64,000 nt of DNA. Source: Clytia hemisphaerica. Taxonomy: Eukaryota; Cnidaria; Hydrozoa; Leptothecata; Clytiidae. The stretch lies in the NCBI GenBank assembly GCA_902728285.1, contig CACVBU010000292.1, forward strand, positions 519,103 through 583,102. The letters are read 5' to 3'. Of the stretch, positions 1 to 64,000 are shown one piece after another. The stretch's first letter is position 1. Each line of letters begins with the position of its first letter. Under the pieces are notes generated by a model that saw nothing but the letters and a program-made list of their open reading frames with translations, was not told where the DNA came from and did not search any database. Made by a program: the position numbers and the translations under genes.

Positions 1-257
1 ACCTTTTTTGCTGGGTGACGTCACTTTATTGTTTTCATATTAGAGAGTTTACGATTTCGGGATGCCAACGGCAACCTCTACGGGAGAGCTAGATAGATCG
101 GATATTTTACATGGATTACCTAGTAATCTTGGACTTTTAGGCAGTCTTTCGATTGTTTTCACAGGGTCCATGTGCGAGGTCCTAACTATGTTTAAAGCTC
201 CCATTTGAGCTACGGAATTAGCACCGCCTAGTTAGACAACCCCGCAAATCTTTGTAG
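1..257. other. No gene seen
   Basis: I see no exon with convincing splice sites and no repeat family recognised elsewhere in the window. It directly precedes a SINE-like segment and may be part of it. Confidence 0.4.
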
Positions 258-345
258 GTGAGGATCCCAAGTGGGTTCGAACTCACATCCTTCGACAGAT
301 TAGGCTCCAAGTAGCTAGATTACAGATGCACGCCACCACATCCAT
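258..345 (-). mobile_element. SINE-like segment resembling 7SL RNA 5' domain
   Basis: Read on the minus strand, the segment starts GGATGTGGTGGCGTGCATCT and continues with GTAATCTAGCTACTTGGAG. This order (GTGGTGGCG, TGTAATC, AGCTACT-GGAG) is that of the 5' domain of SRP 7SL RNA and Alu-like SINEs. A GAGTTCGAACCC stretch, which fits a pol III B box, lies at 273-284. It could be a 7SL-derived or a tRNA-derived SINE; the resemblance is by eye only. Confidence 0.4.
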
Positions 346-642
346 ATAATTCAGATTTTGCATTTAGTACTCCAGTGTCCAGTACCAACTGCATGACCCC
401 TCCCCTGAATGGTTTTTATTTCAAACAAGAATACACTTTCTGTTTGCCCTGGGTCAGGCTAGGCTATGCTGAGGTCTTCAAACTCTGACTCCGAATATGC
501 TTATCTCAGATGATATTCACCCACCAGTGAACAAGAAAAATTACCTGGAGTATCAAGGGCAGAGACAATAAAATTTTGAAAATCATCCTATTTTGTTAAC
601 AGAATTAAGTTTGGATTTGCAAATTGTTTGCAAAGCTTTATA
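346..642. other. No gene seen
   Basis: AT-rich stretch without an exon or a repeat that I can support. It separates the SINE-like segment from the first MITE. Confidence 0.4.
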
Positions 643-869
643 TACCTTAAAGTGGATTAATTTTCGCGTGAACTTTTTTTCGCGAATCGAAAATCTAAAA
701 TTTTCGCGTGGACTAAATTTCGCGAATCAGCCTCTTTTTCACCTAATTTCTTTCATTTTCCTAGGGGTTTTGGCAAAATCATAATTTTAAATTTTTCGCG
801 AGGACTATTTTTCGCGAAAATGGCCAAAATTCGCGAAAATCGCGATAATTAATCTGCGCACTTAAGGTA
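643..869. mobile_element. MITE with TTCGCG-rich arms
   Basis: The left end TACCTTAAAGTGGATTAATT is repeated inverted at the right end (AATTAATCTGCGCACTTAAGGTA, imperfect). The 227-bp body is full of TTCGCG motifs and has no coding capacity. TA dinucleotides flank the CCTTAA/TTAAGG ends, which would suit a TA target. It is related in style to the CGCGAAAG family at 8253 and 58437. Confidence 0.6.
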
Positions 870-920
870 TGCAGCTGTTGTGTATGCTTAATATGCTCAG
901 TCAGTAAACCTGAGCTATTG

Positions 921-1158
921 TACAGTGTGTCTGTAAAAACCAACAAAAGTTTATATAAAATAAAATCCTCTAAAACGTGTCCCTCTTGGGATTTGACTGA
1001 ATCACTGCAGCACGAGCATTATTTCATTATTCAAAAGATATCCAATTCCCAAGGCAATTTAATTATTTTCTTTGCAAGAAAAAGCAATACTTTTAGGTCA
1101 TTAAAAGTGATGATGAATTTTAAGGATTTTTTGTCTGCTTTTTTACAGACACACTGTA
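921..1158. mobile_element. Tc1/mariner-like MITE
   Basis: The 238-bp element has inverted ends TACAGTGTGTCTGTAAAA and TTTTACAGACACACTGTA, so the flanking dinucleotide is TA as in Tc1/mariner insertions. It has no transposase. A second copy lies at 24678-24909. It sits just upstream of the first exon I call for the recombinase gene and could affect its promoter. Confidence 0.65.
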
Positions 1159-1220
1159 TGGTTATAAACCTTATGCTTTTATAAAAGAAGAAACACGTAT
1201 CAACTATAAATAATTTCCAG

Positions 1221-4200
1221 ATGAATCGTAGAATTTTCTTAGCCTTATACCAGCACTTTTATTTTGTAGAATTCCTTCCTCACTCCCAACTAGAACTGAA
1301 AGGCTTGTAAGTAATTATGTTACGAGCTTTCTTTTCTTGTTACGATATTTGTCTACTATATAATGTTTTCAAAGCAACAAAAGAACCTTGATCTGAAACT
1401 ACACATTTTTGTTATAAGCAACTCGATTTTTAGCTTCAGCCCTGAGGTTGCTTAGCATTCTAGCTCAATTTGATCACCCCTGATATTATACCATATTTAT
1501 GCTTATTTGGTCAAGGGCTATCGTTTGCCATGTTTAGATTATCTCAAAAGCTTTTACTTTACGAGATAGAAATTTTTTTTGCTAATTTCAGGGCTCGAGC
1601 CTGTGTAGTGTAGACAATGAAATTACAAATTTCACAAGATTGTTTCTGAATGGCAGTTTTATCTTCAATTAATCTATTCTGGGGCCAATCAGAAAAATAA
1701 TTTTGACTTCTTTTTTAAAGTAAGAAGATTCCAAGTGCCTACATAAGACGACAGATAGACGATTATTCTGACACCATAAAAGTACCCACTAAAGCTCCAG
1801 ATGCAGTTCGGTATTTATTGACAAAGATGTTTTTCATTTTTATACTTGTAGTTTTCGTGATATTGGAATAAAATTTTGCATTGATACTTGTTTATTTCAT
1901 AGGATTGTCTTATACCCGCACTGCTTGCTAATGATGATGTATTGTTGTATTTGGTTTGATGCAAATTTAATGTACTTTAATGTTTCCTTTTTCAGGAAAA
2001 ACATTTTCACCGTAGATGAATGTTTCAATAAAGATTTTCGGTATGAACATAATTAATTACTCAGTGTTTAACATAGAAAAAAGTGAAAAAATGTAAATTT
2101 TAAAATAATTTGTAATTTGAAAAACTTGTGATTAAAACTTTCTAATTGTTCCATGTACTTGAGGGCAAAATTATTGCACTTCATTTTCTTTCCAATCAGG
2201 CCAAGCTCACGACCGAATCTACCATATAAGTAGTTGTGTCAACGGATTAAATCTACTACTATATAAGTAGATTACAATCTTTTCACTCTACTTATAAAGT
2301 AGAATCGTTCAGGGGTAGGTTTAAATGATAAAGTCATCTGTGCCCTTATAGCACATTGCATGGATGGTTATTGTTTCAAAACCTTTTTCCTTTTTATAGT
2401 TTTACATCCAGAAATTGGCATCTTATTAAACCGTATGTTCTCAGAGTTACTTTCAGAAATGACATAAATCTTTTAACTTTAATTGTTTATTAAATCAATC
2501 AAATCTCTGTTTATACACCCAACAATAAATTTCTTGCTCTCTAGTTCGCTAGTCAAACAATAAAAATCCAACATGTAAACCAAATTATTTTCATCACATT
2601 CAGACCTCAAGCATCAAATGGACTTAAAAAGAAGATGAAGGTAGTTGTTTCTACAATTTTAAAATTCAATTCATTAGCGGTTGATGATTTTAAGATCATT
2701 TTTATATCGCTTTATGCATAAGTATCAGATAGGTGAACGTGAAGATCGTTGAAAATATGGTCGTCAAAAATATGAAAGCTGAATTGAAATGATACACTGG
2801 GACGCGTTTATAATATGTTTTGATGTGACAACTTTTTTATTATAGGAGGCAGTTTGTATAACCTCAATTTTTTAGTATCGGCTCTCAATACCGTTTAATA
2901 TTATAGTTGTCTCACTTGCTAGACTATTGGAATGATGGAAAAATTTTTTTTCAACGGAGAGAAATATCAGTTTCAACAAAGGCAAGTTTACTCACACGTT
3001 TTCTGCTATAACTTTCTTTCAAGGAAAACATTTGCATGGAGAACAAGCATGAATTCACGTCATCAAGCCAATATTTGTCATCTCATAGGTATATATTTTC
3101 ATCAAATGTAATTCTTTACTTGCTGTAAAATTGAACTTTAAGATTATTATTCAAATGGAATATTAGTTACTAAGACTGGTGATAATTTAATTCATTTTCC
3201 CCAAAAAATACACATTAATGTCAATTATGGTTCTTCGTCCATTTCCCGCCCAAGTAAATTTAAGTAGATTTAGCAATGAGACACGTTTGATTCCTCCTGT
3301 TTGAAAATTGTGATTTTCTAGACTCGGACTTTGTATATTTTGTTTAGATCACCTAATACAAGTCCATTCAGAAGTGAAAGGTACATTCGAGCTTTTTTAA
3401 AAGTGTATACAAAAATTATTTGTCAACAATTTTACAAAATTTAACTGGATAAAATTTCGCTGGGATTTAATTGGCTATTTCACGAAATTTTAAGATTTTT
3501 CCTTGCAATAATTGTAGTATTTACTTATTTACAGGTTTCTGCCGTTGTTTTCAATGTCGCCATCTCCATTGTTATCCAGAGACAGGTAATAACTCTTTGT
3601 AAAGCTAACGAAAACTCACAATGCTTTGGTTTTATTGGTGTTATTAAGAAATTGAAATGCATTGATTTTTTCTTTCCAGTAGTGTTGTGGCGCCAATTAA
3701 GATTGGGATGCTTAATGGAACTCCAACGAAAAACAGGTAAACTTTTGAATTCCTTAAATATTTCACTACAAGATATATAACTACCTTAAAATATAAATAC
3801 CATTTTTAATAACGTAGAATTTAATGTGAAATTGTGTTGATAATAATTTAAAACAGAAAACACAATTTTTTGTGACATTTTTACGACGTTTGTCTTAAGG
3901 TTTCCCTTTACTTTGACGCTTTATATGAATTATATTAAAAAATCATTTAAAGATTTGGCACTTCATTTTGAAAGAATTATAAGTACAAAAAGAGTAAAAG
4001 TGTATTATTTTCATTTTTTAGCTTATCTTTATCAATTGGACATTTCCCATCTCGCAAATCACTCTTTGCTGATATGTGAGGACGCTTATTTTCACTTCAA
4101 GCATTTCATTTGACTTGGTGAACTAAACCAATTGAATTATTTTGATTTTAATAGTAATTTGTCTTTTGATTCTTAAATATATCTCACTCGATATTTCAAT

Positions 4201-7200
4201 GACGATCAAAGCCGAAGACTAAATTTGGAATTTTAATAATTTGTTGTTTATTTTTTAGTGACGAACAACAGGACAATTTTGGTAGAGAATTGTAAGTCAT
4301 TCTTTTGGTTCATAATTTTCACACGCAAAATATCCATTTCTGGAAATTCTCATATTGATATATACAGCCCCTATTTCATATTAGCAAACGTATCAGTGAC
4401 TGCTTTAAAGGACACCCTTTGTATTTGTCTATACTGGTAAACTAATTGCTGTAGTATGGTCTGTTATCATTGTCTGTACAGCGTTTCAGATTTCTCAAAC
4501 AAACAAAAAGATGAAGTGCTTGCGCCTCACGTGTACACGCTCCTATTTTTTATCAAAACTCTTTCTCAGAGACATTTCACAGGAATTTTTCGCAATTGCA
4601 GACAATGAGTACACAATTTACTAACGAACGATAAACGTGAGATATACTCAGGTACAGGAGTACCTTTTATAAGCATACAGGAAAATCGGGCTAAAACAAA
4701 AACAATATTTCGTTTTTCAGCCTCAAATTATGCTCAGGCATATTCTTATAGAAAGAAATTCTCAAATTTCTCAATTTTAATTCATTTTCATTTCCAATTG
4801 TTCATTCACCATCAATGTCTACAGGAAATAAATCACAAAAAGTCACCGTGACTTTTTGGGTGAATTCGCCATAATTCACGGTGAAAAGCTGCACTCGTGA
4901 AATATGATCACAGCTTTTTAACGTGAATAGTGGCGAATGCACCCAAAATGATTTTTTCCTGTGGTTCACCCAACCATTGAGTAAACTAACTCATCAACTG
5001 CAAAAAGCATTCTTATAAAAAGAGTGTAACCACACCATACTCTAGAAAACAAAACTATTCCTGGAAATATATTATTTGAACGAAATGTCATTTTCTTTTA
5101 ATTTTTCAGTGCTCCTCCAATTTCAAACCTTGTTGTCCAGGATGCAGTTGGCTCAGAATAGTGAGATATTTACTTCGTCTCGTATTTTGAACGAAATGTG
5201 ACTTTTCCTATTTCAAATTGTCAAGGTCGAATGAATTATTATTTTGAACGAAATGTCGTTTTCTTTTAAATTTTCAGTGCTCCTCCAATTTCAAACCTTG
5301 CTGTCCAGGATGCAGTTGGCTCGGAATAGTGAGTTATTTACTTCGTCTCGTATTTTGAACGAAATGTGACTTTTCCTATTTCAAATTGTCAAGGTCGAAT
5401 GAATTATTATTTTGAACGAAATGTCGTTTTCTTTTAAATTTTCAGTGCTCCTCCAAATTCAAACCTTGTTGTCCAGGATGCAGTTGGCTCAGAATAGTGA
5501 GATATTTACTTTGTCTCATATTTTGAACGAAATGTACTAGTAGAAGTAGAGTTTTTATACCACATCATAGTACGAACCAGAAACTAATTATTCATTCGTG
5601 GAAATGAGTTATTATCATGAACGAATGTCATTTTCTTTTAATTTTTCAGTGCTCCTCCAAATTCAAACCTTGCTGTCCAGGATGCAGTTGGCTCAGAATA
5701 GTGAGATATTTACTTTTTCCCATATTTTGAACGAAATGTACTAGTAGAAGTAGAGTTTTTATACCACATCATACTACGAACCAGAAACTAATTATTCATA
5801 CGTGGAAATGAGTTATTATCATGAACGAAATGTCATTTTCTTTTAATTTTTCAGTGCTCCTCCAAATTCAAACCTTGCTGTCCAGGATGCAGTTGGCTCG
5901 GAATAGTGAGTTATTTACTTCGTATTTTGAACGAAATGTGAGTTTTCCTATTTCAGATTGTCAAGGTCGAATGAATTATTATTTTGAACGAAATGTCGTT
6001 TTCTTTTAAATTTTCAGTGCTCCTCCAAATTCAAACCTTGTTGTCCAGGATGCAGTTGGCTCAGAATAGTGAGATATTTACTTTGTCTCATATTTTGAAC
6101 GAAATGTACTAGTAGAAGTAGAGTTTTTATACCACATCATACTACGAACCAGAAACTAATTATTCATTCGTGGAAATGAGTTATTATCATGAACGAAATG
6201 TCATTTTCTTTTAATTTTTCAGTGCTCCTCCAAATTCAAACCTTGCTGTCCAGGATGCAGTTGGCTCAGAATAGTGAGATATTTACTTTTTCCCATATTT
6301 TGAACGAAATGTACTAGTAGAAGTAGAGTTTTTATACCACATCATACTACGAACCAGAAACTAATTATTCATACGTGGAAATGAGTTATTATCATGAACG
6401 AAATGTCATTTTCTTTTAATTTTTCAGTGCTCCTCCAAATTCAAACCTTGCTGTCCAGGATGCAGTTGGCTCGGAATAGTGAGTTATTTACTTCGTCTTG
6501 TATTTTGAACGAAATGTGAGTTTTCCTATTTCAGATTGTCAAGGTCGAATGAATTATTATTTTGAACGAAATGTCATTTTCTTTTAATTTTTCAGTGCTC
6601 CTCCAATTTCAAACCTTGCTGTCCAGGATGCAGTTGGCTCGGAATAGTGAGTTATTTACTTCGTCTTGTATTTTGAACGAAATGTGAGTTTTCCTATTTC
6701 AGATTGTCAAGGTATCAGTGACTGCTAAAGGACATAGTTAAGTATTATACCACATCATACTACGAACCGGAAACTAATTATTCATTCGTGGAAATGAGTT
6801 ATTATTTTGAACAAAATGTCATTTTCTTTTAATTTTTCAGTGCTCCTCCAATTTCAAACCTTGCTGTCCAGGATGCAGTTGGCTCGGAATGGTGAGTTAT
6901 TTACTTCGTCTCCTCTTTTGGACGAGTTTTCTTATTTCGGAATACTAAGTATTTTCGTAAATGCTAAAGGACATTATCGTATAGTGAAAAAATTTGAGCG
7001 ATCTGATTGGCTTAGGAGGAGTGCATAAACTAGTTAATTTCCAAAACAAGTCCTAAAAGCAGTGCAAATAAGTTCAAAAATCATTGCGCAAATAAGATCG
7101 AAAAACAGTGCAAATATGAGAAAACTTTCAAAATGGTAGAATGCTAGGCGGTGGTTTATAACGTCAATTTTCTAAAAAGTTTCGAAAGGCCAAGCGAGCG

Positions 7201-10200
7201 TCAACAAAACACACCACAAAAACAAACACAAAGTTACCAGCTAGCTTTCTGGTATAATCTATCGGCGAGTTGATCAAATTTAATAAAATTAAGAACATTG
7301 GAATTGAAACATAAAGCATTCGAATTGTCAACATTCAGAAGTTAAATGGGCGCGTGGCGAAGGACTGGTTTCGACTGGTTGAGCAAAATGATATAATGCC
7401 CGAATTTTTCAGTATACGATAAACCAGTTATCGCGCAATATGGCTTATTTTTCTCGTTCTTTTATTTTTACTGTTATTTTCACTCGACTAAAGTGAAAAT
7501 AAGAATCAAAAATAAAAGAAATCGAAAAATAAATTCCATATCATATTGCATTCTGCACGATGCAATAACAAATAATTATTTTTATTTTATTTTTTACGTG
7601 GCCTGCTCGGTATTTTACGTGATACAATTGGAATGTATGCGTTAATATTTCAGGATAAAACCAAATAAATTAATCTTCCTTGTTAGAAAATGGCAAATAC
7701 AATACTAACCGGTTTCGCTCAGACTCTACTTAAAAATATTGCCCGAGGTTAAGTTGATTCGTTGCGATGGACACCAATCTGTCATTATTGCGAAATATTC
7801 ACATTTGAACCAAATTTTCCTTGAATTTTTCAGTGGTCCAGGATCGCTACCATTCGCTACCCAACATGTTGCTATCGGCTCCAAACGGTAAGTTATCCAT
7901 GAGGTTACGCTTAACCTTGGTATGCGGGTATGAAAAACTGCCTCAAGGAGGGTCTAGGCCTGGTGCCCTTGCCTTGCATAGCCTGAGGTAATCTTGGTTC
8001 TGATTTCGTCTTGTCTTTTCCAAACTTTCTCTCAAATTAGATGCCAGTCAAAAATACCCCCCATAAAAGTGAAGTTTTTCAGGGCCTTCACAAATGTATT
8101 CAGTAAATGGACAGGTTTGGTGGCTGACAGTTGTGAATAGATTGAGAGAAAAATAGAGAGATTGGGCTTTCCGGAGATATAATTTTCCTCTTTGGCGGCT
8201 GAAAATATTAGAAGATATGAGCACTTAGTTCATGTACGTTTTTGGCGGCTGATACTTTAGGCGTAGAAACTTTCGCGAGCAGAAACTTTCGCGATTTTCG
8301 CGAATTTTGGCCCTTTTCGCGAAAGTAAATGTATTTAAAAATTCTAGGAAGGGCCATTCGCGAAAGTTTATGCTCGCGAAAAATTCTTCACAAAATAGAA
8401 AATCTATAAAACTTCAAACTTTGAATAAAATGTAACTTTTATGGCACTTTTTAGCCTGCTAAAAGACTAATAAGTCAAAGGACAAATGTTTCAAGCCAAC
8501 CCAAGAAGTATTTGTGTCTCTAAGCCATTTTTTCATGTGAAAATTCTCAATCTTACGTCTTGATTCGCGAAAGTTTATGCTCGCGAAAAATATTTTTCCG
8601 TTAAATTCGCGAAAGTAAATGTCGTGAATTTCGCGATTTTTCATCCTCGCGAAAGTTTCTGCTCGCGAAAGTTTGTACGCCTAAAGTAGCTGGCGGCTGA
8701 TATAAATAACTTGTTATAGCTTCCTAACGGATAAAGGATATAAGATTTTGTAAACTAGAAACGTACACTAATGTGATAGAGTTTATAACAGAAACATTTT
8801 TGGTGGCCTAACATGTATAAAATGTACACAAATGGCGGCTGCCTTGGTTATGAAATTGGGTCACTGAAATTTGACTTAAAGTTTTGGTTCCTTGTCAGCC
8901 TCCATAGATATATTTTTACCCCTTCTTTTAATTTAAATTACATCTAGTTGCACTTGCAATTTCAAATTTTCAAGAAATTTTTTGATAAAATGTACACAAT
9001 TGGCGGCTGTCACAAGTTGAAAAAGCTCTATCTTCAGCCACCAAAACGTACCAATTACCTTTATATTTTGATGTACATTTTTCTATCTATGTTAAGAACA
9101 GTCTTTCCCCTAAAGGATTTTAAAAAGTTTTAATATGAAAGATAAATGTACAGAGCGGTGGCTGACATTTTATGAAAGACTATTTTACGCCCTACAGCCG
9201 CCAAAAATGTTCCTTTACCAAAGAAAATTTACAGGGCTGTTTCTATTTGTATTTCTTAGCCTGTGTGAAAATTTGAAGCTGATTAGAAAATTTAATTACA
9301 GTATTTCAAATGACAAATGAGTTAAGCATGTTATAAAAACTCCAGTTAAAAAACGCTGTAACTTTTGATAGCCAAAATAAATGCTAAAATTTTTTTGGAA
9401 GTTTTAGATCAATCATATCACTATATTTTGAGAAATAATGCAAACAAATTACTTCGATAGAAAAATGATTTCGTCAACATAACCCCCTGTTTTTAACAAA
9501 TATGATGAAATTGAGTTTGTACAGAAAATTATGGTATTCCTGGGCCCTATATCTTCCGAAATATCTATCGGCTCGGCTGAAGTTTTGCACACAGACGTGT
9601 CTAAGGTAGAACTACCCCTCCTGTAAAAATGAACATCACGGCAACAGTAGAAAAAAACTAACTTTTAACCGCTAAAAACTTTAGCATTTAATTTGCCTAC
9701 AAAAGTTACAGCGTTTTTTAACGCCACTGTCAATTATTTTGAGATACACTTTATAAAATATTTCGTACTAATATTTTTAAAAATTGAGATTGCACTGGTT
9801 AAAAGCAGCAAAAATTGCCTAAACTTTAAAAACTACGGTACAAAAAGGGGATTTTTACCCCCTGAATAGCTTAAAGTGAACATTTAAATTATCCAGAATC
9901 AATTTGACCGATTCAAACGTGAGATATAACCATATAAGCCATGCAAGTTTCCTTAACAAATCATTGTAGAGGTAAAAAAGTACCCCCGGCACTTGGCTGG
10001 GCCGATCATTCCTATCACTAGGATAGTTAAGGATTCCAAAAAATGTATAATTAAGTCGGTGGAATGTTGGGTTAAGCAAAGTCGCTTATTTAAGAAGATA
10101 TAAGATTTGGCTCCTGGACTACACCTTAGGTCAAATCACTGACCTAATCTTTCTTTGTAGATTTAACTGTTCACTCCGGTTATATTTACTTATGCTTTTT

Positions 10201-12452
10201 AAATTTCTTTTCTAGTCGCCGTGAAAAGAAACCATGCCCGGTTTGTGGATTATTGATCACTGAATTACCAAAGCATATGCGTGACGAACACACTTGGTCG
10301 ACTATATCCTCTCAGAAGGTAACTGGACTCTTCGGGTTAAGAAAGAAGCCATCAGAAAGCACCACTAAAAATGAACGTAATCGCAAGATATGTCCATTTC
10401 CCGACTGCATGGCTGTTACAAAAAACCCCGGTGAGCACCTGCGAAGTAAAAAACATGACAAGAAAATACACGACGATGATTACAAAAAACTTTTAAAGAT
10501 GTTTAAATTGTATGATCCGCAGCTTTTTAAAACAAAAAGAAAACTAGATGTGAATTCTCCTAGAAAGGAAGATGGAGTCGTTACAAAACGAAGCAGCCAT
10601 CGTTAGTGCAGAAAAGTAAAGAAAATCCTACAAAGCAAGCTGTCGATATGGAGATTTACCACGATCCTAGTTATTCTACTGGACACGATTTTGGTAAAGA
10701 TAACATTTATACTATTCATCCTTTTGTTGATGATAACGATTCTGGGCAAGATACGAATCAAGAGACTGACCAAGAGACCGACTATGATACCGACCAAGAG
10801 ACCGACCGTGATGCCGACCATGATGCCGACCATGATGCCGACCGTGATACCGACCATCAAAAAGCTGGTGATCTTGATAAAGATTTAGAGAACTTGATCC
10901 TAAAATTCGTAGACTATATGACTGGTCCGTATCGTGGGCGAAAGAAAAGATCCCTAATATGTGTTTCAAATGACGTCCGCAGGATCCTGAGAACAATCGA
11001 GGCCAAAGATCTAAAAGGTTTAGAAGAATTTGTTGCAACGGATGAATTGCTCCTCAAATATGTTGCTCTTTGTGAAAATAAGAAACTGTCACCAGGAACT
11101 ATAAAAACGTATCTTGGCTCGATGATGGATTTTTTGCACTTTCTTGGCCACTCGTCAAAATGCCACAATTTAAACACTCCCAATATATTACATACCGAAA
11201 ATATCATAAAAGATTGGAGAAAGAAATTAAGTAAGAAGTGTAAAATGTTCAGCCACAAAAAACGTGTAGACGATCGTGTTATGAGTGTTACTAGAGAGCA
11301 GGTTCGGAAATATGACAATGGACCTTTTAAGGCTAAAGCCACCAAAATCATTCACGAACATAGAACAAATCCAAATACCCAAATTACAAGATCTCAACAC
11401 ACCATTGTCCGCAGTAGCCTTGTGGTTGAGATTGGCTTAGCCAATGCTCATCGCTCGGGAGTGGCTGTGCACATGAAGATGAACGAGTTCAAAGGATTCA
11501 TTAAGAGTGAAGAGTTCATCAAAATTCCTGTCTGGGACCACAAAACTATTGAAAGTTACGGGCCCGCACCAGTCCATCTACGACACAATGCATTCAACAA
11601 CTTAAAGATTTATGTGGAGAGAATTAGACCACAACTTAACCCAAGCGTGGATGAAGTGTTTGTTACGTGGTCTGGAAAAGCCCTTCAATTGTCTGATCCA
11701 TCAAAATTTCTCCACTCTGCATGGAAGGATAGTGGAATATTCGATGGGCAGGAAATTCCCCGAAATCTGTGTATGAATCACATAAGGCAAACCGCTTCCA
11801 CACGATCTCGTGAAGAAAATAACCCTCATACAAAAGAAATAGCGATTCTCATGGCACATAGTAAAAAGACAGCTGATATGCACTATGATATTTACGAAAA
11901 AGAAAAAGCTAGTTTGGTTGGTGCACGTGAAATCGAAAATATATTCAGAGGTGAAATCATAATATTTTAACCCCTTGAAATACAGTTGTCGTTCACTGTT
12001 TCCATGTAAACTTTTACTATTCTTAGAAAGCCTGTATATTTCGTGCAGTCTCGATTCTTTATCTCCAATTCGCTTTAACATTTTGTTCTCCTTTTAATCG
12101 AAAGATCAATCTTATGAGAAACAAAATGATCCACTTGGCTTCCTAAAGACTGCTTTCAATTAACTATGACGATTTTTCAAGTCAAGCATTTACTCGGTCT
12201 TAACCTTTCTAATCTGTTTTTCTATTAGGAGAGACTCCAAAAAAAGACCACGACACTAAGAATAAAAGCCCGAGGAAAATCTGGAATAAGACAGAGGAAT
12301 CGATTTTACGGAACGCCATAGTTGAAGGAACACCAGTTAAGGAGATTCCTGTGACGGCAACAACGAGGCAAATAAGAGATAAATTACGAAAACTAGGTCC
12401 TACGTCTGCTATTGTAGTGTGGTCGTGTTACAAAAATACAGGCTGTTTGTAG
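1221..12452 (+). CDS. Multi-exon gene: 17-aa repeats, C2H2 fingers, tyrosine recombinase, SANT-like domain
   Basis: Exons read by eye: 1221-1306, 1996-2040, 2604-2640, 3024-3088, 3535-3585, 3680-3736, 4259-4291, ten 51-nt exons (5110 to 6891), 7834-7887, 10216-11950 and 12229-12452. All junctions are GT-AG and the phases agree at every junction. The product would be about 965 residues if one missing base near 10,585 is allowed for. Order: unrecognised N-terminus, ten 17-residue units, two C2H2 fingers, acidic linker, phage-integrase-like tyrosine recombinase, Myb/SANT-like end. The start at 1221 (MNRRIFLAL) is the first in-frame ATG, but it directly follows TTTCCAG, so it may be an internal exon and more 5' exons may exist. 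Crypton-type transposons and their domesticated derivatives carry related recombinases; whether this is a host gene or a transposon remnant is open. Role inferred: DNA-binding nuclear protein, possibly with DNA strand-exchange ability. Confidence 0.7.
4821..4962. mobile_element. Hairpin MITE
   Basis: A 142-bp inverted repeat begins ACAGGAAA and ends TTTCCTGT, with long imperfect arms (AAAAGTC...GGGTGAATTCGCC against GGCGAATGCACCC). It lies in an intron of the recombinase gene, just before the exon array, and has no coding capacity. Confidence 0.6.
5110..6891 (+). repeat. Tandem array of ten 51-nt exons
   Basis: Ten nearly identical 51-nt exons start at 5110, 5278, 5446, 5650, 5855, 6018, 6223, 6428, 6596 and 6841. 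Each is preceded by TTTTCAG and followed by GTGAG. Each begins after the second base of a codon and ends after the second base of a codon, so any number can be skipped without changing frame. The unit reads APPISNLAVQDAVGSEY, with A/V and I/N variants. The introns are also near copies and come in two sizes, about 112-117 and 153-154 nt, except the last (194 nt). An exon at 7834-7887 in the same phase follows. The array looks like recent tandem duplication of an exon-intron unit; each exon is read as coding because phases on both sides fit. Confidence 0.88.
7439..7542. mobile_element. Hairpin MITE-like palindrome
   Basis: Two arms of about 47 nt (ATATGGCTTATTTTTCTCG against CGAAAAATAAATTCCATAT) flank a centre near TCGACTAAA. 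It is a near-perfect foldback in an intron. It has no ORF and no clear target duplication. Confidence 0.55.
8253..8688. mobile_element. CGCGAAAG-family MITE, copy 1
   Basis: The 436-bp element begins TACTTTAGGCGTAGAAACTT and ends with the inverse (GTACGCCTAAAGTA). The arms and interior carry many TTCGCGAAAG motifs. A copy of the same length lies at 58437-58872, and related elements lie at 28140 and 35148. TA flanks both ends. It sits inside the 2.3-kb intron before the zinc-finger exon. Confidence 0.75.
8689..9343. other. Intron with scattered GGCGGCTG motifs
   Basis: Several GGCGGCTG or TGGCTGACA motifs recur between about 8,110 and 9,200 (for example near 8,194, 8,246, 8,832 and 9,001), partly inverted as CAGCCGCCA. 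I see no splice sites with a coherent exon. It may be a degraded repeat. Confidence 0.35.
9344..9722. mobile_element. MITE with GTTAAAAAACGCTGTAACTT ends
   Basis: The left end GTTAAAAAACGCTGTAACTT is found inverted at the right end (AAGTTACAGCGTTTTTTAAC). The 379-bp interior is non-coding. It lies in the same intron as the CGCGAAAG element. Confidence 0.65.
10216..11950 (+). CDS. Exon with two C2H2 fingers and a tyrosine recombinase
   Basis: The exon follows TTTCTTTTCTAG and ends at AGAG|GTGAAA. The first part reads CPVCGLLITELPKHMRDEH, a C2H2 finger, and then a second finger CPFPDCMAVTKNPGEHLRSK plus a distal His. The frame closes at 10,606 and an overlapping frame continues for 448 codons to the donor, so one base seems lost near 10,585. 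The second part has an acidic ETD/DAD linker, a SAM-like N-terminal helical region (LSPGTIKTYLGSMMDFLHFL) and the catalytic domain. Counting from the ATG at 10,606: Arg283 in AHRSG, Lys313, NHIR (Arg394), His418 in AHSKK and Tyr427 nine residues later. The usual HxxR is here NHIR, with Asn at the His position. The spacing of His418 and Tyr427 is the standard one for phage-integrase-type recombinases. Confidence 0.85.
12229..12452 (+). CDS. SANT/Myb-like C-terminal exon
   Basis: The exon follows TTTTCTATTAG and joins the recombinase exon in phase (R-G-E-T-P-K-K). It encodes RKIWNKTEESILRNAIVEG followed by a basic helix ending near DKLRKLG. The Trp and the acidic pair with following Leu fit the first helix of a Myb/SANT fold. 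The TAG stop at 12,450 overlaps the first base of a foldback element, so the natural C-terminus is probably lost in this copy. The SANT call is moderate because the third helix is not clear. Confidence 0.6.
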
Positions 12453-13033
12453 GAAAAGAATAAGATCCAGCTGAAACTTTCTCCAGACCTTCTCTATAGG
12501 ATGGTTATGCCTCAGGAAAAATTCCCCTAAAATCCCACTGGTGGAACATCCTTTTTTTGGGACATTTCTTTTTCCCCAAACTCATTTTTAGATATTATCA
12601 AGTATACCATTCGAAAGCTCTCGAAAAGTTATATAGAAACTTTTAACGGGTAAGCCGATTTCCTTACCTAACTCGAGATATTTCATGCGCAAGTTCCACT
12701 TTTCGCCACATTTTGGTTATTTTGGTCTAAAATTGACCATATATAGCATCTTATGCATGAATTATCTTGACTTAGGTAATGAAATCGGCTATACCCGTTT
12801 AAAAGTCTTCTATATAGTTTTTCGAGAGCTTTCGAATGGTATACTTGATAATGTCTGAAAATGAGTTTGAAATTTTCAAAAAATTTTGCCCTTAGGGTTT
12901 TGCCTGGGGAAAAAAGAAATGTCCCAAAAAAAGGATGTTCCACCAGTGGGATTTTAGGGGAATTTTTCCTGAGGCATAACCATCCTATAGAGAAGGTCTG
13001 GAGAAAGTTTCAGCTGGATCTTATTTTTTTCCC
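12452..13033. mobile_element. Foldback element inserted in the SANT exon
   Basis: The 582-bp element has long, nearly perfect inverted arms. The left arm starts GGAAAAGAATAAGATCCAGC and the right arm ends with the inverse (GCTGGATCTTATTTTTTTCCC). TA-containing sequence lies on both sides (TTTGTA and TTAAAT), but a target duplication is not certain. The arms carry a CTAACTCGAGATATTTC motif and the AAAGCTCTCGAAAA motif, shared in style with the foldback at 56,080. No ORF. Confidence 0.75.
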
Positions 13034-13148
13034 TTAAATTATGCTAGACAACCCCACTATTGATAGCCCACCAGGAAGTGATGTTCCGTTGAGTCCGACA
13101 ACAGATGGTAGTGATTGTACTCCAAGCCCTAGGCGTCACCCTATTCAT
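13034..13148 (+). CDS. Coding-like continuation after the foldback insertion
   Basis: After the foldback element one frame stays open and reads MLDNPTIDSPPGSDVPLSPT and on to RRHPIH before a strong donor CAT|GTAAGT at 13,149. The Ser/Pro/Asp-rich composition looks like protein. It may be the rest of the SANT exon. The frame does not match that of the SANT segment if the insertion is simply removed, so a further small indel or another exon structure is needed. Confidence 0.4.
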
Positions 13149-13339
13149 GTAAGTAGTAATTTGTATAAATGTTAAAATGCGATAGAGATTACGAGTACGC
13201 CTTCTTTTTCTTAAAAGCAAGTATCTGTTCTCGGTCAAGCTCAAGTATAGTTGTCAAGGAATGCTTATCCCAGATGATTATGTCTTCTTCCTCATGAAAA
13301 TATATTTACAGGAAATAGCTTTGAGGGGTGCCAAAACGA

Positions 13340-13830
13340 GGCTGAAACTTTGACTTCAAATACTGTCGGACTTGACTTAAGTTTTGCATGCTTATATTCC
13401 TTGTGTGAATCCCTAATCATTTTTGGAAAATTCAGGTTTTTGGTACTTGAGGAGTTTTTCGCGAAAGCGAGGCTACAACTGTGAGACAGCCTGGAGACTG
13501 AAACGAATTGTCGGATTTGGATGTAATTTTGAACCCTTGTCCCCCCCCTGGTGAAACCGTGTGGGAGTTTTCTCATTTTGAAAATTTTGATTTTTAAAGC
13601 CTTGGGACGAGTTTTTCGCTAAAACGGCAGACTGGAGATGTCAAAAATTTTCCGATTTGGCTGAAATTTTGCACACTTGTTCCTTGGATGAATACCTGGT
13701 GGTGTTTTTGGGGGGCCTGGGGACGAGGTTTTTCATCAGAACGAGGTTAAAATCTTTGGGGCAGTCTGGAGATGTCAAAAATGGTCCGATTTGATTGACA
13801 TTTTGTGCACTTGTTCCTTGGGTGAATTTC
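13340..13830. repeat. Tandem repeat of about 140 bp
   Basis: Blocks containing TCCGATTTGG, a GAAATTTTGCACACTTGTTCC-like stretch and GGGGACGAGTTTTTC recur near 13,367, 13,511, 13,650 and 13,786, so the period is about 136-144 bp. Two more units lie at 15,975-16,170. The short ORFs across it are translations of the repeat. Confidence 0.6.
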
Positions 13831-13894
13831 ATGTTTTCATTGGTTTTCTAAATCCGACAATTGTGCCTTCAAATTGTTTGAAAAATACTGAAGT

Positions 13895-14038
13895 TGAGCC
13901 AGATACAATTTCCGTTTATTATCTCAACGATTTGAAGCCAAAAAAACATTCACAAATTACTGTGTACAGCTCCGCGCTTTCAAATCGATATACACTTTCA
14001 TTTTATTATTTGAACGATTTGCAGCCAAAAAACATTTA
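13895..14038 (+). repeat. Outlying copies of the GATTTGCAGCCAAAA satellite
   Basis: Two degenerate units of the satellite found at 16,500-19,790, including TTTGAACGATTTGCAGCCAA and TCAAATCGATATACACTTTC. They lie 2.4 kb before the main array, separated by the nested inverted-repeat element at 14,078-16,455. The insertion may have split the array. Confidence 0.7.
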
Positions 14039-14077
14039 GTGAGGTTGCTTAGTACAAAATATTGCACAGCAATACTT

Positions 14078-16455
14078 CAAATGGTGATAAAAGGCTGATA
14101 TTTGGCACAGTTGACCCTTAGAGGGTCTAAAACAAGATTTTAAACAGAAACACTTTATTTTCTAAATTGGCCACCTGCCAGATGACGTCATTAGGTGACT
14201 GGGCAAAAAAATATTTTTTTTGAGAATTTTCAAAAATCTGATTGTACCAATGGAAAGAGCATGAAATGGATAAAAATCGTGGTATAAAACATGCCTTGAT
14301 TATTTTTGGACCTACCTTAAGGTAGTGTCCTATAATTAACCCATGTTCGTTTTTCGTTCGTTCGTTCGTTCGTTCGTCGTTCGTTCGTTCGTTCGTTCGT
14401 TCGTTCGTTCGTTCGTTCGTTCGTTCGTTCGTTCGTTACCAGCTTTTCTCGATATTGGCTCATTCAATTTTTCTGATTTTTTACAAAGGTGCATTACTAT
14501 AAACCCTCGAATGTGACGGAGCCCGATTTTCGAAAAAAAAAAAAATTCCGGCCGGTAGAACCGGAAATGTCCCGAAAAAAGCGGCTTTTTGAGATTTTCT
14601 CGAGATTTTATCATTAGTTTTTTGCGATTTTTTTGCACATAGATGCACATTCGTACTGCCAAAAAGGTGTCGAAAACCGTTTACCGAAAAAAAAAATTTT
14701 TCCGGTCTATAGAACCGGAAATGTGCTGGAAATCGTCGTTTTTTCATATTTCCGTCACATTTTTTCAACTTACTTAATCGTTTCTTTACAGAAGAAGGTT
14801 CTTTATGATGATGCCCAAAACTTAGCATCGTTTGATTTGCAAAAAAGTCATCCTTTGAATCCAGAACTCTTTAAAAATCGCCGGAACAGCCGAAAACCGG
14901 CGTAAAACGGGTTTCCTTCATTTTTTCAAGTTATACTCGACAGATTTTAATGATTTTTTGCACAATGATGTAAAATCGCAATGCCCAAAATGTGACGTAG
15001 CCCAATTTTCGAAAAAGAAATTTTTCCGGCCGGTAGAGCCGGAAATGTCCCGAAAAAACAGATTTTTTAGATTTCTCGAGATTTTATCATTAGTTTTTTG
15101 CGATTTTTTGCACATAGATGCGTTTTAATGTTGCCAAAAAGGTTCAAAAACTGTTTTCTGACAAAAAATGTTTCTGGCCTGTAGAACCAGAAACATGCCG
15201 GAAATCATCATTTTTTCGGATTTTCGAAAATCATATTCATATTCTTCATATTCTTTCCTTACTGAAAAAGTTTCCGAATAGGGATTCTCAATACTTCCGT
15301 GTTTTAAAGAATTCATTGTTACCTTAAACTTTCATTGTTTTGTTACATGTTCAATGTTCGTTTCATAATAAAGGTAGGTCCATAAAAGTATCGCTTGTCC
15401 TATCAAAAGTTATTACAATCTGAAGGTTTTAGATGACGTCATCACAAGCTCTTCTGGGTAAAACCAAAAAAACTCTTAATTTCGGAACCAGTTAACCAAA
15501 TTTGATGTTTTACACATGTATTCGCGTCAGAATTCTGCATTCTTTCTGATGGTAGGGTTGAAGTATGGTGAAAAGTATTCAAAAATGTCTAATAATTTGA
15601 AAACGGTTTCTTCCAGTTTCTCAAGACAGAAAAACTAAGAAAAATTAAATTTTCGATAAAAAAGGATTCCTCATTATTTGACGAAACCATTGAAAAGAGA
15701 ATTAAATTCTGATGCGAATACATGTGTGTAAAACATAAAATTTGGTTAACTGGTTCCGAAATCATGAGTTTTTTGTTTTTGCCCAGAAGGGCTTGTTATG
15801 ACGTCATCTAAAATCTTCAGATTGTCATAACTTTTGATTGGAAAATAATCAAGGCATGTTTTATACCTCGATTTTCATCCTCATTGCATGCTCTTTCTAT
15901 TCTCAACAGTTGAGCTAGAATCTGAGAATGTCTGAATGTTTGTGTGTGTGTGTGTGTGTCTGTGTGTCTGGAGACTTCAAAAATGGTCCGATTTGGATGA
16001 AATTTTGCACACTTGATCCTTGGGTGAATCCCAGGGGGTTTTTTTTTCATTTTTTTCAAAATTCTCATTTTTAAGGGCGTGGTCACGAGTTTTAGCCCCA
16101 AAACGAGGCTAAAACTTTGGGGCAGGCTGGAGACTTTAAAAATGGTCCGATTTTCTCCAGGTTGGTAGGTTTTGACTAGGGATTTCATAGGTTTCACTCA
16201 GTTTTATCAATTTTACAATTGGGGATTCGATCTTAAAAGATACTGAAGTTGAGCCAGTGCGGTTAGCACGTTCGACAGTTGGTACAATCGGATTTTGAAA
16301 ATTTTCAAAAAAATATTTTTTTGCCCAGCCACCTGATGACATCATCTGACAGGTGGCCAAGTTAGAAAAATAAGTGTTTCTGTTTAAAATCTTGTTTTAG
16401 ACCCTCTAAGGGTCAACTGTGCCAAATTTCAGCCTTTTATCACCATTTGAAGTAT
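14078..16455. mobile_element. Long-inverted-repeat element with nested insertions
   Basis: The left arm (about 14,083-14,306: GATAAAAGGCTGATATTTGG, GGGTCTAAAACAAGATTTTA, GGTGGC-type, GATTGTACCAATGG) reappears inverted as two blocks, 15,836-15,898 and 16,272-16,455. The right arm is interrupted by about 370 bp that hold a (GT)n run at about 15,939-15,967 and two units of the 140-bp repeat. Between the arms lie a GGACCTACC element (14,308-15,381) and a second inverted pair (about 15,386-15,500 against 15,720-15,840). No transposase is seen. Confidence 0.65.
14308..15381. mobile_element. GGACCTACC-ended element, copy 1
   Basis: It starts GGACCTACCTTAAGGTAGT, itself a small hairpin, and ends AAAGGTAGGTCC. 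A run of (TTCG)n at about 14,353-14,437 follows the left end. The body repeats a block with CCGGCCGGTAGAACCGGAAA-like text and TTTTTGCACA several times in both orientations. A shorter relative lies at 22,471-23,019. The ORFs across it are low-complexity translations. Confidence 0.65.
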
Positions 16456-16459
16456 AAAT

Positions 16460-19400
16460 GTGCTAACTGACTACACTAATTCACAAATTACTGTAACAGG
16501 TCCACTCCCTCAAATTTTTCCTTACAAATCTCTGTGTACAGCTCCACTGCCTTCAAATCGATATACTTTCATTTTATTATTTGAACGATTTGCAGCCAAA
16601 TGACATTTAATTATTTGAACGATTTGCAGCCAAAGGACATTTAATTATTTGAACGATTTGCAGGCAAAACATTCACAAATCTCTATGTACAGCTCCACTG
16701 CCTTCAAATCGATACACTTTCATTTTATTATTTGAACAGTTTGCAGCCAAAAGACATTTAATTATTTGAACGATTTGCAGGCAAAACATTCACAAATCTC
16801 TATGTACAGCTCCACTGCCTTCAAATCGATACACTTTCATTTTATTATTTGAACGATTTGCAGCCAAAAGACATTTAATTATTTGAACGGTTTGCAGCCA
16901 AAAGACATTTAATTATTTGAACGATTTGCAGGCAAAACATTCACAAATCTCTATGTACAGCTCCACTGCCTTCAAATCGATACACTTTCATTTTGATATT
17001 TGAACGATTTGCAGCCAAAAGACATTTAATTATTTGAACGATTTGCAGCCAAAAGACATTTAATTATTTGAACGATTTGCAGTCAAAAGACATTTAATTA
17101 TTTGAACGATTTGCAGGCAAAACATTCATAAATCTCTATGTACAGCTCCACTGGTTTCAAATCGATACACTTTCATTTTATTATTTGAACGATTTGCAGC
17201 CAAATTCACGAATTACTGTGTACTCGAATTTTCACTGACTTCAAATCGATACGCTTTCATTTTATTATTTGAACGATTTGCAGCCAAAAGACATTTTATT
17301 ATTTGAACGATTTGCAGCCAAAAGACATTTAATTATTTGAACGATTTGCAGCCAAATTCACGAATTACTGTGTACTCGAATTTTCACTGGCTTCAAATCG
17401 ATACACTTTCATTTTATTATTTGAACGATTTGCAGTCAAAAGACATTTAATTATTTGAACGATTTGCAGGCAAAACATTCATAAATCTCTATGTACAGCT
17501 CCACTGGTTTCAAATCGATACACTTTCATTTTATTATTTGAACGATTTGCAGCCAAATTCACGAATTACTGTGTACTCGAATTTTCACTGACTTCAAATC
17601 GATACGCTTTCATTTTATTATTTGTACGATTTCCAGCCAAAAGACATTTTATTATTTGAACGATTTGCAGCCAAAAGACATTTAATTATTTGAACGATTT
17701 GCAGTCAAAAACATTCACAAATCGCTATGTACAGGTCCACTGCCTTCAAATCGACACACTTTCATTTTATTATTTGAACGATTTGCAGCCAAAAGACATT
17801 TAATTATTTGAACGATTTGCAAGCAAAATATTCACAAATCTGTATGTACAGGTCCACTGCCTTCAAATCGATACACTTTCATTTTATTATTTGAACGATT
17901 TGCAGCCAAAAGACATTTAATTATTTGAACGATTTGCAGGCAAAACATTCACAAATCTCTATGTACAGGTCCACTGCCTTCAAATCGATACACTTTCATT
18001 TAATTATTTGAACGATTTGCAGCCAAAAGACATTTAATTATTTGAACGATTTGCAGGCAAAACATTCACAAATCTCTATGTACAGGTCCACTGCCTTCAA
18101 ATCGATACACTTTCATTTTATTATTTGAACGATTTGCAGCCAAAAGACATTTAATTATTTGAACGGTTTGCAGCCAAAAGACATTTAATTATTTGAACGA
18201 TTTGCAGTCAAAAGACATCTAATTATTTGAACGATTTGCAGGCAAAACATTCATAAATCTCTATGTACAGCTCCACTGGTTTCAAATCGATACACTTTCA
18301 TTTTATTATTTGAACGATTTGCAGCCAAAAGACATTTAATTATTTGAACGATTTGCAAGCAAAATATTCACAAATCTCTATGTACAGGTCCACTGCCTTC
18401 AAATCGATACACTTTCATTTTATTATTTGAACGATTTGCAGCCAAAAGACATTTAATTATTTGAACGATTTGCAGGCAAAACATTCACAAATCTCTATGT
18501 ACAGGTCCACTCACTGCCTTCAAATCGATACACTTTCATTTTATTATTTGAACGATTTGCAGCCAAAAGACATTTAATTATTTGAACGATTTGCAGCCAA
18601 AAGACATTTAATTATTTGAACGATTTGCAGGCAAAACATTCAAAAATCTCTATGTACAGCTCCACTGCCTTCAAATCGATACACTTTCATTTAATTATTT
18701 GAACGATTTGCAGCCAAAAGACATTTAATTATTTGAACGATTTGCAGCCAAAAGACATTTAATTATTTAAACGATTTGCAGGCAAAACATTCACAAATCT
18801 CTATGTACAGGTCCACTGCCTTCAAATCGATACACTTTCATTTTATTATTTGAACGATTTGCAGCCAAAAGACATTTAAATATTTGAACGATTTGCAGGC
18901 AAAAGACGTTTAATTATTTGAACGATTTGCAAGCAAAATATTCACAAATCTCTATGTACAGGTCCACTGCCTTCAAATCGATACACTTTCATTTTATTAT
19001 TTGAACGATTTGCAGCCAAAAGACATTTAATTATTTGAACGATTTGCAGCCAAAAGACATTTAATTATTTAAACGATTTGCAGGCAAAACATTCACAAAT
19101 CTCTATGTACAGGACCACTGCCTTCAAATCGATACACTTTCATTTTATTATTTGAACGATTTGCAGCCAAAAGACATTTAATTATTTGAACGATTTGCAG
19201 TCAAAAGACATTTAATTATTTGAACGATTTGCAGGCAAAACATTCACAAATCTCTATGTACAGCTCCACTGCCTTCAAATCGATACACTTTCATTTAATT
19301 ATTTGAACGATTTGCAGCCAAAAGACATTTAATTATTTGAACGATTTGCAGCCAAAAGACATTTAATTATTTAAACGATTTGCAGGCAAAATATTCACAA

Positions 19401-19790
19401 ATCTCTATGTACAGGTCCACTGCCTTCAAATCGTTACACTTTCATTTTATTATTTGAACGATTTGCAGCCAAAAGAAATTTAATTAATTGAACGATTTGC
19501 AGTCAAAAGACATTTAATTATTTGAACGATTTGCAGGCAAAACATTCACAAATCTCTATGTACAGCTCCACTGCCTTCAAATCGATACACTTTCATTTTA
19601 TTGTTTGAACGATTTGCAGGCAAAACATTCACAAATCTCTATGTACAGGTCCACTGCCTCACGAATTACTGTGTACTCGAATTTTCACTGACTTAAAATC
19701 GATACACTTTCATTTTGTCGTTTGAACGATTTGCAGCAAAAACATTCAAAAACCTCTGTACACAGCTTTAAATCGTTACCATTATATCGA
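16460..19790 (+). repeat. Satellite array with a higher-order unit
   Basis: The basic 34-35-bp monomer is TTATTTGAACGATTTGCAGC plus CAAAAGACATTTAA. Runs of one to four monomers alternate with a fixed block of about 95 bp (GGCAAAACATTCACAAATCT, CTATGTACAGCTCCACTGCC, TTCAAATCGATACACTTTCA). The array fills 3.3 kb with very few differences between units. A variant block with CACGAATTACTGTGTACTCG appears near 17,200, 17,350, 17,560 and 19,660. Confidence 0.9.
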
Positions 19791-20700
19791 TATATATCGT
19801 GTACACAGAGATTTGTGAATGTTTTTTTTGCTGCAAATCGTTCAAATAATCAATTGAAAAGGGTATCGATTTTAAGAAAGTGAAATTTTGGGTAATTTTT
19901 AAATGCTTTTTGACCGCAAATCGTTCGACTAATAAAATGAAAGTGTATCGATTTGAAGGCAGTGCAGCTGTGCACAGTAATTTTTGAATGTCTTTTTTTA
20001 TCAATTTGGTTTAAGGTCTGAACTCACTTCACCTCTATGGATCTTCTTGTGAGCCAGCCCATCACCTAGGGCGATTAGCAACGCGAGAGGCTACCTCGCT
20101 ACGTGATCCATACGTGGGGCTCGAACCCAGAACCTTCCGATCAGGAGGCGAGCGCTCTACCACTGGACCACACCCCCCCCCCCAAATTTTGGCTGCAAAT
20201 CGTTCAAATAATAAAATGAAGGTGTAAATCGATTTGAGGCAGTGGATCTGTTACAGTAATTTGTGAATGCTTTATGGCTTCAAATCGTTCAGATAATAAA
20301 AGGAAAGTGTATTGTATCGATTTTAAGAAATTGAAAATTGGGGTACACAGTGATTTGTGGATATTTTTTGGCTGCAAATCGTTCAAACGACAAAATGAAA
20401 GTGTTTCGATTTGATTTGAAGTCAGTGAAAATTGGAGTACACATTAAATTGTGAATGTTTTCGGCTGCAAATCGTTCTAATGATAAAATGAAAGTATATC
20501 GATTTTAAGGAAGTGGAAATTTGGTTAATTTTTGCATGATTTTTGGCTGCAAATCGTTTAAATAATGTAATGAAAGTGTACATCGATTTGAAGGGAGTGG
20601 AGCCTGTACACAGTAATTTGTGAATGTTCTTTTCTGCAAATCGTTCAAAGTCGTTCAAATAATAATGAAACTGTATCGATTTGAATGTAGTACAAACTGG
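19791..20700 (-). repeat. Inverted, degenerate continuation of the satellite
   Basis: From about 19,800 the same units appear in the opposite orientation (GCTGCAAATCGTTCAAATAA, AAAATGAAAGTGTATCGATT, GAAGGCAGTG). They are more diverged than the main array. The switch lies at a short palindrome, TATATCGATATATA, near 19,787. A SINE is inserted at about 20,020-20,174. Confidence 0.8.
20020..20174 (-). mobile_element. tRNA-derived SINE
   Basis: On the minus strand the head reads TGGTCCAGTGGTAGAGCGC, a good pol III A box, and GGTTCTGGGTTCGAGCCCC, which holds a B box. The two boxes have tRNA-like spacing. The ends do not form a 7-bp acceptor stem, so a working tRNA gene is unlikely. About 90 bp of unrelated body follow. 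It is inserted in the inverted satellite. Confidence 0.65.
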
Positions 20701-21701
20701 CTGCAAAGAAACTTGTTATTGTTTTTTGGGTGAAAATCAGTAACGATGATACCTTTAGATTTCATCTAAATTTCTGATTACCGAAAGTGTTACCATAGTT
20801 TCTATTGAAAACTCTACTGTATTAGTGTTGGTTAGGTCATTAAATAAAAGTTCAGGAAAGGCGGCTCGCCATCAGTAACGTGGTGGCAGAGGGAAGCGGA
20901 CTTTTTTGAAGGGGCGCCGTAGTAGCTCTTTAGCATCTGATTTCAGCACCCCTATCCCTTCAAGGCGCCCTTTTACTTTTCGTTTTGGTCAAATCCAATC
21001 TCTATATTGTGAATTTTTTCGCTCGCTTCGCTTGGCTCAAAAGAATCTTAATCATCATGAAAGCAGTCAAAAAAGTCCAAATGTTTTTTTTGCTTTGACT
21101 ATAGAGAATTATAATCGAAGAAAGAACATTTATACGTGGTTGCATTTTGTTGTTCCACTCAAATCTTTTCGTGCTCGCTTCTCTCGCATTTCAATGTCAT
21201 CGCAATCCGCTCTCCGCATTCCTTTTCAATAGAAAAATTTCTAAAAATCTTGTTGATGTTTTAAAAACCGAAAATCCAAAACACTGTAAACTAAAAAGGC
21301 AGTGTCCGAATTCTCCATAGAAAGCTGGAAAATGGGGACGCCAAATAGGCCAACCGGGGCGCCAAAAGCTCAAATTCAACTTTTGCCTCCCCAGCCTCGA
21401 CTTAGCCACCACGCTACTGATCGACATGTAAATTTTACGGTTTCTGCATGCTTAGACGATAAAATGAAAAGAAAACCGTTTTTCGCTGATTGTTGCTTCA
21501 ATTTTCTAAATTAAGAGTCATTTTTTTTCCAATATTAAATTGATATTTAATTGATTTCCGATATGAAATTGTTTCTGAAATCGAGTAAAATCAAAATTAA
21601 GTTGAGTTCCAGTTCTCCATAAAATGGTGATGTTATATTGCTAGAATCGCTATAAATTCTGACTAGGAGAATATAAGTAATTTTTAATATAAGCGAGGTC
21701 T
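20701..21701. other. No gene seen
   Basis: One short inverted motif (GAAGGGGCGCC against GGCGCCC) lies near 20,910-20,970. Open frames here are short and have no domain or splice support. Confidence 0.4.
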
Positions 21702-21988
21702 ACCCATTGAGTTTAAAGCCCGAAGGGCTAGAGTCGAATCTCCTGGAAGGGAAATGATGCCACTTATTTCCCATCCTTAACGCGCTCCCCGCGTGGTTTT
21801 TACACAAACGCCGGGTTGAAAGTAAAATATATCGCCAGATTTCGAAAAATGTGCTGCTCAAAAACAAAGAAACTACTAGATTCAATCCGTCGTCGTGATT
21901 GTGGCGCTAATCTTAAGGTTTCAGTTTTTCTTACCTGGGAAGGGTTAAAGATTCTACTCTAGCCCTTCGGGATTTAAACTCAATGGGT
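21702..21988. mobile_element. MITE with ACCCATTGAGTTTAAA ends
   Basis: The left end ACCCATTGAGTTTAAAGCCC is inverted at the right end (GGGATTTAAACTCAATGGGT), with matching CGAAGGGCTAGAGT sequence behind. The 287-bp element has no coding capacity. Confidence 0.7.
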
Positions 21989-22055
21989 TTACCCATAATA
22001 TCCCTAAATCTTACTCACAATTAAAGTTTATTTCAAATTAGCTGGCAGTAAAATT

Positions 22056-23172
22056 TCAAATGCTTGTATTTTCTGATAGGCTTTGAATTAGATAGCTATT
22101 TTGTGCGCGTTGAAAAGATAATCGTGAGTGGGATATTATCAAATAAAAACATTCAAAAAACTTTTGAAAATGAAGATGAAAAATGAAAAAGAAAAAAGTC
22201 AACTCCCGGTACAATTGCGATATATCTCCAAAAAAATTATTCAGGCAAAAGATATGGCTCAAAGTTTATCACTGATTGACTCTGAAAAACACCAAAAAAC
22301 AGCGAAAAACAGCCTTTTTTACAGTAAATTACCTGAAGACTTTGTGTCCTATCTTTTGACTGAATAATTTTTTTGGAAAAATTTTTTCACGGTGATGATG
22401 TTCTAAGATTAAAGAATTAACTTTGTGAAAATGGTAATTATATCACAATTGTACCAGGAGTTGACTTTTTGGACCTACCTTAAGGTAGTCCTTTAAATTA
22501 ACCCTTGTCCGTCCGTCCGTTCGTTCGTCTGTTCGTCCGTCTGTTACCAGCTTTTCTCGAGATAGGCTCATTAGTTTTTTCTGATTTTTCGCACAATGAT
22601 GCAAAATGGCAATGCCCAAAATGTGACGGAGCCCGATTTTTGAAAAAAATTTTTGGGCAAATTTGGGCCAAAAACTGCCTAAAAATAGGGTTTTTCTTTT
22701 TTCGCGATTGGCATTTTTTTCTGATTTTTTGCACGATGATGCAAAATGGTAATTTTCGAAATGTGACGAAGCCTAATTTTCGAAAAGAAAAGTTTTTCCG
22801 GCCGAAAATGTCAGAAATATGCCGGAAAAACCGGTTTTTTGGCATTTTCTCGAGATTTCATCATTAGCTTTTTCTGATTTTTTTGCACAAAGATGCGTAT
22901 TCCACTAACGTTTTAATTATTTTCACTTTTCTATTTCTTCTAATTTTTGCAGTCTAAATTGTCTTACTATTTTTGCCATTTTTCCTATTTTCATCTGATG
23001 TTAATCATTAGGTAGGTCCATTCAGCATGTTGCTCGTTTCTTTTTCATTTTCAGTTTCAAAAATTTTTTGAATTTTTTTATTTGATAATATCCCACTCAC
23101 AATTATCTTTTCAACGCGCACAAGATCGCTATCTAATTCAAAGCCTATCAGAAAATACAAGCATTTGAAATA
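22056..23172. mobile_element. Inverted-repeat element with a nested insertion
   Basis: Arms of about 90-100 bp carry TGCTTGTATTTTCTGATAGG and GCGCGTTGAAAAGATAAT on the left, and the inverse on the right (ATTATCTTTTCAACGCGC, then CCTATCAGAAAATACAAGCA). The interior holds a GGACCTACC element at 22,471-23,019. Confidence 0.7.
22471..23019. mobile_element. GGACCTACC-ended element, copy 2
   Basis: It begins GGACCTACCTTAAGGTAGTC and ends AGGTAGGTCC. A (TCCG/TTCG)n stretch follows the left end, as in the copy at 14,308, and the body has the same TTTTTGCACAATGATGCAAA and CCGGAAA-type blocks. It is about half the length of copy 1. Confidence 0.7.
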
Positions 23173-23223
23173 GACTTTAGATCTTTAACCAAAGAAATCA
23201 GTCTTAACTGAAATGAAACTCCC

Positions 23224-23923
23224 TTAAGAGCTCTGACCATAGTGGAAAATCATTTTCAGAATTTGAAAATAAAACCTTATGTTTTCGCTTCTTTGGCATG
23301 TTTAGGAACAGACTGCTTTTGAAAAATTTAATTTAATTAATTATATCATGAGTAATTAGGAAATAAGTGTGGCATGGACCTTAAAATAAAACGTCATAAC
23401 GACGTTTGTTATTCATATACTTTTACAAAAAATGCTTAATCTTTTTTAATTGGAATTTTTTTCAAATTATTCACAGATAAATGCACAATTTTAAATTTTT
23501 CGAAAATTTTTTCTTAATCCACTTTTCAAAAGTTATGTCAATTTATATGAGAGAAAATAGGGTGAAAAATTGAAGAAAAAGCACTATTTTGAAGATTTTG
23601 AGACAAAGAAGCCATGACAAAAATTTTCCGAAAATCTATTTTTAGTTCCTTAGTAGACACATCACCTGAGCCAAAAATTTTTCCAAAAAGTTTTCTTTTC
23701 GTCGAGAATAAGGTCCTCAAAGTTGAAATATACTCTTCTTCGCAAAAGTCTTCAATTTCTTTTTCATGAAACTTTTTCCTTCCGATTTTTACATTTTTAG
23801 ACGCACAAATAATTGGCCTCACAGAAAATGTATAATATGGTACACTTAAATGGTCTATATAATGCACAAATTAACACTGGTGCATACCAAAATACGAAAA
23901 TTCACTATGGACAGAGCCCTTAA
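23224..23923. mobile_element. TTAA-flanked MITE, copy 1
   Basis: TTAA lies at both ends (23,224 and 23,920). The ends inside it read GAGCTCTGACCATAGTG and CACTATGGACAGAGCCC. The 700-bp body contains AAAACGTCATAACGACGTTT. It is non-coding. TTAA targets are typical of piggyBac-type elements. Copy 2 lies at 35,553-36,244. Confidence 0.75.
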
Positions 23924-24390
23924 GGGTTAGATCTTAGATCTTTAGGACGAGATAATGACGAACCGCATTTCAATGAGTTGTTTTCTATTCCCTTTCAGTT
24001 CTCTGTCTGTTCATCTCCAAAGTCTGATTTTTTACTACTGAAAATGAAAATGAAGTAAAAGAACCCTAGGCAAGGTCTGGGTTTTTTTTTGAAAATTTTG
24101 ATAAAAGAATGGCCTTTTCGCTGGTCTGTGTTCTTCAAAGCTAGAATCCAGGTGGGATTAAGCCCCAGGCATGTGTTTTTTGGGTTTGCAAAATGGAACA
24201 TACTGCATACTGGCAGAGTATTTCCAAAGCCTCGTTTTTTTTAATTCTGGGCCGAAAATGGCCAATTCTCAGGCCCGCGTTTTTGTGTTGAACCTTTTTC
24301 GGGGTGGGTTTTTTCTATATTGGAAAATTTGAATAAAAGTAAATTACCTACCTGGCCTGTGTTTTTGGGGTGTAAAAAGACCATTTCTCT

Positions 24391-24555
24391 ATTCATGATA
24401 TGCATCACTTACAATGTCTTCTGACATTACATCCGTACCCAACAGGTGATTGGTTGCAAGTGACGTATTGACTGATTTTACGTCACTTACAACCAATCAG
24501 CTGTGGGGTCTATGATGTAATGCCAGAAGACATTGTAGTGATGCATATCATGAAT
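24391..24555. mobile_element. Hairpin MITE with ATTCATGATATGCATCACTT ends
   Basis: The 165-bp palindrome has arms of more than 60 nt (ATTCATGATATGCATCACTT, ACAATGTCTTCTG, GTCACTTACAACCAATCA) around a short centre near GACTGATTTTACG. No ORF. Confidence 0.75.
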
Positions 24556-24677
24556 ATTGGAAAATTAAGTGAAAGTAAAGCAACGATACAGTATATATTA
24601 TACAGGCCATTTTCAAGGCCTTGTATTTGATGGATTGTTGTATTTAAGTGCTGTCAATCACTGATGACATAAGTATA

Positions 24678-24909
24678 TACAGTGCAGTATGTCCGTAACA
24701 AAGCAAAATCCTCAAAAAATCTTGTCATGATAAATGACCTACGTTGATTATTATTCTCTTACAAACTAATTAAATTGTCTGGGGAATTAGATATCTTTTG
24801 AATAAGCAAAAAAATTCTAGCATGCAATCGTTAATTCAAATCCCATAAGGCTAAGAATTTTGAGGATTTTAGGTATCAATTTGTGGTCGTTTTTTACGGA
24901 CACACTGTA
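24678..24909. mobile_element. Tc1/mariner-like MITE, copy 2
   Basis: Ends TACAGTGCAGTATGTCCGTA and TTTTTTACGGACACACTGTA match those at 921-1158, in a more diverged copy. TA flanks are present. Confidence 0.6.
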
Positions 24910-24988
24910 CAGGTCAGCCTGGTTCCGGGTGGATCTATTTGACACCGAGTTTAGTAATTTTTAATATCGCTATTTTTCTTACATACAG

Positions 24989-25049
24989 GAACCAGGAACA
25001 CGGGTCAGCTTGTGGATGCCCCCTGATTACCTTTATCTACGGCAACACG
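24989..25049 (+). CDS. Isolated coding-like exon
   Basis: A good acceptor (TTTTTCTTACATACAG) and a donor (ACG|GTAAAA) bound 61 nt. Read in phase 0 it gives EPGTRVSLWMPPDYLYLRQH, with no stop and a protein-like composition. It would join in phase to the 13,148 donor upstream and to the 33,321 exon downstream, so it may be a later exon of the recombinase gene. No other support. Confidence 0.3.
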
Positions 25050-26405
25050 GTAAAATGTTCATTGATAAAAGTGTTAAAATGAATGAAGAAACAACAAATG
25101 TCTGGGTTATCTCTATGATAAATACTCACTCACCCAAATCAGAGTGAGAGTTGCGTACGAAAGAATTCTGGAAACTAATGAGAAGAAGAAGAAAAAGAAG
25201 GCAAAATGACTTGTTTATTGTACCGGTTAACATTATCGCAATAAATCTGTACAGGAGCATTCCATGAGATGCCACACGCGTAACGAAGTTTCTTTGATTT
25301 GTAAAGTGGTTGATTTGTAAAAGGGTCTGAAATTAAAACCAAATTTTAAGGCTATTCTGTTTAATACGAACTAATTTTTAATACAAAAAGTTTCTTTGAA
25401 AAATTTCAAATGTCATTTTTGCAAGTTACGTGTGTGCCACCAACTCACGTTGGAATGTACTGTGAGTGTCTCGGTTGGCTTTCTGTGAAATACAACCTGT
25501 GAAAGCAAAATGGAGAATTCCATTCGGGCAGACTGTCAGCAATAACAAACATTGTTAAATGTTATTATCTTAAGCAACTTTCAAAAAACATCTGAGATGG
25601 AGAAACATTAATTCCATTGACCAGAAGACAATTTGCGATCAAAGCTATAGGAGTAGTGAAAGCTTTTACAATTTTAAAAATTATAAATACAAACATCGCA
25701 TCTTGCAAGCTCCTTTATTGTTCCAAAAGGATCATTTTCTATTGCAAAAAAATTACAATTCTTTTCAACTCCTTTGATGATTAAAAGGAAAGAAATTCCA
25801 AATTCAATTCTCAAGTGACTTACGATAATAGTTTTCTTTTATAAAAGTTATCACAGTCAAATCAAGACACATTTTAGAACAATTCGATGTTTTCAAAAAA
25901 CAGGCTCTCTCTCGTGATAAGCTTGAGATGAATTCATGAAAACAAAACAGACTTTTTGTGCTACTTGATTCCACCACGGGAATTCAAACATATCTAGTTT
26001 GCTTAGTCCAGCTTTCTGGACTAGCTGCTATGGTTACCTTTGTTCTCAGTTGAATAGAACTGCGATTTGCTTTCACAGTGAGTATTACGAACTGTGATTA
26101 TCACAGAAGTTGGAATGTTCATACAAAGCTTTGTTGGCAACGGAGTTGGTAAAGTTCAAACTCCGTACGATATCTTTTGAACTGTTACTGAAACATTTAC
26201 ACCATGAAATTTTATGATTTTTTTTTTTAAACATATACACATCCTCGATAAGAGGTGTTAACGCGGTAGTATATATTTTTTTTAGGTTGTATGTATAGTT
26301 AAACCGTGCAAAATATACGTTAAACCAGAAATATGGCAAAGAAAGATAGATTACGTCTATTCATCTTTTGTTCTCTAGGCTAGTCAACACTTTTTGTTCC
26401 TTTGT
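25050..26405. other. No gene seen
   Basis: AT-rich stretch without supported exons. Text near 25,740-25,960 (AAAGTTATCACAGTCAA, CTCTCTCTCGTG) resembles 33,660-33,850, so a diverged dispersed repeat is present in both places. Confidence 0.4.
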
Positions 26406-27010
26406 AACTGTCAGTTAGGAGTAACTTAAAATTAGCCCATCATCTCGGAATATCAGCAATTTAGCCCAGAATGGGCAATTTAGCCCAGATTATATAGGAA
26501 AATTAGCCCATAATGAAGAAAAATTGATTTTTGAGCGAAATATTAATAGTCGCATTCTATAACTCCTCAGATTTGATTTTTAATGATTCAATCAATGTAT
26601 ATTCCAAATATTATCCCTTAATTAGCTCCAGAATGGGAAATATTCAATTTTTTCTAACTGCGCATGCTCGAGCATATGCGCAGTGAAACAAAATCAGAAA
26701 AAAAGCTTTCTGCACACGGCACTCAATATCTGAAAAATAGCCCATTATCGATTATTTAGCCCATCAGCTAATAATTCTTTTCTAGGAGCTAAACAGGAAA
26801 GATTTTTCAGTGGAGATTATTCTTTGAAACATGAAAAATTTGTTTCTGGCAAAAAAAGATGCGACTACTAATATTTCGCTCAAAAATCAAATTTTTCTTC
26901 ATAATGGGCTAATTTTCCTATATAATCTGGGCTAAATTGCCAATTCTGGGCTAAAATTGCTGATATTCCGAGATGATGGGCTAATTTTAAGTTACTCCTA
27001 ACTGACTGTT
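26406..27010. mobile_element. Foldback element with AACTGTCAGTTAGGAGTAAC ends
   Basis: The left end AACTGTCAGTTAGGAGTAAC is inverted at 26,991-27,010. The arms extend for about 150 bp and repeat TTAGCCCA several times. The centre is unique and non-coding. Confidence 0.75.
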
Positions 27011-27260
27011 AATTTCAATTGTTAAACAGCGTTTTCAGCCAATCAAAGTCAAGGATAACAAAACCTCAGTGCCAAAATCTTCGAGGCTGAGCCAAAAAAA
27101 AGTAATCATATATACGGAATCCTGGTAACCTATGCTACACAGAAAAATCTTTTTCATTTTCTAAATATTCCAGGAATTATTTTTTAGACCTTACGAGTGA
27201 TAGTAAATAACACGCCCTAATTAGCCGATAAGTAGTGAACTATTTCGTTCTTTTGACGTG

Positions 27261-27342
27261 AAGCGTTGGCTCAGTGTGGTTAGCACACTGGGTTTCTAAT
27301 CATAGACACTTTGCATTTAGTGGGTTCGAACCCCGTAGGTAT
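27261..27342 (+). mobile_element. tRNA-derived SINE head
   Basis: GCGTTGGCTCAGTGTGGTTA fits a pol III A box and GTGGGTTCGAACCCCGTAGG holds a perfect B box, 45-50 nt apart as in a tRNA. The extra length between them and the poor acceptor stem argue for a SINE rather than a working tRNA. The tail is not delimited. Confidence 0.6.
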
Positions 27343-28139
27343 CAATTTTGAGCAAGGGGATTTTCCCCGACGAAAGTTTTCAACACAAATAGAAATTGAA
27401 ACTTAATTTCTTAGTTTTAATCTAATACAGTGACCGTGTTGAGGGTCGATCATCGTTATTTCATCAACTGACATCTATTTCTTTCCATCAATCACAAAAA
27501 CAAAATTTCGGGCGAGGATTAAAAAATCAGATAGGATTTTTGGAGGAGTGTTGAAAAGTACGGGGAAATTTTGTAGAAACGATTCCAGGATTGCCTAGAA
27601 TACTTGCTGACATTAGCATTGCGGTATTTTCATTAAAATGTCATGTTGGAAATAAGCCAATTCGATACGACCGTGCTATGTGTATAAAGGGTATGGCCAT
27701 TTTCGTCTTTGAAAAAAGCAAATACCAAAATAATCATCAAATTCAAAATTTCAACAAAAACACGCTCTTAAAAGTTTATCACATTTCCCTTTCTCAAAAT
27801 TCGCTGCGCTTAGATACCGTGGAATTAGGCATGTGCCAATTTCTATTATAACTATCGGCAGAGCGTCTCAAGAAATCTCCTTTTTTATCATCACAGAAGA
27901 AGTGATTTCCTTTACCTCAGATTACACAGTTCAATGTTCATTGTTGAACTGAGGGGAATCTCCTTCAAAACACATTATTAAATATCCCACCTTGCCGCAG
28001 CCTTGAGCTACGGTAAATCTTGCGATTTTTTTATACCGTATTATAGAAAAAACTCAACAGGAATCGTGTATCCATGGATTCATTATAGACACCGGATGAA
28101 CATTAGGTTGAATTTTTTCTCAATTTTTCATGTTCTAGC
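27343..28139. other. No gene seen
   Basis: No exon with paired splice sites and domain content is visible. The longest open frame, 86 codons at 27,591, has no recognisable feature. Confidence 0.4.
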
Positions 28140-28484
28140 TACTTTAGGGGAAGAGACTTTCGCGGAAAGAAACTTTCACGATTCATTAAATTTCCATTGT
28201 TTTTAACCCAGTTTTTTTTATGAATATCTTTGCAACAGGTGGCTAAAAACGCGGGCTTTCTTCGCACGCCCATCAAACCAAAATGTGTCCCAATATTGAT
28301 TTTTAAGTCGGTCTGAATGAAATTTCAATACCAACCGTAAATTTTAGAAAAACATTATTTTCGCGAGAATTAACTTTCACGAATTAGCTTTCAGAATTTT
28401 CGCGTAATTAACTTTCACGAATTTGCCCAAAATTAGCGAAAATCGCGAAAGTTTCTTTCCGCGAAAGTTTCTTCCCCTAAAGTA
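28140..28484. mobile_element. CGCGAAAG-family MITE, related copy
   Basis: Ends TACTTTAGGGGAAGAGACTT and the inverse (AGTTTCTTCCCCTAAAGTA) bound 345 bp full of TTCGCG and TTCACG motifs. It is a variant of the family at 8253 and 58437. Confidence 0.7.
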
Positions 28485-28811
28485 TGTCCGCAGTAACGAC
28501 ATTATTGTTCACCCTCCTTCAGTGATAAAATATTATTTCGCTGCATAGTTGTATTGCCTTTTTACACTATAACGTTGCTTTTGAATTCCCAAATGAGACT
28601 TCAAGTCTTCCTCAGAGAAACAAAACCAAAAAACTAATTACTAACTACATCTCCTTGTGACGTTTCAAGTTGTGAGATAGATGCAACAGTCACGCTATCT
28701 ATAAGAATCTGAACAGTTATACCAGAAAATTTTAGAATCACCTTGCCGCCGCGTGCCGACAATACCATGTGAAGCTAAGGTGCCCCGGTTTAGTATATGT
28801 GAAACCCAGCT

Positions 28812-28822
28812 CTTAACGACTT
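28812..28822. repeat. Target-site duplication of the RTE LINE, left copy
   Basis: CTTAACGACTT here is repeated exactly at 32,071-32,081 on the other side of the LINE. Confidence 0.85.
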
Positions 28823-31800
28823 CATCATCATCATCATCATCTTTCGACCGCGGTCGAGATGATGGATTCCACCCTCTGGCGCCAAGAATCGCGGTCGCGC
28901 ATGGCAGTCTCCAGGTCACTATAATGAAGTCCAGTGTCCCTGCTAACTGCGTCAGTAAAAGTTAACTTTCTCGATCTTTGAACCAGCCGCTTGGGTTTCC
29001 AGAGTAAGAGAGAGGAGATGACTTCTGTGGATGCACGAAGGCAATGACCAGCAAACTGAACACGTCTAGCCTTTAAGATGTTTGAGATAGGCTTAATCGA
29101 ACCATAGATGGTGTTTTTAGTGGGATGATCGCGCCAGGAAAGATTTTTAACTCTTCTTAGAAGGTGTGTGTATGTTCCATCGAGTTGTTTTTCTAATTTA
29201 CGTGTGAAGGACCACGTTTCCGAACCATAAAGAAGGATAGGTTCTATGGTGGATTTAAAAACTTTAATCTTAAGGTTAGAGTCAAGAAGAGAAGATGTCC
29301 AAATTTTGTGTAGTTTGTTACACGCACTCCAGGCAAGTGCTTTGCGAATCTTAAAATCTTTTTCAGATGACGAAATATAGGAGCCTAAGTATTTGTAATC
29401 GTCAACTTTCTTTAATTTGATTCCTGCAACAGTTCTGATACTTTCGGAAGGATCAATGGGATTGAGACTGAAAAACTCGGTTTTTGATTCGTTAAGATGT
29501 AAGCCTATGGAATTTGCAGCCGATTCTAGTGCATTTAGTAATTTTTGAGCGTCTGAAAGCTTAGAACTGGTTAGAGCTATATCATCAGCAAAGTCTGTAT
29601 CAGTGAGATAAGTCGCTGGACTACGAGGCCCAAGTTTATGTTCAAGTAGAAAACCACATTGTGAGATTTTATCAACAGAAATACGCATGATGTAATCTAC
29701 AACTAAAATAAAAAGAAACGGGGCTAGGGTATCACCTTGCAAGATACCTGCTAAGATGGGAAAAGTATCAGTCTCGCCGTCTGTAGTCTGGATAGAAGAT
29801 TTGGTGTCTGTATAAAGAAGCTTGATGGCATTAATGATTTTCAAGGGAATGCCATATAGTGAGAGGATATCAAACATTTTATCTCGATCAACTGAATCGA
29901 AAGCTTTTTTAAAGTCAACAAATACAAGTATAGCGTCGAGATTGAAATTCCTGGCTTCTTCAAGTATGCGACGAAGGGATAGGATTTGTGTTAGTGTGGA
30001 GCGCCCACTACGAAAACCATTTTGGTTTTTACGAAGAATGGGTTCGACTTTAGACCTAATCCTATTGAGTAAAAGTTTGTTGTAAATCTTGGCCGCTATT
30101 GGAAGAAGAGATATACCACGATAGTTAGTGGCAAGAGTGAGGTCTCCCTTTTTCGGAACAGAAATGATATGAGATTTTAGCCAATGATTTGTGCAAACAT
30201 TTTCTTCGAACGCGATATTACAGAGATTAAGAAGGAAACTGTGGAAGTTTTCGTCTTTCCAGATAATAGGTGGAATGTTATCTGGACCGAAAGCTTTACA
30301 AGATTTAGTTTGGGAAAGGACCTTTGTTAATTCTTTTAAAGTGAAAGGAGAAAGAGGAATGTCCAAAGGCGGAGATATTTGTTCCCTTTCCCTGGGTAGA
30401 GAATTATTTTCAGAGAGAATTGGCTTTTTGCCAAGAAGATTTTTAAAATGATTGAGCCAATTATCTAGACGTTTCGCAGTGGATCCGCCTTTTAATTGAA
30501 TGGGGGGTTTCGAATTTTTTCCACTAAGCTCTCTGACTAGGCTCCATGCATTTCGATAAGAGTTATGCGAGAAGTATTCAGACATGGAGTTTATCTTGCC
30601 GTTTATAAAGGATATTTCGGCTTCTAGGTAGGCCTCGTCAAGTTTAGCTTTGCAAGAATCTAAATTTGCCTTTCGCCTGCGCTTAGGGACATTGTTGTAG
30701 AGAGATGCTGCAAGTTTGAGATTTTCTCTTGCTGCAATGACAGACGGGATGTCTTTCGAGTTTGAGATGTTTTCTTTTCTTTTCCTAGGAAGCTGCTCGA
30801 GAGCTATTTTTTCAGTGGTTTCAATCAAACTGGAATAAGCATCTTCAATGTTGTCTTTATTTAGATCCTCAATGAAAAGATGAGAAAAGCGGTTATATAC
30901 TTCGACAGTAAATCTGTTACGGATTTCAGGATTGAGAGAAGATTCCTTCCAATCGATTTTCTTCAGAGGGTGTGGCTTCGAGTGTTTTGATGCACGAAGG
31001 CTCAATTTGATATTTGAGGAAACAATACGATGATCAGAGCTAACAGTGGAGAATGAGGAATATGCCCTGGAGTCTTTAATACTATTCCTCCATTTTTTAC
31101 CAAAGAGAATATAGTCAATTTGAGCTTTATCGCCATTTGGATATCGGAATGTCCAAAGGTGATTGGCACATTTCATGAAATAGTTATTTGAGGAGAAAAG
31201 GCCGTATTCATCAATCAGATCTAAGAGGTATTCGCCATTGCGATTAGTGTGCTTATTAAAGGAGAAAGAGACATCGGGACATGCAAGCTTCGCATTAAAG
31301 TCACCCGCAATGCTTATGAAATTATGTCTTGGTATATCGTCGAGTACATTTTTAAGTTCCAAATAGAATTCCTCAACTTCCTCTTTGGGGGCGCTATTGT
31401 GTGGACTATAGACACAAATAACTGATAAAACTGGATTGCTTGAGAACTCAGCAATCAAAATTCTAGGCGTGATAGATTCTACCTTAATCAAGTTATTTTT
31501 AGCTTTGGAAGAAAGAAGAAGACCTACTCCTCCCACCGTAGTATTAACAGAGTTTTTGGTTGCTGAAGATGTAATAAGTTGAAAAGTAGAGTTTGAAGAA
31601 TACATAAGGTTATCAGCAGGGTGAAAAATGCGATGTTCTTGGATTGCAATCATGTCTATGGAATTTTCAGACATTGAACGCACGAGCTCGTTTATTTGTG
31701 TAGGTCCATTCAAGGTTCGAACATTGAAAGTACTAATTTTCAAGAGATTGGTACATCTCAGTAATTTGTTTTGTTTTGGGTGATCAGGTTCTTTCTTGTC

Positions 31801-32070
31801 AGAAGAAAACCTCCCCAAGGAACTGGGGGTGAAGATCTCTCCATCATTGGATCCCTTTATGGTATCAAAGAGAGAAAAATGATCGATAAAATCAGGGGCT
31901 TGCCCGGGGATCAAGGGCGTGTCCTGAAGGACTACCGATTGATCCCGGACCCTGGTGCTGTTTGGTGTAGAACCCATTATCTTTTCAATTGCTAAAATAG
32001 TGCTGCGCAACGGCTACATACCCATTTTCCCATGGGTGGGGCAGTACTCAACTAATTCGAGAGATATCTC
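28823..32070 (-). mobile_element. RTE-type non-LTR retrotransposon, apparently complete
   Basis: The 3.25-kb insertion is bounded by an exact 11-bp duplication (CTTAACGACTT). On the minus strand it ends in six GAT/TGA triplets, a short-repeat tail as in RTE elements. It contains one long ORF and only about 60 bp of 5' leader. Intact frame and exact duplication point to a young insertion. Confidence 0.9.
28837..32010 (-). CDS. RTE-type endonuclease and reverse transcriptase
   Basis: The 1057-residue ORF has an APE-type endonuclease at about residues 90-335 (STFNVRTLNG, IAIQEHRI, IAGDFNAKL, SSDHRIV) and a reverse transcriptase at about 600-860 (YRGISLLPIAAKIYNKLL, FVDFKKAFDSVDR, ILQGDTLAPFLFILVVDY, DFADDIALTSS). 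The C-terminus has ARRVQFAGHCLRA and DTGLHYSDLETAMRDRDSWR, text I associate with RTE-clade proteins. There is no gag-like ORF. The stop TGA is the first triplet of the TGATGA tail, so there is no 3' UTR. Function: nicks target DNA and copies its own RNA there. The frame is intact with no internal stop, so the copy may be active. Confidence 0.9.
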   Translation of the reverse strand: MRSTILAIEKIMGSTPNSTRVRDQSVVLQDTPLIPGQAPDFIDHFSLFDTIKGSNDGEIFTPSSLGRFSSDKKEPDHPKQNKLLRCTNLLKISTFNVRTLNGPTQINELVRSMSENSIDMIAIQEHRIFHPADNLMYSSNSTFQLITSSATKNSVNTTVGGVGLLLSSKAKNNLIKVESITPRILIAEFSSNPVLSVICVYSPHNSAPKEEVEEFYLELKNVLDDIPRHNFISIAGDFNAKLACPDVSFSFNKHTNRNGEYLLDLIDEYGLFSSNNYFMKCANHLWTFRYPNGDKAQIDYILFGKKWRNSIKDSRAYSSFSTVSSDHRIVSSNIKLSLRASKHSKPHPLKKIDWKESSLNPEIRNRFTVEVYNRFSHLFIEDLNKDNIEDAYSSLIETTEKIALEQLPRKRKENISNSKDIPSVIAARENLKLAASLYNNVPKRRRKANLDSCKAKLDEAYLEAEISFINGKINSMSEYFSHNSYRNAWSLVRELSGKNSKPPIQLKGGSTAKRLDNWLNHFKNLLGKKPILSENNSLPREREQISPPLDIPLSPFTLKELTKVLSQTKSCKAFGPDNIPPIIWKDENFHSFLLNLCNIAFEENVCTNHWLKSHIISVPKKGDLTLATNYRGISLLPIAAKIYNKLLLNRIRSKVEPILRKNQNGFRSGRSTLTQILSLRRILEEARNFNLDAILVFVDFKKAFDSVDRDKMFDILSLYGIPLKIINAIKLLYTDTKSSIQTTDGETDTFPILAGILQGDTLAPFLFILVVDYIMRISVDKISQCGFLLEHKLGPRSPATYLTDTDFADDIALTSSKLSDAQKLLNALESAANSIGLHLNESKTEFFSLNPIDPSESIRTVAGIKLKKVDDYKYLGSYISSSEKDFKIRKALAWSACNKLHKIWTSSLLDSNLKIKVFKSTIEPILLYGSETWSFTRKLEKQLDGTYTHLLRRVKNLSWRDHPTKNTIYGSIKPISNILKARRVQFAGHCLRASTEVISSLLLWKPKRLVQRSRKLTFTDAVSRDTGLHYSDLETAMRDRDSWRQRVESIISTAVER

Positions 32071-32081
32071 CTTAACGACTT
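32071..32081. repeat. Target-site duplication of the RTE LINE, right copy
   Basis: CTTAACGACTT, identical to 28,812-28,822. Confidence 0.85.
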
Positions 32082-32979
32082 AACATATGACGACGTGAAG
32101 ATGCTAGAAAGATTTCGGTCTCTAAATGTTTGATATTGATTTGTGCCTTTTGCTTTTGCTTTTGCTTGATTTTTCTTGTCAGAAGAGTTTTATGGCATGC
32201 AAGATTTGACAAATGTATTTATTGAGCCTTTTTGGTTTTATTTTGAAAGTTTCTGCTAGTACAAGTTATAGAAGTTATAAAGCTTAGATAATTAATCATT
32301 TTTCAAAATCAGAAGTCTTCGAGCCGCCATGACAGTTGTCCTTTGTACAGCAATTGTTTTCTAAAACAATGGAAATACAATGGCTCGCTCTCCACCGTTT
32401 CATGAGATGTTTATCCGGAGTCTGTAATAAATCCTTGGCGGAAACACTCTAAACAGACACAAATGTCAATTCTATCCTTTATTTTGATTTTCTTTTATTT
32501 AACTTGAAATGCCAGAAAGGGTATGATTCCTTTGCTCAGATTGGCATTTCAAATTACCACTCGCTGGCATCATTATTAGGAATTTGATAAACTGAACAAT
32601 AGTGTAGAACAATTGGACACAAAAGAAAATCAACAGCAGTTACATATGCCGCAATGTCTAACCGAGCCCATTGTTCAAATTTGTTGTCGTATAATTAGAT
32701 CAACGCTAATCCCAAGGGCAATAAAAATCTTATTTTTTCTTTCTTTTCGACATTCTTGCTTTCGAGCAAGAGACTTGATGATAAGACTTGATCTTAGTGA
32801 TCTTAATCTTACGACGTATATAAGCTTGACACGATTTAATGTTGTGTGGAATAACTTTCTAAAGTCCATTTTTTAGAGGATTTTAGAGTTTAAAACAATA
32901 GAATTCTAATCATAAGCCGAAAGTGAAACGAATTTCGATCCCTTATGGAAATGTATTCGGAAGTTTTAATCCCCAAAGG
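32082..32979. other. No gene seen
   Basis: AT-rich. GAAATGCCA- and TGGCATTTC-type sequence at about 32,500-32,555 forms a short inverted pair, perhaps a small MITE. The overlapping short frames at 32,613-32,876 have no domain support. Confidence 0.4.
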
Positions 32980-33241
32980 TACTCTTTCGTGCTTAATTGT
33001 AGGGGGTATAATATGCAGGGGGTGGAACTCCGGAAGAAAAATCATAAAATGGGGGGGGGGGTCATAATTGAGGGATATTGGAGTGGTTTTAGTGATTATC
33101 CCTAGGAAAATGAAGGTTTTTGAAACTTTTGGGGCAAAAGTCATAAAATGGGGGGGGGGTCATTATTAAATGATTTTGGGGGTGAAAAAATCGAAAAAAT
33201 GGAAAATTACCCCCCCCCCTACAATTAAGCACGGGAGTGTA
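32980..33241. mobile_element. MITE with G-run interior
   Basis: The left end TACTCTTTCGTGCTTAATTG plus TAGGGGG is inverted at the right end (CCCCCTACAATTAAGCACGG plus GAGTGTA). The interior has two runs of nine or ten G after CATAAAATG and a run of C at the right arm. Flanking TA. Non-coding. Confidence 0.75.
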
Positions 33242-33320
33242 TCGTCATCGAAACAGTCGTGAGGCAATTTTGCTTGGCTGTAACTTTTTTTGCTCTGTTT
33301 GATTCACTTCAACTTTTCAG

Positions 33321-33355
33321 GAAGTGTTGTCCTCCTTAGAAATAAACAAAAACAG
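33321..33355 (+). CDS. Isolated micro-exon candidate
   Basis: CTTCAACTTTTCAG precedes and GTAAAA follows 35 nt that stay open in the phase set by the 24,989 exon (GSVVLLRNKQKQ). It could be a further exon of the recombinase gene. Chance splice-site pairs of this size do occur, so the call is weak. Confidence 0.25.
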
Positions 33356-34050
33356 GTAAAAATATTTTTGTACAAAGATATCAGAATCCATGTTGGCGGA
33401 ATGTTTTTCTTCTTTTGCCTCGTGGGAATTTAAGGCAAAACAATTTTTTTTGAAAAAATTCAATCCCATCAACCTTTGCGTTAATTTCTCTTGCACGTTA
33501 AATGCATCCAATTACAAAAGAAATGTAACAGCCTGCACGGATTTTAAATTAAGGCGAATTGGATTGTGGGATTGAAACCCGTACAAAAATGAAAAGTAAT
33601 AATTATGATGTTTGCGTTACGGAGCGCTATTGCAAAGTATGTCAACTTTCTTTCCTGCTCCTTTGGGAATTAAAAGTTCTCTTTAAAAATTCTGCTTTCA
33701 ATTCTCTAGTGACTAAAGATAACTGTTAATTGTTACTTTCATTTATAAAAGCCGTTAACAGTCAAGTTAATAGAAAGTCAATCTTATTACAAGATGACTT
33801 AAATCTTTAGACAAGGGAAACAAACTCTCTTTCGTTAGAAGTTTGAGAAAAAATCAAAAGAACAAAGCAGATTTTTTGTGTTATTTGATCCCACCACTGC
33901 AATTTGAAAATATCCCCTTTGCTTGGTACAAGAATCTGTATCGGTGCGATCGGTAAATTTTGATGACGTTGTTTTGGCCCGAAATGAGCTTAAAACCGCT
34001 AAATCAAATCTCAAACATTAATTAAGTCGCTAAAAATCAAGCCTATTTGT
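33356..34050. other. No gene seen
   Basis: No supported exon. Part (about 33,660-33,850) resembles 25,740-25,960, which suggests an old dispersed repeat. Confidence 0.4.
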
Positions 34051-34054
34051 ATTC

Positions 34055-34510
34055 TACACGTAAAATTTCCGATCCATGGATAGGTCAACGACCTGTAAAC
34101 TCTTTTCCAATCTCAAGATATCGCACTTAACTGGTATTGGTGACGTCATTGGGCCCAACATTGCCCAAAATGAGTGGCCTCTACCCAGACCCCAAAAACC
34201 TATCCAAGTGTGTCCTTTTTCAAATTTCCGATCCATCGAGTATTGAAAGACATCCCAAATCCATTCCAAACTCGAGATATCGAATTTCAAAGATTTTGAT
34301 GACGTCATTGGGTCCAAATTGGTCCAAAATAAATTTGCTAAAGTTCTAACCTCGACATCGACTCTGGCAACCCTCTTCATTGTATTCTCCGTGAAGTTTC
34401 CGATCCATCGAGTGGTCATCGAGACGACCTTTTAACTCCAATCCAAACTTGGAAGATATCGCATTTCAAAGATTTTGGGCCAAACGATGACGTCATAGGG
34501 TTCGTTGACC
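34055..34510. repeat. Tandem repeat of about 160 bp
   Basis: TTTCCGATCCATCGAG-type blocks recur near 34,068, 34,224 and 34,394, each followed by an AAGATATCG block and a GATGACGTCATTGGG block. Period about 156-170 bp, three units, diverged. The ORFs on both strands are repeat translations. Confidence 0.6.
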
Positions 34511-35147
34511 TAATTTTTGGTCAACGTTAAATTCGCAAATTTCGAAAATTTAGCGGTATTCGTGTAGCTTATGCCCCAAGGGTCCCAAAAAAACAAAATA
34601 CGTCAAAAATTTCCATGGGAAAGTAAGTTAAAATTTTTGCGAAAGATTAACTCTTGACAAAAAGTTTGAAATCGAAAACGAAAGTGACACACAGAAAGAA
34701 CAATAAATAATATATAGACAACTTGATACATATCCCATTTCACATTATGACTGGAGTTTTTAATTTAAATTTAGATTTTAATGGTATTGGATAATTTATC
34801 CAATGCGGACAGAATTAACAGCTCTCTGGATTCAACCGTTTTTTCGATAAAGATAGCGGGGCACCATTGGTAACAATAAGTAACCTTTAGAAAGTACATA
34901 CATTTGTTCTTTGAATAATGTGAATTTTTCGAAAAATTCGAAATTTCAAACTTTTAGAGTCGGAATTAGAATTCCGAATTCCTCAAAACTCAAAACAGGC
35001 AAGTATCGAAAATTTCTTTTGATATTTCTTTTGATTCGCTTATATTTTTTCCTCGGCTCTATAATTCGATATTTACCATTTTATGTTTATCGCATTAGGG
35101 AGACTTCTCACTACTCAATACGCTCCATTATTCCTTAAAAATCGAAT
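34511..35147. other. No gene seen
   Basis: AT-rich stretch without paired splice sites that give a coherent exon, and without a repeat I recognise. Confidence 0.4.
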
Positions 35148-35475
35148 TACTTTAAGGAAAGAAACTTTCACGGAAACAAACTTTGGTCAAATTCGAGAAA
35201 GTTAATTCCGCAAAATAATCTGAAAAGCTGATTCGCGAAAAGTTTATTTTCGACTTAGAGAGCAATTTTAGAATGAATTTTAGTTTGTTAGATGTAAACA
35301 AAGTCAGTTTTTTGGGCTTCTTTCAAGGAGAAAACCGTAAAAAGTTGAGACAAAGCAAGAAAAAAAAATCAACAAATCGCAGAAGTTTTTCTCTCGCAAA
35401 ATATTCTTACAAGCTCAATTCGCAAAAGTTGCGAAATTGCTAATTCGCGAAAGTTTCTTTCCGTGAGAGTTTCAG
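35148..35475. mobile_element. Diverged CGCGAAAG-type MITE
   Basis: TACTTTAAGGAAAGAAACTT at the left matches GAAAGTTTCTTTCCG at the right in inverse, with TTCGCGAAA motifs inside. The right end is degenerate and its limit approximate. Confidence 0.5.
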
Positions 35476-35552
35476 AGCATGACCGAAATGTTTCCAATCG
35501 GTCCGTTATAACAACGCAGTAAGTCGCAGCAAGATGAGTTACATCATAAGCA

Positions 35553-36244
35553 TTAAGGGCTCTGACCATAGTGAAAAATCAATTTCAGAATTTGAAGATA
35601 AAACCTTATGTTTTCGCTTCTTTGACATGTTTAAGAACAAACTGCTTTTGAAAAAATAAATTTAAGTAATTACATCATGAGTAATTAAGGAATAAGTGTG
35701 GCATGGACCCTAATAAAACGTCATAACGACGTTATTCAATTACTTTTCACAAAAAAGCCTAATCTCCTTGGGGAAATCTTTTATTGTTTCAAACTTTTTT
35801 TAAGTTAATGACAAATAATTTCTTTATTTAGATTTTTTCGGAAAAATTTTCTATTTGGCTACATCCCAAGTTATAGCTGTTATAAATTTAGTGCAGAAAA
35901 TTGCCAAAAATGAGGTTGTTTGGAGATTTTAAAGGAAAGCTACTTCCACAAAAATTTTCCGAAATTATATTTTTAGATACTAAATAGATACATCACCTGA
36001 ACCAAAAAAATATTCCTAAATGTTTGATTTTTACCGAGATTAGAGCTTTGAAAGGTGAAATACTCGTTTTTCTTCGAAAAACTCTTCGTTTTCTTCTTCA
36101 TTTAATTTTTTCAATATTTCGATTTTTAAATTCTAAAAAGGTAGGTTTACCAGAACATATAAAAAAGTTATACATTAATTTTTTTAAAATGCAGAAATTG
36201 CCATTTAAGTTGGTGTAAAATCGAAAAATGTCCAGAGCCCTTAA
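35553..36244. mobile_element. TTAA-flanked MITE, copy 2
   Basis: TTAA lies at 35,553 and 36,241. The ends read GGGCTCTGACCATAGTG and CAGAGCCC, and the body has AAAACGTCATAACGACGTT as in copy 1 (23,224). The right end directly touches the next MITE. Confidence 0.75.
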
Positions 36245-36478
36245 AGGCCGGTCTCCTCTTTCGCGCGAAATTAGCGACAGAGTTTTTTGTCAACTGTTTT
36301 TGCCTGAAGAAAAGATTACGTCATTGCGCGACAAATAAAAAAGTTGAACTCAGTTAAACTTTTTCCAACCGTTACGTCAATTTTGGCCAATGTAATCGCT
36401 TCTTTTTTCGATCGGCCAATGACGTGCCTTAAAATTAGAAATCTGTCGCTCATTTCGCGCGAAAGAGGACACTGGCCT
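36245..36478. mobile_element. MITE with AGGCCGGTCTCCTCTTTCGC ends
   Basis: The left end AGGCCGGTCTCCTCTTTCGC is inverted at the right end (GCGAAAGAGGACACTGGCCT). Arms continue with GCGAAATTAGCGACAGA against TCTGTCGCTCATTTCGC. It has 234 bp and no ORF. Confidence 0.75.
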
Positions 36479-36519
36479 AAATAGAGTGGTTTTCAACCCT
36501 TTCAATATCGAGGTGACTT

Positions 36520-36676
36520 TCGCAATATTATGGTGACTTTTAAAATATTACGGTGACTTTGAAACTTTTAAAATATTAGGGTGACTTTGGGTGACTTTTG
36601 AAATATTAGGGTGACTTTGAGTGACTTTTGAAATATTAGGGTGACTTTGGGTGACTTTTGAAATATTAGGGTGACT
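36520..36676. repeat. Minisatellite GGTGACTTTTGAAATATTAG
   Basis: GGGTGACTTTTGAAATATTA units recur four to six times with lengths of about 19-35 bp; the 3' units are near identical. Confidence 0.85.
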
Positions 36677-38080
36677 CTTTCAAAACTTTAAAAATGAAGC
36701 GCTACAATGGTTATAAGAAATTTACATTTCGTTCATTCCGATTCGCAAATCGTTCAAAAGTTTTGCCGCGGAAAAAATCATTTCTGTAATAATAATAATA
36801 ATATCCATTTGTCTAAGCTTTCATAAGCGGGGCGGGAAAATAAGCGTGCAATTGCGCGTGTATGCATGGGGCGTAAGTCGATCGACGCGCAATTGCAATC
36901 TTACGCCCACGGAAGTTAAGCGTGTAATTGCGAACATTTCCCAGACTGTATGATGATATAATTTAAAATGTTTGTATTACCGTTTACGAGGGCTTTCCTA
37001 TAATCCTTATTTACCACGTCCATAATTCGATTGAATGACTTTGGATATTGCGTTTTTGGTGTATTTTTTGTGCTACGACTCTCCCTGCGCCATTGGGCTA
37101 CTGCCTAAAATAAGAAAACCGCAGTATTAAAACATATCATAAGCCAATCTCTAATTTGATTGATACCGAAGCCCTTCATTGAGTTTTATTAGATAATCCT
37201 CCAAATAAGAGACCCGCTTACGTATGCATGAACCAAAATTTACTAGAAAAAAAATTTAATGTGCAAGTCTGCAAACTATCTTAAAAGAGCCTTTATTCAA
37301 GGATATTTAATAGCAACACTAACTGGTAATACCTTGTACCATTCATCATTTGTGATGTTGTTTTGAGGGGCGTTGTAATCTATTTAGACTACCTTTGCCC
37401 ATTGTGGATTTAGTTTAAACATCTTAGTTCCTGCATTCCGCTTACTGAAGATTAAGGGATTTATGCCTAAAATGAAGAGATTATGCCTAAAAAAAAGAAC
37501 AATTAGTATAAAGCAACAAGGTGCCAAGCATGTATAAAAAAGATTATATCCAAAAGTATTAAAGAGGTATATAACAATTGAATGTTTTATAATAAAAGTG
37601 GATTTCAGAAGGTCGTGAAGAGAGCTTGGATATAAAAATAAATAATTTAAAATAAAAGATTATTGGCTATTATAAAAAGATAACATAAGGGTTAAAAAGA
37701 ATATGGTTTGTATTACTAAAACGTAATATATGTATTCGGTGCGTGTGTAGTGGGCTGTAGGCTCATAGGCTCTGTCCCAACTGTTTAAAAAAATTTTTTT
37801 AATTCTAAAAATGGATCGTTGTTATTACTGACAACTGTTTGTTTTAATTAAAGTATTGTAATAAAGAGAAAGGTTTTTTTTTATTATTCGAAGTAAAGCT
37901 GACATAAAGGAATCCTAGTAGGACCTGTCTGTATTCTGATTATAGAGATATAAATATTTTATTTGTGTGAATGAAAATTAAACTAAAAAGGGATTATTTT
38001 TTGAGTGATATGTATATGTGTATTATAAATATAAATAGAAAAGAAAATTGTTAATAATCAAACTAAAAATTTAATATAAA
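36677..38080. other. No gene; probably includes the 3' UTR of the Jockey-type LINE
   Basis: An (AAT)n run lies near 36,790. Between about 37,700 and 38,080 the minus-strand text is AT-rich and free of ORFs, as expected of a LINE 3' UTR, but I see no clear tail or target duplication to fix its end. Confidence 0.4.
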
Positions 38081-38320
38081 TTAAAATGAGACAAGTTTTT
38101 CATAAAGTGTCTTTTTTTCTGCATTTGGCCTATTTAAAACGTTATAATTATTGAGTGGGTGATGTTGTATACCATTGCTAGCAAGTAGCCAATTTTTAGA
38201 AAGTCGTTTTATCCTATCCTCCAAAGAAGTAACTCTTGCTTCTCTATATAATTCAGTTATCCTAGTCCATCTAGGTTTCCCTAAAATAATTCTTAGTGCC
38301 CTATTTTGTATGATTGGTAT
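38081..38320 (-). pseudogene. C-terminal fragment of Jockey-type ORF2
   Basis: In a frame different from the reverse-transcriptase fragment the sequence reads IIQNRALRIILGKPRWTRIT and on to NAEKKTLYEKLVSF and a stop. The region normally between the RT thumb and this motif is missing, so an internal deletion lies near 38,315, where AATCATACAAAATAGG joins the two parts. Confidence 0.7.
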
Positions 38321-39093
38321 GATTTATTAATCTTGTTTGTTATATAGGACACCAGATTTAGTTGCTCTTCGAGTTGGAGACCTAAGAATTTGATCTTATT
38401 ATATTTTTTGAGTCTCACATTTCTAACCCAAATTGATATTTTACTCGTACCGAAATTCACATGTTTGGTCTTATCCATATTGACTACTAGCCCCCATTTA
38501 CTAAACCATTCAAACAAAAGTTCAATATACTCGTCTAAATTTGAGTCATACACTCTCTTATACCTTTCCCAGGCAGCCAGATCGTCTGCAAACTGGGTCA
38601 TCTTTGTTGTATCACTAGATAGTTTGGGAATATCACAGACAAAGAGAGACAAAAGGATAGGTGAAAGACAGGAGCCCTGAGGTACTCCTGCTTTCAAAGA
38701 AAAAATGTTTGATTTAAAGTGAGAGTATTTAATATAAGCCTTCCTGTCTTTAAGGTAACTATGTAGGATGTTTAGGAGGTATTTTGGGATACCTAAAGAG
38801 TTTAGTTTAAAAAGAAGAAGAGAATGGTTGACTTTGTCAAAAGCCTTCTCAAAATCCACAAAGACTGCATGCATTCTTTCACCCTTGATTTTTGCTTCTT
38901 GATAGTCGTTGAGTAAAAGGAAAAGATTATCTACTGTACTTCTTTTAGCTCTAAAGCCAGACTGCTCCTTGTTTAAAATGTTGTTATTTTCAGCCCAATT
39001 ATATATTCTGTCTGCAAGGATTTTCTCGAAGATCTTACCAATAGTAGGAAGAAGGCTAATTGGCCTATGTTCTGAGATCTTGTTTGTGTTCAC
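38293..39093 (-). pseudogene. Reverse transcriptase fragment, Jockey type
   Basis: The 266-residue frame holds the RT core: HRPISLLPTIGKIFEKILAD, FVDFEKAFDKVNHSLL, AGVPQGSCLSPILLSLFV, the catalytic FADD in MTQFADDLAAWERY and LGLQLEEQL. It is fused to the previous fragment by a frameshift at about 39,093 and stops early at 38,293. Confidence 0.85.
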
Positions 39094-39794
39094 TACTTTG
39101 GGGATGAATCTGGGAAGATGGAATTATTCAACCAGTCATTAAAAAGAGAAGTAAGTGGTGATATAAAGAGAGGAGAGAGTGTGGAAAGAAGTTTATTTTG
39201 TATGGCATCATGGCCAGGTGCTTTGTGGACTTTGAGGGACTTTAGAACATTGTCAACCTCTTGATGTGTTATTTTTTCTTCGACTTCAAATCTAGTCAAG
39301 AGAAGATCAAGCATGTGATATATAGAAAAACGTTCTCTTCTATGAAAAAGAGTGTTCTTAAACCAGTGGTCGACAATATATTTATGCCTTCTGTCAGAGG
39401 AAATATTTGGTTGGAAAATTTTTTCTTGTCTTTCTCTAAAGGAATTAGCTATGTCTTGTTTATCTTTCACCTTAGAGCCATCTTCTTTGACAAAAACTTT
39501 ATCTTTATACTGTGTGTTGCATTTTTCACCATCTATAATTGTTTTAATATATTTCCAGGTCTTTTTGGTTGTTTCTCTAACATTAATTCTTTTCTTCATG
39601 AGCTCGAATCTTGCATCATCGCTATCTCTTATTTGTTGTTTGATCTGTCTGTTTAATTCTGTTTTTCTGCTTCTCAAAAAGATGTTATTTTTATTTTTTC
39701 TTAACAGATTGATTATACTTCTTCTTTCTTTTATCAATTTTCTGGTTTCAATAGACATACCCTGGTTTTTACTTGGTATCAACTTGGTTATCAC
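39093..39794 (-). pseudogene. Linker and N-terminal RT fragment, Jockey type
   Basis: The 233-residue frame covers the basic linker after the endonuclease and the start of the RT (HKAPGHDAIQNKLLSTLSPL, FNDWLNNSIFPDSSPK). The frame continues upstream to 40,083 without the ATG: GSDHLPVSFSFF, the end of the endonuclease, lies there in the same frame. Confidence 0.75.
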
Positions 39795-40083
39795 ATGTTT
39801 ATCTATGTCTTGAAGAGTGGAGATCAGTTTGTTTGTTTTTTCTACGACATTCTTTATTCCAAAAGTTTTGTCACAAGAAAATTGATTTATGATCCTAGCA
39901 GCAGTCTCAAGGTTAAGTTTATGGTAAAGTTTAACAAATTTTGATTTTTTAGGTGCTGTAGGATCAAAGAAAGAAAAAGAGACAGGTAGATGGTCAGAAC
40001 CAATGGACTTAAGCGAAGTAATGTGCTCAATTTGAAAGAATCTAATAGGAGATGTTATAACTTGTTGTATAACTTCTTTAAAT

Positions 40084-40638
40084 TCACCTTATTTTGGTTT
40101 TAAAGTTTGGTGGCATCACATATGTTTCAAAGTTGTTATCATCGTACAATTTCCTAAAAGTAGTACCTCTATGGTTGTCTTTTATACTGCCCCAAGAATG
40201 GTGTTTAGAATTTAGGTCTCCGACTATGATTGTATTTAGAAGAAAGAGAAGTTTTAAAACTTCAGCATCTGCTGTAAAAGTAGGTGGAAAATAGCAACAA
40301 CAGAGATGAAAAGATTTTGACATATTTAGCGAGTCAGGAAAAATTTTAATTAAAAGGATTTCGTATTTCCCTATTTGATATTTCCTTATCTCATCATGTG
40401 CAATATCCTCTCTAATTAGGATGGCTGTCCCTCCTCCATAAGATCTTAAAGTTCTTCTATTCTTTCTATTGTTCATGATAGCTGTGTAGTGTTTGATTTT
40501 GATGGTTTCTTTGTTAATTAACTTTGTTTCGTTCAAACAAACTATGTCAGGTTTTTCTTCAGCTAAGAGAGTTTGTAGATCTCGTTTTTTCGATTTAAAT
40601 CCGTTAAGGTTTGATTGGATTATTTTTAAGCTCATCAT
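40084..40638 (-). pseudogene. APE-type endonuclease, Jockey type ORF2 start
   Basis: The 184-residue frame starts MMSLKIIQSNLNGFKSKKRD and has PDIVCLNETKL, YGGGTAILIRED and IVGDLNSKHHSWGS, the endonuclease signatures. It closes at PNFKTKIR; the SDHLP motif follows in frame after a gap, so part of the domain is deleted. The ATG overlaps the ORF1 stop (ATGATGA), which points to termination-reinitiation. Confidence 0.85.
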
Positions 40639-41660
40639 TTTGGAGATAGGGACACCGGTGGTTCTTCAAGAATTAAAGAGGTATTTCTGAGTTCATCTAG
40701 GGAATTCAGGAAGTTTTCCTTATCAAATTTATTATGGTGTCTCTTCATGATGGATTGAAGATGAAAGCAAATGTCAATGTGTGTAGTCATTTTCTGTTGC
40801 TCAATAGCATAGCAAGCTTCAAAAACAATAAAAGATAAAGTTTTGATGTCAATAGATTTTTCAGATAGTGAGAGAATTTCTGAAGAAAGTTCAGAAGAGA
40901 GATGTTCTTTGGTTACATAGTTATCTTTGACTTCAGATAAAGTATGGCAAATGATTTTATTTTGTTTTTCTAAATTGTCGATTCTGGATGTAATAGAAGA
41001 GAGACTGTTACTGATTTTGCTAACGGTTTTCTCTAAAATGTTGACGTTTGTAAAAAGGGTTTTGGTGTTATCAGAGATTGTTCCTAGCAGAGTAGAAATC
41101 TCAGTGACTTGTGATTTTATTGAGTCCATTCCTTCAGTACAGGATTTTACACTGGTTTGCAGGGTGACAGATTCTTGACTAAAGTTTGCAACTTGTGCAT
41201 ATGTTTTTTCAAGTTGGCTGTATGAATTTTTTACTTCTTTAACAGAATTATTGATTGCAGATATCTTGGAAGACTTTTGTCTGTCACTACGTGTGAAAGT
41301 AGCTTTTTCAACTAAACTTTTATAAACACTACATCCTCTATAAAAAGACGAATGGTTTTTTCCACAGTTCACACAACATTTCTGGTTACACTTCCTTATA
41401 CAGTCTTCTTTACCACACCAACTACATAGAGGATTTTTGGTTTTACAAATGGATTGAACATGACCAAATTTTAAGCATTTTTTACATTGGATAATGTACT
41501 TTTCAATAGGATCATATTTCCTGACAAAGTGTCTACTAACAGAATTGTTAGCCTTTATGGTAAGAGGAAAGTCGTCTTCTATATCACCTTTTAACACTTC
41601 AAAAACAACTAGATTTCCTTCTCTTCTGAGATTGTATACTTCGTTAACATAGTATTCCAA
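40635..41660 (-). CDS. LINE ORF1, gag-like with zinc knuckles
   Basis: The 341-residue frame has a cysteine-rich block at about residues 58-110: CKKCLKFGHVQSICKTKNPL, CSWCGKEDC and CCVNCGKNHSSFYRGC, three CCHC-type knuckles as in Jockey and I-group ORF1 proteins. A coiled-coil-like stretch follows (residues about 150-250). It binds element RNA in known relatives. The N-terminus continues in other frames at 41,706-41,915 and 41,915-42,259, so the ORF is broken by frameshifts. Confidence 0.8.
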   Translation of the reverse strand: MEYYVNEVYNLRREGNLVVFEVLKGDIEDDFPLTIKANNSVSRHFVRKYDPIEKYIIQCKKCLKFGHVQSICKTKNPLCSWCGKEDCIRKCNQKCCVNCGKNHSSFYRGCSVYKSLVEKATFTRSDRQKSSKISAINNSVKEVKNSYSQLEKTYAQVANFSQESVTLQTSVKSCTEGMDSIKSQVTEISTLLGTISDNTKTLFTNVNILEKTVSKISNSLSSITSRIDNLEKQNKIICHTLSEVKDNYVTKEHLSSELSSEILSLSEKSIDIKTLSFIVFEACYAIEQQKMTTHIDICFHLQSIMKRHHNKFDKENFLNSLDELRNTSLILEEPPVSLSPK

Positions 41661-41705
41661 GTGGTCAAAAACAAGTTGGAGGCTGACAGGTGGACCAGAT
41701 TCTGG

Positions 41706-42259
41706 TTATTTTGCTAGTTTATTTATGCAATAACTATCCAGAAGATTTGATTTTTTGTCGATAGAAATTGATTTAATTTTTTCACTCCAATTGTCTTTGT
41801 CCAAAAGGAATTCTATTTCACTAATGTCTATTTCACAAATAAGAGTAGAGGTTTTTGTGTGTGCTTCATTAGCAGAAAGGAAAGAAAAATTTTTGACGTG
41901 GGAGTTTAATTCCACTAGATTATAAGGTTTTTCAAAATTGTGTTCATGGAGAATGACTTTGATCTTTTCCTTCTTTGGTGGTTCTTGAAGAATAAGTGGA
42001 TTGGGTTTAGATCTATTCGTTTCAAAGCCAGATTCCAGAACAACATTTTCATCAGAAGAGTCAGCAGGTTTTTCTTTGGTGTTTTAGAGGAGGAAGGGGT
42101 GGAAGATGATTGTGAGTTTGAACGAGGTCTTTTAATTCTAGAAATACCAAAGTGGACTTTTTGTTTTTTCTGAGTAATGAAGTCAGTTCTTAGATCTTCA
42201 ATGCTCTGACTTACATCTTCGAGAGGTGATGTAGGTCCTCTTTTTGTACTATTAGACAT
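41706..42259 (-). pseudogene. N-terminal fragments of the Jockey-type ORF1
   Basis: Two adjoining frames: 42,259-41,915 starts MSNSTKRGPTSPLEDVSQSI and is Ser- and basic-rich; 41,915-41,706 starts MELNSHVKNFSFLSANEAHT. Both precede the zinc-knuckle frame in order and orientation and make sense only as parts of one ORF1 broken by frameshifts. Confidence 0.6.
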
Positions 42260-42321
42260 AGTAAGAAGAAGTAGGTAATAGAAAAAGTAATGTAAATAAG
42301 TTTAGGAGATAGACAAAAGTA

Positions 42322-42346
42322 GATAGATAGATAGATAGATATATAT
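42322..42346. repeat. GATA microsatellite at a LINE junction
   Basis: (GATA)n run between the 3' UTR of the PHD-finger LINE and the 5' end of the Jockey-type LINE. It could be the 3' tail of the former. Confidence 0.7.
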
Positions 42347-42849
42347 TTACCGGGGTTTAAGACTCCTAAGAAATATTTACATTCTCTAATTATAAACAGA
42401 TAAAAACACTGATATAAATAAATATTTTTCTTTTTATGAATGTTACACAGTTTAATGAAGACTATAAATAAAATCCTTTTTTATAGGAAAAAAAAGATGT
42501 AATGTTTCTAATTTTTTGGTATACTAATGCGTTTACTTTGAGTAATTAAAAGCAAACAGAAGAGGTCTTATTTTAAGATTGGACAAGAAATTTGGGTTTA
42601 ATACGGAAGGTGAGCCCAAGAAATAGTAACTGAATACTAGAATGCCCAGGGGACCTTGGAAATAAGACGCAGGTGTTATTCAATTAAGGTCCAGGTGTCC
42701 GAAGCCTGTTTCAAGAATGATATAATAATAAGCAGTACGAGAGTAATTATAACAATAATAATAGTAGAAATAATAATAAAAGAGAGAAAAAAAAAAAAGA
42801 CAATAAAGAAGAAGAAAAGAACAAAGGGTAATGATAATAATTAGCTAGA

Positions 42850-45800
42850 CTACTTTTCTGCCATGGAAGTCAAGATAAAGCTACGAAGGTGATTTTTGAG
42901 AGTTGATTTGGATGATGAGGAAAGGTCTATGACAAGTTTTGAATGAAGGCTGTTCCAATCCTTAGTAACAAGGTTTGCAATATTATAAGAACCATACGTT
43001 ACCGAGTTTGTGATAGTTAAGTCAAGCTGATAATTGGTGCTTCGTGTATTGTGATCCTCTCTAAGTTTCCTAAGAAAGTTATCAAAATAAACAGGTAATT
43101 TCTTGTTGAAGAAGTCAAAGGCAAATAGACAATTTTTAAGAGAACGCTGTTTGATAATGGGGAGAATACGTGAATTGATGTAAAGTGGTAAAACAGATTC
43201 CCTTTGGTTTTTGAAGTGAATGATACGAAGAGCCTTATTTTGAAGTTTTTCGATTCTATTTAGACGCTCTTGAGTAGTAAAACCTAGAAATGGAAGACAG
43301 TAATTGACATGGGATTCAAAGAGGGAGTAGTATACAGATAATAGCGTCTTGTAGTCAACATAATGCCTAAGTTTCGAAAGTATACCTACAGTGCTAGCAA
43401 GTTTTTGAGAAAGTTTGAGCAGATGAGTATCCCAGTTAAGATTTTCATCAATTATAACACCAAGATATTTAGCATGATGGGAAGGTTTGATTTGCTGTCC
43501 ACTTAATCTGAAGTTTAAATGTTTTGTGATTTTTGTTCTGATAGTTCTGAATAAAATAATTTCGGTTTTTGATGTATTGAGACTTATCTTATTGGCTCTG
43601 AGCCAATGAACAAGTAGAGCAAGATCTCTGTTTACTATCCTGTTCAGTTCTTTCAGTGATTTCTCAGTGAATACTAAACTGGTGTCATCTGCAAAATGAA
43701 TGGAAGTGGAATAACAAACTGAATTATGCAAATCATTTATGTAGATAATGAACATAAGGGGTCCTAGAACAGACCCCTGAGGCACCCCATGCTTGACTTC
43801 ATGATAGTTTGATTTTGCATCATTTATGACAACACATTGAGATCTGTTTTTAAGATAGGATTCAAAAACCTTTAGAGCAACTCCTCTTACTCCATAATGA
43901 CATAGTTTTTGCAATAAAATATTGTGATCAATAGTATCAAAAGCTTTTTGAAGGTCAAGAAATACTGCGGCTGAAAATTCAGTTTTGTCAAGTGAGCTTC
44001 TGACAATTTCTGTGAGTGCTGTGATAGCATGTGTTGTACTATGCCCCTTTCTAAATCCGAACTGGTTTTTGAAAATCACTGATTGTTTTTCAAAAAATTC
44101 AGTAAGCCTGGAATGTAATAAAGTTTCAAAAATTTTGTTTATGTTTGATAGTAAAGAGATTGGCCTATAATTACTTACCTCGGTCCTAGCGTTCTTTTTG
44201 TGGAGAGGCTTAATATTTGCTTTTTTTAGACAGTCAGGATACTCACCTTTGTCAAGACATTCATTGAATATGTAAGATATAATTTCACTAGCAGTAATTG
44301 ATGTCATCTTTAGAATTTTAGGATCGATACTGTTAGGGCCTGACGCCTTTTTCAAGTCAATTTTTTCAATAAGTTTATATACAGCCATTGGAGTTGTTGG
44401 AGTAAGATGAATGGAAGCATTAGTAGGATTGCCCATAAAATCAGTGAAAATCTTGTTGGTTTGAGGTATTTTAGCCTTGGTTTTTTCGGCTATCGACCCA
44501 TAAAAATCATTAAAAAGTTCTGCTATATCCTCTTCTTTAGTTATATGAGCATTGTTGTGAATCAAAAGCTTAGGAGAGGAGCTATCTTTAGTTTTGGTGT
44601 TAGTGATTTCGTTTATAGTTTTCCAAATGAGTGATAAGTTTGTCTTGTGACGGAAAAAGTATTCTTTGATGTATTTGTTTTTGCTAATTCTGAGAAGTTT
44701 TATTATGAAATTCCTGTGTCTTTTGTATCTAGCAAATTTTGGAATTTTTTCAGGAGAATCGTCTTTGAGTTTTAAATATTCACCGTGATACTTGTCTCTG
44801 TTGAGCATAGCTTGACGCAAGCCGAAAGTGACCCATGGTTTGGGTGAGATAAAATCATTGATAAACTTTGTTTTGACTGGAGCATGTTGATCAACAAGGT
44901 TGTTGGTAAGGTTGATAAAAGTTTCAAGTTTTTGGTTTGAAGTTTTGTTTTCAAAATGGTCAGGCCAAGAAATAGAGATAAAGTCGAGTAAAAAATCTTC
45001 CCGATCAAATTTGCTAAAGTCCCTCCATGATTTCTTTGTTTTGGTACGTTTGTTAGCTGAAATATCAAGATTAAGAATTTGGGGGAGATGGTCAGAAATT
45101 CCGCAAATAAGATTATGAGAATTTGATTCAAAAGACAGTATGTTTGTGAAAATGTTGTCAATGAGAGTTTTGGAGTAAGGCGTTATTCTAGTTGGTCTGG
45201 TGATTTGAGGAGTGAAAAATCGAGAAAGATTTGTTTCAAGAAAATCCTTGTGACTAGGTTTAAGATCAGCTTTCAAAAGATCAATGTTAAAATCACCCAT
45301 TAATATTGCCTGTTTGTTTTCACTGTTGATTTTATCAAGAAGATTAGAATAGAGAATGTTAAATTCGTCAATATCCATGTTAGGATGTTTGTAAATACAA
45401 GCAACAATAATACTGGGATGGTTGTCTAATATAACTTCATGAATGATTGATTCAACTTCATTTCTTTTGTAAATTTTTAAGTCATCCCTGGGATTAGTTT
45501 CATATTCTTTGGAAAAGTAAAGTCTTGCACCACCTTTGTTAGAGTCAGTGCAGCAGTCATAATGATTATAGCCTTGAATTTTAGCCGCATTTTCTGCTTT
45601 TTCTTTGTCTTTGAAGCCAGTTTCTGTTATTCCAATAATTTGAAAAGGGTTAACTCTGTTCGAGATTATGTTAATTAGATTTTGTTTATGTAGTTCTAGA
45701 GATGCGATATTCATATGGAATGTAGATAATGAATTCTTGGAAAGTTTTTCAGCCTTTTTGTTTTGTTCACTTAGTGAGAGATAGGGACAATGTATGTCTT

Positions 45801-46137
45801 GCCCCATCTCAGTTTCTGCAAGTGCAAGATCAATGTCTTTAAAAAATTGAATGTTTAAATTGTTTTCAGGGTCAGAAAAAAGAAGATGATCACAACACTT
45901 ACCTTGGAGAGTTAGTTTGAGTCCTTCATCAGTGAGGCTGTCAAAGACGGCTTCCTTCTTGAAACATTTTTGGCAGAGCCATGCATCATCTGGATTTGAA
46001 TCTAAAAGCTTTTGGTAGTCAGAAGGTGATGTGTTATTACATTTAGCATGAATCCAAAAACGACAATTATTACAGTAGATACCTCTATGAGTGGTTGCAA
46101 CTGGGTTGTAGCAGACCCCACAAGGGAAGGCAACCAT
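42850..46137 (-). CDS. LINE ORF2: PHD finger, endonuclease, reverse transcriptase
   Basis: The 1095-residue frame is intact. Residues 6-58 form a C4HC3 PHD finger (Cys6, 9, 22, 25, His30, Cys33, 55, 58). An APE-type endonuclease follows at about 135-360 (FHMNIASLELHK, IIGITETGF, LMGDFNIDLLKAD, GISDHLPQIL) and a reverse transcriptase at about 620-900 (NYRPISLLSNINKIFETLLH, FLDLQKAFDTIDHNILL, HGVPQGSVLGPLMFIIYIND, IHFADDTSLVF). The C-terminus has LQNKALRIIHFKN. The RT and C-terminal motifs suit the CR1/L2 group. PHD fingers read histone H3 tails in other proteins and might steer insertion; that is inference. Confidence 0.88.
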   Translation of the reverse strand: MVAFPCGVCYNPVATTHRGIYCNNCRFWIHAKCNNTSPSDYQKLLDSNPDDAWLCQKCFKKEAVFDSLTDEGLKLTLQGKCCDHLLFSDPENNLNIQFFKDIDLALAETEMGQDIHCPYLSLSEQNKKAEKLSKNSLSTFHMNIASLELHKQNLINIISNRVNPFQIIGITETGFKDKEKAENAAKIQGYNHYDCCTDSNKGGARLYFSKEYETNPRDDLKIYKRNEVESIIHEVILDNHPSIIVACIYKHPNMDIDEFNILYSNLLDKINSENKQAILMGDFNIDLLKADLKPSHKDFLETNLSRFFTPQITRPTRITPYSKTLIDNIFTNILSFESNSHNLICGISDHLPQILNLDISANKRTKTKKSWRDFSKFDREDFLLDFISISWPDHFENKTSNQKLETFINLTNNLVDQHAPVKTKFINDFISPKPWVTFGLRQAMLNRDKYHGEYLKLKDDSPEKIPKFARYKRHRNFIIKLLRISKNKYIKEYFFRHKTNLSLIWKTINEITNTKTKDSSSPKLLIHNNAHITKEEDIAELFNDFYGSIAEKTKAKIPQTNKIFTDFMGNPTNASIHLTPTTPMAVYKLIEKIDLKKASGPNSIDPKILKMTSITASEIISYIFNECLDKGEYPDCLKKANIKPLHKKNARTEVSNYRPISLLSNINKIFETLLHSRLTEFFEKQSVIFKNQFGFRKGHSTTHAITALTEIVRSSLDKTEFSAAVFLDLQKAFDTIDHNILLQKLCHYGVRGVALKVFESYLKNRSQCVVINDAKSNYHEVKHGVPQGSVLGPLMFIIYINDLHNSVCYSTSIHFADDTSLVFTEKSLKELNRIVNRDLALLVHWLRANKISLNTSKTEIILFRTIRTKITKHLNFRLSGQQIKPSHHAKYLGVIIDENLNWDTHLLKLSQKLASTVGILSKLRHYVDYKTLLSVYYSLFESHVNYCLPFLGFTTQERLNRIEKLQNKALRIIHFKNQRESVLPLYINSRILPIIKQRSLKNCLFAFDFFNKKLPVYFDNFLRKLREDHNTRSTNYQLDLTITNSVTYGSYNIANLVTKDWNSLHSKLVIDLSSSSKSTLKNHLRSFILTSMAEK

Positions 46138-46229
46138 GGCAGAGAGAGGGAGGAGAAGGAGAGAGAGAGAGAGAGAAAAAAAATATATATATATAAAGAT
46201 GGTAATTTAAAAAAAATAAACAAAAACAA

Positions 46230-46264
<35 letters not shown>

Positions 46265-46475
46265 AGTAGATTAAAAAATGAAAATATAGAAGTTAAAAAT
46301 AAAATAAAATGCTTCGTTGGACGGACAAAGGACCTTAAATAAAAATATAAAACCGTGAAATGGGAGTCAAAAGTGAAGGGTATGAAGCAGAATGTTAAGG
46401 AAATTTCAACCATTTGATAGTGGAATAATACTATGGCAAGGGTTAGGAAAGGGACCCAACTATCCTAGCAAATAT
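46138..46475 (-). other. Low-complexity spacer between LINE ORFs
   Basis: On the plus strand this is a GAGAGA run (about 46,139-46,177), a TATATA run and an A-run of about 50 nt (46,212-46,263). Read along the element it is T50, then (TA)n, then (CT)n just before the ORF2 ATG. ORF2 translation would have to bypass it. Confidence 0.7.
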
Positions 46476-47240
46476 CTAAAATGATTGAACAAGAGAAAAA
46501 TTCTCATTAGAGTTCTTTTTCCTACCAAGTAGGGTAGCAGGGTAGTTGAGTCTATATTCCATATCTTTGTGAGTTTGAAGGAGTGATTTACGATGGGCCA
46601 GGGCTTTGTTACGTCGAATTGTGGTGGACTTGGAAAACTGTTGACTAACGGAAATGAAGGAACCTCTGTTAAGCTTGTTATGCTTTATTATTGTGTCCAA
46701 AATACTATTTGAGTCTCTCCACGACAGAAATTTGACACTTATGGAAGGAGCATTTGATCGATTGTTGTTGTTGATTTGTCGGTTTCGCTTGAAATTACGG
46801 TGTCCTCTTTCAACTGCTCCTTTAAAGAATTCCTCACCGATGGTTGATTTGTTGGCAATAAATTTGGCGAGACTGTCAATGGTGATGTCGGAAGAAGTTT
46901 CCTTTTTAGGGTCATATGGGATGTTTTTAAAAATAAGTGTGGATCTAAGATTACGATCAGTCTGTTCAGCGAGATCAACTTGCAGTTTCTCAATTTGTTG
47001 ATGAATTTCATTGTTGTGGTTGTTGTTTGATGTCTTGTTTTTGTCAGCAGCATCAATCTGATTATGTTGATTGTTCTCCAGCAGAGTAATTCTGTCTTCT
47101 AGAGTTTTAATTTTGTCATCATATTTTGACTCAACAAGTTTGAGTTTCCCATCGATGGAATCCTGGAAATCTTTGAGCTTTTCATTCAGTATGTTTGAAA
47201 ATACTTCTTTTAGTTCGTGATGGTGACCATATGTTGTTCC
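46476..47240 (-). CDS. LINE ORF1 with coiled coil
   Basis: One frame without stop from about 47,262 to 46,476 reads EVFSNILNEKLKDFQDSIDG, KYDDKIKTLEDRITLLENNQ (coiled coil), QTDRNLRSTLIFKNIPYDPK (RRM-like start as in L1-type ORF1 proteins) and ends NSNENFSLVQSF. There is no ATG at the start, so the 5' part is truncated or shifted. It fits an RNA-binding LINE ORF1 partner of the downstream ORF2. A frame with an ATG at 46,700 covers only the end. Confidence 0.65.
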   Translation of the reverse strand, partial: GTTYGHHHELKEVFSNILNEKLKDFQDSIDGKLKLVESKYDDKIKTLEDRITLLENNQHNQIDAADKNKTSNNNHNNEIHQQIEKLQVDLAEQTDRNLRSTLIFKNIPYDPKKETSSDITIDSLAKFIANKSTIGEEFFKGAVERGHRNFKRNRQINNNNRSNAPSISVKFLSWRDSNSILDTIIKHNKLNRGSFISVSQQFSKSTTIRRNKALAHRKSLLQTHKDMEYRLNYPATLLGRKKNSNENFSLVQSF

Positions 47241-47414
47241 ATAATGCCAAAGAATGTAGATAAAACAGATAATTCAAAGTGATTTTGAAGATTGAAGCAG
47301 ATTTTTGTTTGAAATTATGTTGAAGATAGGTTGAAATTTCCTAAGCTTTAGTTTAGCGTCCTCACAGCTCGGCTACCATTTTGCGAAAAAAGTAATCCAG
47401 AAGTAAACTTGAGG

Positions 47415-47446
47415 GACCAAGACAGAAGTCTGGTCCAAAACAATGC
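47415..47446. repeat. Hairpin motif outside the left end of the CACTA-like element
   Basis: GGACCAAGAC, 4 nt, GTCTGGTCC, then AAAACAAT. Almost the same text in the same direction lies at 63,606-63,635, just outside the right end. Confidence 0.6.
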
Positions 47447-47480
47447 ACAAAAACAACGAAATCTGATGATATCCCTTAAG

Positions 47481-47960
47481 AAAATTTTAAGTATGCATCT
47501 AGTATGCATCAGTATGATTATAGTATGCATGTAGTATGCATCAGTATGAGCATACTTGCATACCAAAAAACAAGTATGCATAAATTTAATAGCATACTTA
47601 ACACAAGTATGCCTCTAGTATGCATTCTGAACACAAGTATGCATCTAGTATGCATACTAAAATTGAGTATGCATACTAAGTCTGCATATCATACTGAAGT
47701 ATGCCATTAGGTCTGCATACCAAACTTAAGTATGCCATTAGGTTTGCATACCAAACTTAAGTATGCCATTAGGTCTGCATACCAAACTTAAGTATGCCAT
47801 TAAGTCTGCATACCAAACTCAAAAATGCCATCAGGTCTGCATACCAAAATGAAGTATGCCATTAGGTCTGCATACCAAAATTAAAGTATGCCATCAGGTC
47901 TGCATACCAAACTGAAATATACTGCCATGTAAGCAAATATGCATACTAAACATAAGTATG
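47481..47960. repeat. Left subterminal repeat array
   Basis: The first part has irregular AGTATGCAT units. From about 47,690 a regular 31-bp unit follows, about seven times: GCCATTAGGTCTGCATACCA plus AACTTAAGTAT. GTATGC and GCATAC cores are the constant part. In plant CACTA elements such subterminal motifs bind the accessory protein TNPA. Confidence 0.85.
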
Positions 47961-49857
47961 CTACAAATATGAAATCTCAGCTAGACTATAAGAGCAGGTT
48001 TAGTAGTCTTAGCCAAATGTAGACTAATAATAGTGGATAATCCCTTATCAATTAATTAAAATCATCCTATTTTTGCCTTGCAAAAAGAACTGAAATCGAG
48101 AAAGGCTAGGATAGGCCAAATGTTAAAAAAAAAGAATGACATCCTAAACACATGTATGCTTCAATCTTAAATTTAAACCAGACTTCAAAAGAAGGTTTGT
48201 AAATTGTAAATTGCCTCAGAAATTGAATGTATTTTGAACAAAAAAAGTAAACAAGGAATTTGTTACCTGGAAAATTCTTTTTGAATACAAATTCTGTTCT
48301 GCCTTTTCAAGGATGCATATTTGGTTAGAAAAAATAAACTTACATAGATTGATGGTGACAAAGAAGATCATACCTTCTCAATATTTACCAATGACTGTTC
48401 ATCTTTTTTAAGTGTTTTTTTATTAGTTAATTGCACTTAAAAGAAAATAATTAATGAATGTTATATGATGAAGACAGGACGGTCGATTGTAATTATACAA
48501 TATTGACTGTTTTGGAGGTGCATAGGGGAAATCTTGACAACAGCCGATTCAGACCGAGCTTGCACCAAACTGACCAAACTCTTTAATGCAACAAATTCTG
48601 AAGAAGAAAACTATGTGTTCACCTGTAAGGGACACTATCGTCACAACCAGTTATAATAATCAATATCTGTACCTGTTCTTATACAATGTGTTCTCACAGA
48701 ATTAATAGACAAAGTATGTAACATAATGTTATTAAGATAGTTCAAACTGAAATCATGATAAATCTAATAGACAATGAATTGAATAAAAAATACACAAGAA
48801 AATTGAACTAAAATTGGCTAGAAATCTAGAGAAAATGAGCTAAAAACTGAAAAATTTAACATGTGAAAATATAGCAACATGAATGTTGTAACTTTAGCTT
48901 AACTTCAAGAAAAGCTATCTAGAAATACATAAAAAATTTTATGCCTAAGCCAAATGGGCTGATGTGCAGAAACTGAAAACAAGAAAATGCAGAAAACAAC
49001 ATATCAGGTAGTCAGTATACTGAAACTGCGCAATAAGTTAAAATTTAAATGATTGAATTTATGTTGAATGATTGGCTAAAATTGTGTCTGTGTCAATTGA
49101 TGTCCACTTACAATGCTTCTCATAGCTTGTTAGATTTGATGTGAAAACCAAGTGGAAAAAATGACTACTTATTGCAAAAAATTGAAACAGGTAGATAATT
49201 GGCTACATGTTAATAAACTAATTATGTATTAAAATGTTACAAAAGACAAACTTAAACTGAGTGTAACCTAACATAGAAGAAAGTTATGCGATAAACTCAT
49301 ATTGCTCTGATTTAAATAAAGAAGAAAATTAGTTTCTCAGGTAAAAAGGGTATGAAAACTATGAATAATAAACAAACAGATTTTAAAATTTGATGAAAAA
49401 TTTTAACCATTTCGAGTAAATTATGAACATATAACTACTGTAAATTGATAAAGCTAAACATTAAAAATGTAATCATTTTTGAGTCTTAGGATGAAAAATG
49501 ACAGAGTCAAAAATAAATAAACAAATAAATTCAAAGTTAACTGTTTTTCCCACACAAAGGTAAAAGTTGGATGAACCAGTAGAACACTGTTCTTTGAAAA
49601 AATATTTATCAATGTTACTATTAGAGAAAATTCTATAGATAATTGGCTTGACATTAATTGCAAATGATATATAACATAATAGGTTTTTGGAGACTAATAT
49701 AGAAAAAGATAATGTTTTTATGATAATACACCACCTGGAAACAATGTAAAGTAATTTTCATTAATCAAAAAACTATTCAAGATTACAATTAGATTAAAAT
49801 ATTGATAAACGATCATAATTTTATGTGAAATCAAAGGAAGAAATAGAGTGTGTGTAA
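47961..49857. other. Non-coding left interior of the CACTA-like element
   Basis: AT-rich, no exon that I can support on either strand. It lies between the left subterminal array and the 3' end of the transposase gene. Confidence 0.5.
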
Positions 49858-50028
49858 GACAGAGCAAGAGAGAGAGAGCAAGAGAGAAAGAGAGCAAGAG
49901 AGAAAGAGAGGAAGAGAGAGAGAGAGAGGAAGAGAGAGAGCAAGAGAGAGAGAGAAAGAGAGAGACAGAGAGAGAGAGCACAAGAGAGAGACAGAGAGAG
50001 AGAGCACAAGAGAGAGGCGGAGAGAGAG
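49858..50028. repeat. GA-rich microsatellite
   Basis: Interrupted (GA)n with GAGAGAGCAAGAGAGAAAGA-type units over 170 bp, downstream of the transposase stop. The open frames across it are low complexity. Confidence 0.9.
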
Positions 50029-50272
50029 GCTTTATTACATTATTATTATAAAATTCTAAACGTATAATTTAGAATCACGCTAAAATTATTAATCTAATAT
50101 GCTTATTTCTCTGAAGAAAAAGAATGGATCATAACAAATGGAAAGAAAAATGAACCTTCATGAGTATATAACCCAGAACAATGCCCAATGACCAAAGCTC
50201 AATAATTTTCCAATTCTTTTACCAAATCCAGGTCTCAGTGTGCTTTTTAAAAAACATGTGAAAAAACTTAAA

Positions 50273-53200
50273 TTAATCAGATTCTAAAATATTAGGAAAT
50301 TCTGTAATGTAGGCATTTCCACCATCAACTTCAAGAGATATGCATTGTTCAAAGATGTCTTTAATTTCAATGATGCTCAATTTGTTATCAAGCTTGACTT
50401 TTTTAACCAAACATTTGTTTTCATCAAACTTCAAACATTTCAGAAAGCTGCTTGATGGTGCAAATATTTGAACTGGTTCAACATTAAAGTAATGTCCAAA
50501 AGCAATATAATATGAATCTCCATCATCAGTTTTAAAGCAAGCAAAACGTTGAATGGAAAAGTAGTGGCCTGTGGTCAGAGAAACGGATATACTATTTCGA
50601 CGGACTTCTTTTGTGCGACAACCAGATCTTATTATGAACCCACCAAGCTTAATAGATGGAAAGGTTGACACTGATGAATGCATTACCATAAACCGACTTG
50701 TAAATAGTTGGTCTTCTTCTCTGGTGACATAATAAGGTGAAAGACTGCCAATACCAGTTAACGTTTGAGTAATTCGAAAAATATGTTTGTGGTAGGTTCC
50801 ATTTAGTTGCTTCAAGTACTTGTGCTCCTTGGTGTTTGGTTTTATACAAATTTCTGCGAGGTATGGAAGATTATTTGAGGCAGAAACAGCACTTGCTAAT
50901 TGAAAAGGAATGTTTTGTGTACCATGGATGAGTTTTAAAATATAACCATTCTTATCCTCAAAACTGAACAAGCTATAAACATAGAGAGGACCAAGCTCCA
51001 AAACAGTTTGCGGTAGATGTACCAAAGAGTGGATATTAATGGTCATATAACGGCGGGTATAGAGCTTATCGAAAGATGCACAGAATAAGAAGAGAAATCT
51101 TCTGGCAGTATTAATATCGTCTAAATTAATTTTTGATTTCAGCAGAAGGTGAACAGCATGACTGAGTAGATAAAAATGCTCAAAATAAATTGACGGTAGA
51201 AGATTTAACATAACAGGAACAAAATAATACAGCAAAAATGAGCGAAACTCTGATGCTTTCCAATAGCCAAGATTACCTTTGATGGTACGGGGTACACGAG
51301 ATATATGATTTGGTGGCTTCAGGGATACTAAACGATTTTCTATGGTAGGTAATGCTTGAAAAACAGAATAACTTTCTCCTTTATGGGAGCCATCAAACCA
51401 AAAAGACATAAGTAACTTTGTGACTCCAAGAAGAACTGCATGCATGTAATCGATACCCATACCACGAATGACATCATAATCTGGCACAAGCATTAATGGC
51501 GATGGTCCTTTAACACCCTTAACATGTGCCTCGCTAGAGTTGATTGCTTCAATAGCATATTCCTTTGTCTTGGAGTGTGTACGAGGAGGGCCAGACGGGT
51601 TAGCCTTATCAAACGGAAAGCATCTCACATTACCATTTTTATTTGTCTTTTCTGTTTTTCCTTCCTGTAAACATTTAGGACACCCATAAAATGAATTGAA
51701 CTGCTGAAAGTTTAAGACACTCGCTTTAGCAGGCATATCAAAGGTTCCACAGAGCAACATTGACTTGATTGTTACATCTTTATTAATTTTGATTCCAAAA
51801 TAGGAAAATTCTCTCAATGTTTCAAATTGTGGTGGCAAGAATAAGAGCATGTTAGGATGAGTTTCACCATACCACAGGCCACTGATTAATATATTCTCCT
51901 TTTTTCTTCTGTCTTCATAAGGTAATTCGTTAATGGTGTAGAAAACTGGCCAGATAGAAGATTTGATACTTTTAAAAAGGGGTACACCATCTGTATTCCA
52001 CATAAAGGAAATGTTCAAAGGATTGTTCAGAAACGAAGAAAATGATTTGTAGAGTGAAAAGTCGTAAATATCAGACGGGGAAGAAGAATTACGATTGAAG
52101 CGGTGTAACAGCTTTTCCAACATTCCAGCACGTGAGAAAATGGACTTGATTTGGGCTTTGATATCAAATTCCATAAAATAAGATTTAGACAATGGTTTTG
52201 AAGACTTTTTTGATTGAGCACAAGTAGAATTTGGACACACTGTACTGTTTTTATCAAGTTTCATTAAACATTCCTTGCAAAAGTAATGGGTTTTGACATT
52301 GGGTGATAAAGAACCAAGCATTTTCTTGAGGATGAACAAGGATTTAGGAAAAATGTGATTTTTAGGCAAAAGAATATTAATCAGCAGAATCAAGGATGAA
52401 AGTGCAACACCAGGTAGTTTGAATTTCTGGACAAAGGCAATAACAACTGTAAGTGCAGCTCCGAGTGATATGTCAGAACCAGGATGGAGAGGAGAAGAAA
52501 ATTGACTTGTTCCACCAGAATTGGATTGATCAGTTTCTTCTACGTGTACTTCTGGATCATCTGTATTTAATGGAAAGATCAGTAGTTTAATTTTCACATG
52601 TAAATCTTTATTAAGAACTTTTTTATATACATTTAGTGTATTCATTCTAAGGCAGTTCCAGTTATAGTCCGTTTACCCCGCTGTGGACGATATGGATTTT
52701 CAATGATACACATAAGACATAACATTCAAGATTTTTTAAAGAACAAGTGATACTTTTATGGACCTAACTGGTTATCAAACCTAATGGATGAACATCAATG
52801 ATTCCATTCGAAGATATTGACATTCAAAGTTCCAAATTCAAGACAAGACAAGTTTTGGAAAATCCAGGATTTTTCCTCATTATTTAGCTAAGTATCGGAA
52901 AATCCATAAAATTTGCTCTATTTTTTCTTGCAAAGTATCAGAAAATCCAAGATTTTCCCATAAAAAATCTCGAATGTTACGGAAAATCCTGAAGTTTTTC
53001 AAAAGTAAATTGTTACAGAAAATCCATGTCGTCCACAGGAGGGTAACGGACTATAACTTGAAACGCCCATTTATTTGTTATAAAATCTCCTTTTGTCGAA
53101 GAGTTCATGTCACTTACTTCACACAGTTTCATTTTCACACATAAAAAGGAATTTTAACGAGAAAGATATTTACAAGAAAGCTTTCCACTTACTCAATGTA

Positions 53201-54127
53201 CTCATGTCTCTAATTAAATCCAGACGCGTTCATGAACTCGAGAGTAGTTATTTTATGCAAAATCTATATTATATTCTTACCATGTAATTCTTCAACAACA
53301 TCATCCCAAAAATCACCATCATCAAGGAATCCATTATAACCCTCAAATTCATTGTCTAATTGAAAAACGTCTGAAAGATCATCCACATTACCAGAATTGT
53401 CATGGCTCGACATGTAAACTGTAAAAAAAATTATTCATTACCTAAAAATCTCAAAAATAAAAGTAAACCCAACAAGACAGGAGGTTGGCAGTATCTATCC
53501 GTCGTCTATCGGCCATGTTGCAAAACTGAAAGTTATATTTCAAAACTGTTTTGAGGAAGCAAATAGGACATGTTGTTTAGCATTTTTTTATAAGAAACTC
53601 CAATTTCCGAGTCAGGAATGTAGCTGCTGAATATTTCTAGCTCATTTTCAGAAAAAAAATTTTGATCACGCTCTGGAATATATACAACCATGCACATTGA
53701 GATGGTAAAGATTTAAGTGCTTTTTTTAAAAGGAGACAGTGAAAAATATCATTTAATTTTAAAGGGCTAGAGTTTTAGCAATCAAAAGTTTCTTACAAGA
53801 AGGAGATTTGAGGCGGAAATTGAGCTCTTATTATTTTTAAAAATAAATACCTTCGAATACTTTATTCAGGTCAGATGAATCTGAAACGTAAGATATCTCA
53901 TCTGGTTCGCATGTAGTTGATGCATCTGTCATTTCAATGTCACTATTTATTTCTCCCAAAGAAGATGTGACTTCAGTTTCATCGTGACCACCTGAAACGT
54001 CTACATGTTCACTACACTCGACCTCAAAAGCTTCTTTAAAAACTTCGTCTGAAGTTGATTCATAATAAGTTTCCCTATGTCGATAAAAGTACGAGAGAGA
54101 TAGACCTGTCACCTTATCCGACGCCAT
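50273..54127 (-). CDS. CACTA/EnSpm-type transposase, three exons
   Basis: Exons on the minus strand: 54,127-53,851, 53,418-53,281 and 52,560-50,273; GT-AG junctions, phases fit, 900 residues. The first two exons are acidic and start MASDKVTGLSLSYFY. Exon 3 carries a zinc-ribbon-like Cys set (Cys233, 236, 247, 252), then the transposase core: Asp329 in FMWNTDGVPLFKS, Asp413 in LLCGTFDMPAKAS followed by a CPKC knuckle (432-435), and GIDYMHAVLLGVTKLL (Asp509). MTINIHSLVHLPQTVLELGP near residue 670 and LFSFEDKNG match the tnp2/DUF4218 type C-terminal part. The three Asp are my candidates for the catalytic acids. A longer open frame to 52,645 exists, but the TTAAATACAG acceptor at 52,561 joins better. 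Role: cut-and-paste of the element. Confidence 0.82.
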
Positions 54128-54385
54128 TGTGAAACTAAAATTTGGCGGGAAAATTGCCTGATAATTGTTTGATGAATATTAAATATGGCGGTAAAGTTGC
54201 CTGGTCGTTATTGACAATCGAATGTTTCACGTTCGATCGAGAATGGAATGTTTCGCGTTCGAAAATCAAGATCAAAATTTAAAGGGGAGGAGCGGCCATT
54301 TTCGATTTTTTGATAAAGTGGGAAGTTACGAGGTGATTTTGTTAAGAATAGTTAACTTTTATTAAACTAATCAAATTTAATCAAA
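54128..54385. promoter_or_regulatory. Shared divergent promoter of transposase and BEN gene
   Basis: The 258 bp separate the two start codons. They hold TTTGGCGGGAAA at 54,141, which fits the E2F consensus, and a similar ATGGCGGTAAA copy at about 54,185. Two direct copies of GAATGTTTC(A/G)CGTTCGA lie at 54,220 and 54,246. No TATA box is evident. The sites suggest joint control of both genes, perhaps tied to S phase; that is inference. Confidence 0.6.
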
Positions 54386-57300
54386 ATGGCAAGCCGTGTA
54401 CAGAGAGACAGAAAACCTTCGTCAAAATTACAACCAGAAAAAGGTAAGATTAATTTTCATGCTTAATCCCGGAAGTAACGCAATGAACGATGTTATTTTT
54501 TTTATAAGCACAAAGGTATTAGGCTCGGGGTACTTTGCTTAACATTTTCCAGAAGTGACGCAATGAACAAGTTTTTTATAAGCATAAAAGAAGGGCTTTG
54601 TGTAAATGAATCGCTATTACTTGTAAGTTTTTGAGAGAGAAATTAATCCTTTTTTGTTACCGACAGATGATGGCCCACTCTTGGAAATCCGATTCACTGA
54701 GGAGGAGAGTAATGGTAAGCGAATGAAACTGACGCAGTCATTCGCGGTGCTGAAACCCAAAGATATTGATACGGGGAAAGAGAAAAGTATCCAAGAATTG
54801 GAGGAGTTGAAAAAGTATGCTTTCTTCTACACCCACCATAAGGCATACTATCCCGCAGTCTTGTTGGAAATAAAACGACAAAAAAGAAGGTCGACAACAA
54901 TAGAAGGTTTGTAATTATTTATTTTCGTATTTATAGGTATCATAATTCTTTCTGAATAGAATTCTTTCTGAATAGAAAACTTGTTAAAGAAAAGGGATTC
55001 ATCGATACTCGAAACCATCTTCGTTTAAGTACACTGTAGTCTTTGTTTGGAACAAACTTTAGACGACTGGCCTTTGAAACCAAAGCATTTAAGGTTAAAC
55101 ATCTTCAAATAATATATCATCTGTCCAGTGATAACACATTATAAACACACCAATAACCTGTCATTTAGGAGGTTTGACCAAAAATCATATTTGTTGACCT
55201 GAAAAAGAGAAAAAATCGATGATATATTTACTACTGTTCAGTTCCTTTTGGAAATATGCTTCTAGTGTTGAACAGCACGAATACAGGCTGGGAAATTGTT
55301 TAAGAGGCGAAGTGTCCACATACTAGGAGACAAACTTTCCTGAACCTATAAATTTTCTGAGTCTTTATATTTCAAAAATGAAAATATTGCAATATTGCTT
55401 CACCTTGTTTGTTATAGAAGATGTAGATGAGCTTCAAGACGAAAACCAAGGTGACAACGATTCTGAAGATCATGGTTAGCAAATTCCATTTTATCTGAGG
55501 AGAAAAATTCGATCATTATTATATTGTTATACCTCTTTAGTATATCGATATTTCAAGAGGGAATAAAATTTTGCTTATTCCAATAGTTAGAAATATTTAT
55601 ATCACTCATGAAATACTATTTTATAAGCATATATTATGAAGGCTCACATTTACTAAATCTTGTTGCTTTTCTGATAATGGAAAAGAACTAATATCGTCAG
55701 AACTAAATAAAATGCATAATTATTCTTTTCAGAAAAGACAAAGCCACGAACAAAGAAGCAAAAATTCGAGAAAGGTAAAGAAGATACACTGCAAATAATT
55801 TTTCAAGCTTTATGTAAGCAAGAAATTTGGGCGGATTTGGCCAGAATTTGCCAAATTAAACTTTTTGAAAATATATTTCTGGTGGTTTTGCATTTTTTAT
55901 GCTGTTTTTACGCCATTTTAAGGATAATTTTTTCAGCAAATGCCAAATTAAATTCCCGCCAAATTTACTTTAAATTCCCGCCAAAATTTCTTCAATTAAG
56001 GTAGTGGTCATAAATCCATAACTTGCAAAACGAACTTGAGTTGTCTCAAAAACATGTTTTTGACTATTAGTAGGGGGAAATTTGTAAAATCGCTCGATTT
56101 TTTTAGTCAAAGCACTTGTTATACATTTTTGGAAAGCTAAGGGGTAGGGGAATCAAAATAACTTGGGTGCCAATTTTCTTTCGGACACTTTGGTGTGGTT
56201 TTCGGACAAATACGACGGTCTCAGGCAAAAATCATAGGGTGAAAAATTAATGAAAATTTTAGCTTGAGAAAACAGAGACCTGTTGTATATTTTTGGAAAG
56301 CTCTCAAAAAATTAAGATTAGTGATATATTGCGAGTATAGGTGATTTCTTTACCTAACTCGAGATATTGAGCTTCCAAAAGCGCAAAAACTGGACAAAAC
56401 AGCTGTTTCTGGCTTAAAAACACTGTTTTTAAGGATTAATATCTCGAGTTAGGTAAAGAAATCACCTATACTCGCAATATATCACTAATCTTAATTTTTT
56501 GAGAGCTTTCCAAAAATATACAACAGGTCTTCGTTTTCTCAAGCTGAAATTTCATTAATTTTTCACCCTATGATTTTTGCCTGAGACCGTCGTATTTGTC
56601 CGAAAATCACACCAAAGTGTCCGAAAAAAAATTGGCATCCAAGTTATTTTGATTCCCCTACCCTTAGCTTTCCAAAAATGTATAACAAGTGCTTTGACTA
56701 AAAAAGTCGAGCGACCTCAAAAAAACGAACAAATTTCCCCCTACTATATTTCTCAGCACCCATGCTTTTCTTTATTTAAAACATTTATATCATTGTACCT
56801 GTATTTTTCAGCAGACCAAACAACCGAAGAACCAAAGAGTGCGTCTAGCAACCAAGGTAAGTCTGATACGATACCTATTTAAGAAAGTTTTAATTAAAAA
56901 TATATTTAAATGTTTTCTATGATACTTCCAATTTTACAGTTTGAATGAAACAGGGGGTTATAACAATTATCAAATTTTCTTCAGAACCCAAGAAAAACAA
57001 TGCAAAGAAAAAGAAGACAAATGATGAGACAGAGGCAAAAAAAAACAAGGAACAGAGAGGTGAAAACCGTTATCCAAGATTTACCTTAAGGGAAAATTTT
57101 AATGCAAGACTAAATTAATTTGAATATATAAGTTTTGCAAAAAGGGCAATTTTGGCATTAATTAATTAGAGTAATTAGAGTTTTCAGTAATAGGAACTGT
57201 GTCGACTCTGGTCTAATGAAGACTAATTGTTGCTATATTTTATTTTAGACAGGGAAAACAATATGAAAAAGGCTAAAGCAAAGACAACATCCGTTCTGGG

Positions 57301-60300
57301 CCAGGAAATTTTGAATAAAACAGGTATGCATTAAGCTCAGATGGTCAATTAGGTGTCTAATATGAATATTGGCATTCTAAATAGGATGTTAACACAATTA
57401 ATCCATTCCAGCAGTCAATGTGACTGTAACAAAAATAGAGGCTGGACATTAACATTAAGTGCATTACTTTTTATATTTTATTGTATTTATTCTTAGATGC
57501 ATTGAAAGACCTAGGTGTGTCCGATGAAATACTGGACCAATTTGTTGATGCCGACATGTTGAATTACAACATCTCCAGAATGGATGAAAGTGAAGGTAAA
57601 AAGTTAACCGAATCATTAAAGGCATAGAGGATAAATCAGAAAAACATGACATGAAACTTCAGGCACAAACTTAAGCGTAATTTAGCAGTAACAAATTGTG
57701 ATGTGTATTTTTTTTACAGATTTTGAAATTGAAGAATGCTCAAAAACGAAACATGTAGAAGACCCACCACTTTTCCAGCAACAAAGTGAGAATAATGAAA
57801 ACCGACCTGCACAAATTAATCTGCCCTTGCCTGCTATCTCAAAAGGTAAGTAAATTTCATAAAGGTCTTATTTGTTATTTTGTCAAACAGAATGGAAATA
57901 TCAGTCTTCAATACTGTAAGGCACTGTAATAAGCAAACTATTGGTAAAAAAAAGAAGATCATAAAATGAAGATCTTTCTGCTTTTAATAAAAACATGACA
58001 TGAAACTTCAGGCACAAACTTAAACGTAATTTAGCAGTAACAAATTGTGATGTGTATTTTTTTTTACAGATTTTGAAATTGGAGAATGCTCAAAGACAAA
58101 ACACATAGAAAACCCACCACTTTTCCAGCAACAAATTGAGAACAAAAATGAAAACCAACCTGCACAAATTAATCTGCCCTCGCCCATTATCCCAAAAGGT
58201 AAGTAAATTTCATAAAGGTCTTATTTGTTATCTTGTCAAACAGAATGGAAATATCAGTATTCAATACTGTAAGGCACTGTAATAAGCCATCTAGGAAAGA
58301 CAAATTTTAGCAAAATAACTTTATGAACTATTACAACTGTTTTTTTTCTCCATAGAAAAGAAATCTCCAGTTTATCACAACATGACCTCCACTAAAGGTA
58401 TGTATCTTAAAAGTAAGCTAACATCAAAAAAGTTTGTACTTTAGGCGTAGAAACTTTCGCGAGCAGAAACTTTCGCGATTTTCGCGAATTTTGGCCCTTT
58501 TCGCGAAAGTAAATGTCTTTAAAAATTCTAGGAAGGGCCATTCGCGAAAGTTTATGCTCGCGAAAAATTCTTAACAAAATAGAAAATCTGTAAAACTTCA
58601 AATTTTGAATAAAATGTAACTTTTATGGCTATTTTTAGCCTGTTAAAAGACTAATAAGTCAAAGGACAAATGTTTCAAGCCAATCTAAGAAGTATTAGTC
58701 CCTCTAAGCCATTTTTTCATATGAAAATTCTCAATTTTACGTCTTGATTCGCGAAAGTTTATGCTCGCGAAAAATATTTTTCCGTTAAATTCGCGAAAGT
58801 AAATGTCGTGAATTTCGCGATTTTTCGTCCTCGCGAAAGTTTCTGCTCGCGAAAGTTTGTACGCCTAAAGTAGTAAATTTGCTTCAAATCAAATATCTGA
58901 GAATTAGGTACCAACGCCCACCGTCACAGGCCAAATTTTACTAACATACATACCCTGAAATAGAGCATGCCAGACACCAAAGGTGGTGTGATATTTTTGT
59001 CAACTAATTTGACTTTATTTTGCAAAAGTAATCCTATGCCAACTAAGAAATCCAATTTAAAATGTACCATGTTGTCTTCTTAACATTTCATAGACAAAGA
59101 ATGTTCCAACTGTTCGAGATTGAAACGAGAGCTCGAAGATGCAAAAAGGCAGATACAAATCAGAGGTAAGGTTGTCCAATAAGTTTTTTATCAATGCACA
59201 ACCTTTCAAATTGAGTCAATTGTAATATTAAAGGCAGTTAGTTACAGGCGAAGTTGGTTTCCAATTACAAATTAAAATTTACTTACTAGATCAACAACTG
59301 CATCAAATTAAATCGATATTTGTGCCCGACATAATTTCAACACTGGAGTCAATAAACCATGTTGGTCCCAACCACAACAATACGGTAAGAAACTAGAAAA
59401 TAGAAGAAATGTATCTATAATTTTGGACACTATTCTTTTTTTTCCTAGGGATTTTCCAGGTTTAAAAAAGTTTTTAAAAAGCCAAATTTTTTATCGACGT
59501 ATACAATTTTTTAATCAAACAAATAAGGTCTCTATAAAATACTTTTCTAGGTGATAAGCAGTGACAGTCTTAGTAAATCATCCAAGGTGCAAGATGTATT
59601 ACCCAATGTCACATTGGTAAGAAGATTTATCATTGCATTGAGATAGTTGATTTGAAAGCTGAGAGTGATAGTCAAAAGCAGGGGACCGTCCACATAGTTT
59701 GTCCACATAGGAAATGCCAGGACATACTTAGGTTAACTTCCATAATGTACCTTACTAGATTTTTGACAGATTTGAAAAAAGAAGGATTTAAACTTAAAAA
59801 ATATTCTTCACATATTGCCTAGGTCCCTGGAGATGTTAACTATTTTGCTCAATGACTTCTATAGCTTTGGACACCATATTAATATATTCAAAAAAGCTAT
59901 TCTTAAAACCAACTTTCAGGAATGTGGAAATGTTACACCAAGTGGATCTAAGCCAAAGAACACTCAACTGACCCAGTTGGTCAATAAATTTACACCTTCG
60001 ACAGTTAAGGTGATCTATTTGTACATTTATCATATGCATCATTACAAATGGGATTCCAGGAAAAAACAAGCAATGCTGATACCATAAGACTGAGTTAAAT
60101 TTTGTAGATCAAAAAATTAATTTAGCAATTTTTAATTTTATTTCTTCCATTTTAGAATGGCCCATTATTCAAAGAGCCCTCTGCGTCAGTTTTGACAAGT
60201 GGACAAAGTGAGGTAATAAGGAAATATTAAATTTAGCTTTGAAATTAGCCACTGTTAACCAAATTGCCAAGTTTTGACCTGCTAAATTTAATTTTCGTCA

Positions 60301-62896
60301 TCCGCAAAATTTAAATTGCTCCCATTTACTCCCCCAAAAGGGGATTTTATCTGGCCCTAAAACAGGTTTTTACTCTTTTAATGGCTTTTTTGGACAAAAA
60401 TATCTATCCTTCATCCACCAAATTAAATTCCCACCAAAATTTCTTCTTTTTAGGTAAACGAGCATGCACCCTATGCCAAAATTTCCAAAAATAGCACATC
60501 ACAAATTTAATTTTTGTGCATGCAAAATGAGCACACTCTTGTACCCTTTCCTTTGCATAAATGATAGCACTTTAAACAATGCGAAAGAGAAGATTACTGA
60601 GTAAACAAATGGAGCTCACACAGTCAATAATGGATACAGGCCTTAACCAATAAAAATTGAATTATTTGACATTTTCTATATCAGCAGACGTCAACACCAC
60701 CCTCAAAAGAGTTCTTCACCGTTGGAAATAATGTTATGAAACAATTGCATCCACGGACACCGCATATTTTGTTAACTGATGATGATATTTTGAAGTTGAG
60801 GATTGCGTCCAAAAACTTGAAGGAATGGAGACCTTTCGTCAATGAGCTTTTGTCAATGAAATTCACGAAAGAAGAGTTGGCCATGTAAGGTTACTTTTCT
60901 TTATTTCCAAAGACATTATCATTTTAGCCTGTTTGGTAATTTTAATCAATTGTTCTAGCTTTAGAAAAATGTGGGTTAGTCGATCAGGATATTTAAAAAA
61001 ATTATCTGAAAATGTAGAAGTTTTGAAGCAATACTTTCCATCTTTAAAACAATAATGGCAATTAGTGAGGGCTGATCAGTACAGCTGAAAAAAACTAGTC
61101 ATTATTGTATTTGTTACCCGTTTCCTTCAGCTTTGATTGATTTTTTAGCGTTTTAACGCAAAAAAATAGCGAAAGCAAAAAGAGATCAAAAATTGTTATA
61201 ATTTGATGTCAGAAATAAAAAATGAGAGAAATTATGTCAACACAATGTCCATTTTCCTTTGAAAAAATGACGACACAATGAAGTTTTCTAACAACAAGTA
61301 ACTTTGGGCAGTGTAGGCCTGTCGTCAGGCGTAGCTATCACAAATAAGTTGTGTTCGTGTCGTCCGACCGACTAACTTTCTATCTATCAGTCGGAAAGTC
61401 GGAAATATATCGGATTTTTTTGCAACAGTGATATGCAAAAAATCATAATGCAGCTAGTGCGCTTGATAATTCTTGCCGCGCGAACAAACCTATATTCAGG
61501 GCGCATTTTTTCGATGATTCCAGTGCTGACCGACTTCCTAAGTTCAGAGCGCACTTTTCCAACGATTTTAGTGCCGACGGACTCACTTTTTGGGGCTGGA
61601 AATGACGCGAACACAACTTATATGCGATTGACGCCTCATGTGAAAAGAACCATTTGTATTGCGTAAAAAGCCCTGTAGCCCACTTTGAAAAAGTAACCAG
61701 TTAACAATATTGATGAGTGACCTTTGAGCTATTTCCATTTTGATATGTAAAATTCAATTCAATATTATTTTTTCAATTTTGGAAAACACAGCGTCAGTAT
61801 AAGGCACGTGGAACAATATTTAAAATGTCACCTTCAGATCGTCATAATTCTAACAAAGAATTCTCAAAAATAATCCTGAAATCCAGCTATTTCTTGATTG
61901 TTTTTACCCTTCTTTATTTTTCAGACTGAATAGAACAGATTTAAATTTAATCGCGTGCCAGGCTTCCTCACATTCTTTTAAAAACAAGACTAAATGTCAG
62001 ATGAGGATTTTCCTACCCAGCAGATTTTTTTTCCATCGGTTGCCTAACCGGCCCACCCACTTTCTCCAAGTTAAATGATGGGAACGAAACAATTTATACG
62101 AACTACCTAAGAAAATTAGATTTGTTTATGTTCTGCCATTTTGAGCACACAACTACATTGTAGACTTTTAACATTTAACATTGCAACCTCATTTCAGGTC
62201 TTCAGCTGAAGGAAAAGAAAACAGAAAGACAAAGACCTCAAAACCAGCTTTGAACCCCTTCATCATCAAAGAATTGATAGGTATGAATTAAATTTGTTGG
62301 CCTGTTGTAGGTGTCACCAGCTACTTGTAATGTGTTAATGCACACATGTGTTAGTTTTGACCTTTCCACCTAACACTCATTGCCCACTGTATGTTTATAT
62401 GAGACTTGCGAAATTAATAAAATCTTATCATCAAATGGACTTACCTGGGTTGAACTTTCAAAATTTCTTTCATCTTAGCCTATACAACAACAAAGTGGCC
62501 ATATAAAAAGGCTGAAGGTGACAAACCAGCGGAGGGATGCTCGGAATCATTATGCAAGCGGACAATAAATAACAAATGTGGATCTGCCAGAAGTAAGTTT
62601 ACTTTCAGTCACGTTTGATCACTTTGATATTCACAGATTTCTACATATGTATGAGCCTGTCTAGCAGAAGCTGAAAAGAACACCATGTTGTGTTCATTTT
62701 GTTTTGATTTGGATGTTCCATTTCGACTATTTTGCAGAATGATTTTCACTTCTCAAAGTTGACACATTCCTGAGCCGTTCTAGTCTTGACGGCTATTTTC
62801 CCGAACATTACCGCCCGCGCGGCGATTCATTTCTTTTAGCACTAACAGCGGGCTTTTTGAAATTTAGAACTACCCAAGCAGAAGAACGACGCGTAA
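54386..62896 (+). CDS. 20-exon BEN-domain protein
   Basis: Exons: 54386-54443, 54667-54906, 55418-55474, 55733-55774, 56812-56856, 56985-57059, 57249-57323, 57497-57595, 57720-57845, 58070-58198, 58356-58397, 59094-59165, 59248-59384, 59551-59616, 59920-60009, 60156-60212, 60685-60884, 62198-62280, 62479-62592, 62868-62896. All are GT-AG and the sum is exactly 612 codons. It starts MASRVQRDRKPSSKLQPEKD. Exons 4-7 are Lys-rich (TKPRTKKQKFEK), exon 12 has CSNCSRLKRELEDAKRQIQI, a short coiled coil. The C-terminal part, about residues 485-605, reads LKEWRPFVNELLSMKFTKEE, LAMSSAEG, KPALNPFIIKELI and TINNKCGSAR, the pattern of a BEN domain, which binds DNA. It is divergent from the transposase and within the same terminal repeats. 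Likely nuclear DNA-binding partner of the element; a host gene caught inside is the alternative. Confidence 0.85.
56080..56745. mobile_element. Foldback element in an intron of the BEN gene
   Basis: Two arms of more than 300 bp (AGTAGGGGGAAATTTG, AATCAAAATAACTTGG, CCTAACTCGAGATATT on the left, all inverted on the right) around a short centre near 56,410. The motif GAAAGCTCTC and CTAACTCGAGATAT also occur in the foldback at 12,452, so the two belong to one style of element. No ORF of its own. Confidence 0.8.
57642..58290 (+). repeat. Tandem duplication of an exon and its introns
   Basis: A block starting AAAACATGACATGAAACTTC is present at about 57,642 and 57,990, and continues through exon 9/10 and the intron text AAATTTCATAAAGGTCTTAT. 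The offset is 350 bp. Both exon copies keep splice sites and frame; the second has one additional codon. Confidence 0.9.
58437..58872. mobile_element. CGCGAAAG-family MITE, copy 2
   Basis: A 436-bp copy of the element at 8253-8688, same ends and same length, with few differences. It lies in the intron between exons 11 and 12 of the BEN gene. Confidence 0.8.
60885..62197. other. Intron 17 of the BEN gene
   Basis: The largest intron. I see no inserted element with clear ends. Between about 61,330 and 61,620 an inverted pair with GTGTTCGTGTCGTC against GACGCGAACACAACTT suggests a small old MITE. Confidence 0.45.
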
Positions 62897-63179
62897 TCAC
62901 GGACTGGAACCGACGAACGGGGCGCGGAAAGAAATATTTTAAATGACGACTGGATGGCAGGAATTCCTGGATGGATGGCTATAGATAACTATAACTATGT
63001 TCACTTTTTTTTGCTTTTTTATACATTCAAATTGTTTTTATTTTCGGTAAAAAATCGTTCAGTGTGATACAAACCAATTTGTTTTTTTACTTCGTTGATC
63101 TCCAATGCTAGCTTAGTCTTCCTGTCATACTACTTGGTCATACTATGTGTGCTTTCATTCAAACTTGGCGGAAGACATC

Positions 63180-63560
63180 AAGTATGATTTTTTTCAAATG
63201 ATGCATACTTAATTTAAGTATGCATTAAAAATCAGGCATACTACAAGCATGCAAGATCAAGTATGCAAACGGAAGAAATTTTGCATACTACAAGTATGAA
63301 TTTTCTCAAATGCATACTTAATTTAAGTATGCATTAAAAATCAGGCATACTACAAGCATGCAATGTCAAGTATGCAAACGGAAATTTTTTTGCATACTAC
63401 AAGTATGAATTTTCTCAAATGCATACTTAATTTAAGTATGCATTAACATGAAGTTTGAGTATGCATTCCAAGTATGACAAATTTTAGTCTGCTTTCGCAA
63501 GTCTGCATTTGAAAAAAATCATACCTAATTTCTCATACTAAATGAATACTTGAATCATAC
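63180..63560. repeat. Right subterminal repeat array
   Basis: About two and a half copies of a 105-110-bp unit (CATACTTAATTTAAGTATGC, ATTAAAAATCAGGCATACTA, CAAGCATGCAA, TCAAGTATGCAAACGGAA). GTATGC and GCATAC cores are shared with the left array, although the units differ. Confidence 0.85.
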
Positions 63561-63592
63561 TTGAGCATACTTCAGTTATTTCCTTAAGGGAT

Positions 63593-64000
63593 GATTTCAC
63601 TGGTAGGACCAAGACTAGGTCTGGTCCAAAACAATATAAAGACAAGTAATGATATTAATATAATGTACATATAAGATGTACAAAAAACGGAAATAGCACA
63701 CACCGTGGCGCCAAACCGGGTTCTAGGCCGACTTTCAACAATTTTTCTGTAGAGTGTCTGAGACACCTTTAGGCTAATTTTTTTATGAAAAACAACTAAA
63801 ACGTTGCAAAAAAGCAGAAAAGTATGTGGGAAACAATTAAATATAGTAGAAATAAAAGTATTTTTATGGTTTTGTGTACTAGTAATTATAATATATACGT
63901 ATATCTTGCCAAAAGCAATTATATATGATTTGAGGTTAGCGGGCTCAAAATCGTGTGTCAACTAGCCGTATTGTATAAGGGTTGCAAAGCGATCCAGACT
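63593..64000. other. Right flank of the CACTA-like element
   Basis: It starts GATTTCACTGGTAGGACCAA and contains the hairpin GGACCAAGACTAGGTCTGGTCC. The 125-codon minus-strand frame across it ends inside the terminal repeat and has no recognisable domain. Confidence 0.4.

Follow-up and report, generated by a model that had tools for sequence, protein, structure and literature searches.

A two-gene CACTA-type transposon of Clytia hemisphaerica that carries a BEN-domain gene beside its transposase

The window, the whole 64,000-nucleotide stretch of Clytia hemisphaerica DNA analyzed here (contig CACVBU010000292.1, positions 519,103 to 583,102), contains a two-gene CACTA-type (CMC) DNA transposon of an animal genome at positions 47473-63590. 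One gene encodes a tnp2 transposase and the other, in divergent layout, a protein that ends in a BEN domain. The BEN gene recurs beside the transposase in many copies, is under purifying selection and repeats the divergent layout, which bears out the preliminary description of a CACTA-like element whose own second component is a BEN gene. We consider it probable, with some reserve, that this is a CCC-type animal CACTA cut-and-paste transposon whose BEN protein is an element-encoded, array-binding cofactor that aids end assembly, expression control or both.

The complete element comprises 16118 bp, with termini common to other copies and with empty sites elsewhere in the genome. The inverted ends reported in the preliminary description were found, with CCCTTAAG on the left (47473-47480, plus strand) and CTTAAGGG on the right (63583-63590, minus strand), but the boundaries given there were off by 2 bp: its terminus, ATCCCTTAAG, consists of the duplicated AT followed by the true end CCCTTAAG, and other copies end in CCC/GGG, not ATCCC. 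The target duplication AT occupies 47471-47472 on the left and 63591-63592 on the right. When the joined flanks of the window element were used as query, 13 matches were obtained, 9 of which crossed the junction, and the three of these that were read out (C856, C612 and C340) carried ...AAATCTGATGATATGATTTCACTGG..., with AT once. These empty paralogous sites match ...GATGATATGATTTC... apart from one base change to the right in C856, two to the right in C612 and one to the left in C340. As had been noted, the element is flanked by GAT on each outer side, but because the empty paralogous sites carry a single AT, only AT is duplicated and GAT is target sequence, which rules out a GAT duplication. 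The proposed searches for other copies with the same ends and for an empty site with one GAT thus found both shared termini and empty sites, with CCC as the terminus and AT as the duplicated pair.

CCC...GGG ends were observed in the window and in the seven copies with both ends read (C450, C164, C103, C739, C27, C852 and C303). An exact 2-bp duplication was present in five of seven testable copies (window AT, C450 AA, C103 TA, C27 CT and C303 TA); the other two are one base off (C739 TA/TT and C852 TT/TA), and C164, with an unreadable base, is outside this count. At the base composition found here the chance of at least five exact duplications in seven is about 5e-5. The left ends of C726 (at 35022), C796 and C386 begin with CCCTTAAG; that of C266 reads CCCTAG at 45101 and looks degraded, and the stretch of C680 examined showed no left end. 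CACTA ends and 3-bp duplications, as in En/Spm, characterize plant-type CACTA elements; the ends here are CCC and the duplication is 2 bp.

The insertion lies within a repeat, beside a LINE. LINE-type reverse transcriptase elements are found on the minus strand of the window at 42850-46137, 28837-32010 and 38293-41660, and the first of these, which has an N-terminal PHD finger, adjoins the transposon insertion. Elsewhere in the window, a frame at 10253-11970 weakly resembles the phage-integrase SAM-like family (19.0 bits against a cut-off of 22.3) and is perhaps a tyrosine-recombinase element.

The transposase gene lies on the minus strand and comprises three exons encoding 901 aa: exon 1 with the ATG (53851-54127, splice sites by inspection), exon 2 (53281-53418) and exon 3 with the tnp2 domain (50273-52560). 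As first described, the protein is of tnp2 type: it matched Transposase_21 at 33.6 bits (cut-off 28.6). Its score for DUF1258 was nearly the same (33.8 bits, cut-off 33.1), so that the Pfam profiles cannot separate CACTA from Mirage. The window transposase contains the motifs NTDG, GTFD, CPKC, HSLVH and FED. The second D (GTFD), CxxC, HxxxH and the E (FED) aligned in all six proteins compared, including C57 at 35% identity, with [FY]ED at the E position throughout, and the first D (NTDG) aligned in the five of five transposases that reach it, the C57 piece being too short. The protein therefore shows the CMC superfamily pattern, namely D, D and E with CxxC and Hx3-4H between the second D and the E, and the catalytic residues are presumably among these D, D and E. 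Both a C(2)C and an H(3-4)H motif have been reported for the CMC group (PMC12730594). DUF1258 denotes the Mirage group, which in the accessible portion of its source is described mostly from nematodes, with no BEN partner mentioned (PMC3985635). Genome-wide, 106 Transposase_21 matches were observed, which point to many further CACTA lineages in this genome.

A gap of 258 bp (54128-54385) separates the two start codons, in the divergent layout already recognized from the sequence, and is presumed to be a two-way promoter. The predicted BEN gene runs on the plus strand and has 20 exons, an open frame of 610 aa and GT-AG boundaries at 19 of 19 introns; with its BEN match above the Pfam cut-off, the earlier reading of a clean 20-exon gene ending in a BEN domain stands. 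Exon 1 with the ATG (54386-54443) is followed by exon 2 (54667-54906), which encodes the conserved N-terminal module and served as the genome probe for the gene. Exons 3-16 (55418-60212) encode the variable middle; exons 3-9 lie at 55418-55474, 55733-55774, 56812-56856, 56985-57059, 57249-57323, 57497-57595 and 57720-57845, and exons 10-16 at 58070-58198, 58356-58397, 59094-59165, 59248-59384, 59551-59616, 59920-60009 and 60156-60212. The BEN domain begins in exon 17 (60688-60884) and continues in exon 18 (62198-62280) and exon 19 (62479-62592), the latter encoding BEN helix alpha5 (INNKCGSARK); exon 20 (62868-62896) contains the stop codon (62894-62896). From N- to C-terminus, the protein thus consists of the exon 2 module, the variable middle, a CxxC with a coiled-coil-like stretch (by eye) and the BEN domain.

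BEN (PF10523) was matched at residues 520-597 with 30.9 bits (cut-off 23.2), and up to E 1 the window protein matched no Pfam family other than BEN. DUF4806, a BEN subtype according to the available part of PMC11075544, was considered and rejected, the Pfam match being BEN. The same three-exon split of the domain was found in C266 (35.2 bits) and C796 (28.2 bits), and the BEN scores of C27 (22.3 bits) and C164 (12.8 bits) fall under the cut-off of 23.2. Exons 9 and 10 form a 353-bp tandem duplication (57640-58287, 92% matches). Two long palindromes occupy introns 4 and 11 (56081-56723 and 58429-58880), with arms about 91-92% complementary, and are probably nested MITE-like inserts; part of the first resembles sequence near the C450 left end. 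An extra zero-length exon in the re-alignment of the window was an aligner artefact. In spliced alignments across subfamilies the middle exons are unreliable and support no claim; most of those of C103 were unrecovered.

Genome searches covered the 417-Mb assembly (951 contigs). Searching it for the Wnt family, which is not known outside animals, gave 39 matches, in agreement with an animal genome. The transposase search, with 57 of 551 candidates scored, gave 61 matches as a lower bound; these were merged by hand into 51 places, some of them short fragments, the other 10 matches being extra pieces of listed copies. In the BEN search 72 of 194 candidates were scored, and in the exon 2 search all 27 of 27, yielding 26 loci. 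When the 26 exon 2 loci were set against the 51 transposase places, 19 of them, window included, had a divergent transposase within 20 kb; the chance expectation from those 51 places is about 0.001 per locus. By transposase identity (best piece), an exon 2 partner was present at 12 of 16 places with at least 70% identity and at 7 of 13 with 50-69%, but at 0 of 22 below 50% (0 of 6 at 40-49% and 0 of 16 below 40%). Transposase families below 50% identity may hold a more divergent BEN. Outside the 19 of 26 count, C626 has a divergent BEN last exon 10 kb from its transposase, which came to light when the last BEN exon of C796 was used as query. No divergent transposase lay within 20 kb at 7 of the 26 exon 2 loci (C329, C594, two in C299, C341:96062, C541 and C517); in C517, a transposase fragment lies near exon 2 in the other, non-divergent orientation.

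No BEN exon was found 5' of the transposase in C860 (6.2 kb examined), C41 (5.7 kb) or C265 (5.1 kb), and the transposase frames of C860 and C41 are open. The question raised with the preliminary description, whether other copies carry both genes, is thus answered positively by the 19 loci but not for C860 and C41, and the BEN gene is sometimes absent from a close cis position. In C860 (247299-251442) a right end lies just 1.9 kb 5' of the open transposase frame, so that this copy reads as a likely BEN-deleted natural derivative. A genome-wide Pfam BEN scan was unusable for counting element BEN genes, since introns divide the domain among three exons; it gave five matches elsewhere. An 857-aa frame in C193 (1871834-1873030) with two BEN matches is probably a host BEN gene, and C720:34079-34159 and C391:12352-12432 carry another BEN last exon (INSKCGTARR), which is 59% similar to the C796 exon and represents a further subfamily.

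Coding constraint was measured as dN/dS by Nei-Gojobori counts. Between the window and C450, dS was 0.71 and dN 0.035 in exons 1-2 (dN/dS about 0.05), 0.62 and 0.013 in the BEN exons (dN/dS 0.02), and 0.50 and 0.097 across the whole BEN gene. Between C164 and C739, the BEN exons gave dS 0.28 and dN 0.042, and exons 1-2 gave dS 0.032 and dN 0.009. Synonymous sites are near or past saturation when the window or C450 is compared with other subfamilies; for the transposase, pS was 0.73 and pN 0.17 between the window and C164. The BEN protein diverges faster than the transposase. Only 0.8% of synonymous sites differ between the transposases of C739 and C103, so movement or copying of these elements was recent. 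When compared with C450:371428-387796, the window element (47473-63590) is mostly 93-96% alike in the left part with the transposase and 90% at the right end, with 77-78% across the initial third of the BEN gene and 72-91%, in pieces, in the remainder; this mosaic suggests module exchange between elements. Given the joint copies and the coding constraint, it is well supported that the BEN gene belongs to the element family as a component and is not a passenger.

Inside both ends lie subterminal arrays, in the left (47490-47961) of AGTATGCA-type motifs that partly form a 31-bp tandem repeat, and in the right (63203-63570) partly a 109-bp tandem repeat. Motifs were counted on both strands in the 450 bp from each end and compared with 200 shuffles. 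In the window, TATGC occurred 30 times on the left and 14 times on the right (shuffle means 4.3 and 2.3, maxima 12 and 6), in line with the GTATGC-rich arrays originally reported at both ends. Across copies, TATGC counts were 16-33 on the left (window and seven copies) and 11-17 on the right (window and five copies), with shuffle means of 1.6-4.9 and every count above its own maximum of 200 shuffles. The main motif varies by subfamily while the terminal CCCTTAAG persists: in the left 450 bp, TCTGC occurred 14 times each in C266 (transposase 63% identical) and C726 (59%; shuffle mean 1.7), and TGTGC 26 times in C796 and 22 times in C386 (both 54%; shuffle mean 3.7). Besides TATGC, TCTGC occurs 7-13 times in the left arrays of five copies (the window, C450, C27, C852 and C303), starting 209 bp inwards in the window; the array classes therefore differ by main motif and not absolutely. 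The shared 258-bp gap contains no arrays, the nearest GTATGC-type sites being two in exon 2 (54815 and 54843). In C726 (36450-36930) a second, different array, composed of AAGTATACTT/AAGTACA motifs and lying 1.4 kb inwards of the left end, is perhaps a nested element.

The BEN domain, whose founding paper is reportedly that of Abhiman in 2008, has structurally characterized members. In the PDB, a profile built from five element BENs matched BEND6 with an E value of 9.5e-8, NACC1 with 0.0024 and 0.0033 and, weakly, 4ix7 with 0.058; by sequence, the element domains thus share the BEN fold of BEND6 and NACC1 (7yul, 8yzs and 7bv9) and, with NACC1, the basic pair at the alpha5 end. BEND6 and NACC1, in contrast, are host factors with other DNA motifs, and NACC1 prefers CATG (PMC11472053, accessible part). 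In NACC1 alpha5, the same portion of that source reports that D462, T465 and R469 touch bases and that R468 makes a backbone contact required for binding. We placed these residue numbers on IAADMCTNARR by spacing. All five aligned BENs have R at the R468 position. At the R469 position, the TATGC class has K (window, C164 and C27), and both the TCTGC class (C266 and C726) and the TGTGC class (C796 and C386, with identical exon) have R, a comparison that covers three lineages only. C951 and C626 have the same BEN exon as C796, and C25 has nearly that of C266. Within the TATGC class, N, V and L all occur at the D462 position, so there is no strict helix-to-motif code. With three lineages, co-evolution of BEN and array is inseparable from shared descent with the transposase.

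From these observations we infer how the element would work. The tnp2 DDE transposase would act at the CCCTTAAG ends and make the 2-bp target duplications; the BEN protein, perhaps dimeric, would coat the subfamily-specific arrays inside both ends; and this coating would help to pair both ends with the transposase, control element expression, or both. A TNPA-like role of the BEN protein is plausible and agrees with the way the arrays differ between subfamilies.

A different role for the BEN protein, which we regard as unlikely yet the most serious alternative, is mainly anti-silencing or regulatory, as in VANC: the protein would bind the arrays in the non-coding DNA of the element and hold the promoter open, and the transposase alone would cut. 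Arabidopsis VANC binds motif arrays that vary among related elements and has a variable region with repeated peptides, the transposase being more conserved (PMC5735166, in the part available). The element described here likewise has varying arrays, a BEN protein that diverges faster than its transposase and a tandem duplication of exons 9-10, and BEN proteins are reported to recruit chromatin factors (PMC10206803, accessible text). Such a role fits less well with arrays at both ends and none in the shared gap, nor were DUF1985 or DUF287 among the Pfam matches up to E 1, assuming that the library has those models.

Because array motif, BEN and transposase diverge along the same three lineages, it is equally possible that the arrays are read by the transposase. 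The fuller proposal, in which the BEN protein does another job such as chromatin targeting of insertion, appears improbable to us: C860 and C41 keep an open transposase frame with no nearby BEN exon, as it would predict, but CCCTTAAG stays constant while the arrays change, which is expected if two proteins read two parts, and BEN is a DNA-reading domain. CACTA elements capture genes, host BEN genes exist in animals and five BEN matches lie elsewhere in the genome, but capture of a host gene as a mere passenger is very improbable, since copies differing by up to 46% in transposase protein share the layout, the division of BEN among exons and the coding constraint, and we reject it on the joint copies and selection.

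The reading that we prefer, an array-binding BEN cofactor, has partial precedents. The element resembles animal TRC/CACTA elements, known from SmTRC1 of Schistosoma and from Tribolium and Aedes, in its tnp2 (Transposase_21) domain, CCC ends and 2-bp duplications (DeMarco 2006, PMC1636069). In the available part of that source, a second protein lacking a transposase domain was predicted for the TNPA part, as a postulate only; the second proteins of SmTRC1 arise by alternative splicing and had no match in other animal or fungal elements, whereas here there is a separate divergent BEN gene. The same text states that maize TNPA regulates the promoter and is essential for transposition, as is TNPD. 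Among papers searchable by title and start of abstract, we found none describing a BEN gene in a CACTA element and none identifying a TNPA-like partner for animal CACTA after the 2006 description; Repbase and most subscription journals were outside the search, so a prior description is possible.

The element is like maize En/Spm in pairing a transposase with an element-encoded partner, and TNPA binds subterminal arrays in En/Spm; TNPA, however, comes from the transposase's own transcription unit, whereas the partner here is a separate gene whose protein matches only BEN in Pfam. VANDAL elements are Mutator-type. Their VANC is the closest precedent for arrays that change with an element-encoded reader, since this second protein of Arabidopsis VANDAL elements binds short-motif arrays differing among related elements; its domains are DUF1985 and DUF287, in contrast to BEN here (PMC5735166, part available).

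These data suggest that (i) the BEN protein is a concrete candidate for the TNPA counterpart, with a known DNA-binding fold, conservation beside the transposase and three natural motif classes in one genome; and (ii) more tentatively, and short of what we would call probable, in one animal CACTA clade the function of plant TNPA may have been taken over or invented anew by a BEN protein that co-evolves with its array, the subfamily motifs (GTATGCA, ATCTGCA and GTGTGCA) being read by alpha5. If BEN and array do co-evolve, cross-mobilization between subfamilies in one genome would be limited, and the subfamilies would provide a natural code for BEN-DNA recognition. If the candidate role is true, two-component CACTA transposition would have arisen with an unrelated DNA-binding protein, BEN domains would be working parts inside mobile DNA, and the subfamilies would offer pairs of protein and motif from which the rules of DNA choice by BEN domains could be learned.
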